Positions 1 to 64,000 of a stretch of DNA of 64,000 bases are shown here, one piece after another. The DNA lies in the NCBI GenBank assembly GCA_020073565.1, contig JAIQEY010000004.1, forward strand, positions 1 to 64,000, written 5' to 3'. Numbering within the stretch: position 1 is the first letter of the stretch; every line of letters starts with the position of its first letter. The stretch comes from Terriglobia bacterium. GTDB taxonomy: Bacteria > Acidobacteriota > Terriglobia > Terriglobales > Acidobacteriaceae. The notes under the pieces are model-generated. The model had not been told where the DNA came from and ran no database searches. It saw only the letters and a list, made by a program, of their open reading frames with translations. Position numbers and translations under genes: made by a program.

Positions 1-1
1 G

Positions 2-82
2 AACGCGCATCAGCTGTTCGTGATGTGCGGGTTGGTCAATCTGTTTCTCAGTCGTCAGAAGCTGCTGACAGCGAGCGCGTAG
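2..82 (+). CDS. C-terminal tail of a gene entering from the left (partial)
   Basis: One frame is open from the window edge to a TAG at 80-82 and encodes about 26 residues, rich in Leu, Val, Phe and Cys with a basic SRQK stretch. That is what a last transmembrane helix and cytoplasmic tail would look like. The family cannot be named from so little. The same frame continues after the stop as a Lys/Gly-rich reading to 139, which may be noise. The remaining sequence to about 336 holds no recognisable gene and presumably carries the promoter of the gamma-glutamyltransferase gene. Confidence 0.3.
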   Translation, partial: NAHQLFVMCGLVNLFLSRQKLLTASA

Positions 83-336
83 ATGAAAGCCGGTTCGATG
101 GGCGAAGGCGAAGGCAAGAAATCCAAAGGGGAAGCCTAGGTCATCAACCCACCATTGCTGAGGTATGAGACTTGCGCGGTCAGAAACTTACTTATTCAGA
201 GAGTCCCTAGAACATCTTACGTCACCCCCTGTGGAAAATCAGACTGACCCACTCCCCGGCGCCTGACCTGCTTGACAACCTTCCTCCCTCGCATAAGAAT
301 GCGCATTCGTTGCCGGTCCGGCGTGAAGGTGCATCC

Positions 337-2004
337 ATGCGAAATGTTGTTTTACTGGCGCTCAGCGTATCCTTCCTCTTTCCCGGTATGTCAGCCCAGG
401 ATCGCTCTCACGCTCGCTCCATGGTGATTACGTGCTATGGAATCGTTGCCACCAGCCATACGCTCGCTTCGACGGCAGGTGCGCAAGTGCTCGCGCGCGG
501 TGGATCGGCAGCCGACGCTGCTATCGCCGCCAACGCCGTGCTGGGCGTGACCGAGCCTATGATGAACGGCATGGGCGGCGATCTGTTCGCCCTGTATTGG
601 GACGCTAAAACTGGCAAACTGTACGGCCTCAATGCCAGCGGCTGGGCGCCGCAGTCGCTGACCATCGCGCATCTTACGGCCAGGGGTGCGGCCTCGATGC
701 CGCACTCGGGCATTGACACCGTCACGGTTCCGGGAGCGGTCGCGGGGTGGGATCGGTTGCACCAGCGCTTTGGCCGGCTGCCCTGGAAAGAAATTTTCCA
801 GCCCGCAATTTTCTACGCTGAGCAGGGCTATCCCGTGCCCGAACTGATCCATGCTTTCTGGGAGGAAGCGAACCAACTCACGGATGCAGAGAGCCGTCGC
901 GTCTATCTGCCCGGTGGGCAACCTCCGGCGCTGGGCGGAATTTTTCACAATCCGGATCTGGCGAAGGCTCTCCGTGCGATCGCGGCTGGTGGCTCGAAAG
1001 CGTTTTATCAGGGCGAAATTGCCCGTGCGATTCTCGACACGTCAAAAGGACTTGGAGGGACCATGTCGGCCCAGGATCTGGCGCAATTTGCACCCGAGTG
1101 GGTCGATCCAATCTCCACGACCTATCGCGGCTGGACAATCTACGAACTGCCTCCCAACGGGCAAGGGATGGCAGCGCTCGAGATGCTCAACATCATGGAG
1201 ACATCGCCGGCTGCCGCCGACGGGCCATTGAGCGTTGCCGAACTTCACAAGAGGATCGAGGCGATGAAGCTGGCGTACGCGGATTTGGGCCGCTACAACG
1301 CTGATCCGCGCTTTGCGAAGGTTCCCGTCAGAGGGTTGCTCTCGAAAGAGTATGCAAAGGAGAGAGCGCAGCACATCGATCCCATCAAGGCAAATTGCGA
1401 AGTTTCCCCGGGAACTCCCGCCACTAACGAAACGACGTATCTCTCCGTGGTCGACCGGGAAGGGAACATCGCGTCACTGATCCAAAGCAACTACTCCCTG
1501 TTCGGCTCGGGCATCACGGTGCGGGGGATGGGGTTCGTACTCCAGAACCGCGGCGCGCTGTTCTCGCTCGATCCTTCGCATCCCAACGCGCTGGCGTCGC
1601 GGAAGCGTCCCTTCCACACCATCATTCCTGCGTTCATGGAGCGAGGCGATCAGCACATTGGCTTTGGCATCATGGGCGGCGCGAACCAACCGCTCGCCCA
1701 TGCGCAGTTTGTTTCCAACGTGGTGGACTACGGAATGAACATCCAGGCCGCACTCGAAACGGCCCGCTTTACGGTTAGCCCGCAGCGCGGATGCAACATC
1801 GTGATCGAGTCCCGCGTGAGGTCGGAAGTTCGCGACAACCTCACAGCGATGGGTCACAAGTTCCAGGTCGATCGCGAATATTCCACGTCCATGGGCCGCG
1901 GGCAGGCGGTGCTCCACGACACGACTGCCAAGGTGAACTACGGCGCATCGGACGCGCGCGCCGACGGCGCTGCCGAGCCCGAGCCTCCCCCGGTGAAGTG
2001 GTAG
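337..2004 (+). CDS. ggt: Gamma-glutamyltransferase (gamma-glutamyltranspeptidase), secreted
   Basis: Ntn-hydrolase that removes or transfers the gamma-glutamyl group of glutathione and related compounds, probably in the periplasm. The ATG at 337 is preferred to an upstream TTG at 310 because it begins directly with a hydrophobic signal peptide of about 21 residues ending near SAQ. The N-terminal family block GSAADAAIAANAV and the PMMNGMGGD loop are present. The self-processing site is the NETTYLSVVD motif, whose first Thr (about residue 366) should be the catalytic nucleophile of the small subunit. At 555 residues it has the usual length of the family. The gene stands alone and converges with the amidase gene downstream. 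Confidence 0.93.
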   Translation: MRNVVLLALSVSFLFPGMSAQDRSHARSMVITCYGIVATSHTLASTAGAQVLARGGSAADAAIAANAVLGVTEPMMNGMGGDLFALYWDAKTGKLYGLNASGWAPQSLTIAHLTARGAASMPHSGIDTVTVPGAVAGWDRLHQRFGRLPWKEIFQPAIFYAEQGYPVPELIHAFWEEANQLTDAESRRVYLPGGQPPALGGIFHNPDLAKALRAIAAGGSKAFYQGEIARAILDTSKGLGGTMSAQDLAQFAPEWVDPISTTYRGWTIYELPPNGQGMAALEMLNIMETSPAAADGPLSVAELHKRIEAMKLAYADLGRYNADPRFAKVPVRGLLSKEYAKERAQHIDPIKANCEVSPGTPATNETTYLSVVDREGNIASLIQSNYSLFGSGITVRGMGFVLQNRGALFSLDPSHPNALASRKRPFHTIIPAFMERGDQHIGFGIMGGANQPLAHAQFVSNVVDYGMNIQAALETARFTVSPQRGCNIVIESRVRSEVRDNLTAMGHKFQVDREYSTSMGRGQAVLHDTTAKVNYGASDARADGAAEPEPPPVKW

Positions 2005-2038
2005 TTCAAGATGTAGCTGGTTGGCGGTTGCACATCCT

Positions 2039-3679
2039 TTATGACACGGTGGGGAGAAACTGCGGTTTCTTGCGGGCCTTCGTCAGTTGCTCGAACGCGT
2101 AAGCGATCTTGAGCAGCCTGGGCTCGCTCCAGGCGCGACCGAAGAACGAAATGCCTACCGGCAACTCCGAGATGAATCCGGCGGTGACGTTGATGTTGGG
2201 ATATCCCGCTACCGCGGCGGCAGTGGAACTTCCTCCGCCAAAGTGATCGCCATTGATTAGGTCCGTGAGCCAGGCGGGACCGCCCGTGGGCGCCACCAGC
2301 GCATCGAGTTTGAACTTATTCATGACGAAATCGATGCCCTGGGCGCGGCTGAGCCGATGATTCTTGGCGAGCGCATCCAGATATTCCTTGGAAGTGAGGG
2401 GACCTTTCTGTTCCGACTTCAGAAAAATATCCTGGCCGAAGTAGGGCATCTCTTTGTCGCGATTGCGGTCGTTGAATTCAATCACATCCTTCAGAGATTT
2501 CATGGGCGCGGAGGGACCAATGCGAGCCAGATAGGCGGCGAGATCGGCTTTGAGTTCGTAGAGAAACACGGTCATTTCGCTGTCGTCGAATTTGCCGATG
2601 GTTGGAATATCGGCTGGATCGACGATCTCGGCGCCTGCTTGCTTGATCTCGCCGATGAGCTTGTTCATGAGTTCGTCGACCGCATCGTTGAAGCCGAAAT
2701 ATTTGCGCACGACGCCGAGGCGCACGCCTTTGAGCCCGTCGGCGTCCAGAAACTTGGTGTAGTCCGGATGGGCCTTGCCGTCGCTAGCGGCCGTGGCGCG
2801 ATCTTCCGGGTCGATGCCAGCCAACGCACCTAGCAGAATGGCAACATCACGAACCGTGCGCGCCATTGGGCCGGCCGTGTCCTGGCTGTGGGAGATGGGA
2901 ATAATGCCGCTGCGGCTGACGAGTCCGACGGTGGGTTTGAGTCCGGCGAGGCCGTTGGCGGAGGATGGGCAGACCACCGATCCGTCCGTCTCGGTTCCGA
3001 TCCCCACTGCCGCTAGGTTCGCGGAGATGGCCGCGCCCGTGCCGGAACTGGAGCCGCAGGGATTGCGGTCGAGCGCGTAGGGATTGCGCGTGAGTCCGCC
3101 GCGTCCGCTCCATCCGCTGCTCGAGTGACTGGAACGGATGTTGGCCCACTCGCTCAGGTTCGTCTTGCCCAGGATTACGGCGCCGGCCTTGCGCAACTGC
3201 GCGGCGACGAAGGCGTCTTTCGCGGGGCGCGAGTCGAGTAGGGCGAGGGAACCGGCGGTGGTGCTCATGCGGTCGGCGGTGTCGATGTTGTCTTTGATCA
3301 GAACAGGAATCCCGTGCAGCGGGCCGCGCGGACCTTTCTCTGGGCGCTCTTTGTCGAGCGCGGCCGCGATCTCGAGCGCTTCGGGATTGACTTCGATGAC
3401 GGCATTGATCCTAGGGCCGGCCTTGTCGATGTCCTGGATGCGGGCGAGATACTTCTCGGTTAGCGAGCGTGAAGTTGCTTGGCCTGACTGAAGGGCCTTC
3501 TGGAGGTCGTCCAGGGTCAGTTCGTCGAGCTCGAAGTCCGTGGAAGCCTGGCTTGGTCCCGGAGGAAGGTCCGCCACGCGCGCGGCCCCGAGTGCGGGAT
3601 AAGCGGCCGTAGCCACGGTGGTCGCGAGGGACGCGCGAAGAAAATTGCGGCGCGACTTCGACTTGGAGGGACTGGACAT
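2039..3679 (-). CDS. Amidase-signature family hydrolase with Tat signal
   Basis: Hydrolyses an amide bond, substrate unknown. The N-terminus has a twin-arginine export signal (SRRNFLRASLATTVA, residues about 9-23), so the enzyme is probably exported folded. The Ser-cisSer-Lys triad of the amidase-signature family is visible: Lys129 in PVLIKDN, the cis-Ser at about 210 in the CGSSSGTGAA glycine/serine loop, and the nucleophile Ser234 in GTETDGS. The length of 546 residues fits exported relatives. It resembles GatA-like amidases, but the Tat signal and lack of gatB/gatC neighbours argue against a role in Gln-tRNA formation. It lies 130 bp from the tRNA-Gly gene, in divergent orientation. Confidence 0.9.
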   Translation of the reverse strand: MSSPSKSKSRRNFLRASLATTVATAAYPALGAARVADLPPGPSQASTDFELDELTLDDLQKALQSGQATSRSLTEKYLARIQDIDKAGPRINAVIEVNPEALEIAAALDKERPEKGPRGPLHGIPVLIKDNIDTADRMSTTAGSLALLDSRPAKDAFVAAQLRKAGAVILGKTNLSEWANIRSSHSSSGWSGRGGLTRNPYALDRNPCGSSSGTGAAISANLAAVGIGTETDGSVVCPSSANGLAGLKPTVGLVSRSGIIPISHSQDTAGPMARTVRDVAILLGALAGIDPEDRATAASDGKAHPDYTKFLDADGLKGVRLGVVRKYFGFNDAVDELMNKLIGEIKQAGAEIVDPADIPTIGKFDDSEMTVFLYELKADLAAYLARIGPSAPMKSLKDVIEFNDRNRDKEMPYFGQDIFLKSEQKGPLTSKEYLDALAKNHRLSRAQGIDFVMNKFKLDALVAPTGGPAWLTDLINGDHFGGGSSTAAAVAGYPNINVTAGFISELPVGISFFGRAWSEPRLLKIAYAFEQLTKARKKPQFLPTVS

Positions 3680-3809
3680 GAGCGCTCCTGCAGGGTTGGG
3701 CTGGCACCCACCCGACCCGGCATCTTACGGGATCGTGCGAGGCGATGGCAAATCCAGGCAAGGCAGCGTTGTCTTGAAGGGAGCGGAGTGATAATCTAGC
3801 GAAGCTTGG

Positions 3810-3884
3810 GCGGGAGTAGTTCAGCGGTAGAACGCCAGCTTCCCAAGCTGGATGTCACGGGTTCGATCCCCGTCTCCCGCTCCA
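3810..3884 (+). tRNA. tRNA-Gly (anticodon CCC), CCA encoded
   Basis: A full cloverleaf can be folded by eye. The acceptor stem GCGGGAG (3810-3816) pairs with CTCCCGC (3874-3880). The D-arm contains TTCAGCGGTAGAA. The anticodon stem CCAGC/GCTGG (3835-3839/3847-3851) encloses the loop TTCCCAA with anticodon CCC at 3842-3844. The T-arm is ACGGG-TTCGATC-CCCGT. The discriminator base is T3881 and the CCA end is encoded at 3882-3884. It reads GGG codons. Its 3' end, from 3869, is repeated in degenerate form at 6326-6342, so the gene appears to have been the integration site of the element that follows. Confidence 0.97.
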
Positions 3885-3885
3885 T
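3869..3885 (+). repeat. Putative attL within the tRNA-Gly 3' end
   Basis: 17-bp block covering the end of the T-arm, the acceptor strand, CCA and one base beyond. It is paired with 6326-6342. Confidence 0.55.
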
Positions 3886-3974
3886 CTTTTCGAATCCCTC
3901 GGCGCCGAAATCGTCCTAGCTGCGTGCCCATTTGCCTTCGGGACATCGCCGCACAACGGATAAATCGGCCTGCC

Positions 3975-4114
3975 CAGTTGAATACTTGCTGTCGTCAACT
4001 CTTCAAGCGATACTTTAACAGAAGGCCTTCCTAAAAAAGTGCTTTAGACTGCCACTCAAGCACTGCTTGAATGCCAGTCAAGGAATGCTTCAACGCGCCT
4101 CACGCGATACTTGA
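3975..4114 (+). repeat. Array of six 15-bp quasi-palindromic repeats (iteron- or centromere-like)
   Basis: Six related 15-mers begin at 3975, 4003, 4032, 4056, 4078 and 4100, at intervals of 28, 29, 24, 22 and 22 bp. The best units are TCAAGCGATACTTTA (4003), TCAAGCACTGCTTGA (4056, a perfect inverted repeat around ACT), TCAAGGAATGCTTCA (4078) and TCACGCGATACTTGA (4100). The units at 3975 and 4032 are weaker. Regular near-helical spacing of palindromes is typical of protein-binding arrays such as replication iterons or partition centromeres. No initiator gene is present in the window. Confidence 0.6.
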
Positions 4115-4284
4115 CCCCAAACTTTCGTATCACGTCGACCACAATATATAGTGGTATGCCGAAACCACAAGATGTAGGGAATTCCCATTAACGATCTAGT
4201 AAACAGGGCCTCTCTAGTAACTCGAGAGTAAACACAAGCTGTTGTTTATGGTCCCGCCCGTATTCTTGAAAGAATGGTGCTATC

Positions 4285-4425
4285 ATGCTGATAATAGGCG
4301 CGTTGCGATTATCACTGGCGATCCTGGCGCTACCCGTGTTTACTTTAGGGTTTTGGGGAAGCAAGACGCGCGGCGCAGAAATCGCCGCCCTCTTTTCCGA
4401 CGAAATCCTTGAGGTCTTGGGATAA
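4285..4425 (+). CDS. Possible small membrane protein, 46 aa
   Basis: Short open frame from ATG 4285 to TAA 4423-4425. The first half is a continuous hydrophobic segment (about residues 2-24, rich in Leu, Ile, Ala, ending GFWGSK). The second half is an amphipathic acidic helix-like stretch (GAEIAALFSDEILEVLG). This layout is unlikely by chance but the upstream Shine-Dalgarno is weak. It lies inside the tRNA-adjacent element, between the palindrome array and the tandem repeats. No family is recognised. Confidence 0.35.
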   Translation: MLIIGALRLSLAILALPVFTLGFWGSKTRGAEIAALFSDEILEVLG

Positions 4426-4828
4426 GTGCCCCGGGGAGGTGGGAATCCAGTCCATCTGGCAAGGCCGCAACCGTTTTTGGAGGCGGCGTCTGGACGATCC
4501 GGCGCGTTAGCATTCGATCTCACAACATAAAGAGGTGCTGCCCATGGCTCACGTGGAGTAGCCTGGCTCGACTTCACGCGGAAAGTCGGGCCAGACGGTA
4601 CCTGAGCAAGCCGGCCTGATTGAGGAGGGGCACAAGTACAGATCCGAGAGGTATAGGAAGGTTCGACGGTCACAGACGGCTCACCGTCCGATAGGGACTT
4701 CTACGGATCGACAGCGAACAGTACGCACGGGCAGCGTGCTGTGTGCGGCGGCCGGGCAGCCCTGCGTCCGCGTGAGCAATATCGGCAGGGAAGACCTTAT
4801 AGCGGGCGGTAGGGGCTGGCAGCGTGTC
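4426..4828. other. Non-coding or decayed stretch inside the element
   Basis: No convincing gene. A good ribosome-binding site (AAAGAGGTG) precedes an ATG at 4543, but the frame stops after five codons (MAHVE then TAG). The same frame is then open without a start to a TAA at 4886-4888, which could be the remains of a small gene. Opposite-strand readings here have no recognisable protein features. Confidence 0.4.
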
Positions 4829-4888
4829 TGTCTTACGGTCTGTCAGACAGCGTGTCATACAGCATGTCATACAGACTGTCCGTGTTAA
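4829..4888 (+). promoter_or_regulatory. Five 12-bp tandem repeats upstream of parA (putative operator/centromere)
   Basis: Contiguous 12-mers in register: TGTCTTACGGTC (4829), TGTCAGACAGCG (4841), TGTCATACAGCA (4853), TGTCATACAGAC (4865) and TGTCCGTGTTAA (4877). A weak sixth unit may precede them at 4817. The core TGTCAGACA is itself palindromic. Ribbon-helix-helix partition proteins (omega, ParG, ParR types) bind short tandem repeats placed just upstream of their operon. The array ends 115 bp before parA, whose partner has such a domain, so it is likely the autoregulatory operator and/or centromere. Confidence 0.6.
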
Positions 4889-5003
4889 ATCATGAGATTA
4901 CGACTTACATCACCAGGAGAGACCGACGGTCGATACACTCTTCCCAACTGCGGAACCATACTAGTCACTTCGTGCTTATGCGTGCGAGGGGTAGGCTGCA
5001 CGC

Positions 5004-5753
5004 ATGGCGACGATCATAGCGGTTGCAAACAAGAAGGGTGGCAGCGGGAAAACCACTACCACTACCAATCTAGCGGGCGCTTTTGTGGCTAGAGGTTATC
5101 GTACGTTGATCGTAGATGCCGACGGCAGCCAAGCGAGCGCTTACTCGTGGAGAAGGACCGGGGAAGGTTCCGGCTGTTCCTACGAAGTCTTGGGCTTGCA
5201 GTCCACGAATGTGCGGAATTTCCTAAAAGCTGCATTGGCGGTCGATCCTTACGATGTGGTCCTGATTGATTGCCCGCCGCGGGATCCAGGCGAAAAGGAT
5301 GGAGAAGTGCTGCGCAATGCGGTCCTGGTATCCAACGCCGTTCTGATCCCTGTGATTCCATCCGGACACGACCTGCGGGCGCTCGTCGGATTTCTGCAGT
5401 GGCTGTTGGCGATTCGTGAAACCACCAAGCCGGATCTCGAACTTCTCGCGTTCATCAACAATCGCGACGTTCGAACAAACTCGGCCAAGGGGGCCCGAAG
5501 CCAGTTGGTGCTGAACCTGGTCGGCTTACCCATCCGGGTTCTGGAGAGCGCGATTGCACATCGTGAGGACATCCGCCGGACAGCCGATGCCGGGCTGACG
5601 ATCTTTGAACTTGCAGGCAAAAGTAAAGGGGCACTCGAATACATCTCTTTGAGGGAGGAGATTCTGACATGGCTAGCATCAACAAGCGAGAGGGCAGCGG
5701 CGGTATTGACTTCGGAGCAGACTTCAGCGGACTACGCGAACGTCCAATTCTGA
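5004..5753 (+). CDS. parA: ParA-family partition ATPase
   Basis: Deviant Walker-type ATPase of the ParA/Soj/MinD family, which moves plasmid or chromosome centromeres by ATP-dependent binding to the nucleoid. Residues 5-20 carry the deviant Walker A motif (ANKKGGSGKTTTT) with both the signature and the P-loop lysine. The Walker A' aspartate is in LIVDADGSQ and the Walker B aspartate in VVLIDCPP (about residue 89). It has 249 residues and no N-terminal DNA-binding domain, so it is the small Ib-type ParA rather than the P1/F type. Its 3' end overlaps the next gene by 85 bp, which suggests translational coupling. An array of 12-bp repeats lies upstream. Confidence 0.9.
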   Translation: MATIIAVANKKGGSGKTTTTTNLAGAFVARGYRTLIVDADGSQASAYSWRRTGEGSGCSYEVLGLQSTNVRNFLKAALAVDPYDVVLIDCPPRDPGEKDGEVLRNAVLVSNAVLIPVIPSGHDLRALVGFLQWLLAIRETTKPDLELLAFINNRDVRTNSAKGARSQLVLNLVGLPIRVLESAIAHREDIRRTADAGLTIFELAGKSKGALEYISLREEILTWLASTSERAAAVLTSEQTSADYANVQF

Positions 5754-6091
5754 AAGGCGCTGATCTGGATCTGCCCACGGCGATGGAGGTTGCCCTTCGA
5801 GTTGAGGAGCCGCAACCGGTGAGCCACACCGAAAGCAGGGAAGCGGTAGCTCCGGAAGGCCCTGAGCTGGACGCTGACCCCTTGACCAGGCTCGTGACGG
5901 CAGCCGAAAAGGAACGCGGGCTGCCATACACATTTCGCATACCCATTAGTATGGACAGGGAATTTCGAACCTTAGCTAAAGAGTTCGATCTAGATCTCTC
6001 CGATATAGCCAGGTCTGGACTGGAGATGGCTCTTCTCAAGTTGCGCCAGATGTCGAGGGCAAAGAAACAACCATCACGTCTGCCACAATAA
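5669..6091 (+). CDS. ParA partner with C-terminal ribbon-helix-helix domain
   Basis: 140-residue protein, probably the DNA-binding partner of the ParA encoded just upstream. Residues 1-85 are polar, rich in Glu, Pro and Gly, and probably disordered, as in ParG/omega N-terminal tails that stimulate the ATPase. From about residue 88 the sequence reads as a ribbon-helix-helix unit: strand YTFRIPISM, helix DREFRTLAKEFD, turn LDLS, helix DIARSGLEMALLKLRQM, then a basic tail. A strong ribosome-binding site (GGGAGGAG, 5653-5660) precedes ATG 5669, inside parA. Likely targets are the 12-bp tandem repeats at 4829-4888 and/or the palindrome array at 3975-4114. Sequence alone does not show which. Confidence 0.7.
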   Translation: MASINKREGSGGIDFGADFSGLRERPILKGADLDLPTAMEVALRVEEPQPVSHTESREAVAPEGPELDADPLTRLVTAAEKERGLPYTFRIPISMDREFRTLAKEFDLDLSDIARSGLEMALLKLRQMSRAKKQPSRLPQ

Positions 6092-6463
6092 GCAGTCTTG
6101 ACTTCTGATCCATGATGTAGAGGTTTCGTGATATCGCTCTAAGCGGTTGATCGATCGATATTTAATCTTGCAGGGCAGCGAATTCCTCGACCCGCCCAGG
6201 AAGAACGGGCATGGCTGCTGAGTGCGATTGCAGCCGGGGACTTCTGGCGGTTCATCAGCTCACCCTTTGTTCATTGAGTCCTTGCGGAAAACCTTCAAGC
6301 TCGTTGATAGGTCACCAGTTCTGGGCCCGTCTCCCACTCCATGTCCTGCGATGCATACAACAGACACTCCGTTCTCTGCATTGATTCTGGAATCGCGGAC
6401 AGGCTTGGCCCCGAATTGCCGGCAAGGTGCCGGCGCTACGAAGAACGGTCGTTGGGAGTGCGT
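6092..6463. other. Intergenic end of the element and right flank
   Basis: No gene is supported. A startless open stretch (about 6168-6262) translates to a plausible but unassignable peptide and may be a gene remnant. The degenerate tRNA 3' end copy lies at 6326-6342. A GC-rich word GCCGGCAAGGTGCCGGCGC occurs at about 6419-6437 and resembles a word inside the deacetylase gene at 38955-38975. Confidence 0.4.
6326..6342 (+). repeat. Putative attR, degenerate copy of the tRNA-Gly 3' end
   Basis: Identical to 3869-3885 except A6336 for G3879. The GTTC that begins the T-loop region also recurs at the same spacing upstream (6318-6321), although the four bases after it differ. No cloverleaf can be folded here, so this is a fragment and not a second tRNA gene. 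Confidence 0.55.
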
Positions 6464-6607
6464 TTATCTGGGGGCGCTGGCACTTGATGACGCGGCCTTC
6501 AACTGGATCATTCCGATCCCGAGACCTCCTACCGCACCCGCGAGCAATCCCAGCAGGATCAGCAGGGGCACGCTTTCCATGATTGAGGACTTTCCGCGTT
6601 TGGCCAT
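6464..6607 (-). CDS. Small single-pass membrane protein, 47 aa
   Basis: Short gene whose product starts MAKRGKSS and then has one transmembrane segment rich in Leu, Gly, Ala and Ile (about residues 13-37), followed by a short Ser/Ala-rich tail. The ATG at 6605-6607 has a good Shine-Dalgarno (GGGAG, about 7 nt upstream). An in-frame extension to 6700 reads like non-coding sequence and was rejected. It is divergent from the patatin-like gene. Function unknown. The positive-inside rule places the N-terminus in the cytoplasm. Confidence 0.55.
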   Translation of the reverse strand: MAKRGKSSIMESVPLLILLGLLAGAVGGLGIGMIQLKAASSSASAPR

Positions 6608-6772
6608 CGACAGTCTCCCGGACCACAGTTCTATTCCAGCGTAGTTTAGCACCGCTTTCCCATTCACGAGCATTCGGAAGCCGGAAAAGTTGACGAACAT
6701 CCCTCGTCAACTCTCTGTGCTTTTGGGACCGGAATGGCCAGCCTAAACTTATCCTATGACTTTGGAGACACA

Positions 6773-8980
6773 ATGAAACCGGGTAGGTTCGCGATTGTGG
6801 TACTGCTGGCAGCGAGCGTCTGGGCGCAGGAGGCCGCACCCGCGACGCGGAGCGAAGGATCATCGGCGAAACCCAGGCCGCGCGTCGGCCTGGTGCTCGA
6901 AGGTGGTGGAGCGCTCGGCTTGGCGCACGTGGGAGTGCTCCACTGGTTGGAGGAGAATCGCATCCCGGTGGATGTGATTGCGGGCACCAGCATGGGAGGC
7001 CTGATCGGAGGAGTCTATGCGACGGGAGAGTCTCCGAATCAGATCCGTGCGTTAATCCGCGGCATCCACTGGAATGAAGTGCTGCGTGGAGTGACGCCAT
7101 ATCAGAATCTATCGTTTCGGCGGAAGGAAGACCGGCGCGAGTATCCCAATGCGTTCGAATTCGGACTGAAGCATGGCGCGCAGTTTCCGAGTGGGTTCAA
7201 CTCCGGACAGCAGGTAGGTTTGATCCTAAGTCGTGTTGGACTGCCGTACTCGGAGATGCGGAGCTTTGACGATTTACCGATTCCGTTCCGGTGTGTGGCG
7301 ACCGACCTGGTCACGCAGGAGGCCTATGTGTTCGACCGCGGTTCGCTCGCCTTGGCACTGCGGGCTACGATGTCTATGCCGGCGTTCTTCAGTCCGGTGC
7401 GCGAAGGCGATCACGTGCTGGTGGACGGCGGGCTGCTGGACAATCTGCCAGTCGACGTCGCACGGAAGATGGGTGCGGATATTGTGATCGCGGTCCACTT
7501 GAAGACGAAGGCGGTGAATCCGCAAGAGGCCATGTCATCGGTGGGGGTGCTGCAACGCTCGGCGAGTGTCACGATTGCCATCAACGAACTGCGGAGTATG
7601 GAGAAGGCGGACATTGTGCTGACGGCCGATACGGAAGACTTCAGCGCGACCGACTATCCCCGATTTGCCGAAATTGAAGAGGAGGGGTACAAAGCCGCGC
7701 AGGAAAAGCACGCCCTGCTGGCCGGTCTGCAGGTCGGCACCAACGAGTGGCAGCAGTTGCAGTCGGCGCGGGCACAGAAGCGGCTGCTCGTGCCCACGCC
7801 GCAGTTCGTGGACGTGAGCGGGGCGAATGATTCCATCACGAGAGGACTTAAGCACCGGTTGGCCGGACTGGTCGGCGAGCCCGTCGACGAGAACGACGTT
7901 GACGAGCAGATGATGAATATCACGGGGCTGGGACGCTTTTCCCGGGCGGGCTATGCCATCCGAGAAAAGAGCGGACAACCGGGATTGGCGGTCGACGCGG
8001 AGGAAAAGGGCTACGCGCCGCCGACCGTTCATCCGCAGCTGCTGATCGACGGATCGGACTACAAGAATGTGTTGTTTCAAGTCGGCGGCCGGATCACCTT
8101 TCTTGACTTCGGAGGATTCGGATCGGAGTGGCGGAATGACTTTGTGGCAGGCTCGGAATACGGACTGAACACCGAGTACTACCATCCGTTCACTGCCTAC
8201 ACCCACTGGTTTACGGCGGTGTACGGAATGGCCGATAGCAGCCCTTTCAACGTTTATCAACGCAATCGAGTGATGGGCGAGTACCGTAACCGGCGCATGG
8301 GCGGAGGGATCGATCTCGGCTATGTGTTTGGGCGGAGCGGGGAACTGCGAGCCGGGTATCAGGCGGGATATCAGAAGTTGAGCGAGGATATCGGTGTGCC
8401 GGTGACGCCGGCAGTGCACGGACGGTTCGGGATCACGTCCTTGCGCTACCGGTTGGAGCGCTTCGATGATCCGGTGATCCCACGGAGCGGGGTGCGGGTG
8501 GAATCCACCTTCAAGTTTTACGATGCGAATCCGGGAACCGAGGAAGTGGTGCCGACCGATGAATTGCGATTTGGGCTGGCGCATCGAACTAGTGAGCGGT
8601 CGTCACTGCTGTTTTTCGCATCGGGCGGAACGGCGTTTGCCACCCGGGACACCGGATTTCCGCCGTTTAGCCTGGGGGGACCGCTGCGTCTGGGAGCGTA
8701 CGGGATGAACGAATTGCTGACGAACCAGTACTTTCTGTTTCAGCCCGCGTTTCTTTACCGGTTGAGGGAACTTTCACCGCTGCTGAAGCAGAATGTGTAT
8801 CTGTTGTCGATGTACGAAGCGGGAAAGGCTTATGGTCAGCCCGCGGGAGTCCCGAGGATCCAGCAGGATGGGACGATCGGGGTATTGTTCCAAACGGTGT
8901 TTGGGCCGATGTTTTTCGGAGGCAGCCTTGGAGACACGCAGCACCGCAAATTCTATTTCAAGGTGGGCAAATTTTTCTGA
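6773..8980 (+). CDS. Patatin-like phospholipase with C-terminal outer-membrane barrel (PlpD/type Vd-like)
   Basis: Predicted lipid acyl hydrolase joined to an outer-membrane barrel. Start at ATG 6773 (GGAGA 5 nt upstream) rather than 6734, because it begins with a signal peptide ending VWAQ. Residues about 37-330 form the patatin domain: oxyanion loop GGGALG (44-49), nucleophile Ser73 in GTSMG, and catalytic Asp218 in VDGG. Residues about 345-420 resemble a POTRA domain. The remainder has alternating beta-strand pattern and ends in ...FYFKVGKFF, a typical barrel terminus. This order matches type Vd patatin autotransporters and FplA/PlpD relatives. With 735 residues it is full length. Confidence 0.88.
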   Translation: MKPGRFAIVVLLAASVWAQEAAPATRSEGSSAKPRPRVGLVLEGGGALGLAHVGVLHWLEENRIPVDVIAGTSMGGLIGGVYATGESPNQIRALIRGIHWNEVLRGVTPYQNLSFRRKEDRREYPNAFEFGLKHGAQFPSGFNSGQQVGLILSRVGLPYSEMRSFDDLPIPFRCVATDLVTQEAYVFDRGSLALALRATMSMPAFFSPVREGDHVLVDGGLLDNLPVDVARKMGADIVIAVHLKTKAVNPQEAMSSVGVLQRSASVTIAINELRSMEKADIVLTADTEDFSATDYPRFAEIEEEGYKAAQEKHALLAGLQVGTNEWQQLQSARAQKRLLVPTPQFVDVSGANDSITRGLKHRLAGLVGEPVDENDVDEQMMNITGLGRFSRAGYAIREKSGQPGLAVDAEEKGYAPPTVHPQLLIDGSDYKNVLFQVGGRITFLDFGGFGSEWRNDFVAGSEYGLNTEYYHPFTAYTHWFTAVYGMADSSPFNVYQRNRVMGEYRNRRMGGGIDLGYVFGRSGELRAGYQAGYQKLSEDIGVPVTPAVHGRFGITSLRYRLERFDDPVIPRSGVRVESTFKFYDANPGTEEVVPTDELRFGLAHRTSERSSLLFFASGGTAFATRDTGFPPFSLGGPLRLGAYGMNELLTNQYFLFQPAFLYRLRELSPLLKQNVYLLSMYEAGKAYGQPAGVPRIQQDGTIGVLFQTVFGPMFFGGSLGDTQHRKFYFKVGKFF

Positions 8981-9091
8981 GATCGCTGGCGGAGAGAGTG
9001 CAAACTGCGCTGAAGCCATATACTATTCGACGTTGTCGTAAGTCATCCTTTCAGTCACACGTTTTAGAGCAGAGCGGGTACTAGGAGATCT

Positions 9092-9511
9092 ATGGGCACC
9101 TTCATCCCTGCGGAAGTGAAAGAATTGCTGGACGGACCAAACTTCGCGCATCTGGCAACGTTGATGCCGGACGGCTCGCCGCAATCGGTTCCGGTGTGGA
9201 TTGGCCGCGAGGGAGAGAAAATCATCGTCTGCACTGGAGAAGGCTCGTTAAAGGCTAGAAACACGCTGCGGGACGCGCGCGTGGCCCTGTCCGTGGTCAA
9301 CGGCACCAATCCCTACGAAGAGGCTCAGTTGCGCGGGAGGGTAGTGGAGAGGCGTCCCGACCCGCAGTTGACCATCATGGATCCGATCTCGGTTAAGTAC
9401 ACGGGAAAGCCGTTTCCGTTCCGCACGCCGGAAGGGCGAATCGCGCTCTTTATCGAAGTCGATAAGGCTCGCTATGCGAAGCTGCCGTTCCAACACAAGC
9501 CACCGCGGTAA
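9092..9511 (+). CDS. PPOX-class (split-barrel) flavin/F420-type oxidoreductase
   Basis: 139-residue split beta-barrel protein of the pyridoxamine-5'-phosphate-oxidase-like superfamily. Diagnostic features are the opening helix and strand (FAHLATLMPDGSPQSVPVW), the middle strand KIIVCTGEGSLKARNTLRDARVALSV, and a C-terminal Lys/Pro-rich end. These proteins bind FMN, F420 or heme as dimers; F420-type relatives have this same LATLMPDG.P...PVW pattern. The substrate cannot be inferred. It is followed on the same strand by two further small genes with short gaps. Confidence 0.8.
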   Translation: MGTFIPAEVKELLDGPNFAHLATLMPDGSPQSVPVWIGREGEKIIVCTGEGSLKARNTLRDARVALSVVNGTNPYEEAQLRGRVVERRPDPQLTIMDPISVKYTGKPFPFRTPEGRIALFIEVDKARYAKLPFQHKPPR

Positions 9512-9538
9512 CAAGAAATCATTCGAGGTCTTTCGGAT

Positions 9539-9787
9539 ATGACAGAACCCAGCTACGAAGAATTGAAAGCACGTTTGGCGGATCTTGAAAAACAGGTGGA
9601 GACAAAGAAGCAAAGGGGGGTCATGGAGTTTCGCGTCAGTGAAAAGGGAGGCGTGAGCGTGTATGGGCTCGGACGCTTTCCCGTGACACTATATTATGAG
9701 CAGTGGAAGCGGTTGCTGGAGGCCGCGCCTGATCTTAGAGTATTTATTGAAGAAAACAAGGGCAAGCTGAAGCTGAAAGAGGGCTAG
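9539..9787 (+). CDS. Conserved small coiled-coil protein, 82 aa
   Basis: Residues 3-25 form a heptad-rich coiled coil (YEELKARLADLEKQVE). A short globular part follows (MEFRVSEKGGVSVYGLGRFPVTLYYEQWKRLL), then a Lys-rich tail. Similar small proteins occur in several phyla without known function. The YGLGRFPVTLY motif is probably a small beta unit. The gap to the preceding gene is 27 bp and to the next 8 bp, so co-transcription is likely. Confidence 0.6.
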   Translation: MTEPSYEELKARLADLEKQVETKKQRGVMEFRVSEKGGVSVYGLGRFPVTLYYEQWKRLLEAAPDLRVFIEENKGKLKLKEG

Positions 9788-9795
9788 CGACAGCG

Positions 9796-10572
9796 TTGAC
9801 CGAGGCCATATTCGACATTCTAAGCCAGCCGCAACCGGCGCCTGACCGGCGGGAGGCGTACGGCAGCGACCCGAACCAGTTTGTGGAGCTGCGTCTTCCC
9901 CAGGCCAAGGCACCGTTTCCGGTCTTGCTGAACGTGCACGGTGGCTACTGGCGCGCGAAGTACGACCTGGCACATGCGGGACATTTGTGTGAGGCGCTGC
10001 GGGCGGCGGGCATCGCAACCTTCAACATGGAGTACCGACGAGTCGGCGACCCGGGCGGAGGCTGGCCAGGAACCTTTGCCGACGTTCGGTCGGCTTATCG
10101 GTATGTTCGCCAGGAGGCCGCCCGATTTCAGCTGGATCTGAACCGGCTGGTAGTGATGGGCCATTCTGCGGGCGGCCAGTTGGCACTCTGCTTGGCTGCG
10201 CACGAGACTTCGCTGCGAAGAGCAATCGCGCTGGCAGGAGTGGTGGATCTGAAGAAAGCATTCGCGCTGCATCTCAGCCACGATGCGGTGGTCGAGTTTC
10301 TGGGCGGCACACCGGAACAGGTGCCGGAGCACTACCGGGAGGCTGATCCGATGGAACTCAAGATTCCGCAGGCACGCCAATGGCTTATCCACGGCACCGA
10401 TGATGACACCGTACCGGTGGAGTTCAGCCGCGACTATGTGGCTCAAAAGAAGAAAATCGGCGAGACGGTGGACCTGGTCGAGATTCCACGTTGCGGACAT
10501 TTTGATGTGATCGATCCAGCCTCAGCAGCCTTCCAGCAGGTGACGGCTGCGGTCCTTTCTGCGTTGGGCTGA
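9796..10572 (+). CDS. Alpha/beta hydrolase, esterase/kynurenine-formamidase-like
   Basis: Cytoplasmic alpha/beta-hydrolase of 258 residues. The oxyanion motif HGGYW (about 48-52), the nucleophile elbow GHSAGG with Ser124, and a late Asp/His pair (HGTDDDTVP and CGHFDVID) make up the triad. HGGYWR and the short length resemble carboxylesterase/kynurenine formamidase relatives. There is no signal peptide. The frame begins with TTG at 9796; no better upstream start exists and the next Met is far inside the fold. It lies 8 bp after the coiled-coil gene. Confidence 0.82.
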   Translation: MTEAIFDILSQPQPAPDRREAYGSDPNQFVELRLPQAKAPFPVLLNVHGGYWRAKYDLAHAGHLCEALRAAGIATFNMEYRRVGDPGGGWPGTFADVRSAYRYVRQEAARFQLDLNRLVVMGHSAGGQLALCLAAHETSLRRAIALAGVVDLKKAFALHLSHDAVVEFLGGTPEQVPEHYREADPMELKIPQARQWLIHGTDDDTVPVEFSRDYVAQKKKIGETVDLVEIPRCGHFDVIDPASAAFQQVTAAVLSALG

Positions 10573-10638
10573 TCGGTTTGTGGTACGGACAATCCGGTGT
10601 TTTCACAATTCACGCACACCGGGAATCAGGAGCCGAAC

Positions 10639-11100
10639 ATGAAGCTGCGAGCTGTCCCGGTTGTGCTGTTGGCGTGCAATCTGATGGTCGTCGCACAGGT
10701 TGCGATTCAGGACACCAAAGCCGAAAAGAGCAAGCTCATCGCGCTGGAAAACGCGTGGAACCAGGCGCAGATTCATCGCGACGGAGAAGCCCTGAATACG
10801 CTGGTCGCGGATACATTTGTCTATACCGACTGGGACGGCACGGTGATGAACAAAGCGAAATTCATTGCCGACAGCAAAGACCCTTCGGTGCAGACGAGCT
10901 CAGTCGCGAATGAGGGAGTCGACGTGTACTTCTATCCCGGTGTAGCGGTGGTGACCGGGGCCTACCATACCAAGGGAGTCAATAAAGGAAAGCCGTTCGA
11001 TCACTTCGGCCGCTTCACCGATACGTGGATCTTATCCGGAAGTCGGTGGCAGTGCGTGGCGAGTCACACCAATCTGACCAGGAAGCCAGCCTCCCAATAG
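10639..11100 (+). CDS. Secreted SnoaL/DUF4440-type NTF2-fold protein
   Basis: 153-residue protein with a signal peptide (about residues 1-20, ending VVAQ) followed by a single NTF2-like cone domain: helix LIALENAWNQAQIHRDGEALNTLVADTF, then strands with YTDWDGTVMNKAKF and a C-terminal GRFTDTWILSGSRWQCVASH. This is the standard pattern of DUF4440/SnoaL-like proteins, which are very common in acidobacteria and mostly of unknown ligand. The ATG 10639 is chosen because the longer frame from 10597 lacks a signal sequence at its start. Confidence 0.8.
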   Translation: MKLRAVPVVLLACNLMVVAQVAIQDTKAEKSKLIALENAWNQAQIHRDGEALNTLVADTFVYTDWDGTVMNKAKFIADSKDPSVQTSSVANEGVDVYFYPGVAVVTGAYHTKGVNKGKPFDHFGRFTDTWILSGSRWQCVASHTNLTRKPASQ

Positions 11101-11194
11101 GCCAGGGACGGGACGGGTCACCGCGTTGAGGATCGGCGGCTTGCTACAATGCCCCCACTGACTGATCTTCTTTTCTGACCTTCAAGGCCAATAC

Positions 11195-14191
11195 ATGAGC
11201 AGTCTTGGCGAAATCGATCCACTGCTGGACGCGGAAGAAGCGTTTGAAGGCTTCGACCGGCTAATGCCGTTCCGTGTGCAGGATATTCTGCTGGTCTCCA
11301 ACCTGTATGACTCCTTCATCCTGCGGGAAGATGGGCGGCTCAACGAGTTGCTCATCGGTGAGTCGCGCGAACTGAACCTGCAGCAGATTCCGGGAATCAC
11401 GCACGTTTCCAATTGCGCCCAGGCCCTCGATCTGGCTCGCTCCCAGACCCGCTTCAATCTGATCGTGACGAACCTTGCGGTGGGCGAGATGAATGCGGCC
11501 CAGTTGGCGCGCGAGATCCGCAAGTCGGGGCGAGACGTGCCCGTGGTGGTGCTGGCGTACGACTACCGGGAAGTTAAGAATTTCATTGCGCGGAACCCAG
11601 TCACGGAGATTGATCGCATCTTCTTGTGGCAGGGCAATGCACGCATCCTGATCGCGATCGTGAAATACATGGAGGACAAGCGCAACGTCCGCCACGACAC
11701 CCAGGCTGTGGGCGTGCCGGTATTGCTGGTGGTCGAAGATAACATCCGGTACTACTCCTCAATTCTGCCGGTGATCTATACCGAACTCATCGGCCAGTCG
11801 CGGCGCGTGATTCGCGAGGGAATCAACGTTGCCCACAAACTGGTGCGGCAGCGGGCGCGGCCGAAGATCCTGCTTTGTTCGGATTATGAGGATGCTGCGA
11901 AACAGGCCATCGACTATCGCGAGAACCTGCTGGCAGTGGTTTCCGATGTGCAATTTCCGCGCGGCGGCGCGCCCGATCCGGATGCTGGATTCGAACTGGC
12001 CCGGGTGATCCGGGACTCAGTCCCGGACGTCCCCATTGTTTTGCACTCCAGCCACACCGAATACCGGTCGCGCGCATATGCCGAGGGATTCGCGTTCCTG
12101 CAGAAACGCTCGCCCACGTTCCTGCGCGATTTTCGCAAGCTGTTGACCCAGCAGTGCTCGTTCGGCGACTTCGTGTTCCGCATGCCGGATGGAACCGAAG
12201 TCGCTCGCGCCAGCGACATGCATGCACTCGAGGCGCAATTGCACACGGTACCGGCGGAGAGTATTGCCTACCACAGCCAACGCAATCATTTTTCGCGCTG
12301 GCTGACGGCCAGAACCGAGTTTGCCGTCGCGCAGAAGCTCCGGCCTCGCAAAGTTTCCGATTTTGCCACTCTGGAAGTGCTGCGGAACGATCTGATCGAC
12401 TCGATCAACGACTATCGTCGCGAGCAAAGCGAATTCCTGATCGGTGACTTCGATGCCGCCACCTTCAAATCGGGCGATGCCTTCTTCCTCCGGATTGGCA
12501 CCGGCTCGCTCGGAGGCAAGGCCCGCGGCATCGCGTTTGTGCGTCACCTCCTATACAAGCGTCGTTTTTCCCGTCGCTTCCAGGGCGTCAAGGTCACCGT
12601 TCCGCCAGCCGTCGTGATCACCACGGACCTGTTTGACCGCTTCCTCACCGAGAACAATCTGCAGGAGTTCGCCATTCACTGCAAGGACGACGCCGAAATT
12701 GAGCAGCGGTTTCTGGACGCTTCGCTGCCCACACATCTGCGCGAGGATCTCACCGCGTTTCTCCGCGAAGTGAAATACCCGCTGGCGGTGCGCTCGTCGA
12801 GCCTGCTGGAGGACTCGCAGTATCAGCCCTTTACCGGCGTCTATGAAACCTTCATGTTGAGTAATCATCACCCGGACCTTCAGGAGCGGGTCGACCGGCT
12901 CACTGAGGCGATCAAGCGCATTTACGCTTCAACCTTCAGCCAGCACGCCAAGTCCTACGTTCGCGCCACACCCTACCGGACCGAAGAAGAGAAGATGGCC
13001 GTCATCCTGCAGCAGGTCGTTGGGAGCGTTCACGGCGAACGCTTTTATCCCGACTTTTCGGGCGTGGTACGTTCGCGCAATTTCTATCCCGTGCCACCGA
13101 TGGCCTCAGAGGACGGGATCGCGGCGGTTGCGTTGGGCATGGGCAGGGAAGTGGTCGAAGGCGGGAAATGCCTGACCTTTTGCCCACGCTATCCGCAGAA
13201 CCTGGTGCAGTTTTCGTCGGTCAAGGACATCCTCACCAACTCGCAGTCGGAATTCTGGGCGCTGGAAATGAATCATTTCCAACATGACGACCCGCTCGAG
13301 GGACTGCGCGAGGCTCGCTTTACGCTGCGGACGGCAGAGGAGGACGGGACGCTGCGAGCCGTCGGTTCTACCTACAGCCGCGATAACGATGCCGTGTACG
13401 ACGGGATCAGCCGGCCCGGTGCTCGGATTGTGAGTTTTGCGCCGGTCCTGAAGCAGGGAGTGTTCCCGCTGGCCTCGATCCTGGAGCAACTTTCACGCGT
13501 CGGCGAAGATGCCCTGGGACAACCGGTGGAGATCGAGTTTGCGGTGCGTCTGTCTCGCCGTTCGGACGAGGCCGCCGAGTTTGGCTTCCTGCAAATTCGG
13601 CCGTTGGTGATGTCGCGCGAAGGCGACGAGTTACGCATGGGAGATGTGGATCCAGCAGGCCTAGTCTGCCGAAGCACGATGGTGCTGGGCAATGGACGGA
13701 TCCAGAATCTGCAGGATGTCGTGGTGGTCGACTTTCACCGCTTCGAACGCGGCCGCAGCCAGGAAGTGGCCGAGGCCGTGGCTTATTTCAATGCGGAGCT
13801 GGGATTGGAGAATCGTCCCTACTTGCTGGTTGGAGTGGGACGTCTGGGCTCGAATGACCCGTGGCTGGGGATTCCCGTGGAATGGGATGAGATCTCAGGT
13901 GCGCGCGTGATTGTGGAGGCCGGCTTCCGCGACTTTCGCGTAATCCCATCGCAGGGCAGTCACTTCTTCCAGAACCTGATGGCCTTTCAGGTCGGCTACT
14001 TTACCGTGAACCCGGATGCGGGCGAAGGATCGGTCGACTGGCCCTGGCTCGGTAAGCAACCTGCGGTCGAAGAGCAGGCGTGTGTGCGCCACTTGCGTTT
14101 TGAGGACCCGCTGCTGGTGATCATGAACGGCAAAGCCCGCGAAGGCATGATCTTCAAGCCCGGGTTCGGACCAGGGACGAACGGGAAGTAA
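11195..14191 (+). CDS. REC-REC fused to a pyruvate-phosphate-dikinase/PEP-synthase N-terminal domain
   Basis: Large cytoplasmic protein of 998 residues. Residues about 25-150 and 170-320 look like two response-regulator receiver folds. The first is degenerate: its phosphoacceptor position reads LIVTN, with no Asp. The second keeps Asp in AVVSDVQFP and the late Lys in FLQKRSP. Residues about 415-800 match the ATP-grasp half of PEP synthase/PPDK (GSLGGKARGIAF, PLAVRSSSLLEDS, GVYETFML, and FLQIRPLV at its end). The phosphohistidine and PEP-binding domains of true PPDK are absent, replaced by about 170 unassigned residues. Inference: a receiver-controlled phosphotransfer or regulatory protein rather than a glycolytic enzyme. 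Confidence 0.8.
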   Translation: MSSLGEIDPLLDAEEAFEGFDRLMPFRVQDILLVSNLYDSFILREDGRLNELLIGESRELNLQQIPGITHVSNCAQALDLARSQTRFNLIVTNLAVGEMNAAQLAREIRKSGRDVPVVVLAYDYREVKNFIARNPVTEIDRIFLWQGNARILIAIVKYMEDKRNVRHDTQAVGVPVLLVVEDNIRYYSSILPVIYTELIGQSRRVIREGINVAHKLVRQRARPKILLCSDYEDAAKQAIDYRENLLAVVSDVQFPRGGAPDPDAGFELARVIRDSVPDVPIVLHSSHTEYRSRAYAEGFAFLQKRSPTFLRDFRKLLTQQCSFGDFVFRMPDGTEVARASDMHALEAQLHTVPAESIAYHSQRNHFSRWLTARTEFAVAQKLRPRKVSDFATLEVLRNDLIDSINDYRREQSEFLIGDFDAATFKSGDAFFLRIGTGSLGGKARGIAFVRHLLYKRRFSRRFQGVKVTVPPAVVITTDLFDRFLTENNLQEFAIHCKDDAEIEQRFLDASLPTHLREDLTAFLREVKYPLAVRSSSLLEDSQYQPFTGVYETFMLSNHHPDLQERVDRLTEAIKRIYASTFSQHAKSYVRATPYRTEEEKMAVILQQVVGSVHGERFYPDFSGVVRSRNFYPVPPMASEDGIAAVALGMGREVVEGGKCLTFCPRYPQNLVQFSSVKDILTNSQSEFWALEMNHFQHDDPLEGLREARFTLRTAEEDGTLRAVGSTYSRDNDAVYDGISRPGARIVSFAPVLKQGVFPLASILEQLSRVGEDALGQPVEIEFAVRLSRRSDEAAEFGFLQIRPLVMSREGDELRMGDVDPAGLVCRSTMVLGNGRIQNLQDVVVVDFHRFERGRSQEVAEAVAYFNAELGLENRPYLLVGVGRLGSNDPWLGIPVEWDEISGARVIVEAGFRDFRVIPSQGSHFFQNLMAFQVGYFTVNPDAGEGSVDWPWLGKQPAVEEQACVRHLRFEDPLLVIMNGKAREGMIFKPGFGPGTNGK

Positions 14192-14233
14192 ATGCATTTG
14201 GACAGCTTTCATCGGTTGTCATTTTTCAATGAA

Positions 14234-14308
14234 TTGTCACCCCGAACGAAGTGAGGGATCTGCAGTCCGCCGCACATTGCAGATCCCTCACTTCGTTCGG
14301 GATGACAA
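14234..14308. repeat. 31-bp inverted repeat between convergent genes (bidirectional terminator or REP-like)
   Basis: Left arm 14234-14264 and right arm 14278-14308 are complementary over 31 bp with a single mismatch, with a 13-nt loop. The core word is CGAACGAAGTGAGGGATC. It sits between the stop codons of the PEP-synthase-like gene and the rhomboid gene, where a bidirectional terminator would be expected. Similar words are dispersed in many bacterial genomes. Confidence 0.8.
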
Positions 14309-14357
14309 AATCTACTTAATGAAGACAACGCCTGCTTGACTATTGCCTGAGGGCACG

Positions 14358-15050
14358 TTACCAGGTTCCGTAGCGGTACCGGTGCGGCCGCTCGGAAAAC
14401 ATTTTGATGATCACAACACCCGTCACAAAGCCCCCGATGTGTGCCCAGACAGCGATCCCGCTTTGAGCAGCCGCGGTCGCCGTGCCGATGAGAAACTGCA
14501 TGACAAACCAGTACCCTAGGATCAGCCAGGCCGGAACATGGAACAGGAAGATGGGTGGAAACCAGGTGAGAACTCGAGCGCGGGGATAGAGGATGAAGTA
14601 CGCGCCCATGACGCCCGCGATGGCTCCGCTGGCCCCCACCGTTGGCGCGCTGGAATTGAGGTTGAGGACGAGGTGGGTCAGGCCCGCTGCGATACCACTG
14701 CCCAGATAGAACAGCAGATATCGAAAGTGTCCGAGGTAGTCCTCTACGTTGTCGCCGAATATCCAAAGGAAAAGCATGTTTCCAGCCACATGCAAGAATC
14801 CTGCGTGTAGAAACATCGATGTGAACAGGGGGAGAATGCCGGAGACCGGGCTGTCGTAGGAGTGCCCGGTGAGGACCGCTACGGTGTGATGGGGCACGAG
14901 CGCGAATTGGCCTACAAAGGCATTGAGCGCGCGCGGGTTCTGTATGTCGACTGAGAATTCCCACAGGTAGACCAGCACGTTGGTGACAATCAGAAAATAG
15001 TTGATGAAGGGCACGGAGAAGCTGGGCTGGTCGTCGCGAAGAGGGATCAT
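14358..15050 (-). CDS. Rhomboid-family intramembrane serine protease
   Basis: 230-residue polytopic membrane protein with about six to seven transmembrane segments. The catalytic Ser lies in GASGAIAG and the partner His in WAHIGGFVTG, the standard rhomboid dyad. The conserved region HAGFLHVAGNMLFLWIFGDNVED in the L1/TM2 area is also intact. It should cleave transmembrane substrates, which cannot be identified here. The start codon is followed by a polar cytoplasmic stretch (MIPLRDDQP), common in this bacterial group. It is divergent from truB, separated by an AT-rich inverted repeat. Confidence 0.92.
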   Translation of the reverse strand: MIPLRDDQPSFSVPFINYFLIVTNVLVYLWEFSVDIQNPRALNAFVGQFALVPHHTVAVLTGHSYDSPVSGILPLFTSMFLHAGFLHVAGNMLFLWIFGDNVEDYLGHFRYLLFYLGSGIAAGLTHLVLNLNSSAPTVGASGAIAGVMGAYFILYPRARVLTWFPPIFLFHVPAWLILGYWFVMQFLIGTATAAAQSGIAVWAHIGGFVTGVVIIKMFSERPHRYRYGTW

Positions 15051-15054
15051 GAGG

Positions 15055-15168
15055 AATTGGTAATTGTGTAATCTGTAATTTGGTAATTGTCTACGGCACC
15101 ACGGAAGAACAGGTGCAGATTGGCAGTTCTCAAATTACCAAATTACAAATTACCAAATTACACAATTT
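15055..15168. repeat. AT-rich inverted repeat built from TAATTTGGTAATT words
   Basis: Left arm 15055-15089 and right arm 15131-15168 are made of repeated words (GTAATTTGGTAATT and its complement ACCAAATTAC) and can pair over about 30 bp around a 41-bp GC-normal centre. A second element of the same type is at 37475-37560. Both end within 3 bp of a start codon. Confidence 0.75.
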
Positions 15169-15169
15169 C

Positions 15170-16057
15170 ATGAACGGCGTCGTAGTCATCGACAAACCGC
15201 AGGGGATGACGTCGCATGACGTGGTCAACCGCGTGCGCCGAATTCTGGGACAGCGCTCGGTGGGGCACCTGGGCACGCTTGACCCCGCGGCCACCGGGGT
15301 CCTGCCGATCGTGGCCGGAAATCTCACGCGCCTGGCACAGTTCTATACCGAATCCGAGAAGGTTTACGAAGGAGTCATTCGGTTTGGCTTTGCGACCGAT
15401 ACCTACGACGCGGATGGCGAACCGGCCACCCCGGCCTGCGATGTACGTTTGGACCTCGACCAGCTCCGCGCGCTGGCAGCGGACTTCCGGGGAGTCGTTG
15501 AGCAGGCGCCGCCGCCGTTTTCCGCCAAGAAGATTGCCGGCGTGCCCGCCTACAGACTGGCACGCAGGAAACAGGAAGTCACCCTCAAGCCGGTAAAGGT
15601 GGAAATCAAAGAACTCGAAGTTTTTGATGTCCAGGATGATCGAGCCCGCTTTCGTGCACACGTGGCCTCGGGAACCTACATGCGCGCCCTGGCGCACGAC
15701 ATGGGCCAGAGGCTGGGTTGCGGCGCGCACCTCGAATCACTGCGCCGGACTGCAGTTGCCGAGTTTGCAATCGAAGATGCGCACACTCTTGAAGAACTGG
15801 CGCAGGCAATCCAGCAGGGAAGTGCGGAGGATATTTTTGTTCATCCCAGAAAACTGCTGTCGCAGTTCCCCTCGGTGACGGCGACAGACGAAAACGTGGC
15901 CCTGATCCGCGCCGGACGCGCCGTAAACCTGCCGGAAATGTCGCGCGCGCCGCTCGTCAAGGTCTTCCATGGGCAGCGCGAGTTGATTGCCATCGCAACG
16001 CGGGTGGCAGGCACCCTGTTCCACGCAGGCATTGTGTTCCCGGGCGGGTCCGACTGA
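15170..16057 (+). CDS. truB: tRNA pseudouridine(55) synthase TruB
   Basis: Makes pseudouridine 55 in the T-loop of tRNAs. The product (295 residues) begins MNGVVVIDKPQGMTSHDVV, the standard TruB N-terminus. The catalytic motif is GHLGTLDPAATGVLP, containing the essential Asp. The usual KxxYxG-like segment (KVYEGVIRFG) and a C-terminal PUA-like part follow. The frame extends upstream to 15080 through an AT-rich repeat, but the ATG at 15170 matches the family start. No Shine-Dalgarno sequence is visible because the repeat arm abuts the ATG. Confidence 0.95.
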   Translation: MNGVVVIDKPQGMTSHDVVNRVRRILGQRSVGHLGTLDPAATGVLPIVAGNLTRLAQFYTESEKVYEGVIRFGFATDTYDADGEPATPACDVRLDLDQLRALAADFRGVVEQAPPPFSAKKIAGVPAYRLARRKQEVTLKPVKVEIKELEVFDVQDDRARFRAHVASGTYMRALAHDMGQRLGCGAHLESLRRTAVAEFAIEDAHTLEELAQAIQQGSAEDIFVHPRKLLSQFPSVTATDENVALIRAGRAVNLPEMSRAPLVKVFHGQRELIAIATRVAGTLFHAGIVFPGGSD

Positions 16058-16227
16058 AGGCGGCCATCGGATTACAGACGTCGGAAATCAGTACCTTATC
16101 ACCCGGTTGTGACCCCAGTTCAAGCGCAATCGCCAGTTTGAGTTTTGGGTGTAATATTGTGCCCCTCAGCTAACTTCTTGGGGAGAGTCTAGCGTGGTTT
16201 CCAGATACGGAAGCGTCTAAGTTGAGA

Positions 16228-16241
16228 CCGCCTCAAGGCGG
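16228..16241 (+). promoter_or_regulatory. Hairpin just upstream of the SpoIIAA-like gene
   Basis: CCGCCT-CA-AGGCGG can form a 6-bp stem immediately before the purine-rich GGGGC region preceding ATG 16251. It could limit ribosome access. No further support. Confidence 0.3.
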
Positions 16242-16250
16242 GGCTGTAGC

Positions 16251-16658
16251 ATGCCTGTGACGTACACCATCGACAGGAAAGAGAAAGTCATTCGCACCCA
16301 GTGTGTTGGGATGGTGACGTTTCCCGAAGTGGCCGATCATTTTCAGCAGTTGGAACGCGATCCCGACTGCGCGGAACGACTCGCCGTCTTATTGGACCTA
16401 AGTGAAGTGCGCTCCACACCGGACACCGGCCAGATCCGAGCCGTTTCCTATGAACTGAGGAAGATTCAAGGAAAGGTCAGGTTCGATGTTTGCGCCGTCG
16501 TAGCCAGCAGAGACGTACTTTTCGGGATGCTAAGAGTGTTTGAGGTGATGGCCGAGCCTTACTTCCGCTCGATCTGTGTCTTCCGAGGGATCGCTGAAGC
16601 GGAAGCATGGTTGGTGTCACAGAGGCAGCAGTCCGCTAAGGATGCCCCAATTCCGTAG
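16251..16658 (+). CDS. SpoIIAA/STAS-like protein
   Basis: 135-residue single-domain protein resembling the SpoIIAA-like (STAS-fold) family: an N-terminal strand pair (VTYTIDRKEKVIRTQCVGMVTFPEVADHF), a helix, the strand LAVLLDLSEV, then an amphipathic middle and a C-terminal VFRGIAEAEAWL typical of the family. Members of this group are small soluble proteins of unclear role, some binding lipids. It is not a sigma-regulatory operon: no anti-sigma kinase gene is near. Confidence 0.65.
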   Translation: MPVTYTIDRKEKVIRTQCVGMVTFPEVADHFQQLERDPDCAERLAVLLDLSEVRSTPDTGQIRAVSYELRKIQGKVRFDVCAVVASRDVLFGMLRVFEVMAEPYFRSICVFRGIAEAEAWLVSQRQQSAKDAPIP

Positions 16659-16767
16659 GCGGGACGGTATCCAGCGCGGATTGATATGTTGTGTCCGATA
16701 ACAGATATTATGTCAACAAGTGGAAACGGTCGCCCGCCCTAGTTCCGCTTCATGAAGCGCCTCAGCG

Positions 16768-17076
16768 TCACACCTTCCTTAAGAGTTCTGCCAAGTCCTG
16801 CCGGAACTTCTGCAAGATCGCCAGTCTCTCCGCCGTCGCTTCCACGATTTCAGATTTAGCCTGGAAAACCTGCCGGCCATCCCTTTCCGTCAGAACACCC
16901 ATGACTTCGCCCATGCGCCAGCCTGGGGTGCCCAGAAGCTGCAGACCGTCCACGCCCGGGACGAGCAAGGCGATGCAGTTGTCTCGAATCACGCCGACGC
17001 ATTTGGGATAGCGGTCGAAGGTCTGGAGCTCGAATCCTGCCAGGTAGATGCGCTGGAGCTGTTCAGCGGAATCCAT
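16768..17076 (-). CDS. Conserved hypothetical protein, 102 aa
   Basis: Starts MDSAEQLQRIYLAGFELQTFDRYP and ends in a charged helix (AKSEIVEATAERLAILQKFRQDLAELLRKV). The middle is compact beta (GVIRDNCIALLVPGVDGLQLLGTPGWRMG). No known domain is recognised. The ATG at 17074-17076 has a purine-rich AGGGG upstream and replaces a longer reading from 17115 with an unlikely N-terminus. It lies 57 bp downstream of the bifunctional-nuclease gene on the same strand and may belong to the miaB transcription unit. Confidence 0.6.
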   Translation of the reverse strand: MDSAEQLQRIYLAGFELQTFDRYPKCVGVIRDNCIALLVPGVDGLQLLGTPGWRMGEVMGVLTERDGRQVFQAKSEIVEATAERLAILQKFRQDLAELLRKV

Positions 17077-17132
17077 AGGCGGGCCCCTACAGGAATACCG
17101 ACGCGGCGATGGCAAGCAGCCTCATTCCCGGC

Positions 17133-17618
17133 TTACATCTTGTATTTGCCGAGGTCATCGTCGCCCAGGCCTTCGAGCCATTTGCGGAGCTCGTCGCTGG
17201 TCACGCGATCGGAGAGGTTCGCAGCCTGCTTTGAGTTCTTCAAAACCTGGTCGTCGACGAAGATTGGGCAGTCCATCCGCAGGGCCAGGGCCAGCGCATC
17301 CGAGGGACGGGAATCGATGCTCACGATGTGCCCTTCCCGTTCCAGCCAGATCACGGCATAGAAGGTATCGTCCTTGAGTTCGGTGACCACGATCTTGTGC
17401 ACCAGCGTGTCGAGTCCGGTCAGGACATTCTTGATGAGGTCGTGTGTCATGGGGCGCGGGGTGCTGACCTTCTCGATTTCTAGCGCGATGGCGTTGGCTT
17501 CGTAGACGCCCACCCAGATGGGAAGCACCGTGTCGCTGCCGACGTCCTTGAGCAACACAATCGGCATGTTGGTGACAGGATCCATCATCAAGCCGCGAAT
17601 TTTCATTTCGACTTCCAT
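17133..17618 (-). CDS. Bifunctional nuclease (BFN/DUF151) domain protein
   Basis: 161-residue protein that matches the BFN family throughout: MKIRGLMMDPVTNMPIVLLKD at the start, LPIWVGVYEANAIALEI, and the SIDSRPSDALALALRMDCPIFV block, which is the family signature. Plant and bacterial relatives have reported DNase/RNase activity, though the physiological role in bacteria is unsettled. Its ATG (17616-17618) overlaps the stop of miaB in a TGATG arrangement, so translation is probably coupled to miaB. A short acidic tail (EGLGDDDLGKYKM) ends the protein. Confidence 0.9.
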   Translation of the reverse strand: MEVEMKIRGLMMDPVTNMPIVLLKDVGSDTVLPIWVGVYEANAIALEIEKVSTPRPMTHDLIKNVLTGLDTLVHKIVVTELKDDTFYAVIWLEREGHIVSIDSRPSDALALALRMDCPIFVDDQVLKNSKQAANLSDRVTSDELRKWLEGLGDDDLGKYKM

Positions 17619-18955
17619 CAGGAACCTCGAGCAGCAGAAACCATTTCTCCCACCAGGCTATTGGAAAAACTTGCCGTTACGCGCACGTCTACGTAGCTTC
17701 CCGTCTTCAACTCCACACCCTCGGGCACGGTAAAGTTCAGTACCTTGATCTGAGAGGTCCGCCCGATCCACTGTCCGCGGGGATTCTTCCCTTCTACCAT
17801 GACTTCGACCGTCCGCCCCAGGTGTCTTTTATTACGATGCGCAGACATCTGTTTCTGTTTCTCGTTCACAACCGCCAGGCGCCAAGCTTTTTCCCCATCG
17901 GGGATCGCGTCGTCAAGACCGATGGCCGGGGTATTCGGGCGCGGCGAATACTTAAACGTGAAGGCGCTATCGTACCCGACTTCATCCAGTAAGGAGAGAG
18001 TCTGTTCGAATTCGTGCTCGGTTTCGCCCGGGAACCCGACGATGAGATCGGTCGTAATCGAGAGGTCGCGCTGCGCCGCATGGATCCACGAGATGCGCTC
18101 CAGGTACTGGTCGCGTGTGTAGAGGCGCTGCATAGCGTCCAGCACGCGTGTGGAACCGCTCTGCACGGGCAGGTGCACGTGGTCGCAAAGCGTGGGTACG
18201 GCCTCGAGCACGTCCACAATGTCGCGTCCGAAATCGCGTGGATGGGAGGTCGTAAATCGGACGCGCCTGATTCCAGCAACCTCTCCCACCGCCGCGAGCA
18301 ATTCTGCAAAGCTCTTTTTTCCATCGGGATCGCGGTAAGAGTTCACGTTTTGCCCGAGGAGCTGTATTTCCGTGTACCCGAGGTCGGCGAGCTGTCGCGC
18401 CTCGGCCAGCACCGACGAAGATGTCCGGCTCCGTTCCTTGCCGCGAGTAAACGGGACAACGCAATATGCGCAGAATTTGTCGCAGCCCTCGATGATCGTG
18501 ATGTAGCCGCGATGCGGGTTGGTGCGAGCGGTGTACTCGGTCTCGAAACAGTGATCGGTGGCACGGTCGTCGAGCCCGGTCGAGCGGTTCCCTGTCTCGA
18601 TCTGCACCAGCATTTCAGGCAGATTCCGGTAGGAGGCGGAACCGCATACCATAGACACATGCGGCGCGCGCTCAAAGATCTTCTCGCCCTCCTGCTGCGC
18701 CACACAGCCCAGGACGCCGAATTTCTTGCCTTGCGCCTGCAGTTTCTTGTAATCCGCCAGCCGGTGAAAGACTTTCTGCTCAGCCTTGTCGCGGATGGAG
18801 CACGTGTTGTAAAGAATCAGACCCGCTTCTTCGACGGTCGGCACCTGCCGATACCCTTCCTGCAAGAGCGTGCCGATCACCTTTTCGGAGTCGTGCACAT
18901 TCATCTGGCAGCCGAAAGTCTCGAGGTAGAACGTTTTGTCAGCAGTCCCCGACAT
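17618..18955 (-). CDS. miaB: tRNA-2-methylthio-N6-dimethylallyladenosine synthase MiaB
   Basis: Radical SAM methylthiotransferase that adds the 2-methylthio group to i6A37 of tRNAs reading UNN codons. The N-terminal UPF0004 domain has its three cluster cysteines in TFGCQMN, YNTCSIRD and LGCVAQQ. The radical SAM cluster is CDKFCAYC. The LLGQNVNSY and LPVQSGSTRVLDAM blocks are MiaB-typical, and a TRAM domain ends the protein (RTSQIKVLNFTVPEGVELKTGSYVDVRV). Start set at ATG 18953-18955 (MSGTADKTFYLETFGCQ, 445 residues); the extension to 19030 is not family-like. Confidence 0.95.
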   Translation of the reverse strand: MSGTADKTFYLETFGCQMNVHDSEKVIGTLLQEGYRQVPTVEEAGLILYNTCSIRDKAEQKVFHRLADYKKLQAQGKKFGVLGCVAQQEGEKIFERAPHVSMVCGSASYRNLPEMLVQIETGNRSTGLDDRATDHCFETEYTARTNPHRGYITIIEGCDKFCAYCVVPFTRGKERSRTSSSVLAEARQLADLGYTEIQLLGQNVNSYRDPDGKKSFAELLAAVGEVAGIRRVRFTTSHPRDFGRDIVDVLEAVPTLCDHVHLPVQSGSTRVLDAMQRLYTRDQYLERISWIHAAQRDLSITTDLIVGFPGETEHEFEQTLSLLDEVGYDSAFTFKYSPRPNTPAIGLDDAIPDGEKAWRLAVVNEKQKQMSAHRNKRHLGRTVEVMVEGKNPRGQWIGRTSQIKVLNFTVPEGVELKTGSYVDVRVTASFSNSLVGEMVSAARGS

Positions 18956-19032
18956 CTTTCTCAGTATAAAGCAGAGCGCAACCGCTGGGCCGGATAGATC
19001 CCATGATGATGCGGGATACCCGGCCTTCAAAC

Positions 19033-19098
19033 CCTTGTCACCCTGAGCGGAACATTGCCGCTGGCGAAGCCAACGGCAATGTGGAGTCGAAGGGCACC
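19033..19098. repeat. Dispersed REP-like hairpin element
   Basis: Begins GTCACCCTGAGC (19037-19048) and ends GTCGAAGGG (19086-19094), with an internal hairpin ACATTGCCG/CGGCAATGT. The same end words recur at 30473-30528 around a different hairpin. This is a widespread class of intergenic repeat. Confidence 0.65.
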
Positions 19099-19140
19099 TA
19101 CCTCATAAGGAATAGTTTTCCAGTGGAGCGGCGCTCTTGC

Positions 19141-19673
19141 CTACGCGTTCGTGGTTACCTTCCGTGTATCCGCGGTCTCGCCCTTCTCCAGGAAACCCTG
19201 CAACCACCCAAGCACGCGCTTCCATCCCTCAGCGTGGCTGAGCGCGGCTGCCGGAGCAGCGGCAAATCCCTCATGACGCAACCTTACCAAGGTGCCCGTA
19301 CCAGCCCTACGCGGACCGTTGGGATGCAAGCCGTGCACGTCCGTCGGTTCCAGTTCCCATCGCACTACGGTCTTGAGCTGGCCGCTCCAACTGGCGACCC
19401 ACGTATGGACCAGCAGGCGGGTCGGATCCACTTCCAAATACTCCCCCTCGACCCAAAACGATGTGCCATCAGCGCCGACACCACTGCTCGACCATTTGCC
19501 ACCACGGCGAACATCCCCCTTCCGCTCGCTGATGCGATACATACCCTCCTGACCCCACCACCGGGGCGCCTGGCGTGGGTCGGTGATTGCCTCGAACACT
19601 CGTGCCGGCGGCCGGCAATGAAAATCTCTGCCACGACTGCGTTCTGGTCGGGAGTAATTGCGGTTGTTGCCAT
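19141..19673 (-). pseudogene. AHSA1/SRPBCC-family gene, apparently frameshifted
   Basis: Third member of an AHSA1 cluster. The N-terminus MATTAITPDQNAVVAEIFIAG, starting at ATG 19671-19673, is clearly homologous to the two neighbours. The continuation PARVFEAITDPRQAPRWWG and onward is in another frame, starting near 19605. The shift falls in GCCGGCCGCCGG (about 19600-19615). One extra C there would restore ...IAGPPARVFEAITDP, exactly the neighbours' pattern (IAAPPERVFKAISDP). Either a real 1-bp deletion or a sequencing error. The remainder is intact to TAA, including the family-typical LLVHTWVASW and a C-terminal GWKRVLGWLQGFLEKG. Confidence 0.75.
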
Positions 19674-19705
19674 GCAGTCTCCTTGATTGAGGCTATCTAG
19701 GCGTT

Positions 19706-20179
19706 CTATTTCTCCACGAACTCTTTCAGTTTTTCCACCACACCCGGCCAGCCACTGCGATAGTCTTCGCGTGCCGTTTGTTCCTGGGCAAGTCCGCTGT
19801 GCGTAACCTTCACGTGCGTGCCCACGCCCTTTGACTCCAATTCCCAGCGGACAATCGTCTTCCGCTGTTTATCGAGGTGCCAGTTGCCGATCCACGTGTA
19901 GACCAGCAGCCGTGGCGGATCGATCTCAAGAATCTCGCCATGGCACTCGAACTCACTCACGCCGTTCACCTCGAAATTTCCCTTCTCGGTCGCATAGCTG
20001 TACCTGCCACCTTTGCGCGCGTCCATATGCCAAAACTTGACCGGACAACTCGCATCGGTAAACCAGCGCATGAGCTGCTCAGAATCCGTCAAAGCCTGAA
20101 AGACACGATCGGGCGGTGCAGCGATGTGGATTTCCGAAACGATCGCATCCAGATCGGGAGTGACAATGGTTGACGACAT
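19706..20179 (-). CDS. AHSA1-like SRPBCC protein
   Basis: 157-residue START/SRPBCC-fold protein of the AHSA1 (activator of Hsp90 ATPase homologue) group. The pattern is complete: IHIAAPPDRVFQALTDSEQLMRWF, the GEILEIDPPRLLVYTWIGNW strand pair, IVRWELES, and the C-terminal helix WPGVVEKLKEFVEK. Such proteins bind hydrophobic ligands in a deep pocket; the ligand is unknown. They often accompany ArsR repressors. Here three tandem paralogues follow an ArsR gene on the same strand. Confidence 0.88.
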   Translation of the reverse strand: MSSTIVTPDLDAIVSEIHIAAPPDRVFQALTDSEQLMRWFTDASCPVKFWHMDARKGGRYSYATEKGNFEVNGVSEFECHGEILEIDPPRLLVYTWIGNWHLDKQRKTIVRWELESKGVGTHVKVTHSGLAQEQTAREDYRSGWPGVVEKLKEFVEK

Positions 20180-20193
20180 AACGCTTGCCTCCT

Positions 20194-20658
20194 CTACTTC
20201 ACGCCCTCAACAGCGCTCTTCAGGTCATCCAGCACGCCTGGCCACCCGCCCGCATAGTCTTTTGCAGACACAGGCTCGGTGGCGAGCCCGCTATGCGTCA
20301 GTTTCACGTGCGTGCCATCTTTGGTCGGCGTCAGCTCCCACCGGACTATCGAGCGCCGCTTCGGATCGTTGTGAAAGTTCGCGAGCCACGTGTAAACCAG
20401 CAATCGAGGTGGATCGATCTCCAGAATCTCTCCGTCGTGGCGGATGACTGCAACACCCTTGTAAGGCTGAGGCGGACGCATCTCCAGATACCATGCACCG
20501 CCGACTCGAGCATCCATTTCGTACACGGCGAGGGAGGGCGAGCGACGCCGGATCTCAACCGGATCGGAGATGGCTTTGAATACTCGCTCCGGGGGCGCGG
20601 CGATGTCGATCTCCGAAACGATCACATCGAGATCGGGCGTGATGATGGTTGTAGCCAT
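20194..20658 (-). CDS. AHSA1-like SRPBCC protein
   Basis: 154 residues, paralogue of the two genes downstream: MATTIITPDLDVIVSEIDIAAPPERVFKAISD, GEILEIDPPRLLVYTWLANF, IVRWELTPTKDGTHVKLTHSGLA and WPGVLDDLKSAVEG. The start at 20656-20658 matches the paralogues; a longer frame to 20802 would run through a double hairpin repeat and is unlikely. The gap to the next paralogue is 14 bp, suggesting one transcript. Confidence 0.88.
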   Translation of the reverse strand: MATTIITPDLDVIVSEIDIAAPPERVFKAISDPVEIRRRSPSLAVYEMDARVGGAWYLEMRPPQPYKGVAVIRHDGEILEIDPPRLLVYTWLANFHNDPKRRSIVRWELTPTKDGTHVKLTHSGLATEPVSAKDYAGGWPGVLDDLKSAVEGVK

Positions 20659-20681
20659 TGTCGTTCCTCGTGGATCAACTT

Positions 20682-20732
20682 GTAGAGACGGGGCTTGCCC
20701 CGTCTCCAAAGACGCGGCAAGCCGCGTCTCTA
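20682..20732. repeat. Nested double-hairpin repeat
   Basis: Outer arms GTAGAGAC and GTCTCTAC enclose two inner hairpins, GAGACGGGG-CTTG-CCCCGTCTC and GACGCGG-CAA-GCCGCGTC. It separates two genes of the ArsR cluster and could terminate or attenuate transcription, but no T-run follows. Confidence 0.7.
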
Positions 20733-20738
20733 CGGGGG

Positions 20739-21233
20739 TTACTTTGCGCGCTGCAGCGTGAACAATTCTTTCATCTCCTTGCCGTGATCCAAGAACGTCC
20801 ACTCTTCGGTGTGGTGATCGGCGTCGGGTATGGCGAAGACGACGTGGTGCATGTGTCCTGCTTCGGCGCTGGAGAGATTGGTGGCGTCATTGAATTCGAA
20901 AATGACGCTCTTCGCGTCTGGGGCAAGTGATGCCTTCATGCGCGGCTGGTTGCCGGCGCCGCAGTAGTGCGTCATTAGGAGACGATCCCCGTCCAGGTGG
21001 ATCATGGAGATCATGTTCTCCTGGCCCTGGCCGTGAATCTCGCTCAGCAGCGCGGAGCCGCCGGCGGTCTCACGAAACGAAACGCGCAGCGTCTGCCCCT
21101 GGTTGTTCTTCCCTTCCCAGTTGCCCGCGAGCGCTTTCAGCGTGTCAAAGGTCTTCTGAGCGTTCGGCTGCGCCAGCGCACAGCCGGCACACAGAACGAG
21201 CGCGATGGTAACGGCGTAGCGAAATGCCTTCAT
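20739..21233 (-). CDS. Secreted lipocalin-like protein of unknown function
   Basis: 164 residues. The signal peptide (residues 1 to about 22) contains LCAGCALAQ, which could be a degenerate lipobox or a normal signal peptidase I site. The mature part reads as a small beta-barrel: KALAGNWEGKNNQGQTLRVSFRETAGGSALLSEI, DGDRLLMTHYCGAGNQPRMKA, SVIFEFND, and a His-rich segment GHMHHVVFAIPDADHHTEEW. Similar proteins (DUF1579-like) are frequent in acidobacteria. Its ATG overlaps the ArsR stop codon (ATGA at 21230-21233), so it is translationally coupled to the regulator. Confidence 0.75.
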   Translation of the reverse strand: MKAFRYAVTIALVLCAGCALAQPNAQKTFDTLKALAGNWEGKNNQGQTLRVSFRETAGGSALLSEIHGQGQENMISMIHLDGDRLLMTHYCGAGNQPRMKASLAPDAKSVIFEFNDATNLSSAEAGHMHHVVFAIPDADHHTEEWTFLDHGKEMKELFTLQRAK

Positions 21234-21613
21234 GGTTCATTCTCCAAAGGATGATTTGTTCTTGCCCTGCCCGTTTCGCGGGCATACTCCTCTTCCACAA
21301 ATGCTTTCAAGTTTGCCAGATTCGCCTGCCAGAAACTGCGGTAGCGTTCGAGCCACGAGTCTACCGCCTTGAGCGGCTCAGCGTTGAGCTGGTAATAGCG
21401 ATGTCGCCCACGACGGTGCTCGATGACCAGACGCGCCTGACGAAGCTGGCGCAGGTGCTTCGAAATGGCGGGACGCGATACGGGGAACGCTCCGGCGATC
21501 TGGCCGGCGGGCTGAGCTCCCTTCCGCAGCAGGTCGAGGACGGCGCGGCGGGTCGGATCGGAAAGCGCGTGGAAGGTAGCTTCCGCTGAATATGTAACCG
21601 ATCGGTTCCGCAT
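21230..21613 (-). CDS. ArsR-family transcriptional repressor
   Basis: 127-residue winged-helix regulator: ATFHALSDPTRRAVLDLLRKGAQPAGQIAGAFPVSRPAISKHLRQLRQARLVIEHRRGRHRYYQL is the complete ArsR HTH. The C-terminal part (VDSWLERYRSFWQANLANLKAFVEEEY) is the one seen in the metal-independent ArsR regulators that pair with AHSA1/SRPBCC genes. No metal-binding ELCVCDL motif is present. It is the first gene of the cluster, with an inverted repeat operator at its 5' end, so autoregulation of the whole unit is likely. Confidence 0.92.
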   Translation of the reverse strand: MRNRSVTYSAEATFHALSDPTRRAVLDLLRKGAQPAGQIAGAFPVSRPAISKHLRQLRQARLVIEHRRGRHRYYQLNAEPLKAVDSWLERYRSFWQANLANLKAFVEEEYARETGRARTNHPLENEP

Positions 21614-21638
21614 AATGCGTAACTATAGGGTTACATAT
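21591..21638. promoter_or_regulatory. Inverted-repeat operator at the ArsR start
   Basis: GTAACTATAGGGTTAC (21619-21634) is an imperfect palindrome just upstream of the ArsR ATG. The wider arms TATGTAACC (21591-21599) and GGTTACATA (21629-21637) flank the start codon. This AT-rich dyad is the expected site for autorepression. Confidence 0.55.
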
Positions 21639-21718
21639 TAGTCTTGTCAAGAGGCAAGGTTATTTTTTTCTGAAGCCGCGGGCCAAGCTCTGGTCCTGCA
21701 CGCCCGCTGGGTCGTCGC

Positions 21719-22288
21719 TCAGCATGAGGTCCGGGGATTTTCGATCAGGTCCAAAAAGTACTGGTGAATGCGCCGGTCGTGGCTGAGTTCCGGGTGGAAC
21801 GTGGCGGCCAGCGTCTTGCCTTTGCGGACAAAGACCGGGTCTGTGCCCTCGGTCGCGATCACTTCCACTTCCCTGCCGACGCGCTCGATCCTGGGCGCGC
21901 GGATGAAAACCATCTCAATCGGATTATTCAGGAAGCGGCCCTCGCGGATCGAGCTGTCAATCTGGCGGCCGTAGGCGTTGCGGCGGACGGTGATGTCGAG
22001 CGCGCCCAGGCCGGCCTGTTTCGGATTCTCCACTTCAGACGCTAGTAGAATGGCCCCCGCGCACGTGCCGAACGTCGGCTTCGAGCGGACGAAATCCCGC
22101 AGCTTGGCGAATCCCTCCTCGCCCAGCAGTTTCAGAAATGTCCCGGACTCCCCGCCCGGGATCACAAGGCCATCCAAGTCATCGAGTTGCTCTGGCTTCT
22201 TGACGAGCACCACTTCCGTGCCGAGTTCTTCTAGACGGCGGCGGTGCGCGTCAAAATCGCCCTGGAGCGCCAATACTCCAATCTTCAC
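21719..22288 (-). CDS. pdxT: Pyridoxal 5'-phosphate synthase glutaminase subunit PdxT
   Basis: Class I glutaminase that feeds ammonia to PdxS for direct PLP synthesis. MKIGVLALQGDFDAH is the typical start. The GGESGT oxyanion motif (about 45-50), the nucleophile Cys76 in TFGTCAGAILL and the late FHPELS (His about 169) complete the triad. At 189 residues it is full length. It lies 96 bp downstream of pdxS on the same strand; an inverted repeat occupies the gap. Confidence 0.96.
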   Translation of the reverse strand: MKIGVLALQGDFDAHRRRLEELGTEVVLVKKPEQLDDLDGLVIPGGESGTFLKLLGEEGFAKLRDFVRSKPTFGTCAGAILLASEVENPKQAGLGALDITVRRNAYGRQIDSSIREGRFLNNPIEMVFIRAPRIERVGREVEVIATEGTDPVFVRKGKTLAATFHPELSHDRRIHQYFLDLIENPRTSC

Positions 22289-22302
22289 GTCAACTCCATT
22301 TC

Positions 22303-22373
22303 AACCACGGAGGACACAAAGGTGCACAGAGGAGTTTCTGATTTCTCTGTGTTCCTCTGTGCCCTCTGTGGTT
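22303..22373. repeat. Inverted repeat between pdxS and pdxT
   Basis: Left arm begins AACCACGGAGGACACAAAGG (22303). The right arm ends CCCTCTGTGGTT (22373); the arms pair imperfectly over about 30 bp. A relative with AACCACCAAGGACACGAAGG lies at 62000-62078. Both belong to an 'ACCACxxAGGxCACxxAGG' word family. Confidence 0.7.
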
Positions 22374-22384
22374 CAGACTTCCTG

Positions 22385-23308
22385 CTACCAGCCCCGCGTC
22401 TGCAGCATGTGAGCTTCGTCGAGAGCGGAGACAGCCAGTCCTTTCATCGCCCCGACGAGATCTTCGCTGACTTCAAGTAACACTTTAGGGTCATTGAAGT
22501 GGGTTGCAGCCTTAACGATGGCTTTCGCCCGCTTCTCGGCTTCCAGCGGGTCCGCGAACTCCGTCGAGTTCTTCATGAAGATGCCCGAGCCAACAAAGAC
22601 CGCCTCCGCCCCCAACTGCATAACGAGTGACGCGTCGGCCGGGGTGGCGATGCCGCCCGCGGAAAAATTTGGAACGGGCAGCTTGCCGTCGCGCGCGACC
22701 ATCCTCACCAGTTCGTACGGTGCCTGATGTTCTTTGGCTTTCGCGTAGAGTTCTTCCTCGCCGAGCACGGTGAGGATCTTCATCTCCTGCACGATTTGGC
22801 GGATGTGCTTCACGGCATGCACAACGTCGCCCGTGCCCGCCTCACCCTTAGTGCGAATCATGGCCGCGCCCTCGGCAATGCGGCGCAGCGCTTCTCCCAG
22901 ATTGCGCGCGCCGCACACGAACGGCACGGTGAACGCGTGCTTGTCGACATGATGGGCTTCGTCGGCCGGCGTCAGGACTTCGGATTCGTCGATGTAGTCA
23001 ACGCCGAGCTCCTGCAGGATCTGCGCCTCGGCAAAATGTCCGATGCGGCACTTGGCCATGACCGGAATCGACACGCTGGCCATGATCTCGCGGATCTTCT
23101 TCGGAGACGCCATGCGCGCGACCCCGCCTTCGGCGCGAATCTGCGCTGGCACGCGCTCCAGCGCCATCACGGCAACCGCGCCCGCTCTTTCCGCAATGAC
23201 GGCCTGTTCGGCGTTGGTGACGTCCATGATGACTCCGCCCTTCAGCATCTCGGCGAGGCCCGTCTTCAGACGAAGGCTGGTCGTGTTGTGTCCATTGTTC
23301 TGTGACAT
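22385..23308 (-). CDS. pdxS: Pyridoxal 5'-phosphate synthase subunit PdxS
   Basis: TIM-barrel enzyme that builds PLP from ribose-5-phosphate, glyceraldehyde-3-phosphate and ammonia supplied by PdxT. The sequence is unmistakable: [68 protein letters not shown], and AVFVGSGIF. It has 307 residues, about the family length. The ATG 23306-23308 has a strong AAAGGGAGAT ribosome site. It is divergently transcribed from a MocR/PdxR-type regulator with only 53 bp between the starts. Confidence 0.97.
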
Positions 23309-23349
23309 GGCTGCATCTCCCTTTCGATACGCAAACAGGATAACCGAAG

Positions 23350-23396
23350 AGTGGTATCCTCATGATGTCCATTTATCACAATGGAGGCATACCACT
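23350..23396. promoter_or_regulatory. Putative PdxR operator, inverted repeat AGTGGTAT...ATACCACT
   Basis: AGTGGTAT (23350-23357) and ATACCACT (23389-23396) form a perfect 8-bp inverted repeat with a 31-bp centre, next to the divergent starts of pdxS and its presumed regulator. Known PdxR-type regulators bind paired sites in the shared promoter. If the first ATG of the regulator is used, the second half-site lies within its coding sequence. Confidence 0.5.
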
Positions 23397-24879
23397 TTCC
23401 GTGGCCCGCGAGACCACTTCCCTGCCCCTGAATCTGCCCGGTCCGGCCGAGGGGGTTCCCCTGTATCGGTGGCTCTATGAGCAATTGCGGGCCGCGATTC
23501 TGGAAGGACGCCTGCACCCGGGAGCGCGTCTTCCGGCGACCCGTGACGTGGGGGAGATGTACAAGCTGTCCCGAGCCACCGTCGTCACGGCTTTTGAGCA
23601 GTTGAAATCCGAGGGCTATGTCGAAGGCCGCACTGGTTCTGGCACATACGTCAGCAAAGTTTTGCCAGAGCAGTTGCTGCACGCGGGTGGATTGCGCGCG
23701 GAAACGCGATTGCCGCACCGGCGCATTTCGCTCTCCGAGTATGCGAAGCGCCTGCCGCCGTTTCGGTCCCGCCCCGCGCAGCCCGTGCGGGCATTCCGCG
23801 CGAACCAACCGGCGCTTGACCTTTTCCCGACCGCTCTTTGGGCGCAAGTCGCGTCACGGCGGTTGCGCCGTGCGTCCACCAAACTTCTCGCGGGCGGCGA
23901 AACCCTGGGGTACCGTCCGCTGCGCGAAGCCGTCGCCGAATATCTGAATACATCGCGCGGCGTGCGTTGCACCGCAGAACAGGTGCTGATTGTTTCCGGC
24001 GCGCAGGAAGGACTCGACCGTACGGCGCGGCTGCTCCTGAACCAGGGCGAACCGACGTGGATGGAAGAACCGGGGTATCCGGGGGCGGCGGCTGTTCTGC
24101 GCGCGGTGGGGGCACGAATCTGCGGAGTCCCGGTCGATGCCGAGGGATTGGATTTGCAGCGTGGGATCCGGCGCTGGCCTCTTCCGAAACTCGTGTATGT
24201 CACCCCGGCGCACCAGTTCCCGCTGGGGGTCACGATGAGCTTGCGGCGGCGGCTCGAGCTGCTGGAGTGGGCGCGCAAGACGGGCGTGATGATCTTTGAG
24301 GATGACTACGACAGCGAATACCGCTACTCGGGGCATCCCGTGCCCGCGCTGCAGGGATTGGATCGTGCTGGGGTCGTGATCTTCGGCGGCAGCTTCAGCG
24401 CGGTGATGTTTCCCGCCATGCGCCTGGGCTACCTGGTCGTACCGCCGGAGATGGTGGACGTTTTCGCGGCAGCCCAATCGGTCAGCACGCATCATCCGCC
24501 GCTGCTGGGACAAGCCGTGCTCTGCGACTTCATCAGCGAAGGGCATTTCGCGCGGCACATCCGGCGCATGCGCGAGGTGTATGCGGAGCGGCTGAGCGTT
24601 CTGCTCAAGGCCGCGCGTGAGAAACTCGAGGGCGTTCTGGAGATTTCCAACGTCGAAGCGGGACTGCAGACGATTGGCTGGTTGCGGAGCAAGTTCGGTG
24701 CGGAGGAAGTGGCTCGCGCCGCCGCAGAAAAAGGTGTAGAGGTCGTGCCTCTCATCCGGTACGCTTTCGGCCGAGCCCGTGGGAATGGGATCGTGCTGGG
24801 ATTCGCGGCTGTGGAACCAAAGGAATTGCGGCGGGGAGTGGAGGAGTTGGCAGGGGTGCTACGAGCAGGACTGATGTAG
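23362..24879 (+). CDS. MocR/PdxR-type regulator (GntR HTH plus aminotransferase-like domain)
   Basis: Fusion of a GntR winged helix (about residues 28-95: LYRWLYEQLRAAILEGRLHPGARLPATRDVGEMYKLSRATVVTAFEQL) with a fold-type I aminotransferase-like domain (about 140-505). Its place opposite pdxS suggests that it controls vitamin B6 synthesis. Oddly, the PLP-lysine motif, normally GTFSKxLxP, reads GSFSAVMFP, with Ala at about 347 instead of Lys, so a Schiff base cannot form there. Other family blocks (EDDYDSEYRY, LRLGY-like MRLGYLVVP) are intact. Start uncertain: ATG 23362, ATG 23365, or GTG 23401 behind a GGAGG at 23383-23387. Confidence 0.88.
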   Translation: MMSIYHNGGIPLSVARETTSLPLNLPGPAEGVPLYRWLYEQLRAAILEGRLHPGARLPATRDVGEMYKLSRATVVTAFEQLKSEGYVEGRTGSGTYVSKVLPEQLLHAGGLRAETRLPHRRISLSEYAKRLPPFRSRPAQPVRAFRANQPALDLFPTALWAQVASRRLRRASTKLLAGGETLGYRPLREAVAEYLNTSRGVRCTAEQVLIVSGAQEGLDRTARLLLNQGEPTWMEEPGYPGAAAVLRAVGARICGVPVDAEGLDLQRGIRRWPLPKLVYVTPAHQFPLGVTMSLRRRLELLEWARKTGVMIFEDDYDSEYRYSGHPVPALQGLDRAGVVIFGGSFSAVMFPAMRLGYLVVPPEMVDVFAAAQSVSTHHPPLLGQAVLCDFISEGHFARHIRRMREVYAERLSVLLKAAREKLEGVLEISNVEAGLQTIGWLRSKFGAEEVARAAAEKGVEVVPLIRYAFGRARGNGIVLGFAAVEPKELRRGVEELAGVLRAGLM

Positions 24880-24972
24880 GGGCGGACACTCCTGTCCGCC
24901 CAATGTCTGCGCTGCAATCCTGCTGGCAGTCTCATGGCAATCGGCAGGCGGACAGGAGTGTCCCCCCTACAC
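24875..24972. repeat. Inverted repeat, 'GGGCGGACACTCCTGTCCGCC' family
   Basis: Left arm 24875-24900 and right arm 24947-24972 pair over about 25 bp. Each arm also contains the self-complementary GGCGGACA..TGTCCGCC. It lies between convergent genes and includes the stop codon of the regulator gene. Further single copies of the word occur at about 26313-26335 and 30613-30627. Confidence 0.75.
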
Positions 24973-25442
24973 TATCGCTCCACGAACTTCGCGAACATCT
25001 TTTGCGGATCGATAGCGATGAAGAGTCCGCGACCGCGCGCTAGTACCTCGCCTTTCCGGTTCAGAATCTCCGCCATGTTGACGTGCTGCCGCCTCGTCAC
25101 CTTCACCTCGCGCGATTCGACCCGCAGCGGCTTGTTCAGCGGCACGGGCTTCAGATAGTGAATGGTGATCTCGGAAGTCAAGGCAATGACGTGGCGCAGC
25201 TTATTCACCTTGCCCATGGCCTCGTCGAGGATGGTTGCGATGATGCCCCCGTGGCAGTGTCCAGGTGGGCCGGTGTAGCGTTTGCCCAGTCGGAACCGGC
25301 TGATGAAGCAGTCGCGCTCTTCGTCGTAAGTGAAGCGCAGGTGCATGCCCTCGGGATTATTCTTGCCGCAGGCGAAGCAGTAGTTCTTCTGGAGGCGGAC
25401 AAACAGGGTATTGTGAGCGCCAGTAATTCTTTTGCGAGCCAT
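24972..25442 (-). CDS. Hot-dog fold thioesterase (PaaI/YbgC-like)
   Basis: 156-residue protein whose core, GHCHGGIIATILDEAMGKV, is the hot-dog thioesterase signature (HGG and a downstream Asp/Glu on the central helix). Residues 20-35 carry an NYCFACGKNNPEGMHLRF segment, seen in a PaaI subgroup with a short N-terminal Cys-containing hairpin. The remaining strands (TIHYLKPVPLNKPLRVESREV) complete the fold. It presumably hydrolyses an acyl-CoA; the substrate is not inferable. Confidence 0.88.
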   Translation of the reverse strand: MARKRITGAHNTLFVRLQKNYCFACGKNNPEGMHLRFTYDEERDCFISRFRLGKRYTGPPGHCHGGIIATILDEAMGKVNKLRHVIALTSEITIHYLKPVPLNKPLRVESREVKVTRRQHVNMAEILNRKGEVLARGRGLFIAIDPQKMFAKFVER

Positions 25443-25590
25443 TGGGATGATTCTATCGTGATCTCTGGCTCAGATTGGATATCATGGCGGGCTCAGGATT
25501 AATGACGAGTTGAAGAACTGGCTGAAGAAGGCGTATGAGATGGATACAAAGTAGCGACGCACAATTTCACAACTCAGAGAGGAGATCACA

Positions 25591-26283
25591 ATGCCCATAC
25601 GAACGAGATCACTTGCAGAATTCTTTGGTACGTTCTGGCTGGTGTTCGGAGGCTGTGGAAGCGCCGTGCTGGCGGCGGCTTTTCCGGGGCTTGGGATTGG
25701 ATTCGCGGGCGTGGCGCTCGCCTTTGGCCTCACGGTGTTGACCATGGCCTTCGCCATCGGACACATTTCCGGGTGCCATCTCAATCCCGCGGTTTCGGTC
25801 GGACTGGTTGCGGGCAAGCGTTTCCCGGCCTCCGACCTTCTGCCGTATGTCATTGCGCAGGTGCTGGGCGGTCTCGCAGGCGCCGGAGTGTTATACGTAA
25901 TCGCCAGCGGCAAGGCTGGATTCAACGTGGCTGGCGGCTTTGCCTCGAACGGCTATGCGGAGCACTCGCCCGGCGGCTACTCGCTGATCGCCTGCCTGGT
26001 GGCCGAGATTGTTCTGACTTTCTTCTTTCTGATGATCATTCTCGGCTCGACTGACAAGCGCGCGCCGCAAGGCTTCGCCCCGATCGCCATTGGCCTTGGG
26101 CTCACGCTGATCCACCTCATCGGTATCCCCGTGACTAACCTGTCAGTGAATCCAGCCCGCAGCACCGGCCCCGCGATCTTTGTGGGCGGATGGGCCATTG
26201 GTCAGCTGTGGTTGTTCTGGGTTGCACCGATTATCGGGGCGGCGGTGGCGGGGGTTCTGTACAACCTGCTCTTCAGCGAATGA
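25591..26283 (+). CDS. aqpZ: Aquaporin Z-type water channel
   Basis: 230-residue six-helix MIP channel. Both pore motifs are present: HLNPAVS in the first half and SVNPARS in the second. [22 protein letters not shown] is the standard AqpZ opening, including the mercury-sensitive-type Cys region. The Arg after the second NPA, together with the His in IGIPVTN vicinity, suggests a water-selective rather than glycerol channel. The AGGAGAT ribosome site 5 nt before ATG 25591 is strong. Confidence 0.95.
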
Positions 26284-26312
26284 ACTTCGCCGATTGGGAG
26301 ACGCGGAAATGG

Positions 26313-26335
26313 GCGGACAGCAGTGTCCGCCCTAC
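26313..26335. repeat. Copy of the GGGCGGACA...TGTCCGCCC hairpin word
   Basis: Short hairpin GGGCGGACAGCAGTGTCCGCCC between the convergent aqpZ and inositol-phosphate-synthase genes. It is related to the inverted repeat at 24875-24972. Confidence 0.65.
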
Positions 26336-26343
26336 ACAAGTCC

Positions 26344-27729
26344 CTAGTCGTAATACTCCAGCCCCAGGTGCGTGATCAGTTCTTCGCCCCTCAGATGCCG
26401 CAGTGTGTTCTTCAGCTTCATCAACTGGATGAACAAATCGTGCTCCGGATACAGGCCGGGCGCAGTCATCGGCGATTTGAAGTAGAAACTCAGCCACTCC
26501 TGAATGCCGAGGCGTCGCAACTCGGGCGAGCGCTGCGCCAGGTCGAGGAACAGAACCAGGTCGAGCACGATGGGCGCCGCGAGGATCGAGTCACGGCACA
26601 GGAAGTCGACCTTGATCTGCATCGGATACCCCAGCCAGCCGAAGATATCGATGTTGTCCCATCCCTCTTTGTTGTCGCCCCGGGGCGGGTAATAGTTAAT
26701 GCGAACTTTGTGGAAAATATTGCCGTAGAGTTCCGGATAAAGCTGCGGCTGCAAAATGTGTTCCAGCGCGCCCAGTTTCGATTCTTCCTTGGTCTTAAAC
26801 GATCCGGGATCATCCAGCACTTCCCCGTCGCGGTTCCCGAGGATGTTGGTCGAGTACCATCCGCTCAGGCCGAGCAGACGGGCCTTGAAGGCAGGTGCTA
26901 ACACCGTCTTGATCAGCGTCTGCCCGGTTTTGAAGTCCTTGCCGCAAATGGGAACTTCGCGATTGTGAGCGAGTTCGACCATGGCCGGGACGTCCACGGT
27001 CAGGTTTGGAGCTCCGTTGGCGAAAGGAACGCCCTCCATCAGCGAAGCGTAGGCATACACCATCGAGGGCGCGATGGATTCGTCGTTCTCTTTCATCGCC
27101 TTCTCAAGCGATTTCAGGCTCTGATGAGCGGCGGTTGGCTCAATGAAAGATTCGGTCGACGCACACCAGATTGTGATCAGGCGAGCGGCTCCACTCGACT
27201 TCTTGAAGTCTTGAATGTCCTGACGCAACTGCTCCGCCAGTTCGAGCTTGTTCTTCCCTTTTTTGACGTTTGGCCCGTCGATCTTCTTAACGTAGTTGTG
27301 GTCGAACACGGCCTTGAGCGGCTTGATCGAACTCAGCCGGTCTTTCACTTTGTCGAGCAAGTCGCGCTCGAGCACGCCGGCTTTGGACGCGGCCGCGTGC
27401 ATGTCGTCTTCGAAGATGTCCCAGCCGGTGAAGACCAGATCGTCGAGCCCGGCCAGCGGAAGAAATTCCTTGATCTTGGGGGACCGCCCCTCGGTCCGCT
27501 TACCGAGGCGAATGGTGCCCATCTGAGTCAGGGAGCCGATCGGAGATGAAATTCCTTTGCGCACGGCTTCCACGCCCGCCACGAAGGTCGTCGCGACCGC
27601 CCCCATGCCGGGGATCATTACGCCCAGTTTGCCCTTTGCGGGCTGAATGTTTGAATTATGAGACCGATCCTCAGGCTTCACTTCCACGCTTGCCGCTGCG
27701 TGTCTTGCGGACTTCTTCCCTATCGCCAT
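26344..27729 (-). CDS. ino1: Inositol-3-phosphate synthase
   Basis: NAD-dependent enzyme that isomerises glucose-6-phosphate to 1L-myo-inositol-3-phosphate. Family features: the Rossmann start GKLGVMIPGMGAVATTFVAGVEA, the TGWDIFEDD block, SMVYAYASLMEGVPFANGAPN, the GKDFKTGQTLIKTVLAP active-site segment and LGLSGWYSTNILGNRDG. The C-terminal CRDSILAAPIVLDLVLFLDL is also typical. It has 461 residues. In related bacteria inositol phosphate feeds inositol lipids or stress solutes; nothing next to it says which. Confidence 0.95.
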   Translation of the reverse strand: MAIGKKSARHAAASVEVKPEDRSHNSNIQPAKGKLGVMIPGMGAVATTFVAGVEAVRKGISSPIGSLTQMGTIRLGKRTEGRSPKIKEFLPLAGLDDLVFTGWDIFEDDMHAAASKAGVLERDLLDKVKDRLSSIKPLKAVFDHNYVKKIDGPNVKKGKNKLELAEQLRQDIQDFKKSSGAARLITIWCASTESFIEPTAAHQSLKSLEKAMKENDESIAPSMVYAYASLMEGVPFANGAPNLTVDVPAMVELAHNREVPICGKDFKTGQTLIKTVLAPAFKARLLGLSGWYSTNILGNRDGEVLDDPGSFKTKEESKLGALEHILQPQLYPELYGNIFHKVRINYYPPRGDNKEGWDNIDIFGWLGYPMQIKVDFLCRDSILAAPIVLDLVLFLDLAQRSPELRRLGIQEWLSFYFKSPMTAPGLYPEHDLFIQLMKLKNTLRHLRGEELITHLGLEYYD

Positions 27730-28150
27730 AGTGTGGCTGCATCCTTATTACAACTCTGGGGTGTGTACAAACCAATAATGTTCTCGTATCCAGCAGGACT
27801 TTTGCAAATCCGCACGGCCAAACGCGCAGAAACTCGCTTCAACGGGGCTAGGCGCGCATCGATTGGAAGTTGCCGGATTGCTGTTCGGAGCGTCGACGGT
27901 CTCGACCACCCGCTGATCGCACCTATCTGCTTTTTCAATTGGACTTCGGCCACGGCTTCCTTCATAGTGAAATTGTTTCGTAGCTTGCTCTGTTGCGGGT
28001 CCTGCGAAGCCCTCTATTTGCCTGCTAGCTCTGTTGCGGCAGGCAATTCCTTCTGACCTCGTTGTTCTTAGCCACAACTGGAGCCCACGTTGTTTCGGCA
28101 CTATTCGTGTGCCGATGTGTGCGCTCACCCGACTCAGAACAGGAGATTCC
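27730..28150. other. Long intergenic region
   Basis: No coding sequence is supported. A hairpin TTGCCTGC/GCAGGCAA (28018-28025/28039-28046) lies within it. The region probably carries divergent promoters for the inositol-phosphate synthase gene and the secreted protein at 28151. Confidence 0.4.
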
Positions 28151-28579
28151 ATGAAATCGATTCGCAAATTCGCCCTTGCCACTGCCTTCACCGTGAGCAG
28201 CTTAAGCCTCTTCGTCAGCCCCGCCGCGGCAGAAGCCGCACGCGGACACTTCACTCTGACTCAGGAGGTGCATTGGCAGAACGCCGTTCTTCCCGCCGGA
28301 GAATATTCATTTTCGATGGCGGACGACGGACCTTCTGAAATGCTGACCATCCGCAAACTCAGCGGCAATCGGACTAGCTATATTCTGCTGGTTCAGGATC
28401 AAACGCCCTCTCAATCCACGGACCTCAGCCGTTTGGTCCTGGTGTCAAGACCAGCGGGAACTTTCGTTGACCGTATGGAACTTCCCGAGTTCGGCATGAC
28501 ACTCCACTTCAAAGTACCCGCCGGCACCGTGGATGTTGCCCGATTGAATGCGAGCGGCGCCACCTCGTCCGGCAAGTAG
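28151..28579 (+). CDS. Secreted protein of unknown function, 142 aa
   Basis: A signal peptide (MKSIRKFALATAFTVSSLSLFVSPAAAEA, residues 1 to about 28) is followed by a compact beta-rich domain (GHFTLTQEVHWQNAVLPAGEYSFSM, MLTIRKLSGNRTSYILLVQ, FVDRMELPEFGMTLHFKVP). This layout, with W-x-x-x-x-LPAGEY, recurs in small exported acidobacterial proteins of unknown role. Start at ATG 28151 with AGGAG 5 nt upstream. The upstream extension of the frame lacks a signal. Confidence 0.75.
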   Translation: MKSIRKFALATAFTVSSLSLFVSPAAAEAARGHFTLTQEVHWQNAVLPAGEYSFSMADDGPSEMLTIRKLSGNRTSYILLVQDQTPSQSTDLSRLVLVSRPAGTFVDRMELPEFGMTLHFKVPAGTVDVARLNASGATSSGK

Positions 28580-28593
28580 GTCCACCGTGACGG

Positions 28594-28626
28594 TCCGGGA
28601 GCGGAGATCTACACTCTGCTCCCGGA
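28594..28626. terminator. Hairpin between convergent genes
   Basis: TCCGGGAGC (28594-28602) pairs with GCTCCCGGA (28618-28626), a 9-bp GC-rich stem, 15 bp after the stop of the secreted-protein gene. There is no T-run, so intrinsic termination is uncertain. Confidence 0.45.
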
Positions 28627-28687
28627 TTCACCTCTGGCTGGATTGGGTTGTCGTTCTGAAAAGACGTTTCGCCTGGTACTCCAACGC

Positions 28688-29413
28688 TCACGAAGGATCC
28701 GGTACCTTCACTCCGCCCTTCACTTCATCGCTGAGCACAATCGCTTCTGCAATATCCTTCATTGCCTTCCGCTTCTGGCGACTCTGCCGCTGCAGGGCCA
28801 GGTATGCCTGCTCTTCGCTCATCCCCAGGTCGCGCTGCAGAATGCCTTTCGCGCGCTCCACAATCTTTCGCGTTTGCAGTTGTTCGGAGAGGTTGGAGTT
28901 GGCTTCTTCCAGGCGCGCTAATTCAATCTCGGCGCCCACCAGAAACCCGATGGCAGAGATCAGGTGGATCTGCCGCCGATTGTAGTGATGCGGCAACCGA
29001 TGTTGCAGGTTGATCACGCCCACGACGCGGCCGCGCGACCTCAGAGGCACCGACAAGAATGCCTCGTAACTATCCTCGGGCAATTCATGAAAAAACTGAA
29101 AGCGCGGGTCGTGGGACGCCTTCTCGGAAATAGCCACTGCTTCGTGATGCTCCGCCACCCAACCCGTGATTCCCTGCCCCACGCGCAGTCTCAGCCGATC
29201 CACTACCTCTGGGTGCGGGTTTTTCGAGGCCCTCAGGACGAGTTCCTCGCCATCCAACACATAAATGAAACAGGAATCGCACTTCACCAGGGCCGCGGCA
29301 AACTCCACAACCCGCGTGAGTACTTCGTGAAATCCATCCGCCGTCGCCAGCTGTGTGCTGATCTCGTGCAGTGCATCTACGTGTGAGTCTTCGACACGAT
29401 CCAAGCTATGCAT
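28688..29413 (-). CDS. GAF-ANTAR antitermination regulator
   Basis: 241-residue signalling protein. Residues about 15-165 form a GAF domain (LTRVVEFAAALVKCDSCFIYVLDGEELVLRASKN, GQGITGWVAEHHEAVAI, LSVPLRSRGRVVGVINLQH). After a coiled-coil linker, residues about 178-235 form an ANTAR domain (LQTRKIVERAKGILQRDLGMSEEQAYLALQRQSRQKRKAMKDIAEAI). ANTAR domains bind tandem RNA hairpins and prevent transcription termination; the GAF domain presumably senses a small ligand. No paired histidine kinase is adjacent. Target RNAs are unknown. Confidence 0.92.
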   Translation of the reverse strand: MHSLDRVEDSHVDALHEISTQLATADGFHEVLTRVVEFAAALVKCDSCFIYVLDGEELVLRASKNPHPEVVDRLRLRVGQGITGWVAEHHEAVAISEKASHDPRFQFFHELPEDSYEAFLSVPLRSRGRVVGVINLQHRLPHHYNRRQIHLISAIGFLVGAEIELARLEEANSNLSEQLQTRKIVERAKGILQRDLGMSEEQAYLALQRQSRQKRKAMKDIAEAIVLSDEVKGGVKVPDPS

Positions 29414-29651
29414 GAGTTAGCGTATCGGCCAATTCGGACGAGCGTCAAATCCAAATTCCGATCAGTTGGACAAAAACTTTCGCGCGCGAAAGTCATCGTT
29501 CTTTTACATCTTTTTCAGAGTTGATGCATCGCCCGACGAAGGTGGCAACGGAAGAAAAGAGGCAGGAATCAGCCAACACACCCGTATCGCGCCCGCCGCA
29601 ACAGCAGACGTACTCTGAAAGCACGCTCTTCCGCTCAGTGTTCTTACCGCG

Positions 29652-29792
29652 TCAGCGCGCCGTGGTCACCAGAAGCGTGATCACGATCAGTCCCGCCAGG
29701 ACGAGACTGGCGATCAGCGAAAACGCTCCATGCAGAGGGTGCCCATGAAAATAGCTGACGTGGCGATGCCTGGCATGCACCAAGGGTGTCAT
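29652..29792 (-). CDS. Small single-pass membrane protein, 46 aa
   Basis: Starts MTPLVHARHRHVSYFHGHPLHG, a His/Arg-rich head with about six histidines, then one transmembrane segment (AFSLIASLVLAGLIVITLLV) and a short tail. A strong Shine-Dalgarno GGAGG lies 7 nt before ATG 29790-29792. The longer frame to 29891 lacks these traits. Function unknown; the His cluster could bind metal, which is only a guess. Confidence 0.6.
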   Translation of the reverse strand: MTPLVHARHRHVSYFHGHPLHGAFSLIASLVLAGLIVITLLVTTAR

Positions 29793-29906
29793 GGCAGTTC
29801 CTCCCACAACAATTAGACACCTCTGGCGGCCAAAATTACAGTGATTCTCGGGGCATGCCCGTTGGGGAACGCCCCGGGGAACGCCCCCCAATAGCGCAAG
29901 GGGAAT

Positions 29907-30338
29907 CTACTGCAGATCGACGCTCTTGATGGGCACATCCCAGTGCCCGTCGAGGATCGCAAACCGGCGCTGCTCTTCTTTCTGGTAAGCAGCCTGGTCG
30001 GGATAGAGTTGCTTCTTCAGGCTCTCTTCGTCGAAGGGCTCATTGGCCGCCGCGGAGTTTTTGAACACAATGGTGACGCGGTAGTCCCAGCGGCCATCTT
30101 CGGTCGTGTGGTAGCGCGGCTGATCCATCCAGACTTTGAGCATGCGGCCCATCTCAACCTGCTTCTTGAGCAGCGGGTAGTGGTTCTTCTTGAACAGCTG
30201 CAGAAACTCGTCGGCGTAACCCCATTTCGCCTTGTAATAGTATTCGACCACGAAGGGCTTGCCGGGTTCAGAGGCGGACTGCGCTGGCAGAGAGACAGGA
30301 AGCAGCGTGAGAAACAGCAGTAGGAATCGCAATTTCAT
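29907..30338 (-). CDS. Secreted hypothetical protein, 143 aa
   Basis: Signal peptide residues 1 to about 20 (MKLRFLLLFLTLLPVSLPAQ). The mature protein (EYYYKAKWGYADEFLQLFKKNHYPLLKKQVEMGRMLKVWM, then WDYRVTIVFKNSAAANEP) has the strand-helix-helix-strand look of a dimeric ferredoxin-like (NIPSNAP/antibiotic-monooxygenase-type) fold, but no family is certain. It ends shortly before the small membrane gene on the same strand. Confidence 0.65.
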   Translation of the reverse strand: MKLRFLLLFLTLLPVSLPAQSASEPGKPFVVEYYYKAKWGYADEFLQLFKKNHYPLLKKQVEMGRMLKVWMDQPRYHTTEDGRWDYRVTIVFKNSAAANEPFDEESLKKQLYPDQAAYQKEEQRRFAILDGHWDVPIKSVDLQ

Positions 30339-30649
30339 CGAGAGTCTCCGTAGGGTGGGATTGTCGCATATTCGGCTGCCTTGGTTCGAAACGCATCGTC
30401 ACTAGGCTGCCGGCAGGCAGCGGACAGAACCTGCCCTGAAAAGGTGTCAGTTTTTTATCCAGCCACACCCCTGTCACCCTGAGCAAAGCAGCGAATTCGC
30501 GAAGCGAGTCCGCTGCGGAGTCGAAGGGCCCTACCGGGCCGTGATGTTAAGGTCGGCGCAGCTCACTGCGTGGCCGTGATCGGTACCTTTGTCGTGCTGA
30601 GCCAAGCCGAAGGGAGTGTCCGCCCTACACTTCAATGCTAAAATAACTT
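30339..30649. other. Intergenic region with REP-like repeats
   Basis: Contains a GTCACCCTGAGC...GTCGAAGGG element (30473-30528) with an internal hairpin AGCAGCG/CGCTGCGG, a shorter GCTGAGCCAAGCCGAAGGG copy (about 30597-30615) and the TGTCCGCCCTACAC word shared with 24.9 and 26.3 kb. No gene is seen. Confidence 0.6.
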
Positions 30650-31528
30650 GTGACCGCCGTTCCCATCCGCCTGATTGCTGTTGATATCGACGGCACCCTG
30701 CTCAACCCGCAATTTCAGATTTCCGGGCCCGATCTTGCCGCCCTTCGGCACGCGCATGCGCAGGGGATCGAGGTCATCCTGGTTACTGGACGGCGGCACG
30801 CCTTTGCTCTGCCGATTGCGCAGCAACTGGGGTTCGACCTGTGGCTAATCAGCTCCAACGGCGCCATTACCCGGTCGCTTGCCGGGGAAACCTTCCACCG
30901 CGATCTGCTGCCCCGCGAGACCTGCCGCAACATATGCGGCAGGATGCAAAAATTCCGCGGCCAAACCGTTCTAACCTTTGACCGCGAAGGCAAAGGCACG
31001 ATCATTGTCGAGCATCTGGCGGAACTGGAGGCGAGCATTCAGCGCTGGCTGGAGAAGAATCTGGAATACATCGATTTCGTCATTCCGATCGAAGATGCGC
31101 TGATCACCGACCCGGTCCAAGCCATGTTCTGTGGGCCGGTGGCCTTGATGCATCAGGTCCTGCACGTGCTCGGGACTTGCGGGCTGCCCATTACAGTGCT
31201 GCGCACGGAGTATCCAAGACGCGACCTGTCGATTGTGGATGTGCTGAACACGGGGTGCTCCAAGGGCCACGCGCTCGAGCGTTGGGCACAGTATCGGAAC
31301 ATAACCCCCGACCAGGTCATGGCCGTTGGTGACAACTATAACGATATCGAAATGCTTGCCTTTGCCGGGCATCCCTTTATCATGGGAAATGCGTCGGAAG
31401 ATCTGCGTGGGCGGGGCTGGACTCTCACCCGCTCGAACGCGGAAAGCGGCGTGGCGGCTGCCATCCAGCACGTTCTGAACGGAACTGCGCTCGAACCGGT
31501 CGTCGTCAGCAATGTGGATGAATACTGA
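30650..31528 (+). CDS. Cof-type HAD-superfamily phosphatase
   Basis: 292-residue HAD hydrolase of subclass IIB. Motif I VDIDGTLLN (Asp12 nucleophile, Asp14), motif II TGRRH, the Lys of KGHALERW (motif III) and motif IV GDNYNDIEML are all present, separated by the C2b cap. This group dephosphorylates sugar phosphates, pyridoxal phosphate or flavin precursors; the specificity cannot be read. GTG 30650 is the likely start (MTAVPIRLIAVDIDGT). The end overlaps the start region of the next gene. Confidence 0.9.
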   Translation: MTAVPIRLIAVDIDGTLLNPQFQISGPDLAALRHAHAQGIEVILVTGRRHAFALPIAQQLGFDLWLISSNGAITRSLAGETFHRDLLPRETCRNICGRMQKFRGQTVLTFDREGKGTIIVEHLAELEASIQRWLEKNLEYIDFVIPIEDALITDPVQAMFCGPVALMHQVLHVLGTCGLPITVLRTEYPRRDLSIVDVLNTGCSKGHALERWAQYRNITPDQVMAVGDNYNDIEMLAFAGHPFIMGNASEDLRGRGWTLTRSNAESGVAAAIQHVLNGTALEPVVVSNVDEY

Positions 31529-32303
31529 ACCGACAACTCGAGCTATGCGAAGGCCGGCAATCCTGGTTGCCGTCGTGGCCGGCTTGCTCTGCTCGTCTGC
31601 ATCGGCCGCGGAAGTGGCGCTGCTGCGCAATGGGTTTACCATTCACCACGAGCATCGCACCATCGTCGGTGACAACACGCGGCTCTTCTTCGACCAGGGT
31701 ACCGCCACCTTCATCGACGTGCCAACGGCGGATATCGAGAGCTTTGAAGAAGAACTGACTCCGCCGCCGACGGTGGCCGCTGCAGTTCCCGCACCAGCGC
31801 CCACCGTGCCCACGGTTCTCCCGCCGGCTCTGGACCTGAATCAGGTTGTGAACTCGGCCAGTGCTGCCTACCATCTGGATCCCGACCTGGTGAACAGCGT
31901 GATCCACGCCGAGAGTGGTTTCAACTCGCACGCCGTGTCGCGCAAGGGCGCGCAGGGCTTGATGCAACTGATGCCCGACACAGCAAGCAAGCTCGGTGTC
32001 GCCAATGCTTTCGATCCGCAATCGAATGTCGCCGGCGGCAGCCGCTACTTACGCGAATTGCTGGAGCGCTACAACTTCGATTTGATCAAAGCGCTGGCTG
32101 CCTATAACGCTGGACCCAAGCGGGTGGAGCAATACCAGGGAGTGCCGCCCTACACCGAAACGCGCGCCTACGTGTCCCGAATTGTGCGCGAATACAATCG
32201 GAAAAAGATCGCGGAAGCAAAGAAGGCCGAGGCGGAACGCACCAAAACAAAAACCACCAACCCGCCGGCGCCGGGCGCATCCGCAACGCCGCCCCAACGT
32301 TGA
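31512..32303 (+). CDS. Lytic transglycosylase (SLT domain), exported
   Basis: Peptidoglycan-cleaving enzyme. An N-terminal signal sequence (MRRPAILVAVVAGLLCSSASA) is followed by a short unassigned domain, a Pro/Ala-rich linker (about residues 80-105) and an SLT catalytic domain (about 110-220). The catalytic Glu is in IHAESGFNSHAVS, followed by GAQGLMQLMPDTA and ALAAYNAGPKRV, the SLT motifs. The C-terminus is Lys/Ala-rich. The frame opens at 31512, overlapping the HAD gene; 31518 or 31545 are alternative starts, the latter directly before the signal peptide. Confidence 0.9.
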   Translation: MWMNTEPTTRAMRRPAILVAVVAGLLCSSASAAEVALLRNGFTIHHEHRTIVGDNTRLFFDQGTATFIDVPTADIESFEEELTPPPTVAAAVPAPAPTVPTVLPPALDLNQVVNSASAAYHLDPDLVNSVIHAESGFNSHAVSRKGAQGLMQLMPDTASKLGVANAFDPQSNVAGGSRYLRELLERYNFDLIKALAAYNAGPKRVEQYQGVPPYTETRAYVSRIVREYNRKKIAEAKKAEAERTKTKTTNPPAPGASATPPQR

Positions 32304-32382
32304 CCCTTCCTCCTCGCTCATTTACCTTCAACTGGGGACGTGCTCGTTGCGTACGTGTGCCTGTCCTGCTGATTCGCACCGC

Positions 32383-33453
32383 ATGAACAATAAGAAATAC
32401 CTTGCGTACACGGTTGCTTTCGTCGTGCTGGCGGTGCTGGTCTACCTCCAATTCCGGACGTGGCAGAACTTTGATTGGGCCCGCCTGTTTCAGTACGGAC
32501 TGAATTGGAAACATATTCTGCACGGCATAGCCCTCATCTACCTCGCCTATTTCTTGCGCGCCGTGCGATGGAAAATCTTTCTTCGGCCCGTGCGCAAAGA
32601 AGCATCCATCCTTGGACTGGTTGCACCGACCGTGATCGGATTTACGGGACTTGCGCTGCTCGGCCGTCCGGGTGAACTGATTCGCCCTTACTTGATTGCG
32701 CGCCGCGAGAACCTGAGTGTAGCTTCGCAAGTGGCGGTCTGGGCGGTAGAGCGCATTTTCGACATCGGAGGTTTTACGGTCCTGCTGGTGGCTGCGATTT
32801 TTCTACCCTCGAAACTGCGTACGTTCGCGGAAGCCGCTCCGCCGGAAGTCCGGCATTGGATTCACCTCACGGGATACGGCCTGATCGCGCTTGTGCTTGG
32901 GCTTCTTTGCGCCGCCGTGCTGATGGCTTACCGGGGGCAAGGGATCGCGCAGTGGGTCGAGGGCCGTTTTTCCCATCTGGCTGGAAACCTGGGCCATCGG
33001 CTCGCACAAAAGATTCGTGAATTCACCGTCGGGCTCGACACCATTCATGGTCCATTCGCATTTCTGCAATTGTCAGCCGTGTCGGTGGCGATGTGGTGGG
33101 TCATCGCCGTGGCTTACAAAGAGGTGACGCATGCGTACGGCGCACCCCTGGCTGTCATGACCACCACCAAGGTTCTTCTGCTCATGGGTTCGAGCATGGT
33201 TGGATCAATGGTGCAACTGCCGGGTGTCGGCGGCGGCTCTCAGCTTGCGACGATCAGTGCGCTCGACCATGTCTTCGACATTGTCCCCAAAGAACTCGCG
33301 GTCAGCTGCGGCATCATGCTTTGGCTGGTCACATTCGTGGCGGTAGTGCCTCTCGGTCTGTTACTGGCGCATCGGGAACGTCTCTCGCTGAGGAAGCTTT
33401 CCGCGGAAAGTGCGAAAGCGGAGGAAGTCATGCCGGCCGAGAATGCGCCCTGA
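32383..33453 (+). CDS. Flippase-like integral membrane protein (UPF0104/LPG-synthase TM family)
   Basis: 356-residue polytopic protein with about eight transmembrane segments. Family marks are the helix AYTVAFVVLAVLVYLQF near the start, LGRPGELIRPYLIARRE (the GxP/GE(L)xRP motif of the family), EFTVGLDTIHG, and PGVGGGSQLATISAL. Members (YbhN, AglD, MprF N-terminal half) are linked to lipid or glycolipid flipping. ATG 32383 is chosen because the product then starts just before the first membrane helix. It ends shortly before an inverted repeat and nrdR. Confidence 0.85.
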   Translation: MNNKKYLAYTVAFVVLAVLVYLQFRTWQNFDWARLFQYGLNWKHILHGIALIYLAYFLRAVRWKIFLRPVRKEASILGLVAPTVIGFTGLALLGRPGELIRPYLIARRENLSVASQVAVWAVERIFDIGGFTVLLVAAIFLPSKLRTFAEAAPPEVRHWIHLTGYGLIALVLGLLCAAVLMAYRGQGIAQWVEGRFSHLAGNLGHRLAQKIREFTVGLDTIHGPFAFLQLSAVSVAMWWVIAVAYKEVTHAYGAPLAVMTTTKVLLLMGSSMVGSMVQLPGVGGGSQLATISALDHVFDIVPKELAVSCGIMLWLVTFVAVVPLGLLLAHRERLSLRKLSAESAKAEEVMPAENAP

Positions 33454-33456
33454 AAT

Positions 33457-33540
33457 GGTCAGGTCTTAGGTCGCAGCTGGCAGGTCTAAGGAAAACCAAG
33501 ACAATCTGCGAATGATTTTCCGGAGACCTGAGACCTGACA
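33457..33540. repeat. Inverted repeat of GGTCAGGTCTTAGGTC words
   Basis: Left arm GGTCAGGTCTTAGGTC (33457-33472) with a second word GGCAGGTCTAAGG (33479-33491). Right arm GGAGACCTGAGACCTGAC (about 33522-33539). It is one of several short-word inverted repeats in the window's intergenic gaps. Confidence 0.7.
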
Positions 33541-33586
33541 CCCACCCTGCTACAATTACTGCTACTCCTGTGCTGAATTAAGCGAT

Positions 33587-34078
33587 ATGAAGTGTCCTTT
33601 TTGCGGATTTGAAAATGACAAAGTGGTGGATTCGCGCGAGAGCAAGGAAGCGGAATCGATCCGCCGCCGCCGCGAATGCCTCAAGTGCCAGAAACGCTTC
33701 ACGACCTACGAGCGCATCGACGAAATCCCCTACATGGTCGTGAAAAAAGACGGCCGGCGTGAGCGCTTTGACCGGCAGAAAGTACTGAATGGGCTGATGC
33801 GCGCTTGCGAAAAGCGGCCCGTGCCGATTGGCAAATTGGAGCAGATCGTCAACGAAGCGGAAAGCTTCGTCATCGAGTCCCCGGAACGCGAGCGTAAGAC
33901 CAGCGAACTGGGCGAGCTAATCATGAACCGCCTGCGCCGCTACGACAAAGTTGCGTACGTGAGATTTGCCTCTGTCTATCTGGACTTCAAAGACGTACAG
34001 GAATTCATGGCGGAATTGAAAGAACTGATAAAGGCGAAAGAGCCCTCAGAGCCGAAGGGCAAAGGCGCAACGAAATAA
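33587..34078 (+). CDS. nrdR: Transcriptional repressor NrdR
   Basis: Zinc-ribbon/ATP-cone repressor of ribonucleotide reductase genes, responding to ATP/dATP. The zinc ribbon uses Cys3, Cys6, Cys31 and Cys34 (MKCPFCGFEN and CLKCQKRFTT). The ATP-cone runs from about residue 46 (PYMVVKKDGRRERFDRQKVLNGLMRACEKRPV) to about 136 (VAYVRFASVYLDFKD). At 163 residues it is normal. No nrd gene or NrdR box pair was recognised nearby. Confidence 0.97.
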   Translation: MKCPFCGFENDKVVDSRESKEAESIRRRRECLKCQKRFTTYERIDEIPYMVVKKDGRRERFDRQKVLNGLMRACEKRPVPIGKLEQIVNEAESFVIESPERERKTSELGELIMNRLRRYDKVAYVRFASVYLDFKDVQEFMAELKELIKAKEPSEPKGKGATK

Positions 34079-34079
34079 A

Positions 34080-34262
34080 AATCGGCGATAAGGCCCGATC
34101 CGTTGCGGCTCGACTTGCCTGATCGAAGGCAAGCGGTAGGTAAGAGTGGATAAGCCGCGGAGCGGCGGCATTCGTTAGCCCAGCGCGTGACCGCTGGGTG
34201 GAGAAAGCGAGAGAATCTGAGTCCCGCAAGGGACACTCACCGCCGTCCCCACGTGAACATTC
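34080..34262. other. Intergenic region with hairpins upstream of the isocitrate dehydrogenase gene
   Basis: Contains AAGCCGCGGAGCGGCGG, a hairpin CCCAGCG-CGTGAC-CGCTGGG (about 34178-34197), and GTCCC-GCAA-GGGAC (about 34221-34234). The whole looks like a dispersed repeat rather than a gene. Confidence 0.5.
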
Positions 34263-35294
34263 ATGGCGCATAAAATCACTCTCATCCCGGGCGACGGCAT
34301 CGGACCCGAAGTCACCCAGGCCACCGTTCGCATTCTCGAAGCGACGGGCTTGAAATTCGAGTGGGAGACTTTCGCGGCCGGGGCCGAGGCCTTCGAAAAA
34401 TACAAAGAGTACATCCCGAAAGAACTGACGGAGTCGATCGAGCGCACCCGGGTCGGTCTGAAGGGGCCGGTGACAACGCCCATTGGCGGCGGCTTTTCGA
34501 GCATCAACGTGGAGCTGCGCAAACGCTTCGAACTATTCGCGAACTTCCGCCCCATTCGGAACCTGCCTCACATTCCCACGCGCTACTCCGATGTTGATCT
34601 CATCATTGTGCGCGAAAACACCGAAGGCCTCTACTCCGGAATCGAGCACGAAGTGGTGCCCGGCGTCGTGGAAAGTCTGAAGATCATCACCGAAAAGGCA
34701 TCCACGCGCATCTCGCGTTTCGCCTTCGAATATGCGCGCAAGAACAAACGGAAAAAGATCCACTGTATTCACAAAGCCAACATCATGAAGATGTCGGACG
34801 GCTTGTTTCTGCGCTGCTCCCGCAATGTCTCCAAGGAGTATCCGGAAATTACTTACGGCGAGCACATCGTCGACAACACCTGCATGCAACTGGTGATGAA
34901 CCCATACCAGTACGACATTCTGCTGCTTGAAAATCTCTACGGCGACATCGTTTCCGATCTGTGCGCCGGCCTGGTCGGCGGCCTCGGACTGGTACCGGGT
35001 GCGAATTTCGGCCACGAATGCGCCATCTTCGAGGCGGTGCACGGTTCCGCGCCCGACATAGCGGGAAAGAACATTGCCAACCCGACGGCCCTGCTGCGTT
35101 CGGCTCTGCTCATGCTGCGTCATATCGGGGAGGCGGACGCGGCTTGGAAGATCCGCAGCGCCATCGACCATGTCTATCGCGACCGAAGCAAGCTGACCAG
35201 GGATGTTGGTGGCAGCGCGGGCACGGCCGAATTCGCCGACGCAATTATCCAGGCGATGGAGTTGCCCAATTCTGTGGCAGCGCAAAAAGTCTAA
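34263..35294 (+). CDS. NAD-type isocitrate dehydrogenase (isocitrate/isopropylmalate dehydrogenase family)
   Basis: 343-residue beta-decarboxylating dehydrogenase. The start ITLIPGDGIGPEV, the substrate-binding ELRKRFELFANFRPIRNLP arginines, RENTEGLYSGIEH, the Lys of KANIMKMSDGLFL and the DNTCMQL...LLLENLYGDIVSDLCAGLVGG metal-binding aspartates are all present. The ENTEGLYSG segment with this short length matches homo-oligomeric NAD-isocitrate dehydrogenases more than LeuB. It would convert isocitrate to 2-oxoglutarate in the citric acid cycle. A 3-isopropylmalate or homoisocitrate role is less likely but not excluded. Confidence 0.85.
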   Translation: MAHKITLIPGDGIGPEVTQATVRILEATGLKFEWETFAAGAEAFEKYKEYIPKELTESIERTRVGLKGPVTTPIGGGFSSINVELRKRFELFANFRPIRNLPHIPTRYSDVDLIIVRENTEGLYSGIEHEVVPGVVESLKIITEKASTRISRFAFEYARKNKRKKIHCIHKANIMKMSDGLFLRCSRNVSKEYPEITYGEHIVDNTCMQLVMNPYQYDILLLENLYGDIVSDLCAGLVGGLGLVPGANFGHECAIFEAVHGSAPDIAGKNIANPTALLRSALLMLRHIGEADAAWKIRSAIDHVYRDRSKLTRDVGGSAGTAEFADAIIQAMELPNSVAAQKV

Positions 35295-35457
35295 GGGTAA
35301 GAGGACGCCCGCCGACGTGAGCTTTGTACGATGAGCACCTCTCCGCATCTGCTAAAATTGCATATTTGGGAGACTGGCGTATCGAGCGCTGGGCACTGCT
35401 GAAGCGGGTTCCCTGGGGGCCGTTCTGAAGGGTATCGAAATTCCGTACCATCGCGGG

Positions 35458-36363
35458 TTGCACCGTTTTGCCATCTTCACCGCCGGCATCACCCTGGTGC
35501 TGATCGTGGCCGGAGCCCTGGTCACCAGCAATGATGCGGGTCTCTCGGTACCGGATTGGCCAACTACATTTGGGTCCTTCTATAAGATGCCGCAGATGGT
35601 CGGCGGAATTAAGTACGAGCATGGCCACCGAATGGTCGCTGAGTTTGTTGGCCTGCTCACCATCGTGCTGGCGGTTTGGACTTGGCGAGTTGAAAAGCGC
35701 CGCTGGCTGAAACTGCTGGGTCTGGCCGCGCTCGGCACCGTGATCACACAGGGCATCCTGGGTGGACTTACGGTGCTTTTTTTCCTCCCTCCCGCAATTT
35801 CCAGTGCGCACGCCGCGGTCGCTCAGACGTTTTTCTGCATTGCCGTCGCGATCGCCGTCTTCACGGGCAGGCGTTGGGTCGAGGAGCAACCGCGCGTCGA
35901 ACTCGATGTACGCCGCCCGACTCTATTCACGCTGACCCTGCTTTCGATTTTCGTGCTCTACGTGCAGTTGATTCTGGGCGCCATGTTCCGCCACAACGGG
36001 CTCGGTTGGTGGCCCCACGTGGTCCACGCCGGGGTGGTGGCGATTGTGCTGTCCTGGACTGCCATTCGCGCGATCTCCGTCTATCCGAACGTGGAAGCCG
36101 TGAAGCGGCCCGCGATCGCCATGCTCAGCCTCATGGTGGCGCAACTCTGCCTGGGATTTCTCGCGTTCATCACGCGCGTCATGTGGGGGAAGGACGCTGC
36201 GCAGCCAGAACTTCCTATGGTGATCTCAACCGTAGTGCACGTGGCTGTGGGCGCCTTGCTTCTGGCCACAACCGTCGTTCTTGCCATACAAGTCTGGCGC
36301 CATGTCCCGGTTTCCTTTGAGGAGCGGGTTGCGGGCCGCGAGCAGAAAGCCGTCGCAGTATGA
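35458..36363 (+). CDS. ctaA: Heme A synthase (CtaA/COX15 family)
   Basis: Integral membrane enzyme that hydroxylates heme O to heme A for aa3-type oxidases. About eight transmembrane segments. The LVTSNDAGLSVPDWPTTFG loop, the heme-ligand histidines in YEHGHRMVAEFVG, ISSAHAAVAQ, GWWPHVVHAGVVA and VISTVVHVAVGA, and the internal duplication are characteristic. The start is uncertain: no ATG is available, TTG 35458 gives the N-terminus LHRFAIFTAG, and the open frame extends further upstream. The downstream ABC exporter genes follow within 61 bp on the same strand. Confidence 0.9.
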   Translation: MHRFAIFTAGITLVLIVAGALVTSNDAGLSVPDWPTTFGSFYKMPQMVGGIKYEHGHRMVAEFVGLLTIVLAVWTWRVEKRRWLKLLGLAALGTVITQGILGGLTVLFFLPPAISSAHAAVAQTFFCIAVAIAVFTGRRWVEEQPRVELDVRRPTLFTLTLLSIFVLYVQLILGAMFRHNGLGWWPHVVHAGVVAIVLSWTAIRAISVYPNVEAVKRPAIAMLSLMVAQLCLGFLAFITRVMWGKDAAQPELPMVISTVVHVAVGALLLATTVVLAIQVWRHVPVSFEERVAGREQKAVAV

Positions 36364-36424
36364 GGACAACCCGTCGTGTCTGTCCGAATATGAAGATCCG
36401 CAATTGAAAGACGTAGAATAGCCT

Positions 36425-37459
36425 GTGACCTCAAAACCGAGCGCCATCGCTCTCGCCCCGGCGGAAACTCCAGCCATGGAGGCCAACTCGGCTGTAATTG
36501 CAGTCAGGGGCTTGGTTCATCGCTATCAGGATCGAACGGCGCTCAACGGCGTTTCCTTTGACGTTCGTCCCGCGGAGTTATTCGGGCTGCTCGGTCCCAA
36601 CGGCAGTGGTAAGACCACTCTTTTCCGGATCCTTTCTACTCTCATGGTGCCGAGTTCTGGGACCGCCACCATTGTCGGGCTGGATGCAGTTCGGCAGCCG
36701 GGTGCGCTGCGGCGCCACATCGGCGTCGTTTTCCAGGCACAGAGCGTCGATCCGAAACTCACCGCCTATGAAAATCTCTGGCATCAGGGACACCTCTATG
36801 GTCTACGCGGCCAGGAACTGAAGACGCGGATTGACGAGATTCTGACCCGTGTCGGATTGCTCGACCGCGCGAGCGACAGAGTTGAAACGTTTTCCGGGGG
36901 AATGCAGCGGCGCATTGAACTTGCCAAAGGCCTCCTGCATCACCCCGAGGTTCTACTGCTGGATGAACCGACGACCGGGCTCGACCCCGGCGCGCGGCGC
37001 GATCTTTGGCAATACCTCCAGATCCTGCGCGACCAGGAGCACGTCTCCGTCATCGTCACCACGCACTTGATGGAAGAGGCGGAACGATGCGACCGGCTGG
37101 CCATCCTGAACGAAGGCAATCTGGTGGCGCTGGGCACGCCAGAAGAACTCACGCGCGAAATCGGAGGCGATGTAATCCTGCTGGAAGCGCGCGATCCGCA
37201 GAGCCTGGCCGACCGCATCCGCAGCAAGTTTCACGTCGACGCCAGTGTCATGGACACTCAAGTGCGACTGGAGATCGAGAGCGGGCATCGCTTTGTGCCC
37301 GACGTAGTCGAGGCATTCCCCGGCGAGATCCAGTCCCTCAGCGTCAGCAAACCGACGCTGGAAGACGTCTTCATTCATCGCACCGGCCACCGGTTCTGGA
37401 ACGAAGAAGCCGAGGCCGCAGCGGAAACCGGAAAAAAGAAGAAGGCAAAGAAACACTGA
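36425..37459 (+). CDS. ABC-2 type exporter, ATP-binding protein (DrrA-like)
   Basis: 344-residue ATPase with Walker A GPNGSGKTT, Q-loop VVFQAQSVDPKLTAYENL, signature FSGGMQRR, Walker B VLLLDEPTTG and switch His in VTTHLMEEAE. A C-terminal DrrA-type domain (about residues 250-320) and a Lys-rich tail follow. It begins with GTG 36425. It pairs with the permease gene 103 bp downstream. Adjacency to ctaA recalls clusters where an ABC exporter accompanies cytochrome oxidase assembly genes, but the cargo is unknown. Confidence 0.92.
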   Translation: MTSKPSAIALAPAETPAMEANSAVIAVRGLVHRYQDRTALNGVSFDVRPAELFGLLGPNGSGKTTLFRILSTLMVPSSGTATIVGLDAVRQPGALRRHIGVVFQAQSVDPKLTAYENLWHQGHLYGLRGQELKTRIDEILTRVGLLDRASDRVETFSGGMQRRIELAKGLLHHPEVLLLDEPTTGLDPGARRDLWQYLQILRDQEHVSVIVTTHLMEEAERCDRLAILNEGNLVALGTPEELTREIGGDVILLEARDPQSLADRIRSKFHVDASVMDTQVRLEIESGHRFVPDVVEAFPGEIQSLSVSKPTLEDVFIHRTGHRFWNEEAEAAAETGKKKKAKKH

Positions 37460-37474
37460 AAGCGATTTGGCAAC

Positions 37475-37560
37475 TTTGTAATCGGATAATTTTGTAATTT
37501 AAAAGCGCAACGCGACAGCTGTTCTAAAATACGAAATTACCCGATTACCAAATTACAAAA
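37475..37560. repeat. AT-rich inverted repeat abutting a start codon
   Basis: Left arm 37475-37500 (TTTGTAATCGGATAATTTTG...) and right arm 37533-37560 (GAAATTACCCGATTACCAAA...) pair imperfectly. Words are shared with 15055-15168. The right arm ends 2 bp before ATG 37563, leaving no Shine-Dalgarno sequence. Confidence 0.75.
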
Positions 37561-37562
37561 TA

Positions 37563-38387
37563 ATGGCGACTCACACTGCAACCCTTCCGACAGCCGCCCC
37601 CGCATCGGCAGGAGTCCTGCTGCCCGCGTTCACCTTGTGGTGGCGCGAGGTGGTACGCTTCTACCGACAGCGGGCGCGCGTGGTGGGCGTCATCCTGTCT
37701 CCGCTTTTATTCTGGGTGGTCATCGGATCCGGCTTCGGAACTTCGTTTCGCTCGGGACAAGGTGCCGGGCAGCAGCACTATCTTGACTACTTTTATCCCG
37801 GCACACTGGTGATGATCGTGCTCTTCACGGCGATCTTCACCATGATGTCAGTCATCGAAGACCGCAACGAGGGCTTCCTTCTCTCCGTGCTGGTCGCTCC
37901 AGTGCCGCGTGCCGCAATTGTTCTTGGGAAGGTTCTGGGGGGCACAACTCTGGCGGCATTGCAGGGATTGATTTTTCTGGTGTTCGCGCCCTTCGTCGGC
38001 GTGCACATGACCGCGGCTTCTTTCGGGCTCATTGTCCTGACCGTCTTCCTGGTTTCCTTCGCGCTGACTGCGCTCGGTTTTGCCATCGCATGGCCCATGG
38101 ATTCTACCCAAGCATTCCACGCGATCATCAATCTGTTCCTGATTCCGCTCTGGCTGCTTTCGGGCGCCCTCTTCCCTCTTTCGGGCGCGTCGGGGTGGCT
38201 TCGCTGGCTGATGTATGCCAATCCGCTGACCTACGGCGTCGAAGCATTGCGGACCCTCATGTATCCTGAGGCGCCGAGTTCGTTCTCGTTGAGCGCGTCC
38301 ATTTTGACTCTGGTGTTGTTTGCGCTCTTCATGTTCGGTCTGGCATTTGTGCTGGCTAACCGGCGGACGACGAAACCGGCAGCTTAG
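37563..38387 (+). CDS. ABC-2 type permease
   Basis: 274-residue membrane component with six predicted helices. It contains the ABC-2 patterns RFYRQRARVVGVILSPLLFWVVIGSGFG, YLDYFYPGTLVMIVLFTAIFTMMSVIEDRNEGFLLSVLVAPVPR (the family's intracellular-loop signature) and YANPLTYGVEALRTLMYP near the C-terminus. It forms the exporter with the preceding ATPase. Translation starts directly after an AT-rich repeat arm. Confidence 0.92.
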   Translation: MATHTATLPTAAPASAGVLLPAFTLWWREVVRFYRQRARVVGVILSPLLFWVVIGSGFGTSFRSGQGAGQQHYLDYFYPGTLVMIVLFTAIFTMMSVIEDRNEGFLLSVLVAPVPRAAIVLGKVLGGTTLAALQGLIFLVFAPFVGVHMTAASFGLIVLTVFLVSFALTALGFAIAWPMDSTQAFHAIINLFLIPLWLLSGALFPLSGASGWLRWLMYANPLTYGVEALRTLMYPEAPSSFSLSASILTLVLFALFMFGLAFVLANRRTTKPAA

Positions 38388-38392
38388 AAACA

Positions 38393-38502
38393 GTCGTTGG
38401 TCTATGGTCATTAGTCGTTGGCATTCTAGAATTACCTGGAGTCGAACAGAATCAACCATAGGCCATAACACGCGAACGACCAAGGACTAACGACCAACGA
38501 CG
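38393..38502. repeat. Inverted repeat of GTCGTTGGTC words
   Basis: Left arm 38393-38421 (words GTCGTTGGTC, ATGGTCATTAGTCGTTGG) and right arm about 38454-38502 (GACCAAGGACTAACGACC, AACGAC, and ACCATAGGCCATAAC). It ends 5 bp before ATG 38508. Confidence 0.75.
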
Positions 38503-38507
38503 CATTT

Positions 38508-39284
38508 ATGCCCCTCGACATTCTCGCCCTAGCCGCGCATCGCGACGACGTGGAACAAACCTGCGGCGGCACACTGCTCAAGATGGCCGAGCGCGGCTAC
38601 CGCACGGGCATTCTCGACCTCACGCAGGGCGAAATGGGGACGCGCGGCACCGCCGAAGATCGGGCTCGCGAAGCGGCCGAGGCGGCACGCATTCTGAAAG
38701 CGTCATGGCGGCAGGCCCTCGACCTCCCCGATGGCCGCGTCGAGAACACCTGGGAGAACCGGCTTAGAGTTGCTAGCGTGCTGCGCGAGCAGCGGCCCCG
38801 CGTGCTTATTCTTCCCTACTGGGAAGGGCGCCATCCGGATCACTACACGGCGTCGGTGTTGGGATATGAGGCGGCGTTTCTGGCGGGACTGGCGAAGTTA
38901 GCTGTCAGCCGTCAGCCGTCAGCCGTCAGCCAACACGTGGGCGCTGCTGACATTGCCGGCGAGGGCGCCGGCGCTACCTTGCCTCATCGGCCGTTTAAGA
39001 TTATCTATGCCAGCTTGTACCGCGACGTACGGCCTACGTTTGTCGTCGATATCACCGAGCAGTTCGAAGCGCGCTTCGAGTCTCTGATGGCCTACAAGTC
39101 CCAGTTCACCGACCAGCAAGCGGGTAGCGGCATCTTCCCGGCGCAGGCCGAGATTCGCGCCCGCATCGAGTCGATGGCGCGCTTCTATGGCATGCAGGCC
39201 GGCGTGACCTATGCCGAACCGTTTGTGCAGAAAGAAATGGGGTTAGTCGATGATCTGCTGGCGATTCCGGTGACGTCGATCTGA
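38508..39284 (+). CDS. bshB1: PIG-L deacetylase, BshB1-like (bacillithiol synthesis)
   Basis: Zinc-dependent N-acetylglucosaminyl-malate deacetylase candidate, second step of bacillithiol synthesis. The metal motif is AHRDDVE (canonical AHPDDVE, with Pro replaced by Arg) and the second site is GRHPDHYTAS. LTQGEMGTRGTAEDRAREAAEAARIL is typical of BshB1. Residues about 131-163 are an insertion whose DNA includes four perfect GTCAGCC tandem units (38904-38931) and a GCCGGCGAGGGCGCCGGCGC word, so an intergenic-type repeat has entered the coding frame without breaking it. No bshA or bshC is in the window. Confidence 0.8.
   Translation: MPLDILALAAHRDDVEQTCGGTLLKMAERGYRTGILDLTQGEMGTRGTAEDRAREAAEAARILKASWRQALDLPDGRVENTWENRLRVASVLREQRPRVLILPYWEGRHPDHYTASVLGYEAAFLAGLAKLAVSRQPSAVSQHVGAADIAGEGAGATLPHRPFKIIYASLYRDVRPTFVVDITEQFEARFESLMAYKSQFTDQQAGSGIFPAQAEIRARIESMARFYGMQAGVTYAEPFVQKEMGLVDDLLAIPVTSI
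38904..38931 (+). repeat. Four tandem GTCAGCC units inside the deacetylase gene
   Basis: Four perfect 7-bp units, 28 bp in total. The length is not a multiple of three, but the frame is kept by the surrounding inserted sequence. Confidence 0.85.
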
Positions 39285-39473
39285 GCCGTTGCTATCGCCG
39301 CCGTCCCTGTTCATTCACGGACACCCTCCGCTGAAACCGGACACCCAATTCGGTTCCCCTACACCTGCGGGATTCCGCAAGCTGCTTCGTTCTCATGCAG
39401 TTGCATTCACGACACTTTGGCGCTCGAGTTGCCTTTCTTTCCACGGAACCACATCGTCACCCAGAGGCCGACC

Positions 39474-41921
39474 ATGACGACCCTGCTGCAGGACTTGCGA
39501 TTCGCCCTACGCCAGATGCGCCGTTCTCCCGGCTTTGCCGTCACCGCGGTTTTCACCCTGGCGCTGGGGATCGCCGCCAACCTCATTGTCCTCAGCGTGC
39601 TCCAGGCTTTGGTCCTTCGGCCAATTGACATACCGCATGCAGACCGGGTGATGACGCTCGCGCACACCGATCAGAACTATCCGAATTTTTCCTATCCGGA
39701 AGTGCGCGATGTCCGCGATGGAAATTCGGTGTTTTCGGCTGTTGCTGCCTGGACCATAGACAATTTTGGTCTGGAGGCCAACGGCGTCACCCGGCCTGTC
39801 TGGGGATGCGAAGTGAGCGGGCAGTACTTCGAGGTCGTCGGCATCAAGCCGTTCCTCGGGCGTCTTCTGCAGCGCGCGGATAACGATCATCCCGGCGCCT
39901 CCGAGGCTGCCGTGCTCTCCTGGTCCGCCTGGAATAGTGATTTTGACGCAGATCCCAACATTGTGGGGAAGACCATCCGCCTTAACAAGCAGCCCTACAC
40001 GATCGTAGGTGTTACCCCGGAAGGCTTCTACGGGACCGAAAAATTCGTGCAGGGTGACGTTTTCGTTCCGATGGCGAACGAAGCATCGCTGGGAGGGGTC
40101 AACTGGCTTGAGTCGCGGAGCGATCTGCAGGTCTACTCCATCGTGCTCATCAAGGACGGTATCACGCTCCCCCAGGTGCAGGCTGAATTGAACACGATTG
40201 CCGCCCGCATCCGGCGGCAGTATCCGAAGGATGAAGAGAAGCTGACACTCAAGCTGACTCGTCCGGGCCTGATGGGCGACTTTTTCGGCGCGCCAGCGCG
40301 CGGTTTTCTGGCTGGGGTGCTGGGACTGGCCGGCATAGTTCTGCTCGCCGCCTGCGCCAACCTCGGCAGCCTGTTCGCAGTGCGTACCGCCGACCGCATG
40401 CGCGAGATCGCCATCCGCATGGCCATTGGATCGAGCCGCTGGCGCATCGTCCGCCAGATCCTGGCCGAGGCCATTGTGATTTCATTGCTCGGAGGTGCGT
40501 GCGCCTGCGGCTTAGCTTGGATGGCCATCACCGGCCTGGCGAACTGGCATCCACCCACCGAATACCCGATGAGGTTCCATGTCATATTGCCGCAGCCATC
40601 GCTGATCCTGATGGCCTTGCTGATCTCGGTGTTCGCCGGCGTGGTGTTCGGGGTGATGCCATTGCGGCAGATCTTCAAGACCGATCCGAATGAGGCGGTC
40701 AAGAGCGGCGGAAGCCAACCCGTCGCAGGGCGCCGCTGGGCCCTTCGCGATGTGCTGCTGGCGGCGCAGATCGCGCTCTGCTGCGTCACCGTCACGGCTG
40801 CCTTTGTCTCGCTGCGTGGCCTGGGCAAAGAGCTGAACATGAATATGGGTTTCAATCCCAAGCATGTAGTGCTGACGAAATTCGAACTCAGTCAGGCCGG
40901 CTATTCGAACGAGACGGCCGACCATTTCCAGCGCCGGTTGCTGGATCGGGTCTTGCAACTCCCGGGAGTGGAAGCTGCAGCCTACGCAAACAGCACGCCC
41001 CTCTCGCTGGATGCGAATACTCCCGATATCTTCTCTCAGCAAACGACCGATTTCAGGCCCTCAAACCGAGCATTTGGCGCCTTTGCCTACCTGGTTTCAC
41101 CCGGATACTTTACCGCCGCTGAAACGCCCCTGCTCGCGGGGCGCGACGTAAGCTTTACCGACAAGGCGGACACGCCGCCCGTTGCCGTTGTGAATCGCGA
41201 GTTCGTCCGCCGCCTTTTCCACTCCGACGACGTCGTCGGCCGCTATTTCAAGAACAGTTCCGGCAAGTCGATCCAGATCGTGGGTCTGGTGGCGGATGGG
41301 AAATATTTTTCGCTCAGTGAAGATCGGAAAGCGGTAGCGTTCTTCCCGATCACGCAGGAACCAACTCCTCACACATCGTTCATCGTCCGGATGCGGCCTG
41401 ATACCTCGGACCTCGCCACCAACGATATGGCCGCTACCATGCGACAGGTAATCCGTGATCTTGATCCCGCCGTTCCTATCCGGGAATCCAGTGCCTGGCA
41501 CAACCAGCTTGGGCTTACGTTCTTTGTAGCCCAGGTGGCCACAGTGGCCCTCGGACTGTTTGGCGCGTTCGGATTGCTGCTCTCGATCACCGGGACCTTC
41601 GGCCTTGCGTCGTACACCGTCAGCAAGCGCCTGCGCGAACTGTGCATTCGTGTCGCGCTCGGTGCGCAGGCCAGGCAGATTCTCGCGGCCGCACTCGGCC
41701 GTATGCTGATCCTGCTGGCTAGCGGGTCCGTCGTTGGGATGCTGCTCGGCGTCGCCGCAAGCCGGGTCCTCTCAGCGATCGTCTACCAGGCGTCGGCACA
41801 GGATCCATTTGTACTCGCCGCGGTTGCTTTTACGACGCTGCTCACAGGATCGCTCGCCGTCGCTGGCCCAGTGCGACGCGCCCTGCACATCGATCCGGCA
41901 AACGTGCTCCGCGAAGAATAA
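39474..41921 (+). CDS. Orphan FtsX/MacB-type permease (acidobacterial duplicated orphan permease)
   Basis: 815-residue membrane protein with four main transmembrane helices in the MacB/FtsX arrangement, duplicated: helix 1 at FAVTAVFTLALGIAANLIVLSVLQALVLRP, a large MacB_PCD periplasmic domain, three helices (about 275-410), then a second copy of the same half. The N-terminus MTTLLQDLRFALRQMRRSPGFA is the signature of the acidobacterial orphan permease family. No ATPase gene is adjacent, as expected for that family. ATG 39474 is the family start; an upstream extension to 39417 is rejected. Confidence 0.92.
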   Translation: MTTLLQDLRFALRQMRRSPGFAVTAVFTLALGIAANLIVLSVLQALVLRPIDIPHADRVMTLAHTDQNYPNFSYPEVRDVRDGNSVFSAVAAWTIDNFGLEANGVTRPVWGCEVSGQYFEVVGIKPFLGRLLQRADNDHPGASEAAVLSWSAWNSDFDADPNIVGKTIRLNKQPYTIVGVTPEGFYGTEKFVQGDVFVPMANEASLGGVNWLESRSDLQVYSIVLIKDGITLPQVQAELNTIAARIRRQYPKDEEKLTLKLTRPGLMGDFFGAPARGFLAGVLGLAGIVLLAACANLGSLFAVRTADRMREIAIRMAIGSSRWRIVRQILAEAIVISLLGGACACGLAWMAITGLANWHPPTEYPMRFHVILPQPSLILMALLISVFAGVVFGVMPLRQIFKTDPNEAVKSGGSQPVAGRRWALRDVLLAAQIALCCVTVTAAFVSLRGLGKELNMNMGFNPKHVVLTKFELSQAGYSNETADHFQRRLLDRVLQLPGVEAAAYANSTPLSLDANTPDIFSQQTTDFRPSNRAFGAFAYLVSPGYFTAAETPLLAGRDVSFTDKADTPPVAVVNREFVRRLFHSDDVVGRYFKNSSGKSIQIVGLVADGKYFSLSEDRKAVAFFPITQEPTPHTSFIVRMRPDTSDLATNDMAATMRQVIRDLDPAVPIRESSAWHNQLGLTFFVAQVATVALGLFGAFGLLLSITGTFGLASYTVSKRLRELCIRVALGAQARQILAAALGRMLILLASGSVVGMLLGVAASRVLSAIVYQASAQDPFVLAAVAFTTLLTGSLAVAGPVRRALHIDPANVLREE

Positions 41922-41960
41922 TCTTCCAGGCGAGTGGCTCGCCTTCCGATGGCAAATCAC

Positions 41961-42135
41961 ACAGTGGGTGCCCCATCCTTCGCGGCTTTTTCGCGAAGGG
42001 TGTGTGGCGGACTGATCGCAACATGGGCTTTGCACCCCTCGAAAAGCGCGAGAACTGGCGCACCCCCGTTATTTCGGCGAATGTTATAAGACAAACCCGC
42101 TTTATACATCCCCGTTAAAAATGGCCCACCCACCT
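41961..42135. repeat. Composite hairpin repeat, copy A
   Basis: Begins with the hairpin CCTTCGCG-GCTTTTT-CGCGAAGG (about 41978-42000) next to GTGCCCCAT, and ends with a tail CCCCGTTATTTCGG...CCCCGTTAAAA.TGGCCCACCC (42066-42134). The tail matches 55407-55473 in word order. It lies between convergent genes. Confidence 0.65.
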
Positions 42136-42178
42136 TCGCTTTTCTCAGAGACCGGGCGAGATCGGCTTCATTCCGGGA

Positions 42179-43813
42179 TCACCTTCCGCCAGTGGCTATT
42201 TTCTTCATGTCAGCGACAATAGCGTCAAATGCAGCGTCGCTGCCGGAGCGGTACTGCTCGAAGCTGTTGGTGGCCGGCAGAGGAATTGCCAGCGATTCAA
42301 CCCGAAGTTCGTTGAAGCATTCCGAGGACGGCGTTTTGCTCGCTGCGGAATAACAGTGCCTCGCGTTAGCAAAATGAATGGTCAGCCTTGAGTTTGGAAG
42401 CAAAACATTGCCACCTTCCGCTAAGAACTCAAGGCCATCCCCGGGTTGCTCCCCGACCAAAATTGCCTTGCCCCAGTGCTTCCACTGGACCGCATGAAAC
42501 AAACCGGCCGAGAAGGTTGCGCGCCCTGTAATGACGTACACCTTGCGGGACGAACTGCTGTCCTGAATACTCTCCATCATCTGCCTTCCAACGTTGCCGT
42601 CTCCTCCGGTATTGAAGCGGAGATCGACAATCAAAGCGGCTTTCGGATGATTGGTCATCGCCTTGATCAACTCCTCCTCAAACTGTGTAATCGGATCCTG
42701 CTGATCCGACGCAGATCTGTTGTATTGGAAATAGAGTGCCCCAACCTCGGGGACGAATTCAAACCAATAGGAGCGGTCTGGATGTTTTAGATAGAGCGGA
42801 ACCAACGGGAGAGTCATTGCTTTCCCGTCTTGAAGGGTCGGCGGCGCGTCGGGCGCCAGGTCCCACCAGGATTCGACCGGCGTAGTGGAGTGCTTCAGAG
42901 GCAAAGGCTTAAGATCAACGGACAATGCCTTACCATTGCACTTCAAGTCCCAACGAATGGATTCCATCCCTGGAGCTATATTGGCCCCGTAGAGAACCTC
43001 TGGACTTGTAAGTGTGTACGTGCTCATGTGGTCGCGCCAGCCGTTGCTACCAGCGTAAAGTCCGGCGACCATTTGCTTTGCGCGCAGGGCGGGTACAGAA
43101 GCGATACGGGTTACCTCACAACCGAGCAAGTCAGTTTGTTCCGGCGAGGTCCTGATGATGTGTAACTTATCGCGGAACCACCAGACGCGAATTGGAAGAC
43201 GGCGCAGGTCCGTGCGATTGCGGAGCAGGTAGAGGCGCGTGTGAGCGTTGCCAATGGCAGCTAGGGTCCGAGCGAGTTCAACGATGAGATGGGGGTCGTC
43301 TAATGTTGCGGTCGCGGCTCTCAGACTCGAAATGGAAACCAGGAACTGGTGTCGTGAAGCGGGCGTGAAGCTGGTTTCCAGCCGCAGAAGCTTTCGCTCC
43401 GTATAGTCCAAGTCCTGTCGCCATGCCTCCGTTCGGCTGTTAGGCGGTGCAAGCGGCGGCTCGCGTTCCATGCGGAAACGTAGAGTCGTAGCCCCATCTC
43501 TCAGTTCCCCGGTAATGACGTTGCCTTGCTCCTTCCCCAGGAAAACCGTTGGATTATCGCCCTCGGTTCGAATCTCCACGCCGCCATCTTCAGCGTGCAT
43601 TGCCGTGATGGGAATTTGCTTGCCTAAGATCTGCAACGTACCCTTCGTTTCGGACTCGAAGTTGATACCGAAGACGATCATGCGCCGAACCTCAGAGTAC
43701 GTACCCTCCCACACTCCAGTGAGCTGTTGTGCAAAACAGGGCGCACCGCCGAGCACAACTAGAAACACACAAATTCGAAACGTGAGGGACAATCGGCAAC
43801 GGCTCTTAGTCAT
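42179..43813 (-). CDS. Secreted S41 (C-terminal-processing) peptidase-like protein
   Basis: 544 residues. Signal peptide about 1-28 (RICVFLVVLGGAPCFAQQ). Residues 30-120 form a beta domain. The C-terminal 200 residues follow the S41 core: ALIVDLRFNTGGDG, the nucleophile region VYVITGRATFSAGLF with Ser435, and KAILVGEQPGDGLEFL with a candidate Lys449. In classical CtpA the Lys is about 25 residues after Ser, so the catalytic arrangement may differ. No PDZ domain is obvious. It may process extracellular proteins, or be a non-proteolytic relative. Confidence 0.75.
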   Translation of the reverse strand: MTKSRCRLSLTFRICVFLVVLGGAPCFAQQLTGVWEGTYSEVRRMIVFGINFESETKGTLQILGKQIPITAMHAEDGGVEIRTEGDNPTVFLGKEQGNVITGELRDGATTLRFRMEREPPLAPPNSRTEAWRQDLDYTERKLLRLETSFTPASRHQFLVSISSLRAATATLDDPHLIVELARTLAAIGNAHTRLYLLRNRTDLRRLPIRVWWFRDKLHIIRTSPEQTDLLGCEVTRIASVPALRAKQMVAGLYAGSNGWRDHMSTYTLTSPEVLYGANIAPGMESIRWDLKCNGKALSVDLKPLPLKHSTTPVESWWDLAPDAPPTLQDGKAMTLPLVPLYLKHPDRSYWFEFVPEVGALYFQYNRSASDQQDPITQFEEELIKAMTNHPKAALIVDLRFNTGGDGNVGRQMMESIQDSSSSRKVYVITGRATFSAGLFHAVQWKHWGKAILVGEQPGDGLEFLAEGGNVLLPNSRLTIHFANARHCYSAASKTPSSECFNELRVESLAIPLPATNSFEQYRSGSDAAFDAIVADMKKIATGGR

Positions 43814-43931
43814 AGCTTCCGCCGAGAAGAGTGAGTAGTAGGCTGATCGCGCAGCGGGCCGACACCTTCATGCCCGCGTGGCTTAAAGCAAAGAAATCGC
43901 GAGCAGCGCCCAGGAGGCGACCTGCGTGAGC

Positions 43932-45080
43932 TCAGTTTTCCAGTTCCGCTAAGCGGCAAATGAATCCCCATCCGCCGCCGAGTTCGCTGACCGCCAGCAT
44001 CAGTTCATTGCTGCCCTTCTTCAATGGAAGATAGACGGCGTCGTTCTCCGGGTTCACGATGCCCAGGAACCCGGGGTCGCGAAAGTTCTGGGCGCTTCGG
44101 CCACGGAAGAGAATCTTGCCATTCAGAAACACGCTGACGTCGTCGCTATACCCAATGTAGAGCTTCTTCACCTGGTCGCGATCGGAATCGATGCTGGTCC
44201 GCGCATACACGACCTTCATACCTGGCTGGGGTTCCAGACGCTTCGAAAAGTCACCCTGAAACGTGACCATGGGATGCGGGGCCTCGCGATAACGATAGAT
44301 CACCACAAAGCCCGGCGCCTCCGCCTCCACATCCTGCCAGTGTATTGAATCGCTCTCGGAGCGCGGGAGCGGACGCTCCAGATTCCGTTCGAGCGCATCG
44401 TACGAAGGCGACAGGCTCCACTTGGTCAGAGTGTCCGGCGGCATCGGCGGCCAGTGCCGCTCCCAGGGCGCATCGGGAGTTGTCCGTACTTCGAAATTCG
44501 AAAAATAGGTTGCGCCGGTCAGGACATATAAGGCCACCTGGCCCTTCTGCACTCCGCTTTTCAGATCGTTCATCACTAGCGCAGGCTTGTCCATGTCCTT
44601 GACATAGAGCTTTGCCTGCGCTCCCGCCACCTCCAGACGCAGATGGAACCAGACATCTTTCGGGATATCGACCGCGCCGGTGAAGCCTGGCCCGTTATAG
44701 ATTTGCCAGTTGCGGCCGGTGTTGAGAACCGGCGTGTACTGCATGGCGTCAGGAAGCCCGGACTTGTGTGGGCGGAGATAGACCTCTTCGTAGTTGGTGC
44801 CGTCAGCGGCGATCCGAAAGTCGAAACCGACAAACCCCCGGCTTGCAGAGGTTGCGACATCCACATCGACAACTCCGTCGCGCATTTCCAGGTCCTTCAA
44901 AACCGCCGCTCCGCCATCGAGCAAGAGGCATTTGCGACCCTGATATTCAGCCGCCTTGGCTTGCCCCTGCAGTTCCCAGCGCGCGGAATCTGCGGGAACG
45001 GAGAGCCTCTGCGATGTTTGGGAATGGGCCGCGGACTGAGAGAGAACAGCAAGAGCGCAAAGAGCGAGATGTCGAAGCAT
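43932..45080 (-). CDS. Secreted LamG/concanavalin-like beta-sandwich protein
   Basis: 382 residues starting at ATG 45078-45080, directly with a signal peptide (MLRHLALCALAVLSQSAAHSQ). Residues about 45-200 resemble a DUF1080/LamG jelly roll: VVDVDVATSASRGFVGFDFRIAADGTNYEEVYLRPHKSG, then LRLEVAGAQAKLYVKDMDKPALVMNDLKSG and YFSNFEVRTT. The C-terminal 150 residues form a second beta domain ending in KKGSNELMLAVSELGGGWGFICRL. Possibly binds or cleaves a sugar, but no glycosidase acid pair is identified. The frame upstream to 45242 is unlikely. Confidence 0.7.
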   Translation of the reverse strand: MLRHLALCALAVLSQSAAHSQTSQRLSVPADSARWELQGQAKAAEYQGRKCLLLDGGAAVLKDLEMRDGVVDVDVATSASRGFVGFDFRIAADGTNYEEVYLRPHKSGLPDAMQYTPVLNTGRNWQIYNGPGFTGAVDIPKDVWFHLRLEVAGAQAKLYVKDMDKPALVMNDLKSGVQKGQVALYVLTGATYFSNFEVRTTPDAPWERHWPPMPPDTLTKWSLSPSYDALERNLERPLPRSESDSIHWQDVEAEAPGFVVIYRYREAPHPMVTFQGDFSKRLEPQPGMKVVYARTSIDSDRDQVKKLYIGYSDDVSVFLNGKILFRGRSAQNFRDPGFLGIVNPENDAVYLPLKKGSNELMLAVSELGGGWGFICRLAELEN

Positions 45081-45574
45081 AGCTGGCCTGTGCCTAGGTG
45101 AACAACGGTTCCGGAACCTCAAGCCCCGGTTCCGATTACGTTGAGACTCGAATGGGTAGACGACTTGAACAGAGAATCGGTAGCAAGTGTTCTGTTGTTT
45201 GATAAGGTCACCGACCTCAAAAAAAAAACAGTTCCGTGACAAACGTATGACAACTCGCTACTCGCTCATCGATATAACCAATTTCGTGTTAGTCACTTCC
45301 CACCTAACACTGAGCTGGCGGCCCAACCACTGGAATGATTGCTAAGGTCTGCTCCAGGGTCGAGCAGGCCGGGCGCAAAACAAAGTCCCATTCAATCCCA
45401 GCGCGATACGTCTCGGCTGTCCCGGGACGTTTCGTCACCCAGGAGGCAAGACATGTAACGCATTCCATTTCGCCCTGCATGCGGCAGGCCCCCCTGACCA
45501 CGTCGCTCCAACCCCGAGGGAAAGGCAACCCCTCCTCAAAAACAAAACCAAAAATAAAATTAAGGAGATTGTTC
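45081..45574. other. Long divergent intergenic region
   Basis: 494 bp without a supported gene, between two divergent secreted-protein genes. It includes an A-tract of ten (about 45220-45229) and an A-rich leader (45537-45560) just before the ribosome-binding site of the gene at 45575. It presumably carries both promoters. No repeat family member is seen. Confidence 0.45.
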
Positions 45575-46426
45575 GTGAGAAAGATTGCAGTTGCATTCAT
45601 CGTGCTGGCCCTGTGCTCCCTCGGAGTCGCTCAGATTCCGGGCACACATAACCTTACCAAGGCATCAGAGACCGCGGCACTCCTGACTAAGAAAAGCGCC
45701 ATCGACGCAGCGACTCCCAGTCCGCTTGCAGACCCCGGATGTTCGTTTTTGTTTACCTCCGGCGCCGGCAACACGTTCTTCAGTTATTGCCTGACCACCA
45801 ACGGCAACATCACGCAGCTTAGAACGCCTGAAGGTCACTTCCAGATTTCGAACCCGATCGAAGGGTATGGCATCTGTGACGCCACTACCGGCATAGAGTA
45901 CTTCGATTATGCCTTTGAAGACAGTTTGAACTGGGGGCCAACCACGGTTGCGAGCCAGACTGCTACTTCGATGAAGTTTGTCCGCACGACCAGCGACGGC
46001 GTCTGGACTCTTACCCAGACGATCACGCAGATGGCTTCGACTTCTTCGGTCAAACTGACCATGGCGCTCAAGAACAATTCGGCCGACAGCCGCCCGGCGC
46101 TCCTGTTGCGCTACACGGATGTGGACGTCGATGACGTCCTCCAGAATAATTTCGACAGCACCCTGAACAGTGCCATGGCTTGGAATTCTTTTGGCTCGGG
46201 CGCATCTCCGTTTGGCCTGGTGCTGCAGAACGTAGGCACTCCGCCATTCCCTGATTACTTTGGGTTTGTGCAAACCATTCCGGGCATCGTGCATCCCTGT
46301 ATCCCGTTTGCCAATCGGAGCTTTGGGCCGGCGCTTGGTATCGACGGTTCGTTAGTCATGGCCTACCAGGGGATATTTCCCAAGAAGGCGACCAAGACCT
46401 TCAACATGAGCTACAAGGGTTTGTAG
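45575..46426 (+). CDS. Secreted protein of an unrecognised family, paralogue of the product at 51632-52432
   Basis: 283-residue exported protein (GTG 45575, AAGGAG at 45562-45567, signal peptide ending GVAQ). Two conserved cysteine contexts (GCSFLFTSGAG and FSYCLTTNGNITQ) are followed by IEGYGICD, YFDYAFEDSLNWGPTTV, MKFVRTTSDGVWTLTQTI and VKLTMALKNNSADSRPALLLRYTDVD. The same blocks occur in the same order at 51632-52432. The composition is beta-rich with many Thr and Asn, as in extracellular structural or adhesin-like proteins. Nothing in it indicates an enzyme. An intrinsic terminator follows. Confidence 0.7.
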   Translation: MRKIAVAFIVLALCSLGVAQIPGTHNLTKASETAALLTKKSAIDAATPSPLADPGCSFLFTSGAGNTFFSYCLTTNGNITQLRTPEGHFQISNPIEGYGICDATTGIEYFDYAFEDSLNWGPTTVASQTATSMKFVRTTSDGVWTLTQTITQMASTSSVKLTMALKNNSADSRPALLLRYTDVDVDDVLQNNFDSTLNSAMAWNSFGSGASPFGLVLQNVGTPPFPDYFGFVQTIPGIVHPCIPFANRSFGPALGIDGSLVMAYQGIFPKKATKTFNMSYKGL

Positions 46427-46448
46427 ATCAGTTCGCCATTTCGCCGCA

Positions 46449-46477
46449 CCGGCCTCGCAAGAGGCCGGTTTTCGTTT
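46449..46477 (+). terminator. Rho-independent terminator
   Basis: Stem CCGGCCTC-GCAA-GAGGCCGG (46449-46468) followed by TTTTCGTTT. It lies 22 bp after the stop of the secreted-protein gene. Confidence 0.9.
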
Positions 46478-46590
46478 CATCACGTGACTGGGTGCGAAGT
46501 GCCTCTAAAGTAGCCCACCCGCCGATTCCGGTGAAGTCGATTGCATGTCACATCACTGACTCCGCTTTGCCCATGTGTTAATGCCGTGGC

Positions 46591-47244
46591 ATGAAGGTCG
46601 CATGGGTAGTTTCCTTGAAGGTGGCTGGCCTTGCCGTGGTGTTTGCATGTGCGCGACTGGCATTCAAGCACACCTTTTCGGCCTTTTCGGGCCTCGGGCT
46701 GATGTGGGGAGCTGTGGCGCTCGTTCCGCTCCTCGCCGGTTGTGGACGATGGCTCTTGGACCGCCGGCCGACACCCGAGCGAGCGAGGCTCCTGACGATC
46801 GCCATTCACTACCTGGAAATGATTTTGCTCGGCTGTGCGCTCATCATTGCCTTCCAGGTCACACAAGCGCATCCCATCGTTCGGATTCCTTTCCCCCACA
46901 CCATCAGTTGGCCCGCCATGCAGATTTTAGCTATCGTTGCAACGCTCACGGTGTTGAATCTCGCGATTGGGGGGCTCGGGCTGCCGTTCGCGGTGGTCCT
47001 GAGCAAAAAACTCGCCGTCAGTTGGCTCTACCGCCACAGCCGTAACCCGATGCTCCTGTCCTGTCTGCTGTTCTTCACTGGGGCGGCAGTGTGGCTCCAG
47101 TCTCTCCATGCGATCTTGTGGACCGTCCTGTGGCTTGCACCTGCCTGGATCCTTTACGTTCGTATCTATGAAGAGCGCGAACTGGAAGTGCGCTTCGGAG
47201 AATCCTATGTCCGGTACAAGGCCCAAACGCCGTTCTTCCTGTAA
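46591..47244 (+). CDS. Isoprenylcysteine methyltransferase-like membrane protein
   Basis: 217-residue polytopic protein with about six membrane helices. The C-terminal block RHSRNPMLLSCLLFFTGAAV...YVRIYEERELEVRFGESYVRYKAQTPFFL is the SAM-binding signature of the ICMT/PEMT superfamily (RHxxNP, EE, Y..Y...VP-like end). Substrate unknown; bacterial members methylate small thiols, lipids or isoprenoids. A second, different member lies at 48351-49130. Confidence 0.8.
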   Translation: MKVAWVVSLKVAGLAVVFACARLAFKHTFSAFSGLGLMWGAVALVPLLAGCGRWLLDRRPTPERARLLTIAIHYLEMILLGCALIIAFQVTQAHPIVRIPFPHTISWPAMQILAIVATLTVLNLAIGGLGLPFAVVLSKKLAVSWLYRHSRNPMLLSCLLFFTGAAVWLQSLHAILWTVLWLAPAWILYVRIYEERELEVRFGESYVRYKAQTPFFL

Positions 47245-47475
47245 CCAGAGTGCGCGATGTTCCCTCCCTTGTAAGGGCGTAGCCGGAGATACAGCGAACG
47301 CCGTCAAGAAACTCCTCCATACGAGCAAAGGCGACTGCTGTGGAGCACGCCGCTTCCGCACCGATTTCCTGGACGAGGCAGGTCCGGTAAGAGCGAATGG
47401 GAGACGATCCAACCTCCAGCCCCGTAAAGCGGTGTCGGCGGTTCGGCAGACGCGCCCGCCCCACCCGCTCCATCC
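47245..47475. other. Intergenic region with repeat fragments
   Basis: No gene supported. It contains GTGTCGGCGGTTCGGCAG and CGCCCGCCCCACCC words shared with 52.7 kb, which suggest a decayed copy of the dispersed composite repeat. Confidence 0.45.
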
Positions 47476-48195
47476 CTACTCTCCTTCCGGAAGGTCCACG
47501 TCATATTGCTTTCCTAGAAATGCAAAATACCAAAGACAGAGCCCTAGAAAATACGAGACTCTAGAGGTCCACTGATACCTTTCTTCTTGTTTGGCTACCT
47601 CCGTGTCGGCTTGGTCCGATAACCTAGTACCGAAGCTGAGGATATCCCAATCAAGTGCTGAAGCCTCGTTCGCAATGGACTTTGCGGTCTCATAGTCCGT
47701 TTGCGTCAACGTATGCTTTTCTAGGGATTTGCCGACATTTTCGAAGGTATCGCCCCGCTTGATATTGCGTTGTTGAATCTGATCGAGAGTGCTCTTCTCT
47801 TTTTCAGATAGCTCAAGAACAGAGGCCAGGCGAGATAGAGCGTCCGCCATGTGCAGTGAAGCGATGCTTGCTCTAAAATCAACTTTCAGCTGCTCCTTGA
47901 CCTTAGCTTCGAGTTGGTCCGGTGGGATGGCCCTCCCGCGGGAAGCGTCATCTTCAACCTCAATGTTCTTAATGATCTCATCGGAAGCCCGAAGCGTGTC
48001 TATCCGCAGATAAAACATATTGCGGGCAGTCGCTACGGTATCAGCTTCCTCTTTGGCCTTGTCCCGTATCTGTTCCCTTACAGACAATGACAACAGTAGG
48101 AACAGAGACACGACATAAAGGAACCCACGTCGGTTGCGCTTCAGAAAGTTCTGATTCTTGTTTTTCGGGTGCCCTGTGTTCGGATGTGCAGGCAT
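47476..48195 (-). CDS. Membrane protein with two TM segments flanking a coiled-coil region
   Basis: 239 residues. A basic N-terminus (NKNQNFLKRNRRG) precedes a first transmembrane helix (FLYVVSLFLLLSLSV, about 25-40). About 165 mostly helical, charged residues follow (EQIRDKAKEEADTVATARNMFYLRIDTLRASDEIIKNIEVED...), then a second helix (VSYFLGLCLWYFAFLG) and a short tail. The topology suggests a large periplasmic helical hairpin. No family recognised. GGAGG lies 6 nt before ATG 48193-48195. It is located in the repeat-rich accessory region. Confidence 0.65.
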   Translation of the reverse strand: MPAHPNTGHPKNKNQNFLKRNRRGFLYVVSLFLLLSLSVREQIRDKAKEEADTVATARNMFYLRIDTLRASDEIIKNIEVEDDASRGRAIPPDQLEAKVKEQLKVDFRASIASLHMADALSRLASVLELSEKEKSTLDQIQQRNIKRGDTFENVGKSLEKHTLTQTDYETAKSIANEASALDWDILSFGTRLSDQADTEVAKQEERYQWTSRVSYFLGLCLWYFAFLGKQYDVDLPEGE

Positions 48196-48260
48196 GTCAG
48201 TCCTCCGCGATGGCGCCCCTTCCGCGAAGGCATTCTAGCTTACAAACCTCTTCCGCCGGC

Positions 48261-48317
48261 GAATGTTGATGTTATGCACAAAGCCCACTCATCGCAAGTG
48301 CGCGATGAGTGGGGCAC
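48261..48317. repeat. Composite hairpin repeat, copy B (second hairpin only)
   Basis: GAATGTTGATGTTATGCACA followed by the hairpin GCCCACTCATCGC/GCGATGAGTGGGGC. Nearly identical to 56016-56073. It lies downstream of the mddA-like gene, whose last codons are also copied at 56085-56126. Confidence 0.8.
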
Positions 48318-48350
48318 CCGGCAGGGAGGCTTCCAAGCAGTCGAGACAAC

Positions 48351-49130
48351 CTATGTTTCGACTTCCGCCGCGGGTGTGACAGCTTTGATTTGATCTCGTC
48401 TCCCAGAGAAAGCAGTCGGCAGGATCATCGGCACGCGGCGGCGATACTCGGCGTATTCTCGATGAACTTGCACCAGGTCTCGTTCCTCGAATTGAATCGC
48501 GATCAAGATGTACGCGGTGGTGGCAACCGCGAAGACAAAATGGGCCGAGGTCATCACCGGCGCCGACCAGAACACCACCAGCCATCCCACATACAGCGGA
48601 TGCCGCACGAGGCGGTAAGGCCCGGGCGTGCGGAATCTGAGAGACGTGTAGCTGTGGCCGCGCAAATGCAACCACACTTGCCGCAGTCCGAACAAGTCAA
48701 AATGGTTGATGAGAAATGTGGTGACCAGCACGACAACCCAGCCGAAGGCATAGAGACTCAGTAATGCCACGCGTCCGATGCTGCTCTCGACATTCCAGAT
48801 CACGCCACCCATTGGCTGCCACTGCCAGAACAGCAGGAAAAGGGCGGCACAACTGAAGAGCATGTAGGTGCTGCGCTCCGCCGCCGCTGGGACGAGCCGA
48901 GTCCAGGCCGCCTTGAATCCTGGCCGCGCCATGACGCTATGCTGAACCCCGAACAGGACGAGGAGCGCAAGATTGAGCGCCAATGCCTCGAGAAACGGCG
49001 CTTGCGGCTGAGAATCGATGGAACGGGGAACGGCGAAGTTTCCGAGAAAAGCGGCCAGGTACAGGAAAGTCACCAGCGAGGCCACGTAACAAATAACTCC
49101 ATACAAAAATACTGTGATGCGGCTCAACAT
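48351..49130 (-). CDS. mddA: Methanethiol S-methyltransferase-like membrane protein (MddA family)
   Basis: 259-residue membrane protein of the NnrU/ICMT-like fold with about six helices. The blocks LLVLFGVQHSVMARPGFK, TTFLINHFDLFGLRQVWL, YRLVRHPLYVGWLVVFWSAPVMTSAHFVFAVATTAYILIAIQFEERDLVQVH and YRRRVPM agree with MddA, which methylates methanethiol to dimethylsulfide using SAM. Good AAGGAG site before ATG 49128-49130. The last ten codons (AVTPAAEVET) recur as a fragment at 56 kb. Function is by family resemblance only. Confidence 0.75.
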   Translation of the reverse strand: MLSRITVFLYGVICYVASLVTFLYLAAFLGNFAVPRSIDSQPQAPFLEALALNLALLVLFGVQHSVMARPGFKAAWTRLVPAAAERSTYMLFSCAALFLLFWQWQPMGGVIWNVESSIGRVALLSLYAFGWVVVLVTTFLINHFDLFGLRQVWLHLRGHSYTSLRFRTPGPYRLVRHPLYVGWLVVFWSAPVMTSAHFVFAVATTAYILIAIQFEERDLVQVHREYAEYRRRVPMILPTAFSGRRDQIKAVTPAAEVET

Positions 49131-49249
49131 TTCTTCTCCTTTGTTGAATGTGTGGTGGGGTGCGATCCACTCTCTTCTTCCAAACGTCAGGCAACGGCTC
49201 CAGTTCGCGCGGGGCCAAGACTCAATCCGACGCGCGCTTGGAGGAAGCC

Positions 49250-49738
49250 CTACTTTCCCAGCCGTGCCGAGAGTGTTTTGAACCCGATGATGATGGTGTC
49301 AGTGTCGGCAAAGACAGTACCGCCACAGAGTTTGAGCACGTTTCGCCCTTTCACCAGGCCGTAGTCGCCGGGCATCAGCACCCACTGAAACGTGATCGAG
49401 GCGTAGGTATCGTCGGCAGGGGCGGAGGCCGGGATGGTGCCGGGCCCATAGAACGTGCATGGGCCGCCGTTCACGCTCAGCCCAGTAAGGAATGGAGCAT
49501 TCGACTGGTACTCCGTACTCCAGGTGACAACCACGGGGACGAGGGTATCCGGCTCGTTCACCCGGATTGACTCGTCCCAGATAGAACAACACCGTCCCGT
49601 GTGAGCGCCGTCGGCGATGCTACGCAAGACCTGACTCTTGGGGACGGCAAAGGCCGTATTTGAGGTTGTCGCAATCACGCAGGCCAAAGCGGCCAGGAGG
49701 ACCAGCCTCCGTTTATTTGCTATCGAAAATGCTTTCAC
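49250..49738 (-). CDS. Secreted hypothetical protein, 162 aa
   Basis: Starts with GTG 49736-49738 (AAGGAG 8 nt upstream). Signal peptide about residues 1-31 (KRRLVLLAALACVIATTSNTAFA). The mature part contains several Cys (GRCCSIWDES, GGPCTFYGPG, VLKLCGG) that could form disulfides, and alternating beta pattern (LVPVVVTWSTEYQSNAPFLTGLSVN, YASITFQWVLMPGDYGLVKG, DTIIIGFKTL). Not assigned to any family. It is divergent from the winged-helix regulator gene. Confidence 0.65.
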   Translation of the reverse strand: MKAFSIANKRRLVLLAALACVIATTSNTAFAVPKSQVLRSIADGAHTGRCCSIWDESIRVNEPDTLVPVVVTWSTEYQSNAPFLTGLSVNGGPCTFYGPGTIPASAPADDTYASITFQWVLMPGDYGLVKGRNVLKLCGGTVFADTDTIIIGFKTLSARLGK

Positions 49739-49969
49739 GTCGTTTCTCCTTCAATGTGCAGGCTTATTTGCTTAGAATTGGACTACTCGGGGAATCCCAA
49801 GTCGACCGGGACCCCCGGCCGACTCTCACGGGCGCATGCGGCATAATCCGGGTTCGTCTTCCCGTTTTGTGTCGCTACCTTAGGGCGTGCAAGCCTCGGA
49901 AGTCATGGGAATGCGCCGGGATTTTTCCGGGATTGTGGGGGCTGTCTCCGGAAAGCTGGGCGTAGCTAG

Positions 49970-51610
49970 ATGGAATCAAACTTCAACTTCGGCAACTATC
50001 GGTTCGAAACGGAGAGTGGACGTCTGTGGTCCGGCGCGGAGGAGCTCAGGCTCACGCCCAAGGCTTCGGCAGTGCTGAAGATTCTGGTGATGCGCGCGGG
50101 GCAGCCGGTCACGAAGGAGCACCTGTTTGCGTCCGTGTGGAATGGAACGGCCGTCAGCGATGACGCTCTCACCTCGTGCATCCAGGAGTTACGCAAAGCC
50201 CTGGCAGATGATGCCAGGCAGCCCCGTTTCATCGAAACCCGGCATCGCCGTGGATACCGATTCGTCGCCCCGATTTCCGAGCCGCCGAGCGCACCCGTCG
50301 TCGATTCGGTCCCGCCGGGGCGCGATCTTCCAGCCATCGCTGTCCTTCCGTTCGCGGACATGAGCCCCGCCCGTGACCAGGACTACCTCTGCGAAGGTCT
50401 CGCCGAGGAACTGATCAACGCCCTCACTCGCATTGACGGCTTGCGGGTAGCATCGCGCACGGCGTCTTTTCAGTTTCGCAGCCCCGGTGAGGATATCCAG
50501 GCGGTAGGCCGGCATTTGGGCGTGGGGACCTTGCTAGAGGGCAGCGTCCGGAAGTCGGACAATCGTCTTCGGGTGACGGTTCAGCTCATTGAAGTCGCCA
50601 CCGGCTTTCACCGCTGGTCCCAGCGGTTCGACCGCACGCTCGACGACGTTTTGGCCATCGAGGACGAGATCGCCGAACATGTCGTCACCTCCGTGGGCAG
50701 AAGCGTCCTGCGTCACCATGAAAAGCCGTCGGTGGTGCGGCCTCATACACGCGCGGAGGCCTATGAGTACTACCTGCGGGGACGGCAGCACCTCCACCGC
50801 ATGACGAAGGCGGACCTAGAAAAAAGCGGCGAGCTGTTCGAATGCGCGATCAAACAGGATGCAGCCTACGGACCGGCATGGGGGTGTCTGGCGGCGGTAC
50901 ACGCCACCCTCTACGAGTGGTTTGGCTCGAAAGAAGATGATCTTTCCACCGCCGAACGCGCCAGTCAAAAAGCGCTGGAACTGGCGCCGAGCCTGGCCGA
51001 GCCGCATGTGGCGCGCGGGCTCGCGCTGTCGTTGTCGCGACGCTATGAGGAGGCGGCGCAGGAATTCGAACAGGCTATCCACCTCAATCCTAATTTCTTC
51101 GAAGCGTATTACTACTTCGCTCGCTCCTGCTTCGCACACGGTGAAATTCAACGTTCCGCGGAACTCTTCCGTAAGGCGGCAGAGGCCCGTCAGGAGGACT
51201 TCCAAAGTGCGATGCTTCAAGGCCAGTCCTTGCGCATGCTGGGCCGCATCGAAGAGGCGCGGGCTGCGACGCGGGAAGGCATTCGTCGCGCCGAACGCAC
51301 TCTGATGCTGAACCCGACCGATTGCCGGGCCCTTTCCCTGGGCTCAGGCGCGCTCTTCGAAACTGGCCAGGAAGCGCGCGCGCTCGAATGGTCGCAACGA
51401 TCGCTCGACCTCTATCCCGACGACATGAGCACCCTGATCAACGCCGCCTGTCTGCACGCCAAGGCACGACAAAAGGAAGAAGCCCTGGCGCTGCTCGAGC
51501 GCGTTTTTGCGCGCGGCTGGGGAAAGCGCGACTGGATCGAGCAAGATGCGGATTACGACATCCTTCGCGACGACCCGCGCTTTCAAAAGTTGGTGGCTGC
51601 GCTCAAATGA
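49970..51610 (+). CDS. OmpR/CadC-type winged-helix regulator with FlgO-like and TPR domains
   Basis: 546 residues. Residues 1-100 form an OmpR-type DNA-binding wing (FRFETESGRLW-like start, LRLTPKASAVLKILVMRAGQPVTKEHLFASVW, SCIQELRKALADD, IETRHRRGYRFVA). Residues about 118-245 match the adenylate-cyclase/FlgO-like TolB-type block (AIAVLPFADMSP, YLCEGLAEELINALTRIDGLRVASRTASFQFR, GVGTLLEGSVRKSDNRLRVTVQLIE). TPR repeats fill about 265-546. No membrane helix separates the parts, unlike CadC. Such proteins are expanded in acidobacteria; signal and targets unknown. Confidence 0.88.
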   Translation: MESNFNFGNYRFETESGRLWSGAEELRLTPKASAVLKILVMRAGQPVTKEHLFASVWNGTAVSDDALTSCIQELRKALADDARQPRFIETRHRRGYRFVAPISEPPSAPVVDSVPPGRDLPAIAVLPFADMSPARDQDYLCEGLAEELINALTRIDGLRVASRTASFQFRSPGEDIQAVGRHLGVGTLLEGSVRKSDNRLRVTVQLIEVATGFHRWSQRFDRTLDDVLAIEDEIAEHVVTSVGRSVLRHHEKPSVVRPHTRAEAYEYYLRGRQHLHRMTKADLEKSGELFECAIKQDAAYGPAWGCLAAVHATLYEWFGSKEDDLSTAERASQKALELAPSLAEPHVARGLALSLSRRYEEAAQEFEQAIHLNPNFFEAYYYFARSCFAHGEIQRSAELFRKAAEARQEDFQSAMLQGQSLRMLGRIEEARAATREGIRRAERTLMLNPTDCRALSLGSGALFETGQEARALEWSQRSLDLYPDDMSTLINAACLHAKARQKEEALALLERVFARGWGKRDWIEQDADYDILRDDPRFQKLVAALK

Positions 51611-51631
51611 CGCCCCGCCACGAATCCGTTC

Positions 51632-52432
51632 TTAGATCGGCTTATACGTCATGGTGACCGTCTTGGTGGCTCCCTTTGGCACTGTGATCGCATAAACGTG
51701 TCCGAGCGAGCCATCTCCGACAAAAGCAAAATTGTTGATAAACGTCACGTAGTGGCACGGATCCGGACCTGTGGGGACGCTGAACACCGTTCCATTGTGC
51801 GCAAACGTGAATGTGTTGGTGGTCAGTCCCAGGCCCCAGCTGGCGCCGGGCTCCTGTCCAAAGGCAGAATTGAAGCTCGAGACAAACTCGTCGTTGATTG
51901 CCACCGGACCCGCATTCACATTGGCAACCCGTAGCAGGGCTACATTCCGGCTGATGGTACTCAGATTCTTGAGCGCCATGGTGATCTTCACCGATCCGGG
52001 ACCCATCGCGCCTGCCTTGATTTGAACGACGGTCTCGGTTAATTGCCAAATGCCATCGCCGGTAGTGCGGACGAACTTCGCGGTGGTGGCGTTCGGGATG
52101 GTCACCGTAGTTGCTCCCCAGTTGCCGCTGTCAATGGAGGCGTAGTCGTAATACGACACGTTCGGGGTCACATCGCAAAAGCCATAGCCTTCCACGGGAC
52201 CTCCGTTGTTGATGTACTCGAACCCCGAGGGGCTGTCGAACTGCACAATATTGCCATTGGCACTTAGGCAGTATCGAGTGAAGGTGGCCAAAGGCCCGGA
52301 ACTGTACTGGAACGAGCAAGCCGTGATGGCCGGCGCCTCCGTTCCGGCCTGCGGCTGGTTGGCCGGCTGGCCGAACGCCAGCATCGAAAATGCGAGTACC
52401 GCAAAGAGAAGGGTCGCTTTGCTGAGTGTCAT
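51632..52432 (-). CDS. Secreted protein, paralogue of the product at 45575-46426
   Basis: 266 residues with a signal peptide (MTLSKATLLFAVLAFSMLAFGQ) and AGGAG just upstream of ATG 52430-52432. Shared blocks with the paralogue: TRYCLSANGNIVQF, VEGYGFCD, YYDYASIDSGNWGATTV, KFVRTTGDGIWQLTETV, VKITMALKNLSTISRNVALLRVANV and a C-terminal TKTVTMTYKPI. Both are exported, beta-rich and of unknown function. The tail-to-tail position with the TPR regulator (22 bp gap) may be incidental. Confidence 0.7.
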   Translation of the reverse strand: MTLSKATLLFAVLAFSMLAFGQPANQPQAGTEAPAITACSFQYSSGPLATFTRYCLSANGNIVQFDSPSGFEYINNGGPVEGYGFCDVTPNVSYYDYASIDSGNWGATTVTIPNATTAKFVRTTGDGIWQLTETVVQIKAGAMGPGSVKITMALKNLSTISRNVALLRVANVNAGPVAINDEFVSSFNSAFGQEPGASWGLGLTTNTFTFAHNGTVFSVPTGPDPCHYVTFINNFAFVGDGSLGHVYAITVPKGATKTVTMTYKPI

Positions 52433-52802
52433 GGTTTTCTCCTGAGATATGGTGGTGCTGCGTTCCTTGCTTGAGACTCTCGCGCGGGGGATGCTCAAGT
52501 CTCTTCGTGCGCTTGCGATTCTGCCGGGCAACGGCTTCGGACTCGGGCCGGACGCACCTCAACATCACTTGTTTGCGAGCAGACTCAAAGCCCGGGGGGG
52601 GATTCGACGATCGGGGCTCGACAGATTGTGGGAGATTCTGAACCAGAGTCGTTCGCGTGTCAAGACGGGCTGCGGAAAGCGGAGACGAACGATGTCGGCG
52701 GTTCGGCAGGCCACTTCTCGAAAGGCGCGAAAAGTGGCGCAACCCCAGTTCGTTCGGTCAATGTTAAAAGACTAGGCCCACCCGCCAACCCGGCCAATAT
52801 GC
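52433..52802. other. Intergenic region with composite-repeat fragments
   Basis: 370 bp without a supported gene. The segment 52741-52790 matches the composite repeat tail (CCCCAGTT..TTCGGTCAATGTTAAA...GGCCCACCCGCC). GATGTCGGCGGTTCGGCAGG near 52691 matches 47.4 kb. A seven-G run lies at about 52593-52599. Confidence 0.55.
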
Positions 52803-55029
52803 TTACGCATGAGGCTTAACACCGAAGCCCAATCCGACGCCGTATACATCGGGCATAGGCTCATACCAGTCTTCCTGCGGTCGCGGAGCGAGTTTATCCG
52901 GACCGCCGAAGAAGCAGTATTCGCAGAGCGCCTTGCGGTGACGGAGGAGATCTTCCCATGGAAAACCGAGATCATCGCGATACCTAAGAGGTGCAAAGTT
53001 CCTCTTGTTCGCTCTCGTCGCAATCACCACCGCATTCGCTTCAGCCTTCACCTTTAACATTTTGCAACGCGCCGCTACTGCAGTCCGGTGGATCCGTGAG
53101 TTCCGGATATGCTGCCAATAATTCGGTTTGTCCGGGGTCGAGTCAGGCGCCACAAAAACGACCCAATGGGGTCCCCATTCAACGAAGCCGTGCGATCGAT
53201 CGAGAATGTCCGCAATCGTGAGCACCTGCTGACCCGACCATATTTCTCCCACTTGGCTCCCCAGTGTAATCGTAGCCACGCAGCTCACTGTGAAAGCATT
53301 GACCGTGTAGAGTTCCTCGCTGTGATGATAAAGCACGGGACCGTTGGCGGGGCCAGCATCGTAGCGGAGAATCGGATTCGCCACAATCGCGCCTGTGTCG
53401 TTGCGAGTGACTTGCCACGATAGCATCAGGTTATTACCAGCCATTTTGGCCAGATCATTACGCAACTTAAGCGCAATCTGGATCGGGTGACGGTCGCTCG
53501 CAGACCACGCTTCGGGCGAGATAACGGCGGCAGGCTGTTCCTTAGCATCATCCCAGTTGATCCAAGTCTTGATGCCGGCGTCAATGCTTTCCGCTGTAAA
53601 TGACATGTAGTGCATCATCCCGTCCCAGCGCGGGAACGTAGTGTTAGGAAGAGGTGACGACCAGGGAGATGGCAAGGTTGCGCTATTGGCAGATCCCTGT
53701 AATTGACCCTGCGCTCCGGCACCTATATTGCCGGCATCTGCCTGATCAATTCCGTTTTGAACTGACTGAACGAAGTGGGACGCAAACTCGAGGAACGACG
53801 TGTTCCACATGCTCAGGAAAAGACCAATAAAGGAAAGCACGTGGAAAACAAATTCAAAAAGTCCCAGGACGAAGTCGGCCCAGAAACCCAGGTCAACGTC
53901 AACGAGCGCAACGTACATTCTCCAGCTGTCGGGCTGCAAGAAGTTCGTCGGTCCATCCCATGTTTGCAGGTAGGGCTGAATGTAGGCATCGCCATTCCCA
54001 TCGAAACCCAAGGCGGTGACGTTGAAATGCAGCCTAAGGCCGTCTTCGCGGCCACGCAGCGGCTTGTCGAACTGGCTATAGCCAAGGCTGATCCAGTTCA
54101 ACACCACCATTTTGTCGACGCCGGCTACTTCGATCTTCTTGATTTTGGTGCCCGCGATCCTTGGCGAAACTTGAGTGGCAATGATCTGGGATACCACATC
54201 CATGTTCAGCACGAACGCTATCTGGCTGCCCACAGGTTCGCTTACCCGCTGGAGGATCGGAGGCGATGAGAGACTGGTGGTCTGGTAGACAGTGCGGTAA
54301 TAGACTATGCCATTGCCGCGTATCGATATGAGGTCTACTAGTTGGTTGAAGTCCCCCTGCGTGAGCCCCGCAAAATCGAGAGCTACTGTGATCGCTTTTT
54401 CCAGCGGACGCGCCACCACACGACTTGCGGACACGTAGATCGTGAACCAATCGAACAAGGAGACACCCGAATCCTTAAAATCGGCGTGTTCCGTGTGCGA
54501 AAACTGTGTGCTCAGAAGCGGTGGAGACGCAACTAACGGAGTCAAGGCGCGCACGAACGCATTCAGGATCGCAAAGAACTGAGGCCCTTGCAGCAGGTTC
54601 AAAATCACGGGTGGCAACCCGCCCCCAGCCGAGCTGGTGACTTGCAGTTCCGTAATACTCGTTTGGTTTGCGTTTAGCGTTAGTACAACCTGGTTGTTCT
54701 GGATCTGCGGTACCACGACCGTATTTCCAGTCGCCGTAAACTGCAGCGTGAACTGGCGCATGGACTGGCCGGCCTGCTGAATTTTCGCGGTGGTCCGGAA
54801 GGTGAAGTGAACGGTAACGAAATTTGATGGATTTTGATGGAGCTCTACCGTCGGTGGGTCCATCTTGCAGTATGCCGGCAAAGGTCACTGCGTTCGGCCC
54901 TGAGCCCAGGGTCTGAGGCATGGGGCAAAAATATGGGCCCTGCACCTGCTGGAAATAGGTAGCAATGACCTTGTTAACGACATCCTCGGTCAGCGTCGCA
55001 GCGGCCGCGAAGCCCGCATGTCTTGCCAT
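52803..55029 (-). pseudogene. Large unknown protein gene, apparently split by a frameshift
   Basis: The product starts MARHAGFAAAATLTEDVVNK (ATG 55027-55029, GAGGTGG upstream) and reads sensibly to ...FAGILQ. A 1-base shift near 54861-54867 (CAAGATGG) moves the sensible frame to MDPPTVELHQNPSNFVTVHF, which runs about 687 residues to 52803. Without the extra G the two join as ...GILQMDPPTVEL. The body is beta-rich in its first 330 residues, then has a hydrophobic segment (FWADFVLGLFEFVFHVLSFIGLFLSMW), and a C-terminal half with a Trp-rich beta domain and a basic/Cys-containing tail (KALCEYCFFGG). No family recognised. Alternatively two genes, with the second starting at ATG 54861-54863. Confidence 0.6.
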
Positions 55030-55530
55030 GGGCCACCTCGCAACTTAAGAAAAAAAAGCGCGTGGTTACAGGAAGGGTTAGCGAGGTTCTCACCTCCGCG
55101 AGCTTCTCTCCAGACCTAGAACTCAGACAATCGCTGAGACGAAGACTGACGAGCTGCTGCTTCCGCTCCTACGAGTTCTTTCGAGACCCGCTTCCCACGC
55201 ACGCAGATTCTAGGAGGGTTGTACTTTTGCGTCAAGCTGTTCTTGTTTACTGGCGACGTTAGCCTGCCGGGTGCCGGGCGCCCATACATTCACGTCTTTT
55301 GCGAATGTGTGGGCGAGGGCTGCGCGACGCTGGCGGACGAATCTTGATGCTATGCGCGAAGCCCACTCATCGCATAGTGCACGATGAGTGGGGCATCCGG
55401 TGTACCCCCAGTTATTTCGGTCACTGTTAAAGGAGAAGTCCGTGTTATGGTCCCCGTTAGAGTGGCCCACCCGCCCCCGTCTAGAAAGACAATTAGGTTA
55501 TGGGAGAATAGCCTTGGAGGTCTGCGCAGC
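55030..55530. repeat. Intergenic region carrying composite hairpin repeat, copy C
   Basis: The repeat spans about 55263-55480. Hairpin 1 is CCCATACATTCACGT/GCGAATGTGTGGG (about 55281-55313). Hairpin 2 is GCCCACTCATCGC/CGATGAGTGGGGC (about 55361-55394). The tail CCCCAGTTATTTCGG...GTGGCCCACCCGCC follows (55407-55473). The first 230 bp show nothing recognisable. Confidence 0.75.
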
Positions 55531-55929
55531 ATGAGAACGGTCGAGAGTTTTGCTGACGACCTGAGGACGAGGTATGAAGGATGCCTCTGGCGCGGCCGGG
55601 CGAACTATTGCGCGGCGTACCTTTTTCTCGTCGTTGCGGTCTGTAGCAGTGCCGTTGCGACGTTGTCGGTCGCCCTTGACCTGTGGCCGAGGGCGGTGAA
55701 CGCGGTTCTAGCGGCTGTGCCCGGCGCGATGTACTTGGTCAATCGGCAGTTTCGTTTCGAACAGCGATCCAAATGGTGGTTTGAAAAATTCTATGTAATT
55801 GAGGGCCTATATCGAGGGCTCGTTCGCGAAAATCGAGACGAAGCTGAAATCAGTAAGGAACTCACACTTCAATCGAAGACACTAGCAGGCCGGTGGCCCG
55901 GTTTCGGCGAAGCACCGAAGACGAAATAA
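55531..55929 (+). CDS. Two-TM protein resembling SLATT-type effectors, 132 aa
   Basis: Starts MRTVESFADDLRTRYEG (ATG 55531, GGAGG 10 nt upstream). Two transmembrane helices (about residues 27-48, AAYLFLVVAVCSSAVATLSVAL, and 55-72, AVNAVLAAVPGAMYLV) are followed by a cytoplasmic helix FRFEQRSKWWFEKFYVIEGLYRGLV and a charged tail. This order (amphipathic helix, two close TM helices, then an aromatic 'W..K/Y..E.L' helix) resembles SLATT-domain membrane proteins found in nucleotide-activated conflict systems. The match is by eye and tentative. It is flanked on both sides by composite repeats and converges with the SEFIR-radical SAM gene. Confidence 0.6.
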   Translation: MRTVESFADDLRTRYEGCLWRGRANYCAAYLFLVVAVCSSAVATLSVALDLWPRAVNAVLAAVPGAMYLVNRQFRFEQRSKWWFEKFYVIEGLYRGLVRENRDEAEISKELTLQSKTLAGRWPGFGEAPKTK

Positions 55930-55949
55930 CAGCAAGGTTCATTCTGACT

Positions 55950-56126
55950 GCGGGGTGCCCCACACATTCGCGTCTTTTGCGATGTGTGGGCGAGGACCGT
56001 TCGACGATGGCAATTGAATGTTGATGGTGTGCGCAAAGCCCACTCATCGCAAAGTGCGCGATGAGTGGGGCACTCGCGCTGTCCAGACAAACTATGTTTC
56101 GACTTCTGCCGTGGGTGTGACAGCTT
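55950..56126. repeat. Composite hairpin repeat, copy D, with a captured gene 3' end
   Basis: Hairpin 1 CCCCACACATTCGC/GCGATGTGTGGG (about 55958-55990), spacer, then hairpin 2 GCCCACTCATCGC/GCGATGAGTGGGGC (about 56038-56071). It is followed by 42 bp (56085-56126) matching 48344-48385 at 39 positions. On the minus strand this encodes AVTPTAEVET-stop, the C-terminus of the mddA-like product, with no gene body attached. Confidence 0.8.
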
Positions 56127-56157
56127 AGAAGTGAACACACCCGCCGTACCACAGCTC

Positions 56158-59091
56158 TCATATCCAAACCGGCTTGTTGTCGGCCGTACCGAACACAAAG
56201 TTGTTTGGATCCCGCTCGTAATGACGGAACAATCGGTTTATACCGATGTTGTGCTGGCAGTATCGGGTACATTCCCCACAGGGGGCATAGTTTCCATCAG
56301 GTCGAATTACGGTCAGCTCGTTTCTCTTTTTTCGATACGGTTCTGCGTTCCACACCTGTTGAAAGGTGCTTTCGAGCACATTGCCCAGTGCATGGTGAGC
56401 CCGCAATTTCCTGCTTTCCGGATCCGATCCATGATTGTCCCTATAGAGATGACAGCATGGATAGACTTGCCCGTCCACATCGATCAACGCAAAGATAAAT
56501 GGCATGAAACAGCGAAGCTGATTCTTCGTATAGAATTCGCGTAGCGGAACGCCGTCCGTAGCGCTCTTTTCCTCGAAAATGCCCTGGGCAAAACAACGCC
56601 GCAGGTAGGCGAGGTTGTTGCCAGGCTGTTCACTCAGTTGGGAGCTCCACAAGAAACGGCGCAGGTCCGTGAATTCTTCTACGGTCGGCAGAAAATCGGG
56701 TGCTTTCGCTAGCGACTGGCGACCTCCGGTTGCGAGCTTGAAGTTGACCTGCGCAATGCCTAACGTCTCATGAATAAACTCCGTGAGCAGACGCAAGTCG
56801 CTACCGATGTTGCACTCCTGAAGCGTGACAGTCGCTGATAAGAATTGGCGGTACGCGTCGTCATCATGAATCCGACTGCGAAAGTATCTGCAGAACTCTT
56901 GCAGCCGTTCGATGCGGATTTGCTCACCCTTGAGCGGATGTCGAATGCGCTCATCGTCTTCGGGAAGTCCGTCCACGGAGACCGCAACCCATGAAACGCA
57001 GTCGTAAATTGCCTGCAGCAATTCCCCTCGAAACTGCTCGCTGTCAGAAGCACTCGTTCCGTTCGTCAACAAACCAATAGACAATTTGTTGCTTTTGGCG
57101 CTCCGAAGAAGTCGGGTGATGTCGTTTCTCATCAGAGGCTCGCCACCCGAGAAAATGCAGGCACCCACACCAAAATCGGCGAGTTCTTTGAACACCTTCT
57201 CCCATTTTTCCACCGAGAGCCCTTGCACCTTTTCTAAGTGATGGTCGCACATTTCACAGTATGTGCTGCAGATCCCGGAGACCTGAAGCTGAACGCAAAG
57301 CGGCGGGGGGAATACTTCGAGTTCGGTGTCTTCTTTGTCTTGGAGGCGTCGAACGGTTTGAAAGTGGGGTCGGAGTTTGGAGAGGTAGTTCGCGGGACGG
57401 TTGTTCCTCGACGTAAGGCCTTCATCTCTGAGGACTAGAATGTCACCTGGCCCCGGCGGTTCCTCGGACAATTCCTTGGCTTGTTGAAAACGGTGCACAG
57501 TCCTCCGGTACAGACCGTGAGCCATACATTGGCAGGTATCATCGTAGACTTGCGAACAAGCAAAAAGAAGGGCTGGCTTTCCTTCCCCTAATGTTGCGTT
57601 CACGTCGTAGATTACGAGCAGTGTCTGTCGCGATGCGTCTTCTTCTCCCGGCAGTACCACCGTGGTACACACAATCCCGTCCACAACTGCTTGGTCTGTT
57701 TCTCGGATCTCAATCGGCGTTTGGTTGGAAGATAATGACGACTTGAGTTCTCGGAAGGCTAGCCGCGACCGCGGAGTGTCCTTCTTGATCTCCGTCTGTT
57801 CCTGCGGACTTAAGACCTGGCAGGATTCAGGAGAGCTTAGAAGGAACTGAAACCGGACCTGCAATTCTTCGGCGGCGTTTTTGATCTCCGAAACAAGACG
57901 CGTCCATGAAATCAGGGTTCTACCCGCCGCCAGCACAGTCGATTTGGGAGCAGCGAGACCGATCAGTCTGGACGGTGGAAAGTCGTGGGCAAGTTCTCTC
58001 CGGTTGGGATACAACCGCACTAGGCCTCTGCCAGAAAAGTCGGTCGGCGCCGACCTGATAAGGCGCCTCACCCGGAACACAAAACAGTTTGACCATTTAC
58101 TTCGTTTGAACCGATGTGGTGGAAGGAGCGAGTCATCTTTCACCTTCCCGGAGACAAATATCTCATCATCGGTAGCCGACTCGCATAGGGTTTTGGCTTC
58201 GCTGTAAACAAGACCACCAAAAGGACGGCGGCTATCAACCTCGCCGGTTGCCACCCCGATCCTGATATGAAAACGGGGCCCGGAGGCGCGAATGATTTCT
58301 CGCTCCGCACCTAAGATGCAGGCCTCTGCCATTCTCAAAGACTCTGGGCAGAAATTGGGAGAGGCATCAACGAGAGCGACGATGTCGTTGCCGATCACCT
58401 CCCGTTTCGAAGCGCTGGCACAAGAATCATGAATCAGTTCTGATGGGCGGTCGTCGCCTTCAGGACCTGAAATCTTGAAGTAAATAACAGCTGCGGTTTT
58501 CGGAAAAGGAGGGGTTGGTCTCAGCTCGTGAGAGAAATCTTGCCTGCGTCGCAACTGCATCAAAGAGCCGGTGGCTCGTGTAGGAGGCGGCTGTGATGGT
58601 GTCTCAGCTGTCGGATCGAGTAGGGGGCCGATAGGACTAGCCTCCTTCCTCCAACCGGTAAGAATACGGAACAGATCTCTGTAATTGGATTCCACACTGA
58701 CATTGAAGTGAGGGTATGAACGAAGCTCTATGGGTATCTGCTGTAAGTCACTGGAAGCAAACACTATCGGGATATACTTTTTGTTTTTGGCTCCGGAGTA
58801 ATAGAACTCTTGGTTAATGACAAAGCCCTCAAACGTTGTGCCGAGACCGATCCCTGGATGTTCTTTCCTTTGAAACCGACGTTGGTATGTTTCGCTGCAG
58901 ACGACGAGACAAAAATCTGCTTCCTGCAACTGGTCCTTGCACCATTGCGGCCATCCGTCTGCCGGCCATGATTCTGCCTGATCGACTCTGCAATCAATTC
59001 CGTTCCGGCGCAGCCTTTCGCTTAACTCCCAAACGCGATCCATGTGCCCTTGCGAGTCGTGGCTGTAGCTGATAAAAACGCGGATAGCCAT
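56158..59091 (-). CDS. SEFIR/TIR-like domain fused to degenerate cyclase-like and radical SAM/SPASM domains
   Basis: 977 residues from ATG 59089-59091 (MAIRVFISYSHDSQGHMDRV). Residues 1-145 match SEFIR (FISYSHD, LRRNGIDCRVD, WPQWCKDQLQEADFCLVVCSETYQRRF). Residues about 198-345 resemble a class III nucleotide cyclase (VIGNDIVALVDAS, FHIRIGVATGEV, GGLVYSEAK...DEIFVSGKV), but the first metal Asp position reads YFKISG, so catalysis is doubtful. Residues about 385-535 are unassigned (AAGRTLISWTRLV). Residues about 595-790 form a radical SAM core with CSTYCEMC (Cys608/612/615) and FSGGEP. The C-terminal SPASM-like part has Cys861, 879, 880, 938, 941 and 945. Function unknown; immune-type sensing combined with peptide or small-molecule modification is one possibility. 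Confidence 0.85.
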   Translation of the reverse strand: MAIRVFISYSHDSQGHMDRVWELSERLRRNGIDCRVDQAESWPADGWPQWCKDQLQEADFCLVVCSETYQRRFQRKEHPGIGLGTTFEGFVINQEFYYSGAKNKKYIPIVFASSDLQQIPIELRSYPHFNVSVESNYRDLFRILTGWRKEASPIGPLLDPTAETPSQPPPTRATGSLMQLRRRQDFSHELRPTPPFPKTAAVIYFKISGPEGDDRPSELIHDSCASASKREVIGNDIVALVDASPNFCPESLRMAEACILGAEREIIRASGPRFHIRIGVATGEVDSRRPFGGLVYSEAKTLCESATDDEIFVSGKVKDDSLLPPHRFKRSKWSNCFVFRVRRLIRSAPTDFSGRGLVRLYPNRRELAHDFPPSRLIGLAAPKSTVLAAGRTLISWTRLVSEIKNAAEELQVRFQFLLSSPESCQVLSPQEQTEIKKDTPRSRLAFRELKSSLSSNQTPIEIRETDQAVVDGIVCTTVVLPGEEDASRQTLLVIYDVNATLGEGKPALLFACSQVYDDTCQCMAHGLYRRTVHRFQQAKELSEEPPGPGDILVLRDEGLTSRNNRPANYLSKLRPHFQTVRRLQDKEDTELEVFPPPLCVQLQVSGICSTYCEMCDHHLEKVQGLSVEKWEKVFKELADFGVGACIFSGGEPLMRNDITRLLRSAKSNKLSIGLLTNGTSASDSEQFRGELLQAIYDCVSWVAVSVDGLPEDDERIRHPLKGEQIRIERLQEFCRYFRSRIHDDDAYRQFLSATVTLQECNIGSDLRLLTEFIHETLGIAQVNFKLATGGRQSLAKAPDFLPTVEEFTDLRRFLWSSQLSEQPGNNLAYLRRCFAQGIFEEKSATDGVPLREFYTKNQLRCFMPFIFALIDVDGQVYPCCHLYRDNHGSDPESRKLRAHHALGNVLESTFQQVWNAEPYRKKRNELTVIRPDGNYAPCGECTRYCQHNIGINRLFRHYERDPNNFVFGTADNKPVWI

Positions 59092-59258
59092 AGTCGGAAG
59101 CCATGGTAATCCCAAAGCGGCGTTCTTTTCAAACCGATTGGCTATGTTGCCTCAACCCTTGGCCTTATCCCAAACCAGCCCCGTATAATACTGAGTTAGT
59201 TATTTCCGGCGAAGAGCTTGGCTGGTCCCGCCCGGTCCGACGCACAGGAGATTCCATC

Positions 59259-60692
59259 ATGGCGACTCTTACCGAACCCGCCCCGACCCAAGTTAAGACC
59301 CGCATTGAATCCGACAGCATGGGGAAAATCGAAGTCCCGTCCAACGTTTACTGGGGGGCGCAGACGCAGCGCTCGCTGCTGCATTTCAATATTGGGCGCG
59401 ACACGATGCCTCCGGAGCTGATTCGGGCCTTTGGCACGCTCAAGAAGGCCTGCGCGCTGGTGAATCAAGACCTGGGCAAACTTCCGTCCGACTTGGCGAA
59501 GCTGATCGCGCAGGCTGCCGACGAAGTTATTGCCGGCAAGCTGAATGACCAGTTCCCTTTGCGCATTTGGCAGACAGGCAGCGGCACGCAGACCAACATG
59601 AACGTGAATGAGGTCATCTCGAATCGCGCCATCGAGATTGCGGGCGGCCCGAATGGACGAGAAATGATGGGGTCGAAGAAGCCGGTGCATCCGAACGATC
59701 ACGTCAACATGTCGCAGTCGTCGAACGACACATTTCCGGCGGCGATGCACATTGCGGCGGCAGAGCGGGTGAAGAACGCCCTGATTCCGGCGATAAAGAC
59801 CGTGCGCGATGCGATCCGAGCAAAGGCGAAGGAATTTGAAAATGTGGTGAAGATTGGCCGCACCCATCTGCAGGATGCTGTGCCTTTGACCGTTGGACAG
59901 GAATTTGGCGGCTGGGCCAGCCTGCTCGATCGCGACATCCACCGACTGGAGCAGGTGCTCGACGGACTTTACGATCTGGCGATTGGCGGGACGGCGGTGG
60001 GCACGGGGCTGAACACGCATCCGGAATTTGCCGAGCGGGCCGCGAAGAAGATTGCCGAACTGAGCGGACTTCCCTTCCGCTCCCATCCCAACAAGTTCGC
60101 CGCGCTGTCCGCCCACGACGAGATCGTGTTTGCGCAGGGCGCGATGGAAACTTTGGCCGCGTCGCTGATGAAGATCTCAAACGATATTCGCTGGCTGGCT
60201 TCCGGTCCGCGGTGCGGGCTGGGCGAGCTGTCGATTCCGGAGAATGAGCCGGGATCGTCGATCATGCCGGGCAAGGTCAATCCCACGCAATGCGAAGCGA
60301 TGACGATGGTCTGCGTGCAGGTGCACGGAGCGACGGCCGCGGTGGGATTCGCCGGATCGCAGGGTAACTTTGAACTCAACGTGTTCAAGCCGGTGATCAT
60401 CTACAACTTCCTGCACTCGGTTACTTTGATTACCGACGCGTGCCACGGCTACGTGGAGTACATGGTCAAGGGCATTGAAGTCGATCGCGCCAAGGTGGAC
60501 TGGTACGTGAAGAATTCGCTGATGCTGGTCACGGCGCTCGCTCCGAAAGTGGGATACGACAAGGCGGCGCAAATTGCCCACACGGCGCACGTCGAGCATT
60601 CGAGCCTGCGCGAGGCAGCGTTGAAGCTGGGACATCTTACGGGTGAGGAATTCGATCAGCTGATGAAGCCGGAGAAGATGACGCATCCGTAG
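59259..60692 (+). CDS. fumC: Class II fumarate hydratase
   Basis: Catalyses fumarate/malate interconversion in the citric acid cycle. The product from ATG 59259 (ACAGGAG upstream) starts [27 protein letters not shown] and has 477 residues. FumC landmarks: [66 protein letters not shown], and the signature loop [16 protein letters not shown] with its catalytic Ser. The open frame upstream to 59103 is not family-like and overlaps the SEFIR gene's promoter. Confidence 0.96.
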
Positions 60693-60737
60693 AGCTCGGA
60701 CACGGTTCCACCCGCTCCTTCATTTACACTTCTAACC

Positions 60738-61982
60738 GTGAACGCCGAAATCATCGCGGTGGGGTCGGAACTGCTGACACCCCACCGGCAGGACACAAAC
60801 TCCCTTTACCTAACCGAGAAACTGAATGAACTGGGGGTCGAGGTTCGCTTCAAGTGCATTGTGGGGGATGATCGTGAGGGACTCATCGCGGCCGCCAAGC
60901 TGGCCATGCGGCGTTCTGAGATCACGATTTTCATGGGCGGTCTGGGGCCGACTGAGGATGACCTGACGCGCGAAGCCGTTGCCGAGGCGCTGGGGTTGAA
61001 GTTGAACCGCGATCCCGAGATTCTAGCGCAACTGGAGGAACGGTTTGCCAAGCGCAGCCTGAAGATGTCGGCCAACAACCTGAAGCAGGCCGACATCCTA
61101 TCGAGCGCGGTCGTGCTGCCGAATAGGCAGGGGACGGCTCCGGGACAATGGATCAGCGGCAAGTACGATGGCCAGGAACGGATCTTGATGCTGCTCCCCG
61201 GACCTCCGTATGAACTGAAAGCGCTGTTTGACGCCGAGTGCATTCCGCGGCTACGCGCGAAAACCCCGCCGCAACACATTGCCACTCGCCTCCTGAAGAT
61301 AGCGCTGATGCCGGAATCGCAGGTCGACTCCCGCGTTTCGCCCATCTACAAGGCCTACACAGATGTGGAGACGACCATCCTGGCCGGAGCGGGTGAGATC
61401 CAGCTTCATTTCCGGTGTCGAAAAGAGTCACAGGCCGAGGCCGAGGCGCGGGTGGAAGACCTTGCGGGAAAAATCGAAGATGAATTAGGAGATGCGATTT
61501 TTTCGCACAAGGGCGAAAGCATCGAGCAGATCGTGAGCTACCTGCTCCAGATGCGTGGCCTGACGCTGGCGGTGGCCGAATCCTGCACGGGTGGCTTGCT
61601 GGCGGAACGCATCACATCGCTGAGCGGGAGTTCGCGGTACTTTCTGGGCGGCGCCGTCGTTTATTCGAACGAACTTAAAACCCAATTTGCCAATGTCCCG
61701 AAGGCGCTGATCGACAAGTACGGCGCCGTGAGCCGTGAGGTGGCGGCGGCTATGGCGGAGGGGATTCGAAAACGCTGCCTGTCGAGTTATGGAGTGGGCA
61801 TCACGGGCGTAGCCGGACCGACGGGTGGAACCGAGCAGAAGCCCGTGGGTCTGGTGTACATCGGTTTGGCCGGAGACGAGGGCACACAAGTCGTCGAGCG
61901 CAATTTTCCAGGAGACCGCAAACGCATTCGGACCTTCGCCACCGTGCAGGCTCTGGAGATGATCCGGCGGGCTCTGCTGTAG
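60738..61982 (+). CDS. cinA: CinA-family protein (nicotinamide-nucleotide amidase)
   Basis: 414 residues from GTG 60738. The N-terminal COG1058/MoCF domain (MNAEIIAVGSELLTPHRQDTNSLYL, MGGLGPTEDDLTREAVAEALG) is followed by a linker and the C-terminal CinA amidase domain (LTLAVAESCTGGLLAERITSLSGSSRYFLGGAVVYSN, GVGITGVAGPTGGTEQKPVGLVYIG). The Ser in AESCTGG is the presumed nucleophile that deamidates NMN, recycling pyridine nucleotides. Full length, with no recA or pgsA partner nearby. Confidence 0.94.
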   Translation: MNAEIIAVGSELLTPHRQDTNSLYLTEKLNELGVEVRFKCIVGDDREGLIAAAKLAMRRSEITIFMGGLGPTEDDLTREAVAEALGLKLNRDPEILAQLEERFAKRSLKMSANNLKQADILSSAVVLPNRQGTAPGQWISGKYDGQERILMLLPGPPYELKALFDAECIPRLRAKTPPQHIATRLLKIALMPESQVDSRVSPIYKAYTDVETTILAGAGEIQLHFRCRKESQAEAEARVEDLAGKIEDELGDAIFSHKGESIEQIVSYLLQMRGLTLAVAESCTGGLLAERITSLSGSSRYFLGGAVVYSNELKTQFANVPKALIDKYGAVSREVAAAMAEGIRKRCLSSYGVGITGVAGPTGGTEQKPVGLVYIGLAGDEGTQVVERNFPGDRKRIRTFATVQALEMIRRALL

Positions 61983-61999
61983 CAGACGCTCCCCTCAGT

Positions 62000-62078
62000 T
62001 CTTTTCGTGAAACTGCGTGTCCTTTGTGGTTTGAGATTTGGACCCAACCACCAAGGACACGAAGGTTGACGAAGGAAC
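62000..62078. repeat. Inverted repeat between cinA and thpR
   Basis: Left arm about 62000-62032 (ending GTGTCCTTTGTGGTT) and right arm 62045-62076 (AACCACCAAGGACACGAAGG...) pair imperfectly. Related to the pdxS-pdxT spacer repeat. Confidence 0.65.
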
Positions 62079-62105
62079 TATGGGATTGCGGGGTTAAGGT
62101 CCCAA

Positions 62106-62693
62106 ATGCGAATCTTCATCGGCATTGATCTCGAGGACGAAATCCGCGCAAAGATCGCGCGCTTTCTGGAGGGCGTGCGCGGGTTTGCCCCCGAGGCCCG
62201 CTGGGTGCGCCCGGAGTCGCTGCACATCACGTTGAAGTTTATCGGTGAGCAGAAATCGAAGCAGGTAGAAGCCGTCTCAGAACGCTTGCGGCAGGTCGAG
62301 GGCCGGACGATCGACATTCGTCTGGGCGGGCATGGTTTTTTCCCGACGGCCAAAGCGCCACGCGTCTTCTGGATCGGGATTCAAGCTGGCCCGGAATTGG
62401 CGGAACTCGCCACGAACATCGATGCAATTGTCGCTGAGTTGGGTATTTCGCGCGAAGACCGTCCATTCAGCCCGCATTTAACTCTTGCGCGCGGAGGCGG
62501 CGGATCAGGCTCGCCGAAATGGAGGAAAGGCGATGGCCCGAGCTCCACGTTTGGGGTGCTCGAGAAGCGGCTGGCGGCGATGGGCGATCTCGATTTCGGT
62601 ACAATGACGGCGCGGGAGTTTATCCTGTATCAAAGCCAGCTTTGGCCCAAGGGATCGAAGTACACCAAGCTGCAGCGCTTTCCTTTAAAGTAG
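62106..62693 (+). CDS. thpR: RNA 2',3'-cyclic phosphodiesterase (ThpR/LigT)
   Basis: 195-residue 2H phosphoesterase. The two catalytic HxT motifs are ESLHITLKFIGE and FSPHLTLARGGG. The opening MRIFIGIDL and GHGFFPTAKAPRVFWIGI also match the family. It opens RNA 2',3'-cyclic phosphates to 2'-phosphates and is related to the old 2'-5' RNA ligase LigT. TAAGGT lies 6 nt before ATG 62106. Confidence 0.93.
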   Translation: MRIFIGIDLEDEIRAKIARFLEGVRGFAPEARWVRPESLHITLKFIGEQKSKQVEAVSERLRQVEGRTIDIRLGGHGFFPTAKAPRVFWIGIQAGPELAELATNIDAIVAELGISREDRPFSPHLTLARGGGGSGSPKWRKGDGPSSTFGVLEKRLAAMGDLDFGTMTAREFILYQSQLWPKGSKYTKLQRFPLK

Positions 62694-62704
62694 CCTAAGC
62701 ACGA

Positions 62705-63331
62705 ATGGACGGATCGACCCCGATGAGTGTCTACCTGACGGCCGCCGTGGCGAGCTATCTGCTCGGAACGATCCCGTTCGGATACCTTCTGGTGCGGGTC
62801 TTTCGCGGCGAGGACGTGCGCTCCAGCGGCAGCGGGAACATTGGGGCAACGAATGTTGCGCGCAAGTCCCCGGCGCTGGGTGTGGCAACGCTTGTTCTGG
62901 ACGCGGGCAAGGGACTGGCAGCGGTCGCGCTTGCGCGTGCTTTGTCCGGCGGCGGGCATCAGAAAACCATAATGACGATCGCGGCCTTCTCTGCCATCGT
63001 AGGCCACATGTTCCCGGTGTGGTTGAAATTTCGCGGCGGCAAGGGCGTCGCAACCAGTGTTGGATCTTTTGCGCTGATCGCTCCGAAGTCGATCGTGTGC
63101 ATGGTCGGGCTGTTTTTGCTTATCGTGGCAGCAACTCGCTATGTATCGATGGGCTCGGTGGTAGCAGCGGCTGCTTTCCCGGCGCCGGTCTGGGTACTCC
63201 ACGAGTACGTCGAGCCCGTACAGTTGATTCTGATCGCTCTCGGCTCGTTGCTGGTTATCTGGAAGCACCGGCAAAATATCGGGCGGCTCGTCGCGGGAAC
63301 CGAATCGAAGCTTGGAGCAAAACACGCATGA
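62705..63331 (+). CDS. plsY: Glycerol-3-phosphate acyltransferase PlsY
   Basis: Membrane enzyme that transfers an acyl group from acyl-phosphate to glycerol-3-phosphate, the first step of phospholipid synthesis. 208 residues, about five helices. Conserved loops: SYLLGTIPFGYLLVR, SGSGNIGATNVAR (motif 1), GHMFPVWLKFRGGKGVATSVG (motif 2) and WKHRQNIGRLVAGTE (motif 3). ATG 62723 (MSVYLTAAVASYLLG) is an equally good start. It overlaps gpsA by an ATGA junction (63328-63331). Confidence 0.95.
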   Translation: MDGSTPMSVYLTAAVASYLLGTIPFGYLLVRVFRGEDVRSSGSGNIGATNVARKSPALGVATLVLDAGKGLAAVALARALSGGGHQKTIMTIAAFSAIVGHMFPVWLKFRGGKGVATSVGSFALIAPKSIVCMVGLFLLIVAATRYVSMGSVVAAAAFPAPVWVLHEYVEPVQLILIALGSLLVIWKHRQNIGRLVAGTESKLGAKHA

Positions 63332-64000
63332 GCCGGATTGCGATTATCGGCGCGGGAGCGTGGGGCACTGCCCTGGCGATGGTGCTGGGGCGTAAGGGAA
63401 CGCATACCGTTCGTCTCTGGGCCCACGAGAGAGAGGTTTACGAAAGCATCGCTAAAGAACGGATCAATCAGCACTTTCTGCCCGGCTTCACGCTGCCGGA
63501 GTCGATCGAGCCCACTACCGACCTGACCCTGGCGATCGAAGGGGCGGAGATGATCGTCAGCGTGATGCCCTCGCAGCATTGTCGAGAACTATTTGAGCGG
63601 ATGGCGCCGAATCTACGTCCGGAAATGCTTTTTGTGAGCTGCACGAAGGGACTGGAAGACCGGACTCTGTTGCGCATGACCGAGGTGATTGCAGACGTTC
63701 TGCGAAGCCGCAAGTTCAGCCCGCGCGTGGGAGCATTGAGCGGGCCGACGTTCGCCAAAGAAGTCGCGCGCGGTGACCCGACGGCGGTGACCGTGGCTTC
63801 GACCGATGCCGAACTGGCGCGCGCGGTGCAACAGGCATTTAATGATTCGCGTTTCCGCGTCTACACGAACGACGACGTGACCGGCGTGGAGCTGGGCGGC
63901 GCACTCAAGAACATTATCGCGATTGCCGCGGGCGTCTGTGACGGCCTCGGTCTCGGACACAATTCACGGGCGGCGCTGATCACGCGCGGTCTGGCCGAGG
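63328..64000 (+). CDS. gpsA: Glycerol-3-phosphate dehydrogenase [NAD(P)+] (partial, runs off the window)
   Basis: Reduces dihydroxyacetone phosphate to glycerol-3-phosphate, the substrate of PlsY encoded just before it. The 224 visible residues start MSRIAIIGAGAWGTALAMVLGRKG (Rossmann GxGxxG), and contain SVMPSQHCRELF, SCTKGLEDRTLLRMTEV, LSGPTFAKEVARGDPTAV, and the catalytic-Lys region VELGGALKNIIAIAAGVCDGLGLGHNSRAAL. The ATG overlaps the plsY stop in ATGA, so the two are translationally coupled. The C-terminal third lies outside the window. Confidence 0.97.
   Translation, partial: MSRIAIIGAGAWGTALAMVLGRKGTHTVRLWAHEREVYESIAKERINQHFLPGFTLPESIEPTTDLTLAIEGAEMIVSVMPSQHCRELFERMAPNLRPEMLFVSCTKGLEDRTLLRMTEVIADVLRSRKFSPRVGALSGPTFAKEVARGDPTAVTVASTDAELARAVQQAFNDSRFRVYTNDDVTGVELGGALKNIIAIAAGVCDGLGLGHNSRAALITRGLAE

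Follow-up and report, generated by a model that had tools for sequence, protein, structure and literature searches.

Bacterial SEFIR and TIR domains are known chiefly as NAD+-consuming effectors or as adaptors, and in the Pycsar system the cyclase pairs with a TIR effector. The employment of this cyclase in phage defence is described in the portion of the literature on which we draw (PMC11224242), where activated SEFIR systems are also reported to deplete or cleave NAD+ (PMC12774641, PMC12926258). According to the sections consulted of Kaur et al. 2020, bacterial conflict systems include cNMP cyclases (several of them inactive), PNPases, FGS domains and radical SAM/SPASM enzymes (PMC7159879). 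The protein treated here has SEFIR, cyclase-like and radical SAM/SPASM domains in one chain, encoded within the window (the whole stretch of 64,000 nucleotides that was analysed; Table 1). No SEFIR-radical SAM fusion is described in the parts consulted of the open-access literature (PMC7159879, PMC8195603, PMC10853773, PMC12926258), a scope that mostly leaves subscription journals and preprints outside.

Table 1. Positions in the window of the fusion gene, its parts and its surroundings
Feature	Position	Strand	Basis
977-aa fusion protein, whole gene	56158..59091	-	ORF reading, Pfam scan, stop counts
SEFIR domain, residues 4-156; Glu88 (invariant) within helix 83-98	58624..59082	-	Pfam, PADLOC, structure model
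Degenerate class III nucleotidyl-cyclase-like domain, residues 196-341	58069..58506	-	Model fold match, profile test
Middle block without family assignment, residues 366-590	57322..57996	-	No Pfam/NCBIfam match
Radical SAM core, residues 604-740; Cys608/612/615, SGGEPL 648-653	56872..57282	-	Pfam, alignment A2, motifs
SPASM domain, residues 861-945; Cys 861, 879, 880, 938, 941, 945	56257..56511	-	Pfam, column comparison
Variable interval holding the gene, conserved block to fumC	39285..59180	.	blastn against genus relatives
REP-like palindromic repeat, copy 1	55305..55395	.	
Second copy of the REP-like palindromic repeat, between neighbour and fusion gene	55982..56072	.	
132-aa neighbour, two hydrophobic stretches, convergent with fusion gene	55531..55929	+	Sequence read by eye

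The fusion gene reads from an ATG through 977 codons with no internal stop, a run with a chance of about 10^-18.6 at the base composition of the gene, and the other five frames over it contain 27-38 stops apiece; an alternative TTG start eight codons upstream would give a protein of 985 aa. GC3 is 0.56, 0.55, 0.56 and 0.61 across its four parts, which therefore share one composition, and 0.72-0.75 in the conserved flanking genes. SEFIR, Radical_SAM and SPASM each score above the Pfam cut-off on this single ORF, which bears out the initial annotation in so far as it had proposed SEFIR and radical SAM/SPASM within one 977-aa protein; of the four Pfam families that it had named for a threshold check, only Guanylate_cyc gave no match.

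At the N terminus, where a SEFIR domain had been placed on residues 1-145, PF08357 scores 56.2 bits over residues 4-131 against a cut-off of 23. The PADLOC bSEFIR profile scores 123.5 bits over residues 4-156, a partial match that covers only positions 40-193 of the 412 in the profile. This region is modelled with a pLDDT of about 96 and adopts a SEFIR fold, matching the IL-17RA/RB/ACT1 assembly 9ot1 (Z 20.3), 4nux (Z 17.7) and the prokaryotic SEFIR structure 5y8e (Z 16.5). Glu88, which is invariant in all 41 aligned SEFIR rows, lies on a helix of the model, which would fit the TIR catalytic glutamate.

The block that follows resembles class III nucleotidyl cyclases in fold, although Pfam Guanylate_cyc finds no match in the whole protein at E ≤1 or in the isolated fragment at E ≤10. 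In the full-length model, whose underlying alignment has no rows over residues 196-322 and only stray tails of at most 14 SEFIR rows at 323-328 and later positions, the block matches CyaC (1wc0/1wc1; Z 12.8, rmsd 3.0, 132 residues aligned) and CyaB (3r5g; Z 12.3). PDB 6yii, titled class III adenylyl cyclase-like ATP-binding protein, shares this fold. A separate model of the fragment is of low confidence (mean pLDDT 42.7; best fold match Z 11.2), and the 50 rows of its fold search span only about 1.4 Z units yet bring together GGDEF, cyclase and Cas10-type chains and a single Rev1 chain. Compared by profile with class III cyclases, the block scored 22.9, a value reached by none of 200 shuffles and none of 400 random ORF fragments, while the probability given by hhalign itself is just 4.2%. 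The class III assignment rests on the fold match of the full model and on the motif register. Class III cyclases carry two metal-binding aspartates and the motif VNxAxR. In the fusion protein the first aspartate position is K206 (YFKIS), read by eye outside the hhalign alignment; in the register of that alignment, which is weak, the second is N235 (VIGND, 232-236) and VYSEAKTL stands where VNxAxR is expected. The initial annotation had recognised a cyclase-like block with the first metal-binding aspartate changed; the fold and K206 agree with this, Pfam lends it nothing, and the description was incomplete in that the second position reads as altered too. Since both aspartate positions and VNxAxR read as altered, the domain is probably catalytically dead, and a working class III cyclase was rejected on these residues.

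In the C-terminal part, Radical_SAM scores 52.9 bits over residues 604-740 (cut-off 29.5). CxxxCxxC is exact at the cysteines given for it by the initial annotation, which are invariant across the ten rows of alignment A2, and GGEP is also kept. Only SEFIR/TIR and cyclase chains were listed when the full model was compared with known folds, so that the radical SAM assignment is based on sequence; the motif is intact, and the enzyme apparently so. SPASM scores 48.5 bits over residues 861-942 (cut-off 21.5). A full SPASM set comprises seven cysteines, and the fusion protein falls short of it, having gaps at two usual positions where 6 and 7 of the nine other aligned rows have cysteine; the SPASM-like set described earlier is thus upheld by the Pfam score, but with two of the usual cysteines missing. 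Among the 25 NCBIfam families listed of 51, no cut-off for a named radical SAM maturase is reached, the best named match being maturase TIGR04317 (65.5 bits against 380). Viperin was considered and rejected (viperin_w_prok, 38.4 bits against 180).

Between these domains lies a middle block (residues 366-590) that matches nothing in Pfam, NCBIfam or the plasmid records, has no credible match across 396 genomes of the phylum, and is modelled with pLDDT below 50 over most of its length in both models. Three weak matches in the phylum genomes were judged to be due to chance: one has four internal stops and no phmmer match to any part of the fusion at E 0.01 (L013), one is an ORF of 124 aa (L014), and one aligns to a protein that looks by eye to be of MutS type (L015). 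An impression that the block might be phospholipase-D-like or DUF5919-like was dropped in view of the Pfam, NCBIfam and pLDDT results; a search for DUF5919 was positive in 0 of 60 genomes and also in 0 of 14 controls, and is hence uninformative.

The gene sits in a variable interval of about 20 kb upstream of fumC. Seven stretches from relatives in the genus were compared by blastn; five of them reach across both sides, with 2.4-9.5 kb in between. None of the 23 other genomes of the genus examined has the gene. Its description as part of an accessory, repeat-rich region therefore holds, two copies of a REP-like palindromic repeat being present. The convergent neighbour had been called a two-TM, SLATT-like gene; two hydrophobic stretches are visible by eye, but no SLATT profile in Pfam, NCBIfam or PADLOC supports the family assignment, and the gene has no plasmid match. 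PADLOC finds no match in ten other ORFs of the interval, no convincing precursor peptide was seen by eye among the small ORFs of 55-59.3 kb, and no client or substrate gene was recognised near the fusion.

Searches for full-length homologues returned none in 396 genomes of the phylum or 398 of the family (two candidates scored per genome in each case), none elsewhere among 24 genomes of the genus and none in phages. Among the 30 plasmid records listed of 143, none covers 80% of the fusion, the best-placed covering 32%. Viral contigs yielded no homologue by exact peptides and none by SEFIR patterns (10 loci), and there is no fusion among the best 80 of 336 relatives found with SEFIR patterns in GTDB genomes (78 loci). 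The fusion protein is a singleton so far, which limits the value of the finding, and none of the proteins retrieved has more than one part in common with it.

When ten SEFIR relatives were scanned, four had TPRs with an NTPase domain (AAA_22 or NB-ARC) above cut-off, one had TPRs with AAA_16 just under cut-off, one was SEFIR-PNP-FGE (L028) and one SEFIR-FGE (L007). Across 102 SEFIR ORFs phmmer found FGE in four and PNP in four, both occurring together in L028 alone. Radical SAM is present in the same ORF in 0 of 94 other SEFIR loci. A cyclase profile scan of the SEFIR loci found none, and is insensitive, since it also misses the domain of the fusion protein itself. SEFIR domains are mix-and-match modules with interchangeable C-terminal partners, and the PNP- and FGE-containing relatives provide a precedent for a nucleotide-acting domain and/or a C-terminal enzyme of modifying type behind SEFIR.

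Our preferred reading, at a probability of about 0.4, is a SEFIR conflict-type protein in which radical SAM/SPASM is a modifying effector and the dead cyclase a nucleotide-binding or dimerising regulator. The SEFIR domain would assemble upon a trigger, perhaps with NAD+ cleavage; the cyclase-like module would bind nucleotide or dimerise; and the C-terminal enzyme would have a protein or peptide as its substrate, or the fusion protein itself. The immune role, the switching on of the enzyme by assembly and the substrate are parts of this reading that we infer. It draws support from three domains above cut-off in one frame, the retention of CxxxCxxC and GGEP, the invariance of Glu88, a cyclase fold with replaced metal aspartates, the modularity of SEFIR and the accessory location, together with the conflict-system enzymes in the sections consulted of Kaur et al. 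2020 (PMC7159879). It is weakened by the singleton status, the lack of PADLOC matches in ten other ORFs of the interval and of a recognised precursor or substrate gene, the two cysteines missing from SPASM, the lack of radical SAM in the same ORF at 94 other SEFIR loci and the minority standing of the FGE/PNP precedent. The initial proposal of immune-like SEFIR assembly coupled to radical SAM modification fares in the same mixed way, helped by the modular relatives and the literature and set back where PADLOC match, precursor and homologue are wanting. A more specific version, in which infection drives SEFIR assembly, the dead cyclase reads a nucleotide signal and radical SAM/SPASM, once turned on, places a covalent, radical-derived modification on a host or phage protein within a single-chain immune switch, seems to us doubtful; if it were true, radical chemistry would be the direct output of SEFIR assembly, in parallel with the SEFIR-FGE proteins. 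If our preferred reading is correct, radical protein chemistry can be coupled to immunity driven by assembly, and a cyclase-like domain may read nucleotides rather than make a signal.

The roles may instead be reversed, with SEFIR as a killing effector that cleaves NAD+ on assembly and the domains behind it as the sensor, the cyclase binding nucleotide and radical SAM/SPASM sensing SAM, redox state or a molecule made during infection. Glu88, by its invariance and its place on a helix, would fit a TIR-type catalytic glutamate, and the NTPase and TPR C-termini of four of the ten scanned relatives are of a kind usually read as sensors. NAD+ depletion or cleavage is moreover reported for SEFIR systems in the sources as consulted (PMC12774641, PMC12926258). 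A mere sensor, however, need not keep the radical SAM motif and most SPASM cysteines intact, and we regard this reversal as possible though unlikely. The similarity to TIGR04317 and the silence of PADLOC over ten other ORFs of the interval would suit a non-immune maturase of peptides or metalloenzymes, for which SEFIR and the cyclase-like domain were only scaffold or regulatory modules; this we consider improbable, as the score lies far below the NCBIfam cut-off, no client or precursor gene is recognised nearby and the gene is patchy and accessory. We give less credence again to an assembly chimera, or to a fusion that arose recently by chance and may not be functional. Such an origin would suit a singleton with an orphan middle block, but the uninterrupted frame, the GC3 common to all four parts and distinct from that of the flanking genes, and the preserved radical SAM residues all speak against it.

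Among described systems, Pycsar has a working cyclase encoded by a separate gene, whereas in the fusion the cyclase residues are read as lost and SEFIR is in the same chain. The cyclase-like domain has its fold in common with the class III adenylyl cyclases CyaC and CyaB and with 6yii, and differs in not retaining the metal aspartate positions and VNxAxR. Prokaryotic viperins are also radical SAM enzymes of defence, but the fusion differs in having SPASM. The FxSxx peptide systems within the VMAP ternary systems, in the sections of the source consulted, likewise associate radical SAM/SPASM with a TIR-bearing protein; there the peptide, the TIR AP-ATPase and the MoxR-vWA components are separate genes, whereas the fusion is one polypeptide (PMC7159879). 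None of these partners is found among the scanned ORFs of the interval, no MoxR, vWA or FxSxx being seen in those ORFs by Pfam, with the small ORFs of 55-59.3 kb read by eye only. Bacterial SEFIR proteins (PF08357; PADLOC bSEFIR) share the N-terminal family and fold, but none of the 94 other SEFIR loci has radical SAM in the same ORF, and the bSEFIR profile is matched only in part. In SEFIR-PNP-FGE and SEFIR-FGE proteins (L028, L007), SEFIR is likewise followed by a nucleotide-acting and/or protein-modifying-type domain, and the fusion has a cyclase-like domain in place of PNP and radical SAM/SPASM in place of FGE-sulfatase.

The fusion gene, which encodes SEFIR, cyclase-like, middle, Radical_SAM and SPASM parts, lies at the position claimed in the initial annotation, on the minus strand, and its open reading frame is far longer than chance would allow (10^-18.6). 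GC at third codon positions is even across its four parts (0.56, 0.55, 0.56 and 0.61) and lower than in ORFs of the flanking conserved blocks (e.g. 0.75 for 38508-39284, 0.74 for fumC and 0.72 for cinA); this fits a single acquired gene better than a recent join. The fusion is real and unusual and is assembled from already known modules, its main weakness being that it is a singleton, present in 1 of 24 genus genomes. Five others among 396 phylum genomes match at E 1e-20, through the SEFIR part only, and ten others among 398 family genomes do likewise at E 1e-15. Searched alone, the radical SAM part scores at most 48 bits elsewhere, and the middle block (residues ~366-590) has no credible match in phylum genomes or plasmids. 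Among 95 loci with a SEFIR ORF, which include at least one duplicate pair (L008 and L080 are the same ORF), none of the 94 other than the fusion gene carries a radical SAM domain in the SEFIR ORF, and one has it elsewhere within the fetched stretch. The SEFIR genome scan kept 78 loci out of 336 relatives.

The proposed N-terminal SEFIR domain is borne out by a Pfam match over the curated cut-off (residues 4-131) and by fold matches of the AlphaFold2 model, whose pLDDT is about 96 over residues 1-140, to the IL-17RA/RB/ACT1 assembly (Z 20.3), IL-17RA (17.7) and a prokaryotic SEFIR (16.5). The PADLOC bSEFIR profile scores 123.5 bits over residues 4-156, yet only profile positions 40-193 of 412 are covered. 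Radical_SAM (604-740) and SPASM (861-942) each exceed their Pfam cut-offs, and the former keeps the predicted CxxxCxxC (Cys608/612/615) together with GGEP. Of the SPASM-like cysteine set, Cys 861, 879, 938, 941 and 945 are retained, plus Cys880, but two positions occupied by Cys in 6/9 and 7/9 other rows are absent. Because no NCBIfam cut-off was reached among the best 25 of 51 families, where the top match is a tungsten-enzyme maturase model (65.5 bits vs a cut-off of 380), the radical SAM part falls outside the families named in those matches.

The full AlphaFold2 model, which supports SEFIR and class III cyclase-type folds in the first two domains, was built from an alignment of 41 rows covering essentially the SEFIR part only. 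No other row contributes a residue at 196-322, so the cyclase-like fold is a prediction from a single sequence; pLDDT is 57-86 in blocks of ten over residues 201-310, and mostly <50 outside these and 1-140. Residues 196-341 of the model resemble the class III adenylyl cyclases CyaC (Z 12.8, rmsd 3.0, 132 residues) and CyaB (Z 12.3). A separate, low-confidence model of residues 186-562 (mean pLDDT 42.7) gave only cyclase, GGDEF or palm-type folds among the 50 matches listed (best Z 11.2), including 6yii, a P. aeruginosa cyclase-like ATP-binding protein (Z 11.0). Profile comparison with 32 phylum cyclase domains scored 22.9, above all 200 shuffles and all 400 random ORF fragments, at an hhalign probability of just 4.2%. 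The first metal Asp, already noted as changed, reads as Lys206 (YFKIS, 204-208; read by eye, outside the hhalign alignment), and the second also reads as changed: in the hhalign register its position is taken by Asn235 (VIGND, 232-236), and the next residue is an Asp. The VNxAxR motif of class III cyclases appears here as VYSEAKTL. With these residues altered, the domain is unlikely to be a cyclase enzyme.

The gene lies in a variable interval (39285-59180), and its description as a repeat-rich accessory region is upheld: the 35-39.3 kb block and fumC are about 19.9 kb apart here vs 2.4-9.5 kb in 5/7 fetched stretches of genus relatives, those spanning both. One of these five, L139, shares a further piece at 51.6-52.7 kb and matches the REP-like repeat copies. 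Two such repeats flank the neighbouring ORF, and the repeat core (<=1 mismatch) occurs six times in the window vs 0.14 expected. This ORF had been called SLATT-like and matched no SLATT profile; since it runs towards the fusion gene, the two do not form one operon. The interval encodes a MacB-like permease, an S41 peptidase, two PEMT-type methyltransferases near each other, a winged-helix/TPR regulator and unknown ORFs; ten ORFs of the interval gave no PADLOC match. Two overlapping ORFs resemble, by eye, a single frameshifted gene. A rearrangement breakpoint near 60.7 kb is possible, because fumC and cinA, adjacent here, match separate contigs in relatives listing both.

Features of the window and domain content (Pfam) of ten SEFIR relatives (L-numbers, fetched loci; positions on their own stretches)
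Feature	Positions	Strand	Description
Fusion gene	56158-59091	minus	977 aa, ORF from ATG
Neighbouring ORF	55531-55929	plus	132 aa, directed towards fusion gene
REP-like palindromic repeat	48255-48296, 55305-55395, 55982-56072		CCCACTCATCGC...GCGATGAGTGGG
PEMT-type methyltransferases	46591-47244, 48351-49130		pair
Overlapping ORFs	52803-55029	minus	resemble one frameshifted gene
fumC and cinA	59259-61982		adjacent
L027, L037, L045, L051			TPRs, NTPase domain over cut-off (AAA_22 or NB-ARC)
L050			TPRs, AAA_16 slightly under cut-off (30.9 vs 32.6 bits)
L034			STAND match, sub-threshold (22.8 vs 27.1)
L028, Methanosarcina MAG	7944-10121		SEFIR-PNP_UDP_1-FGE-sulfatase
L007, phylum member	388-2013		SEFIR-FGE-sulfatase
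L026, L070			SEFIR/TIR only

We tentatively favour, at a probability of about 0.4, a reading in which SEFIR would mediate assembly of the protein, the nucleotide-fold (cyclase-like) domain would regulate it and radical SAM/SPASM would serve as effector. Only slightly less likely is that SEFIR is itself an NADase effector and the remainder of the protein a sensor. Glu88 is invariant in 41/41 SEFIR rows and lies within a modelled helix (83-98), the one in which TIR NADases carry their catalytic Glu. Under the radical SAM effector reading as under the NADase one, the putative immune role rests on family syntax.

Among 102 SEFIR ORFs searched with phmmer, FGE and PNP each occur in four, and both are combined in L028 only. 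Two or three SEFIR ORFs per locus are seen in L029, L031, L061, L074, L078 and L082, and the 503-aa SEFIR ORF of L026, an Acidobacteriaceae contig, is identical to one on contig C44 of family member G518. We take the FGE-sulfatase domain to be the one termed FGS in the published analysis considered below. AnSME-type radical SAM/SPASM enzymes and FGE yield the same formylglycine product; this would bring the parallel between the fusion and SEFIR-FGE proteins closer. In Kaur et al. (2020; PMC7159879), cNMP cyclases, PNPases and TIR-type domains are alternative nucleotide-signal modules, several vWA-side cyclases are inactive, FGS is the commonest iSTAND effector, and radical SAM/SPASM enzymes are predicted peptide modifiers in these conflict systems. 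The fusion protein fits the same grammar, with a SEFIR domain, a nucleotide-type module and a modifying enzyme.
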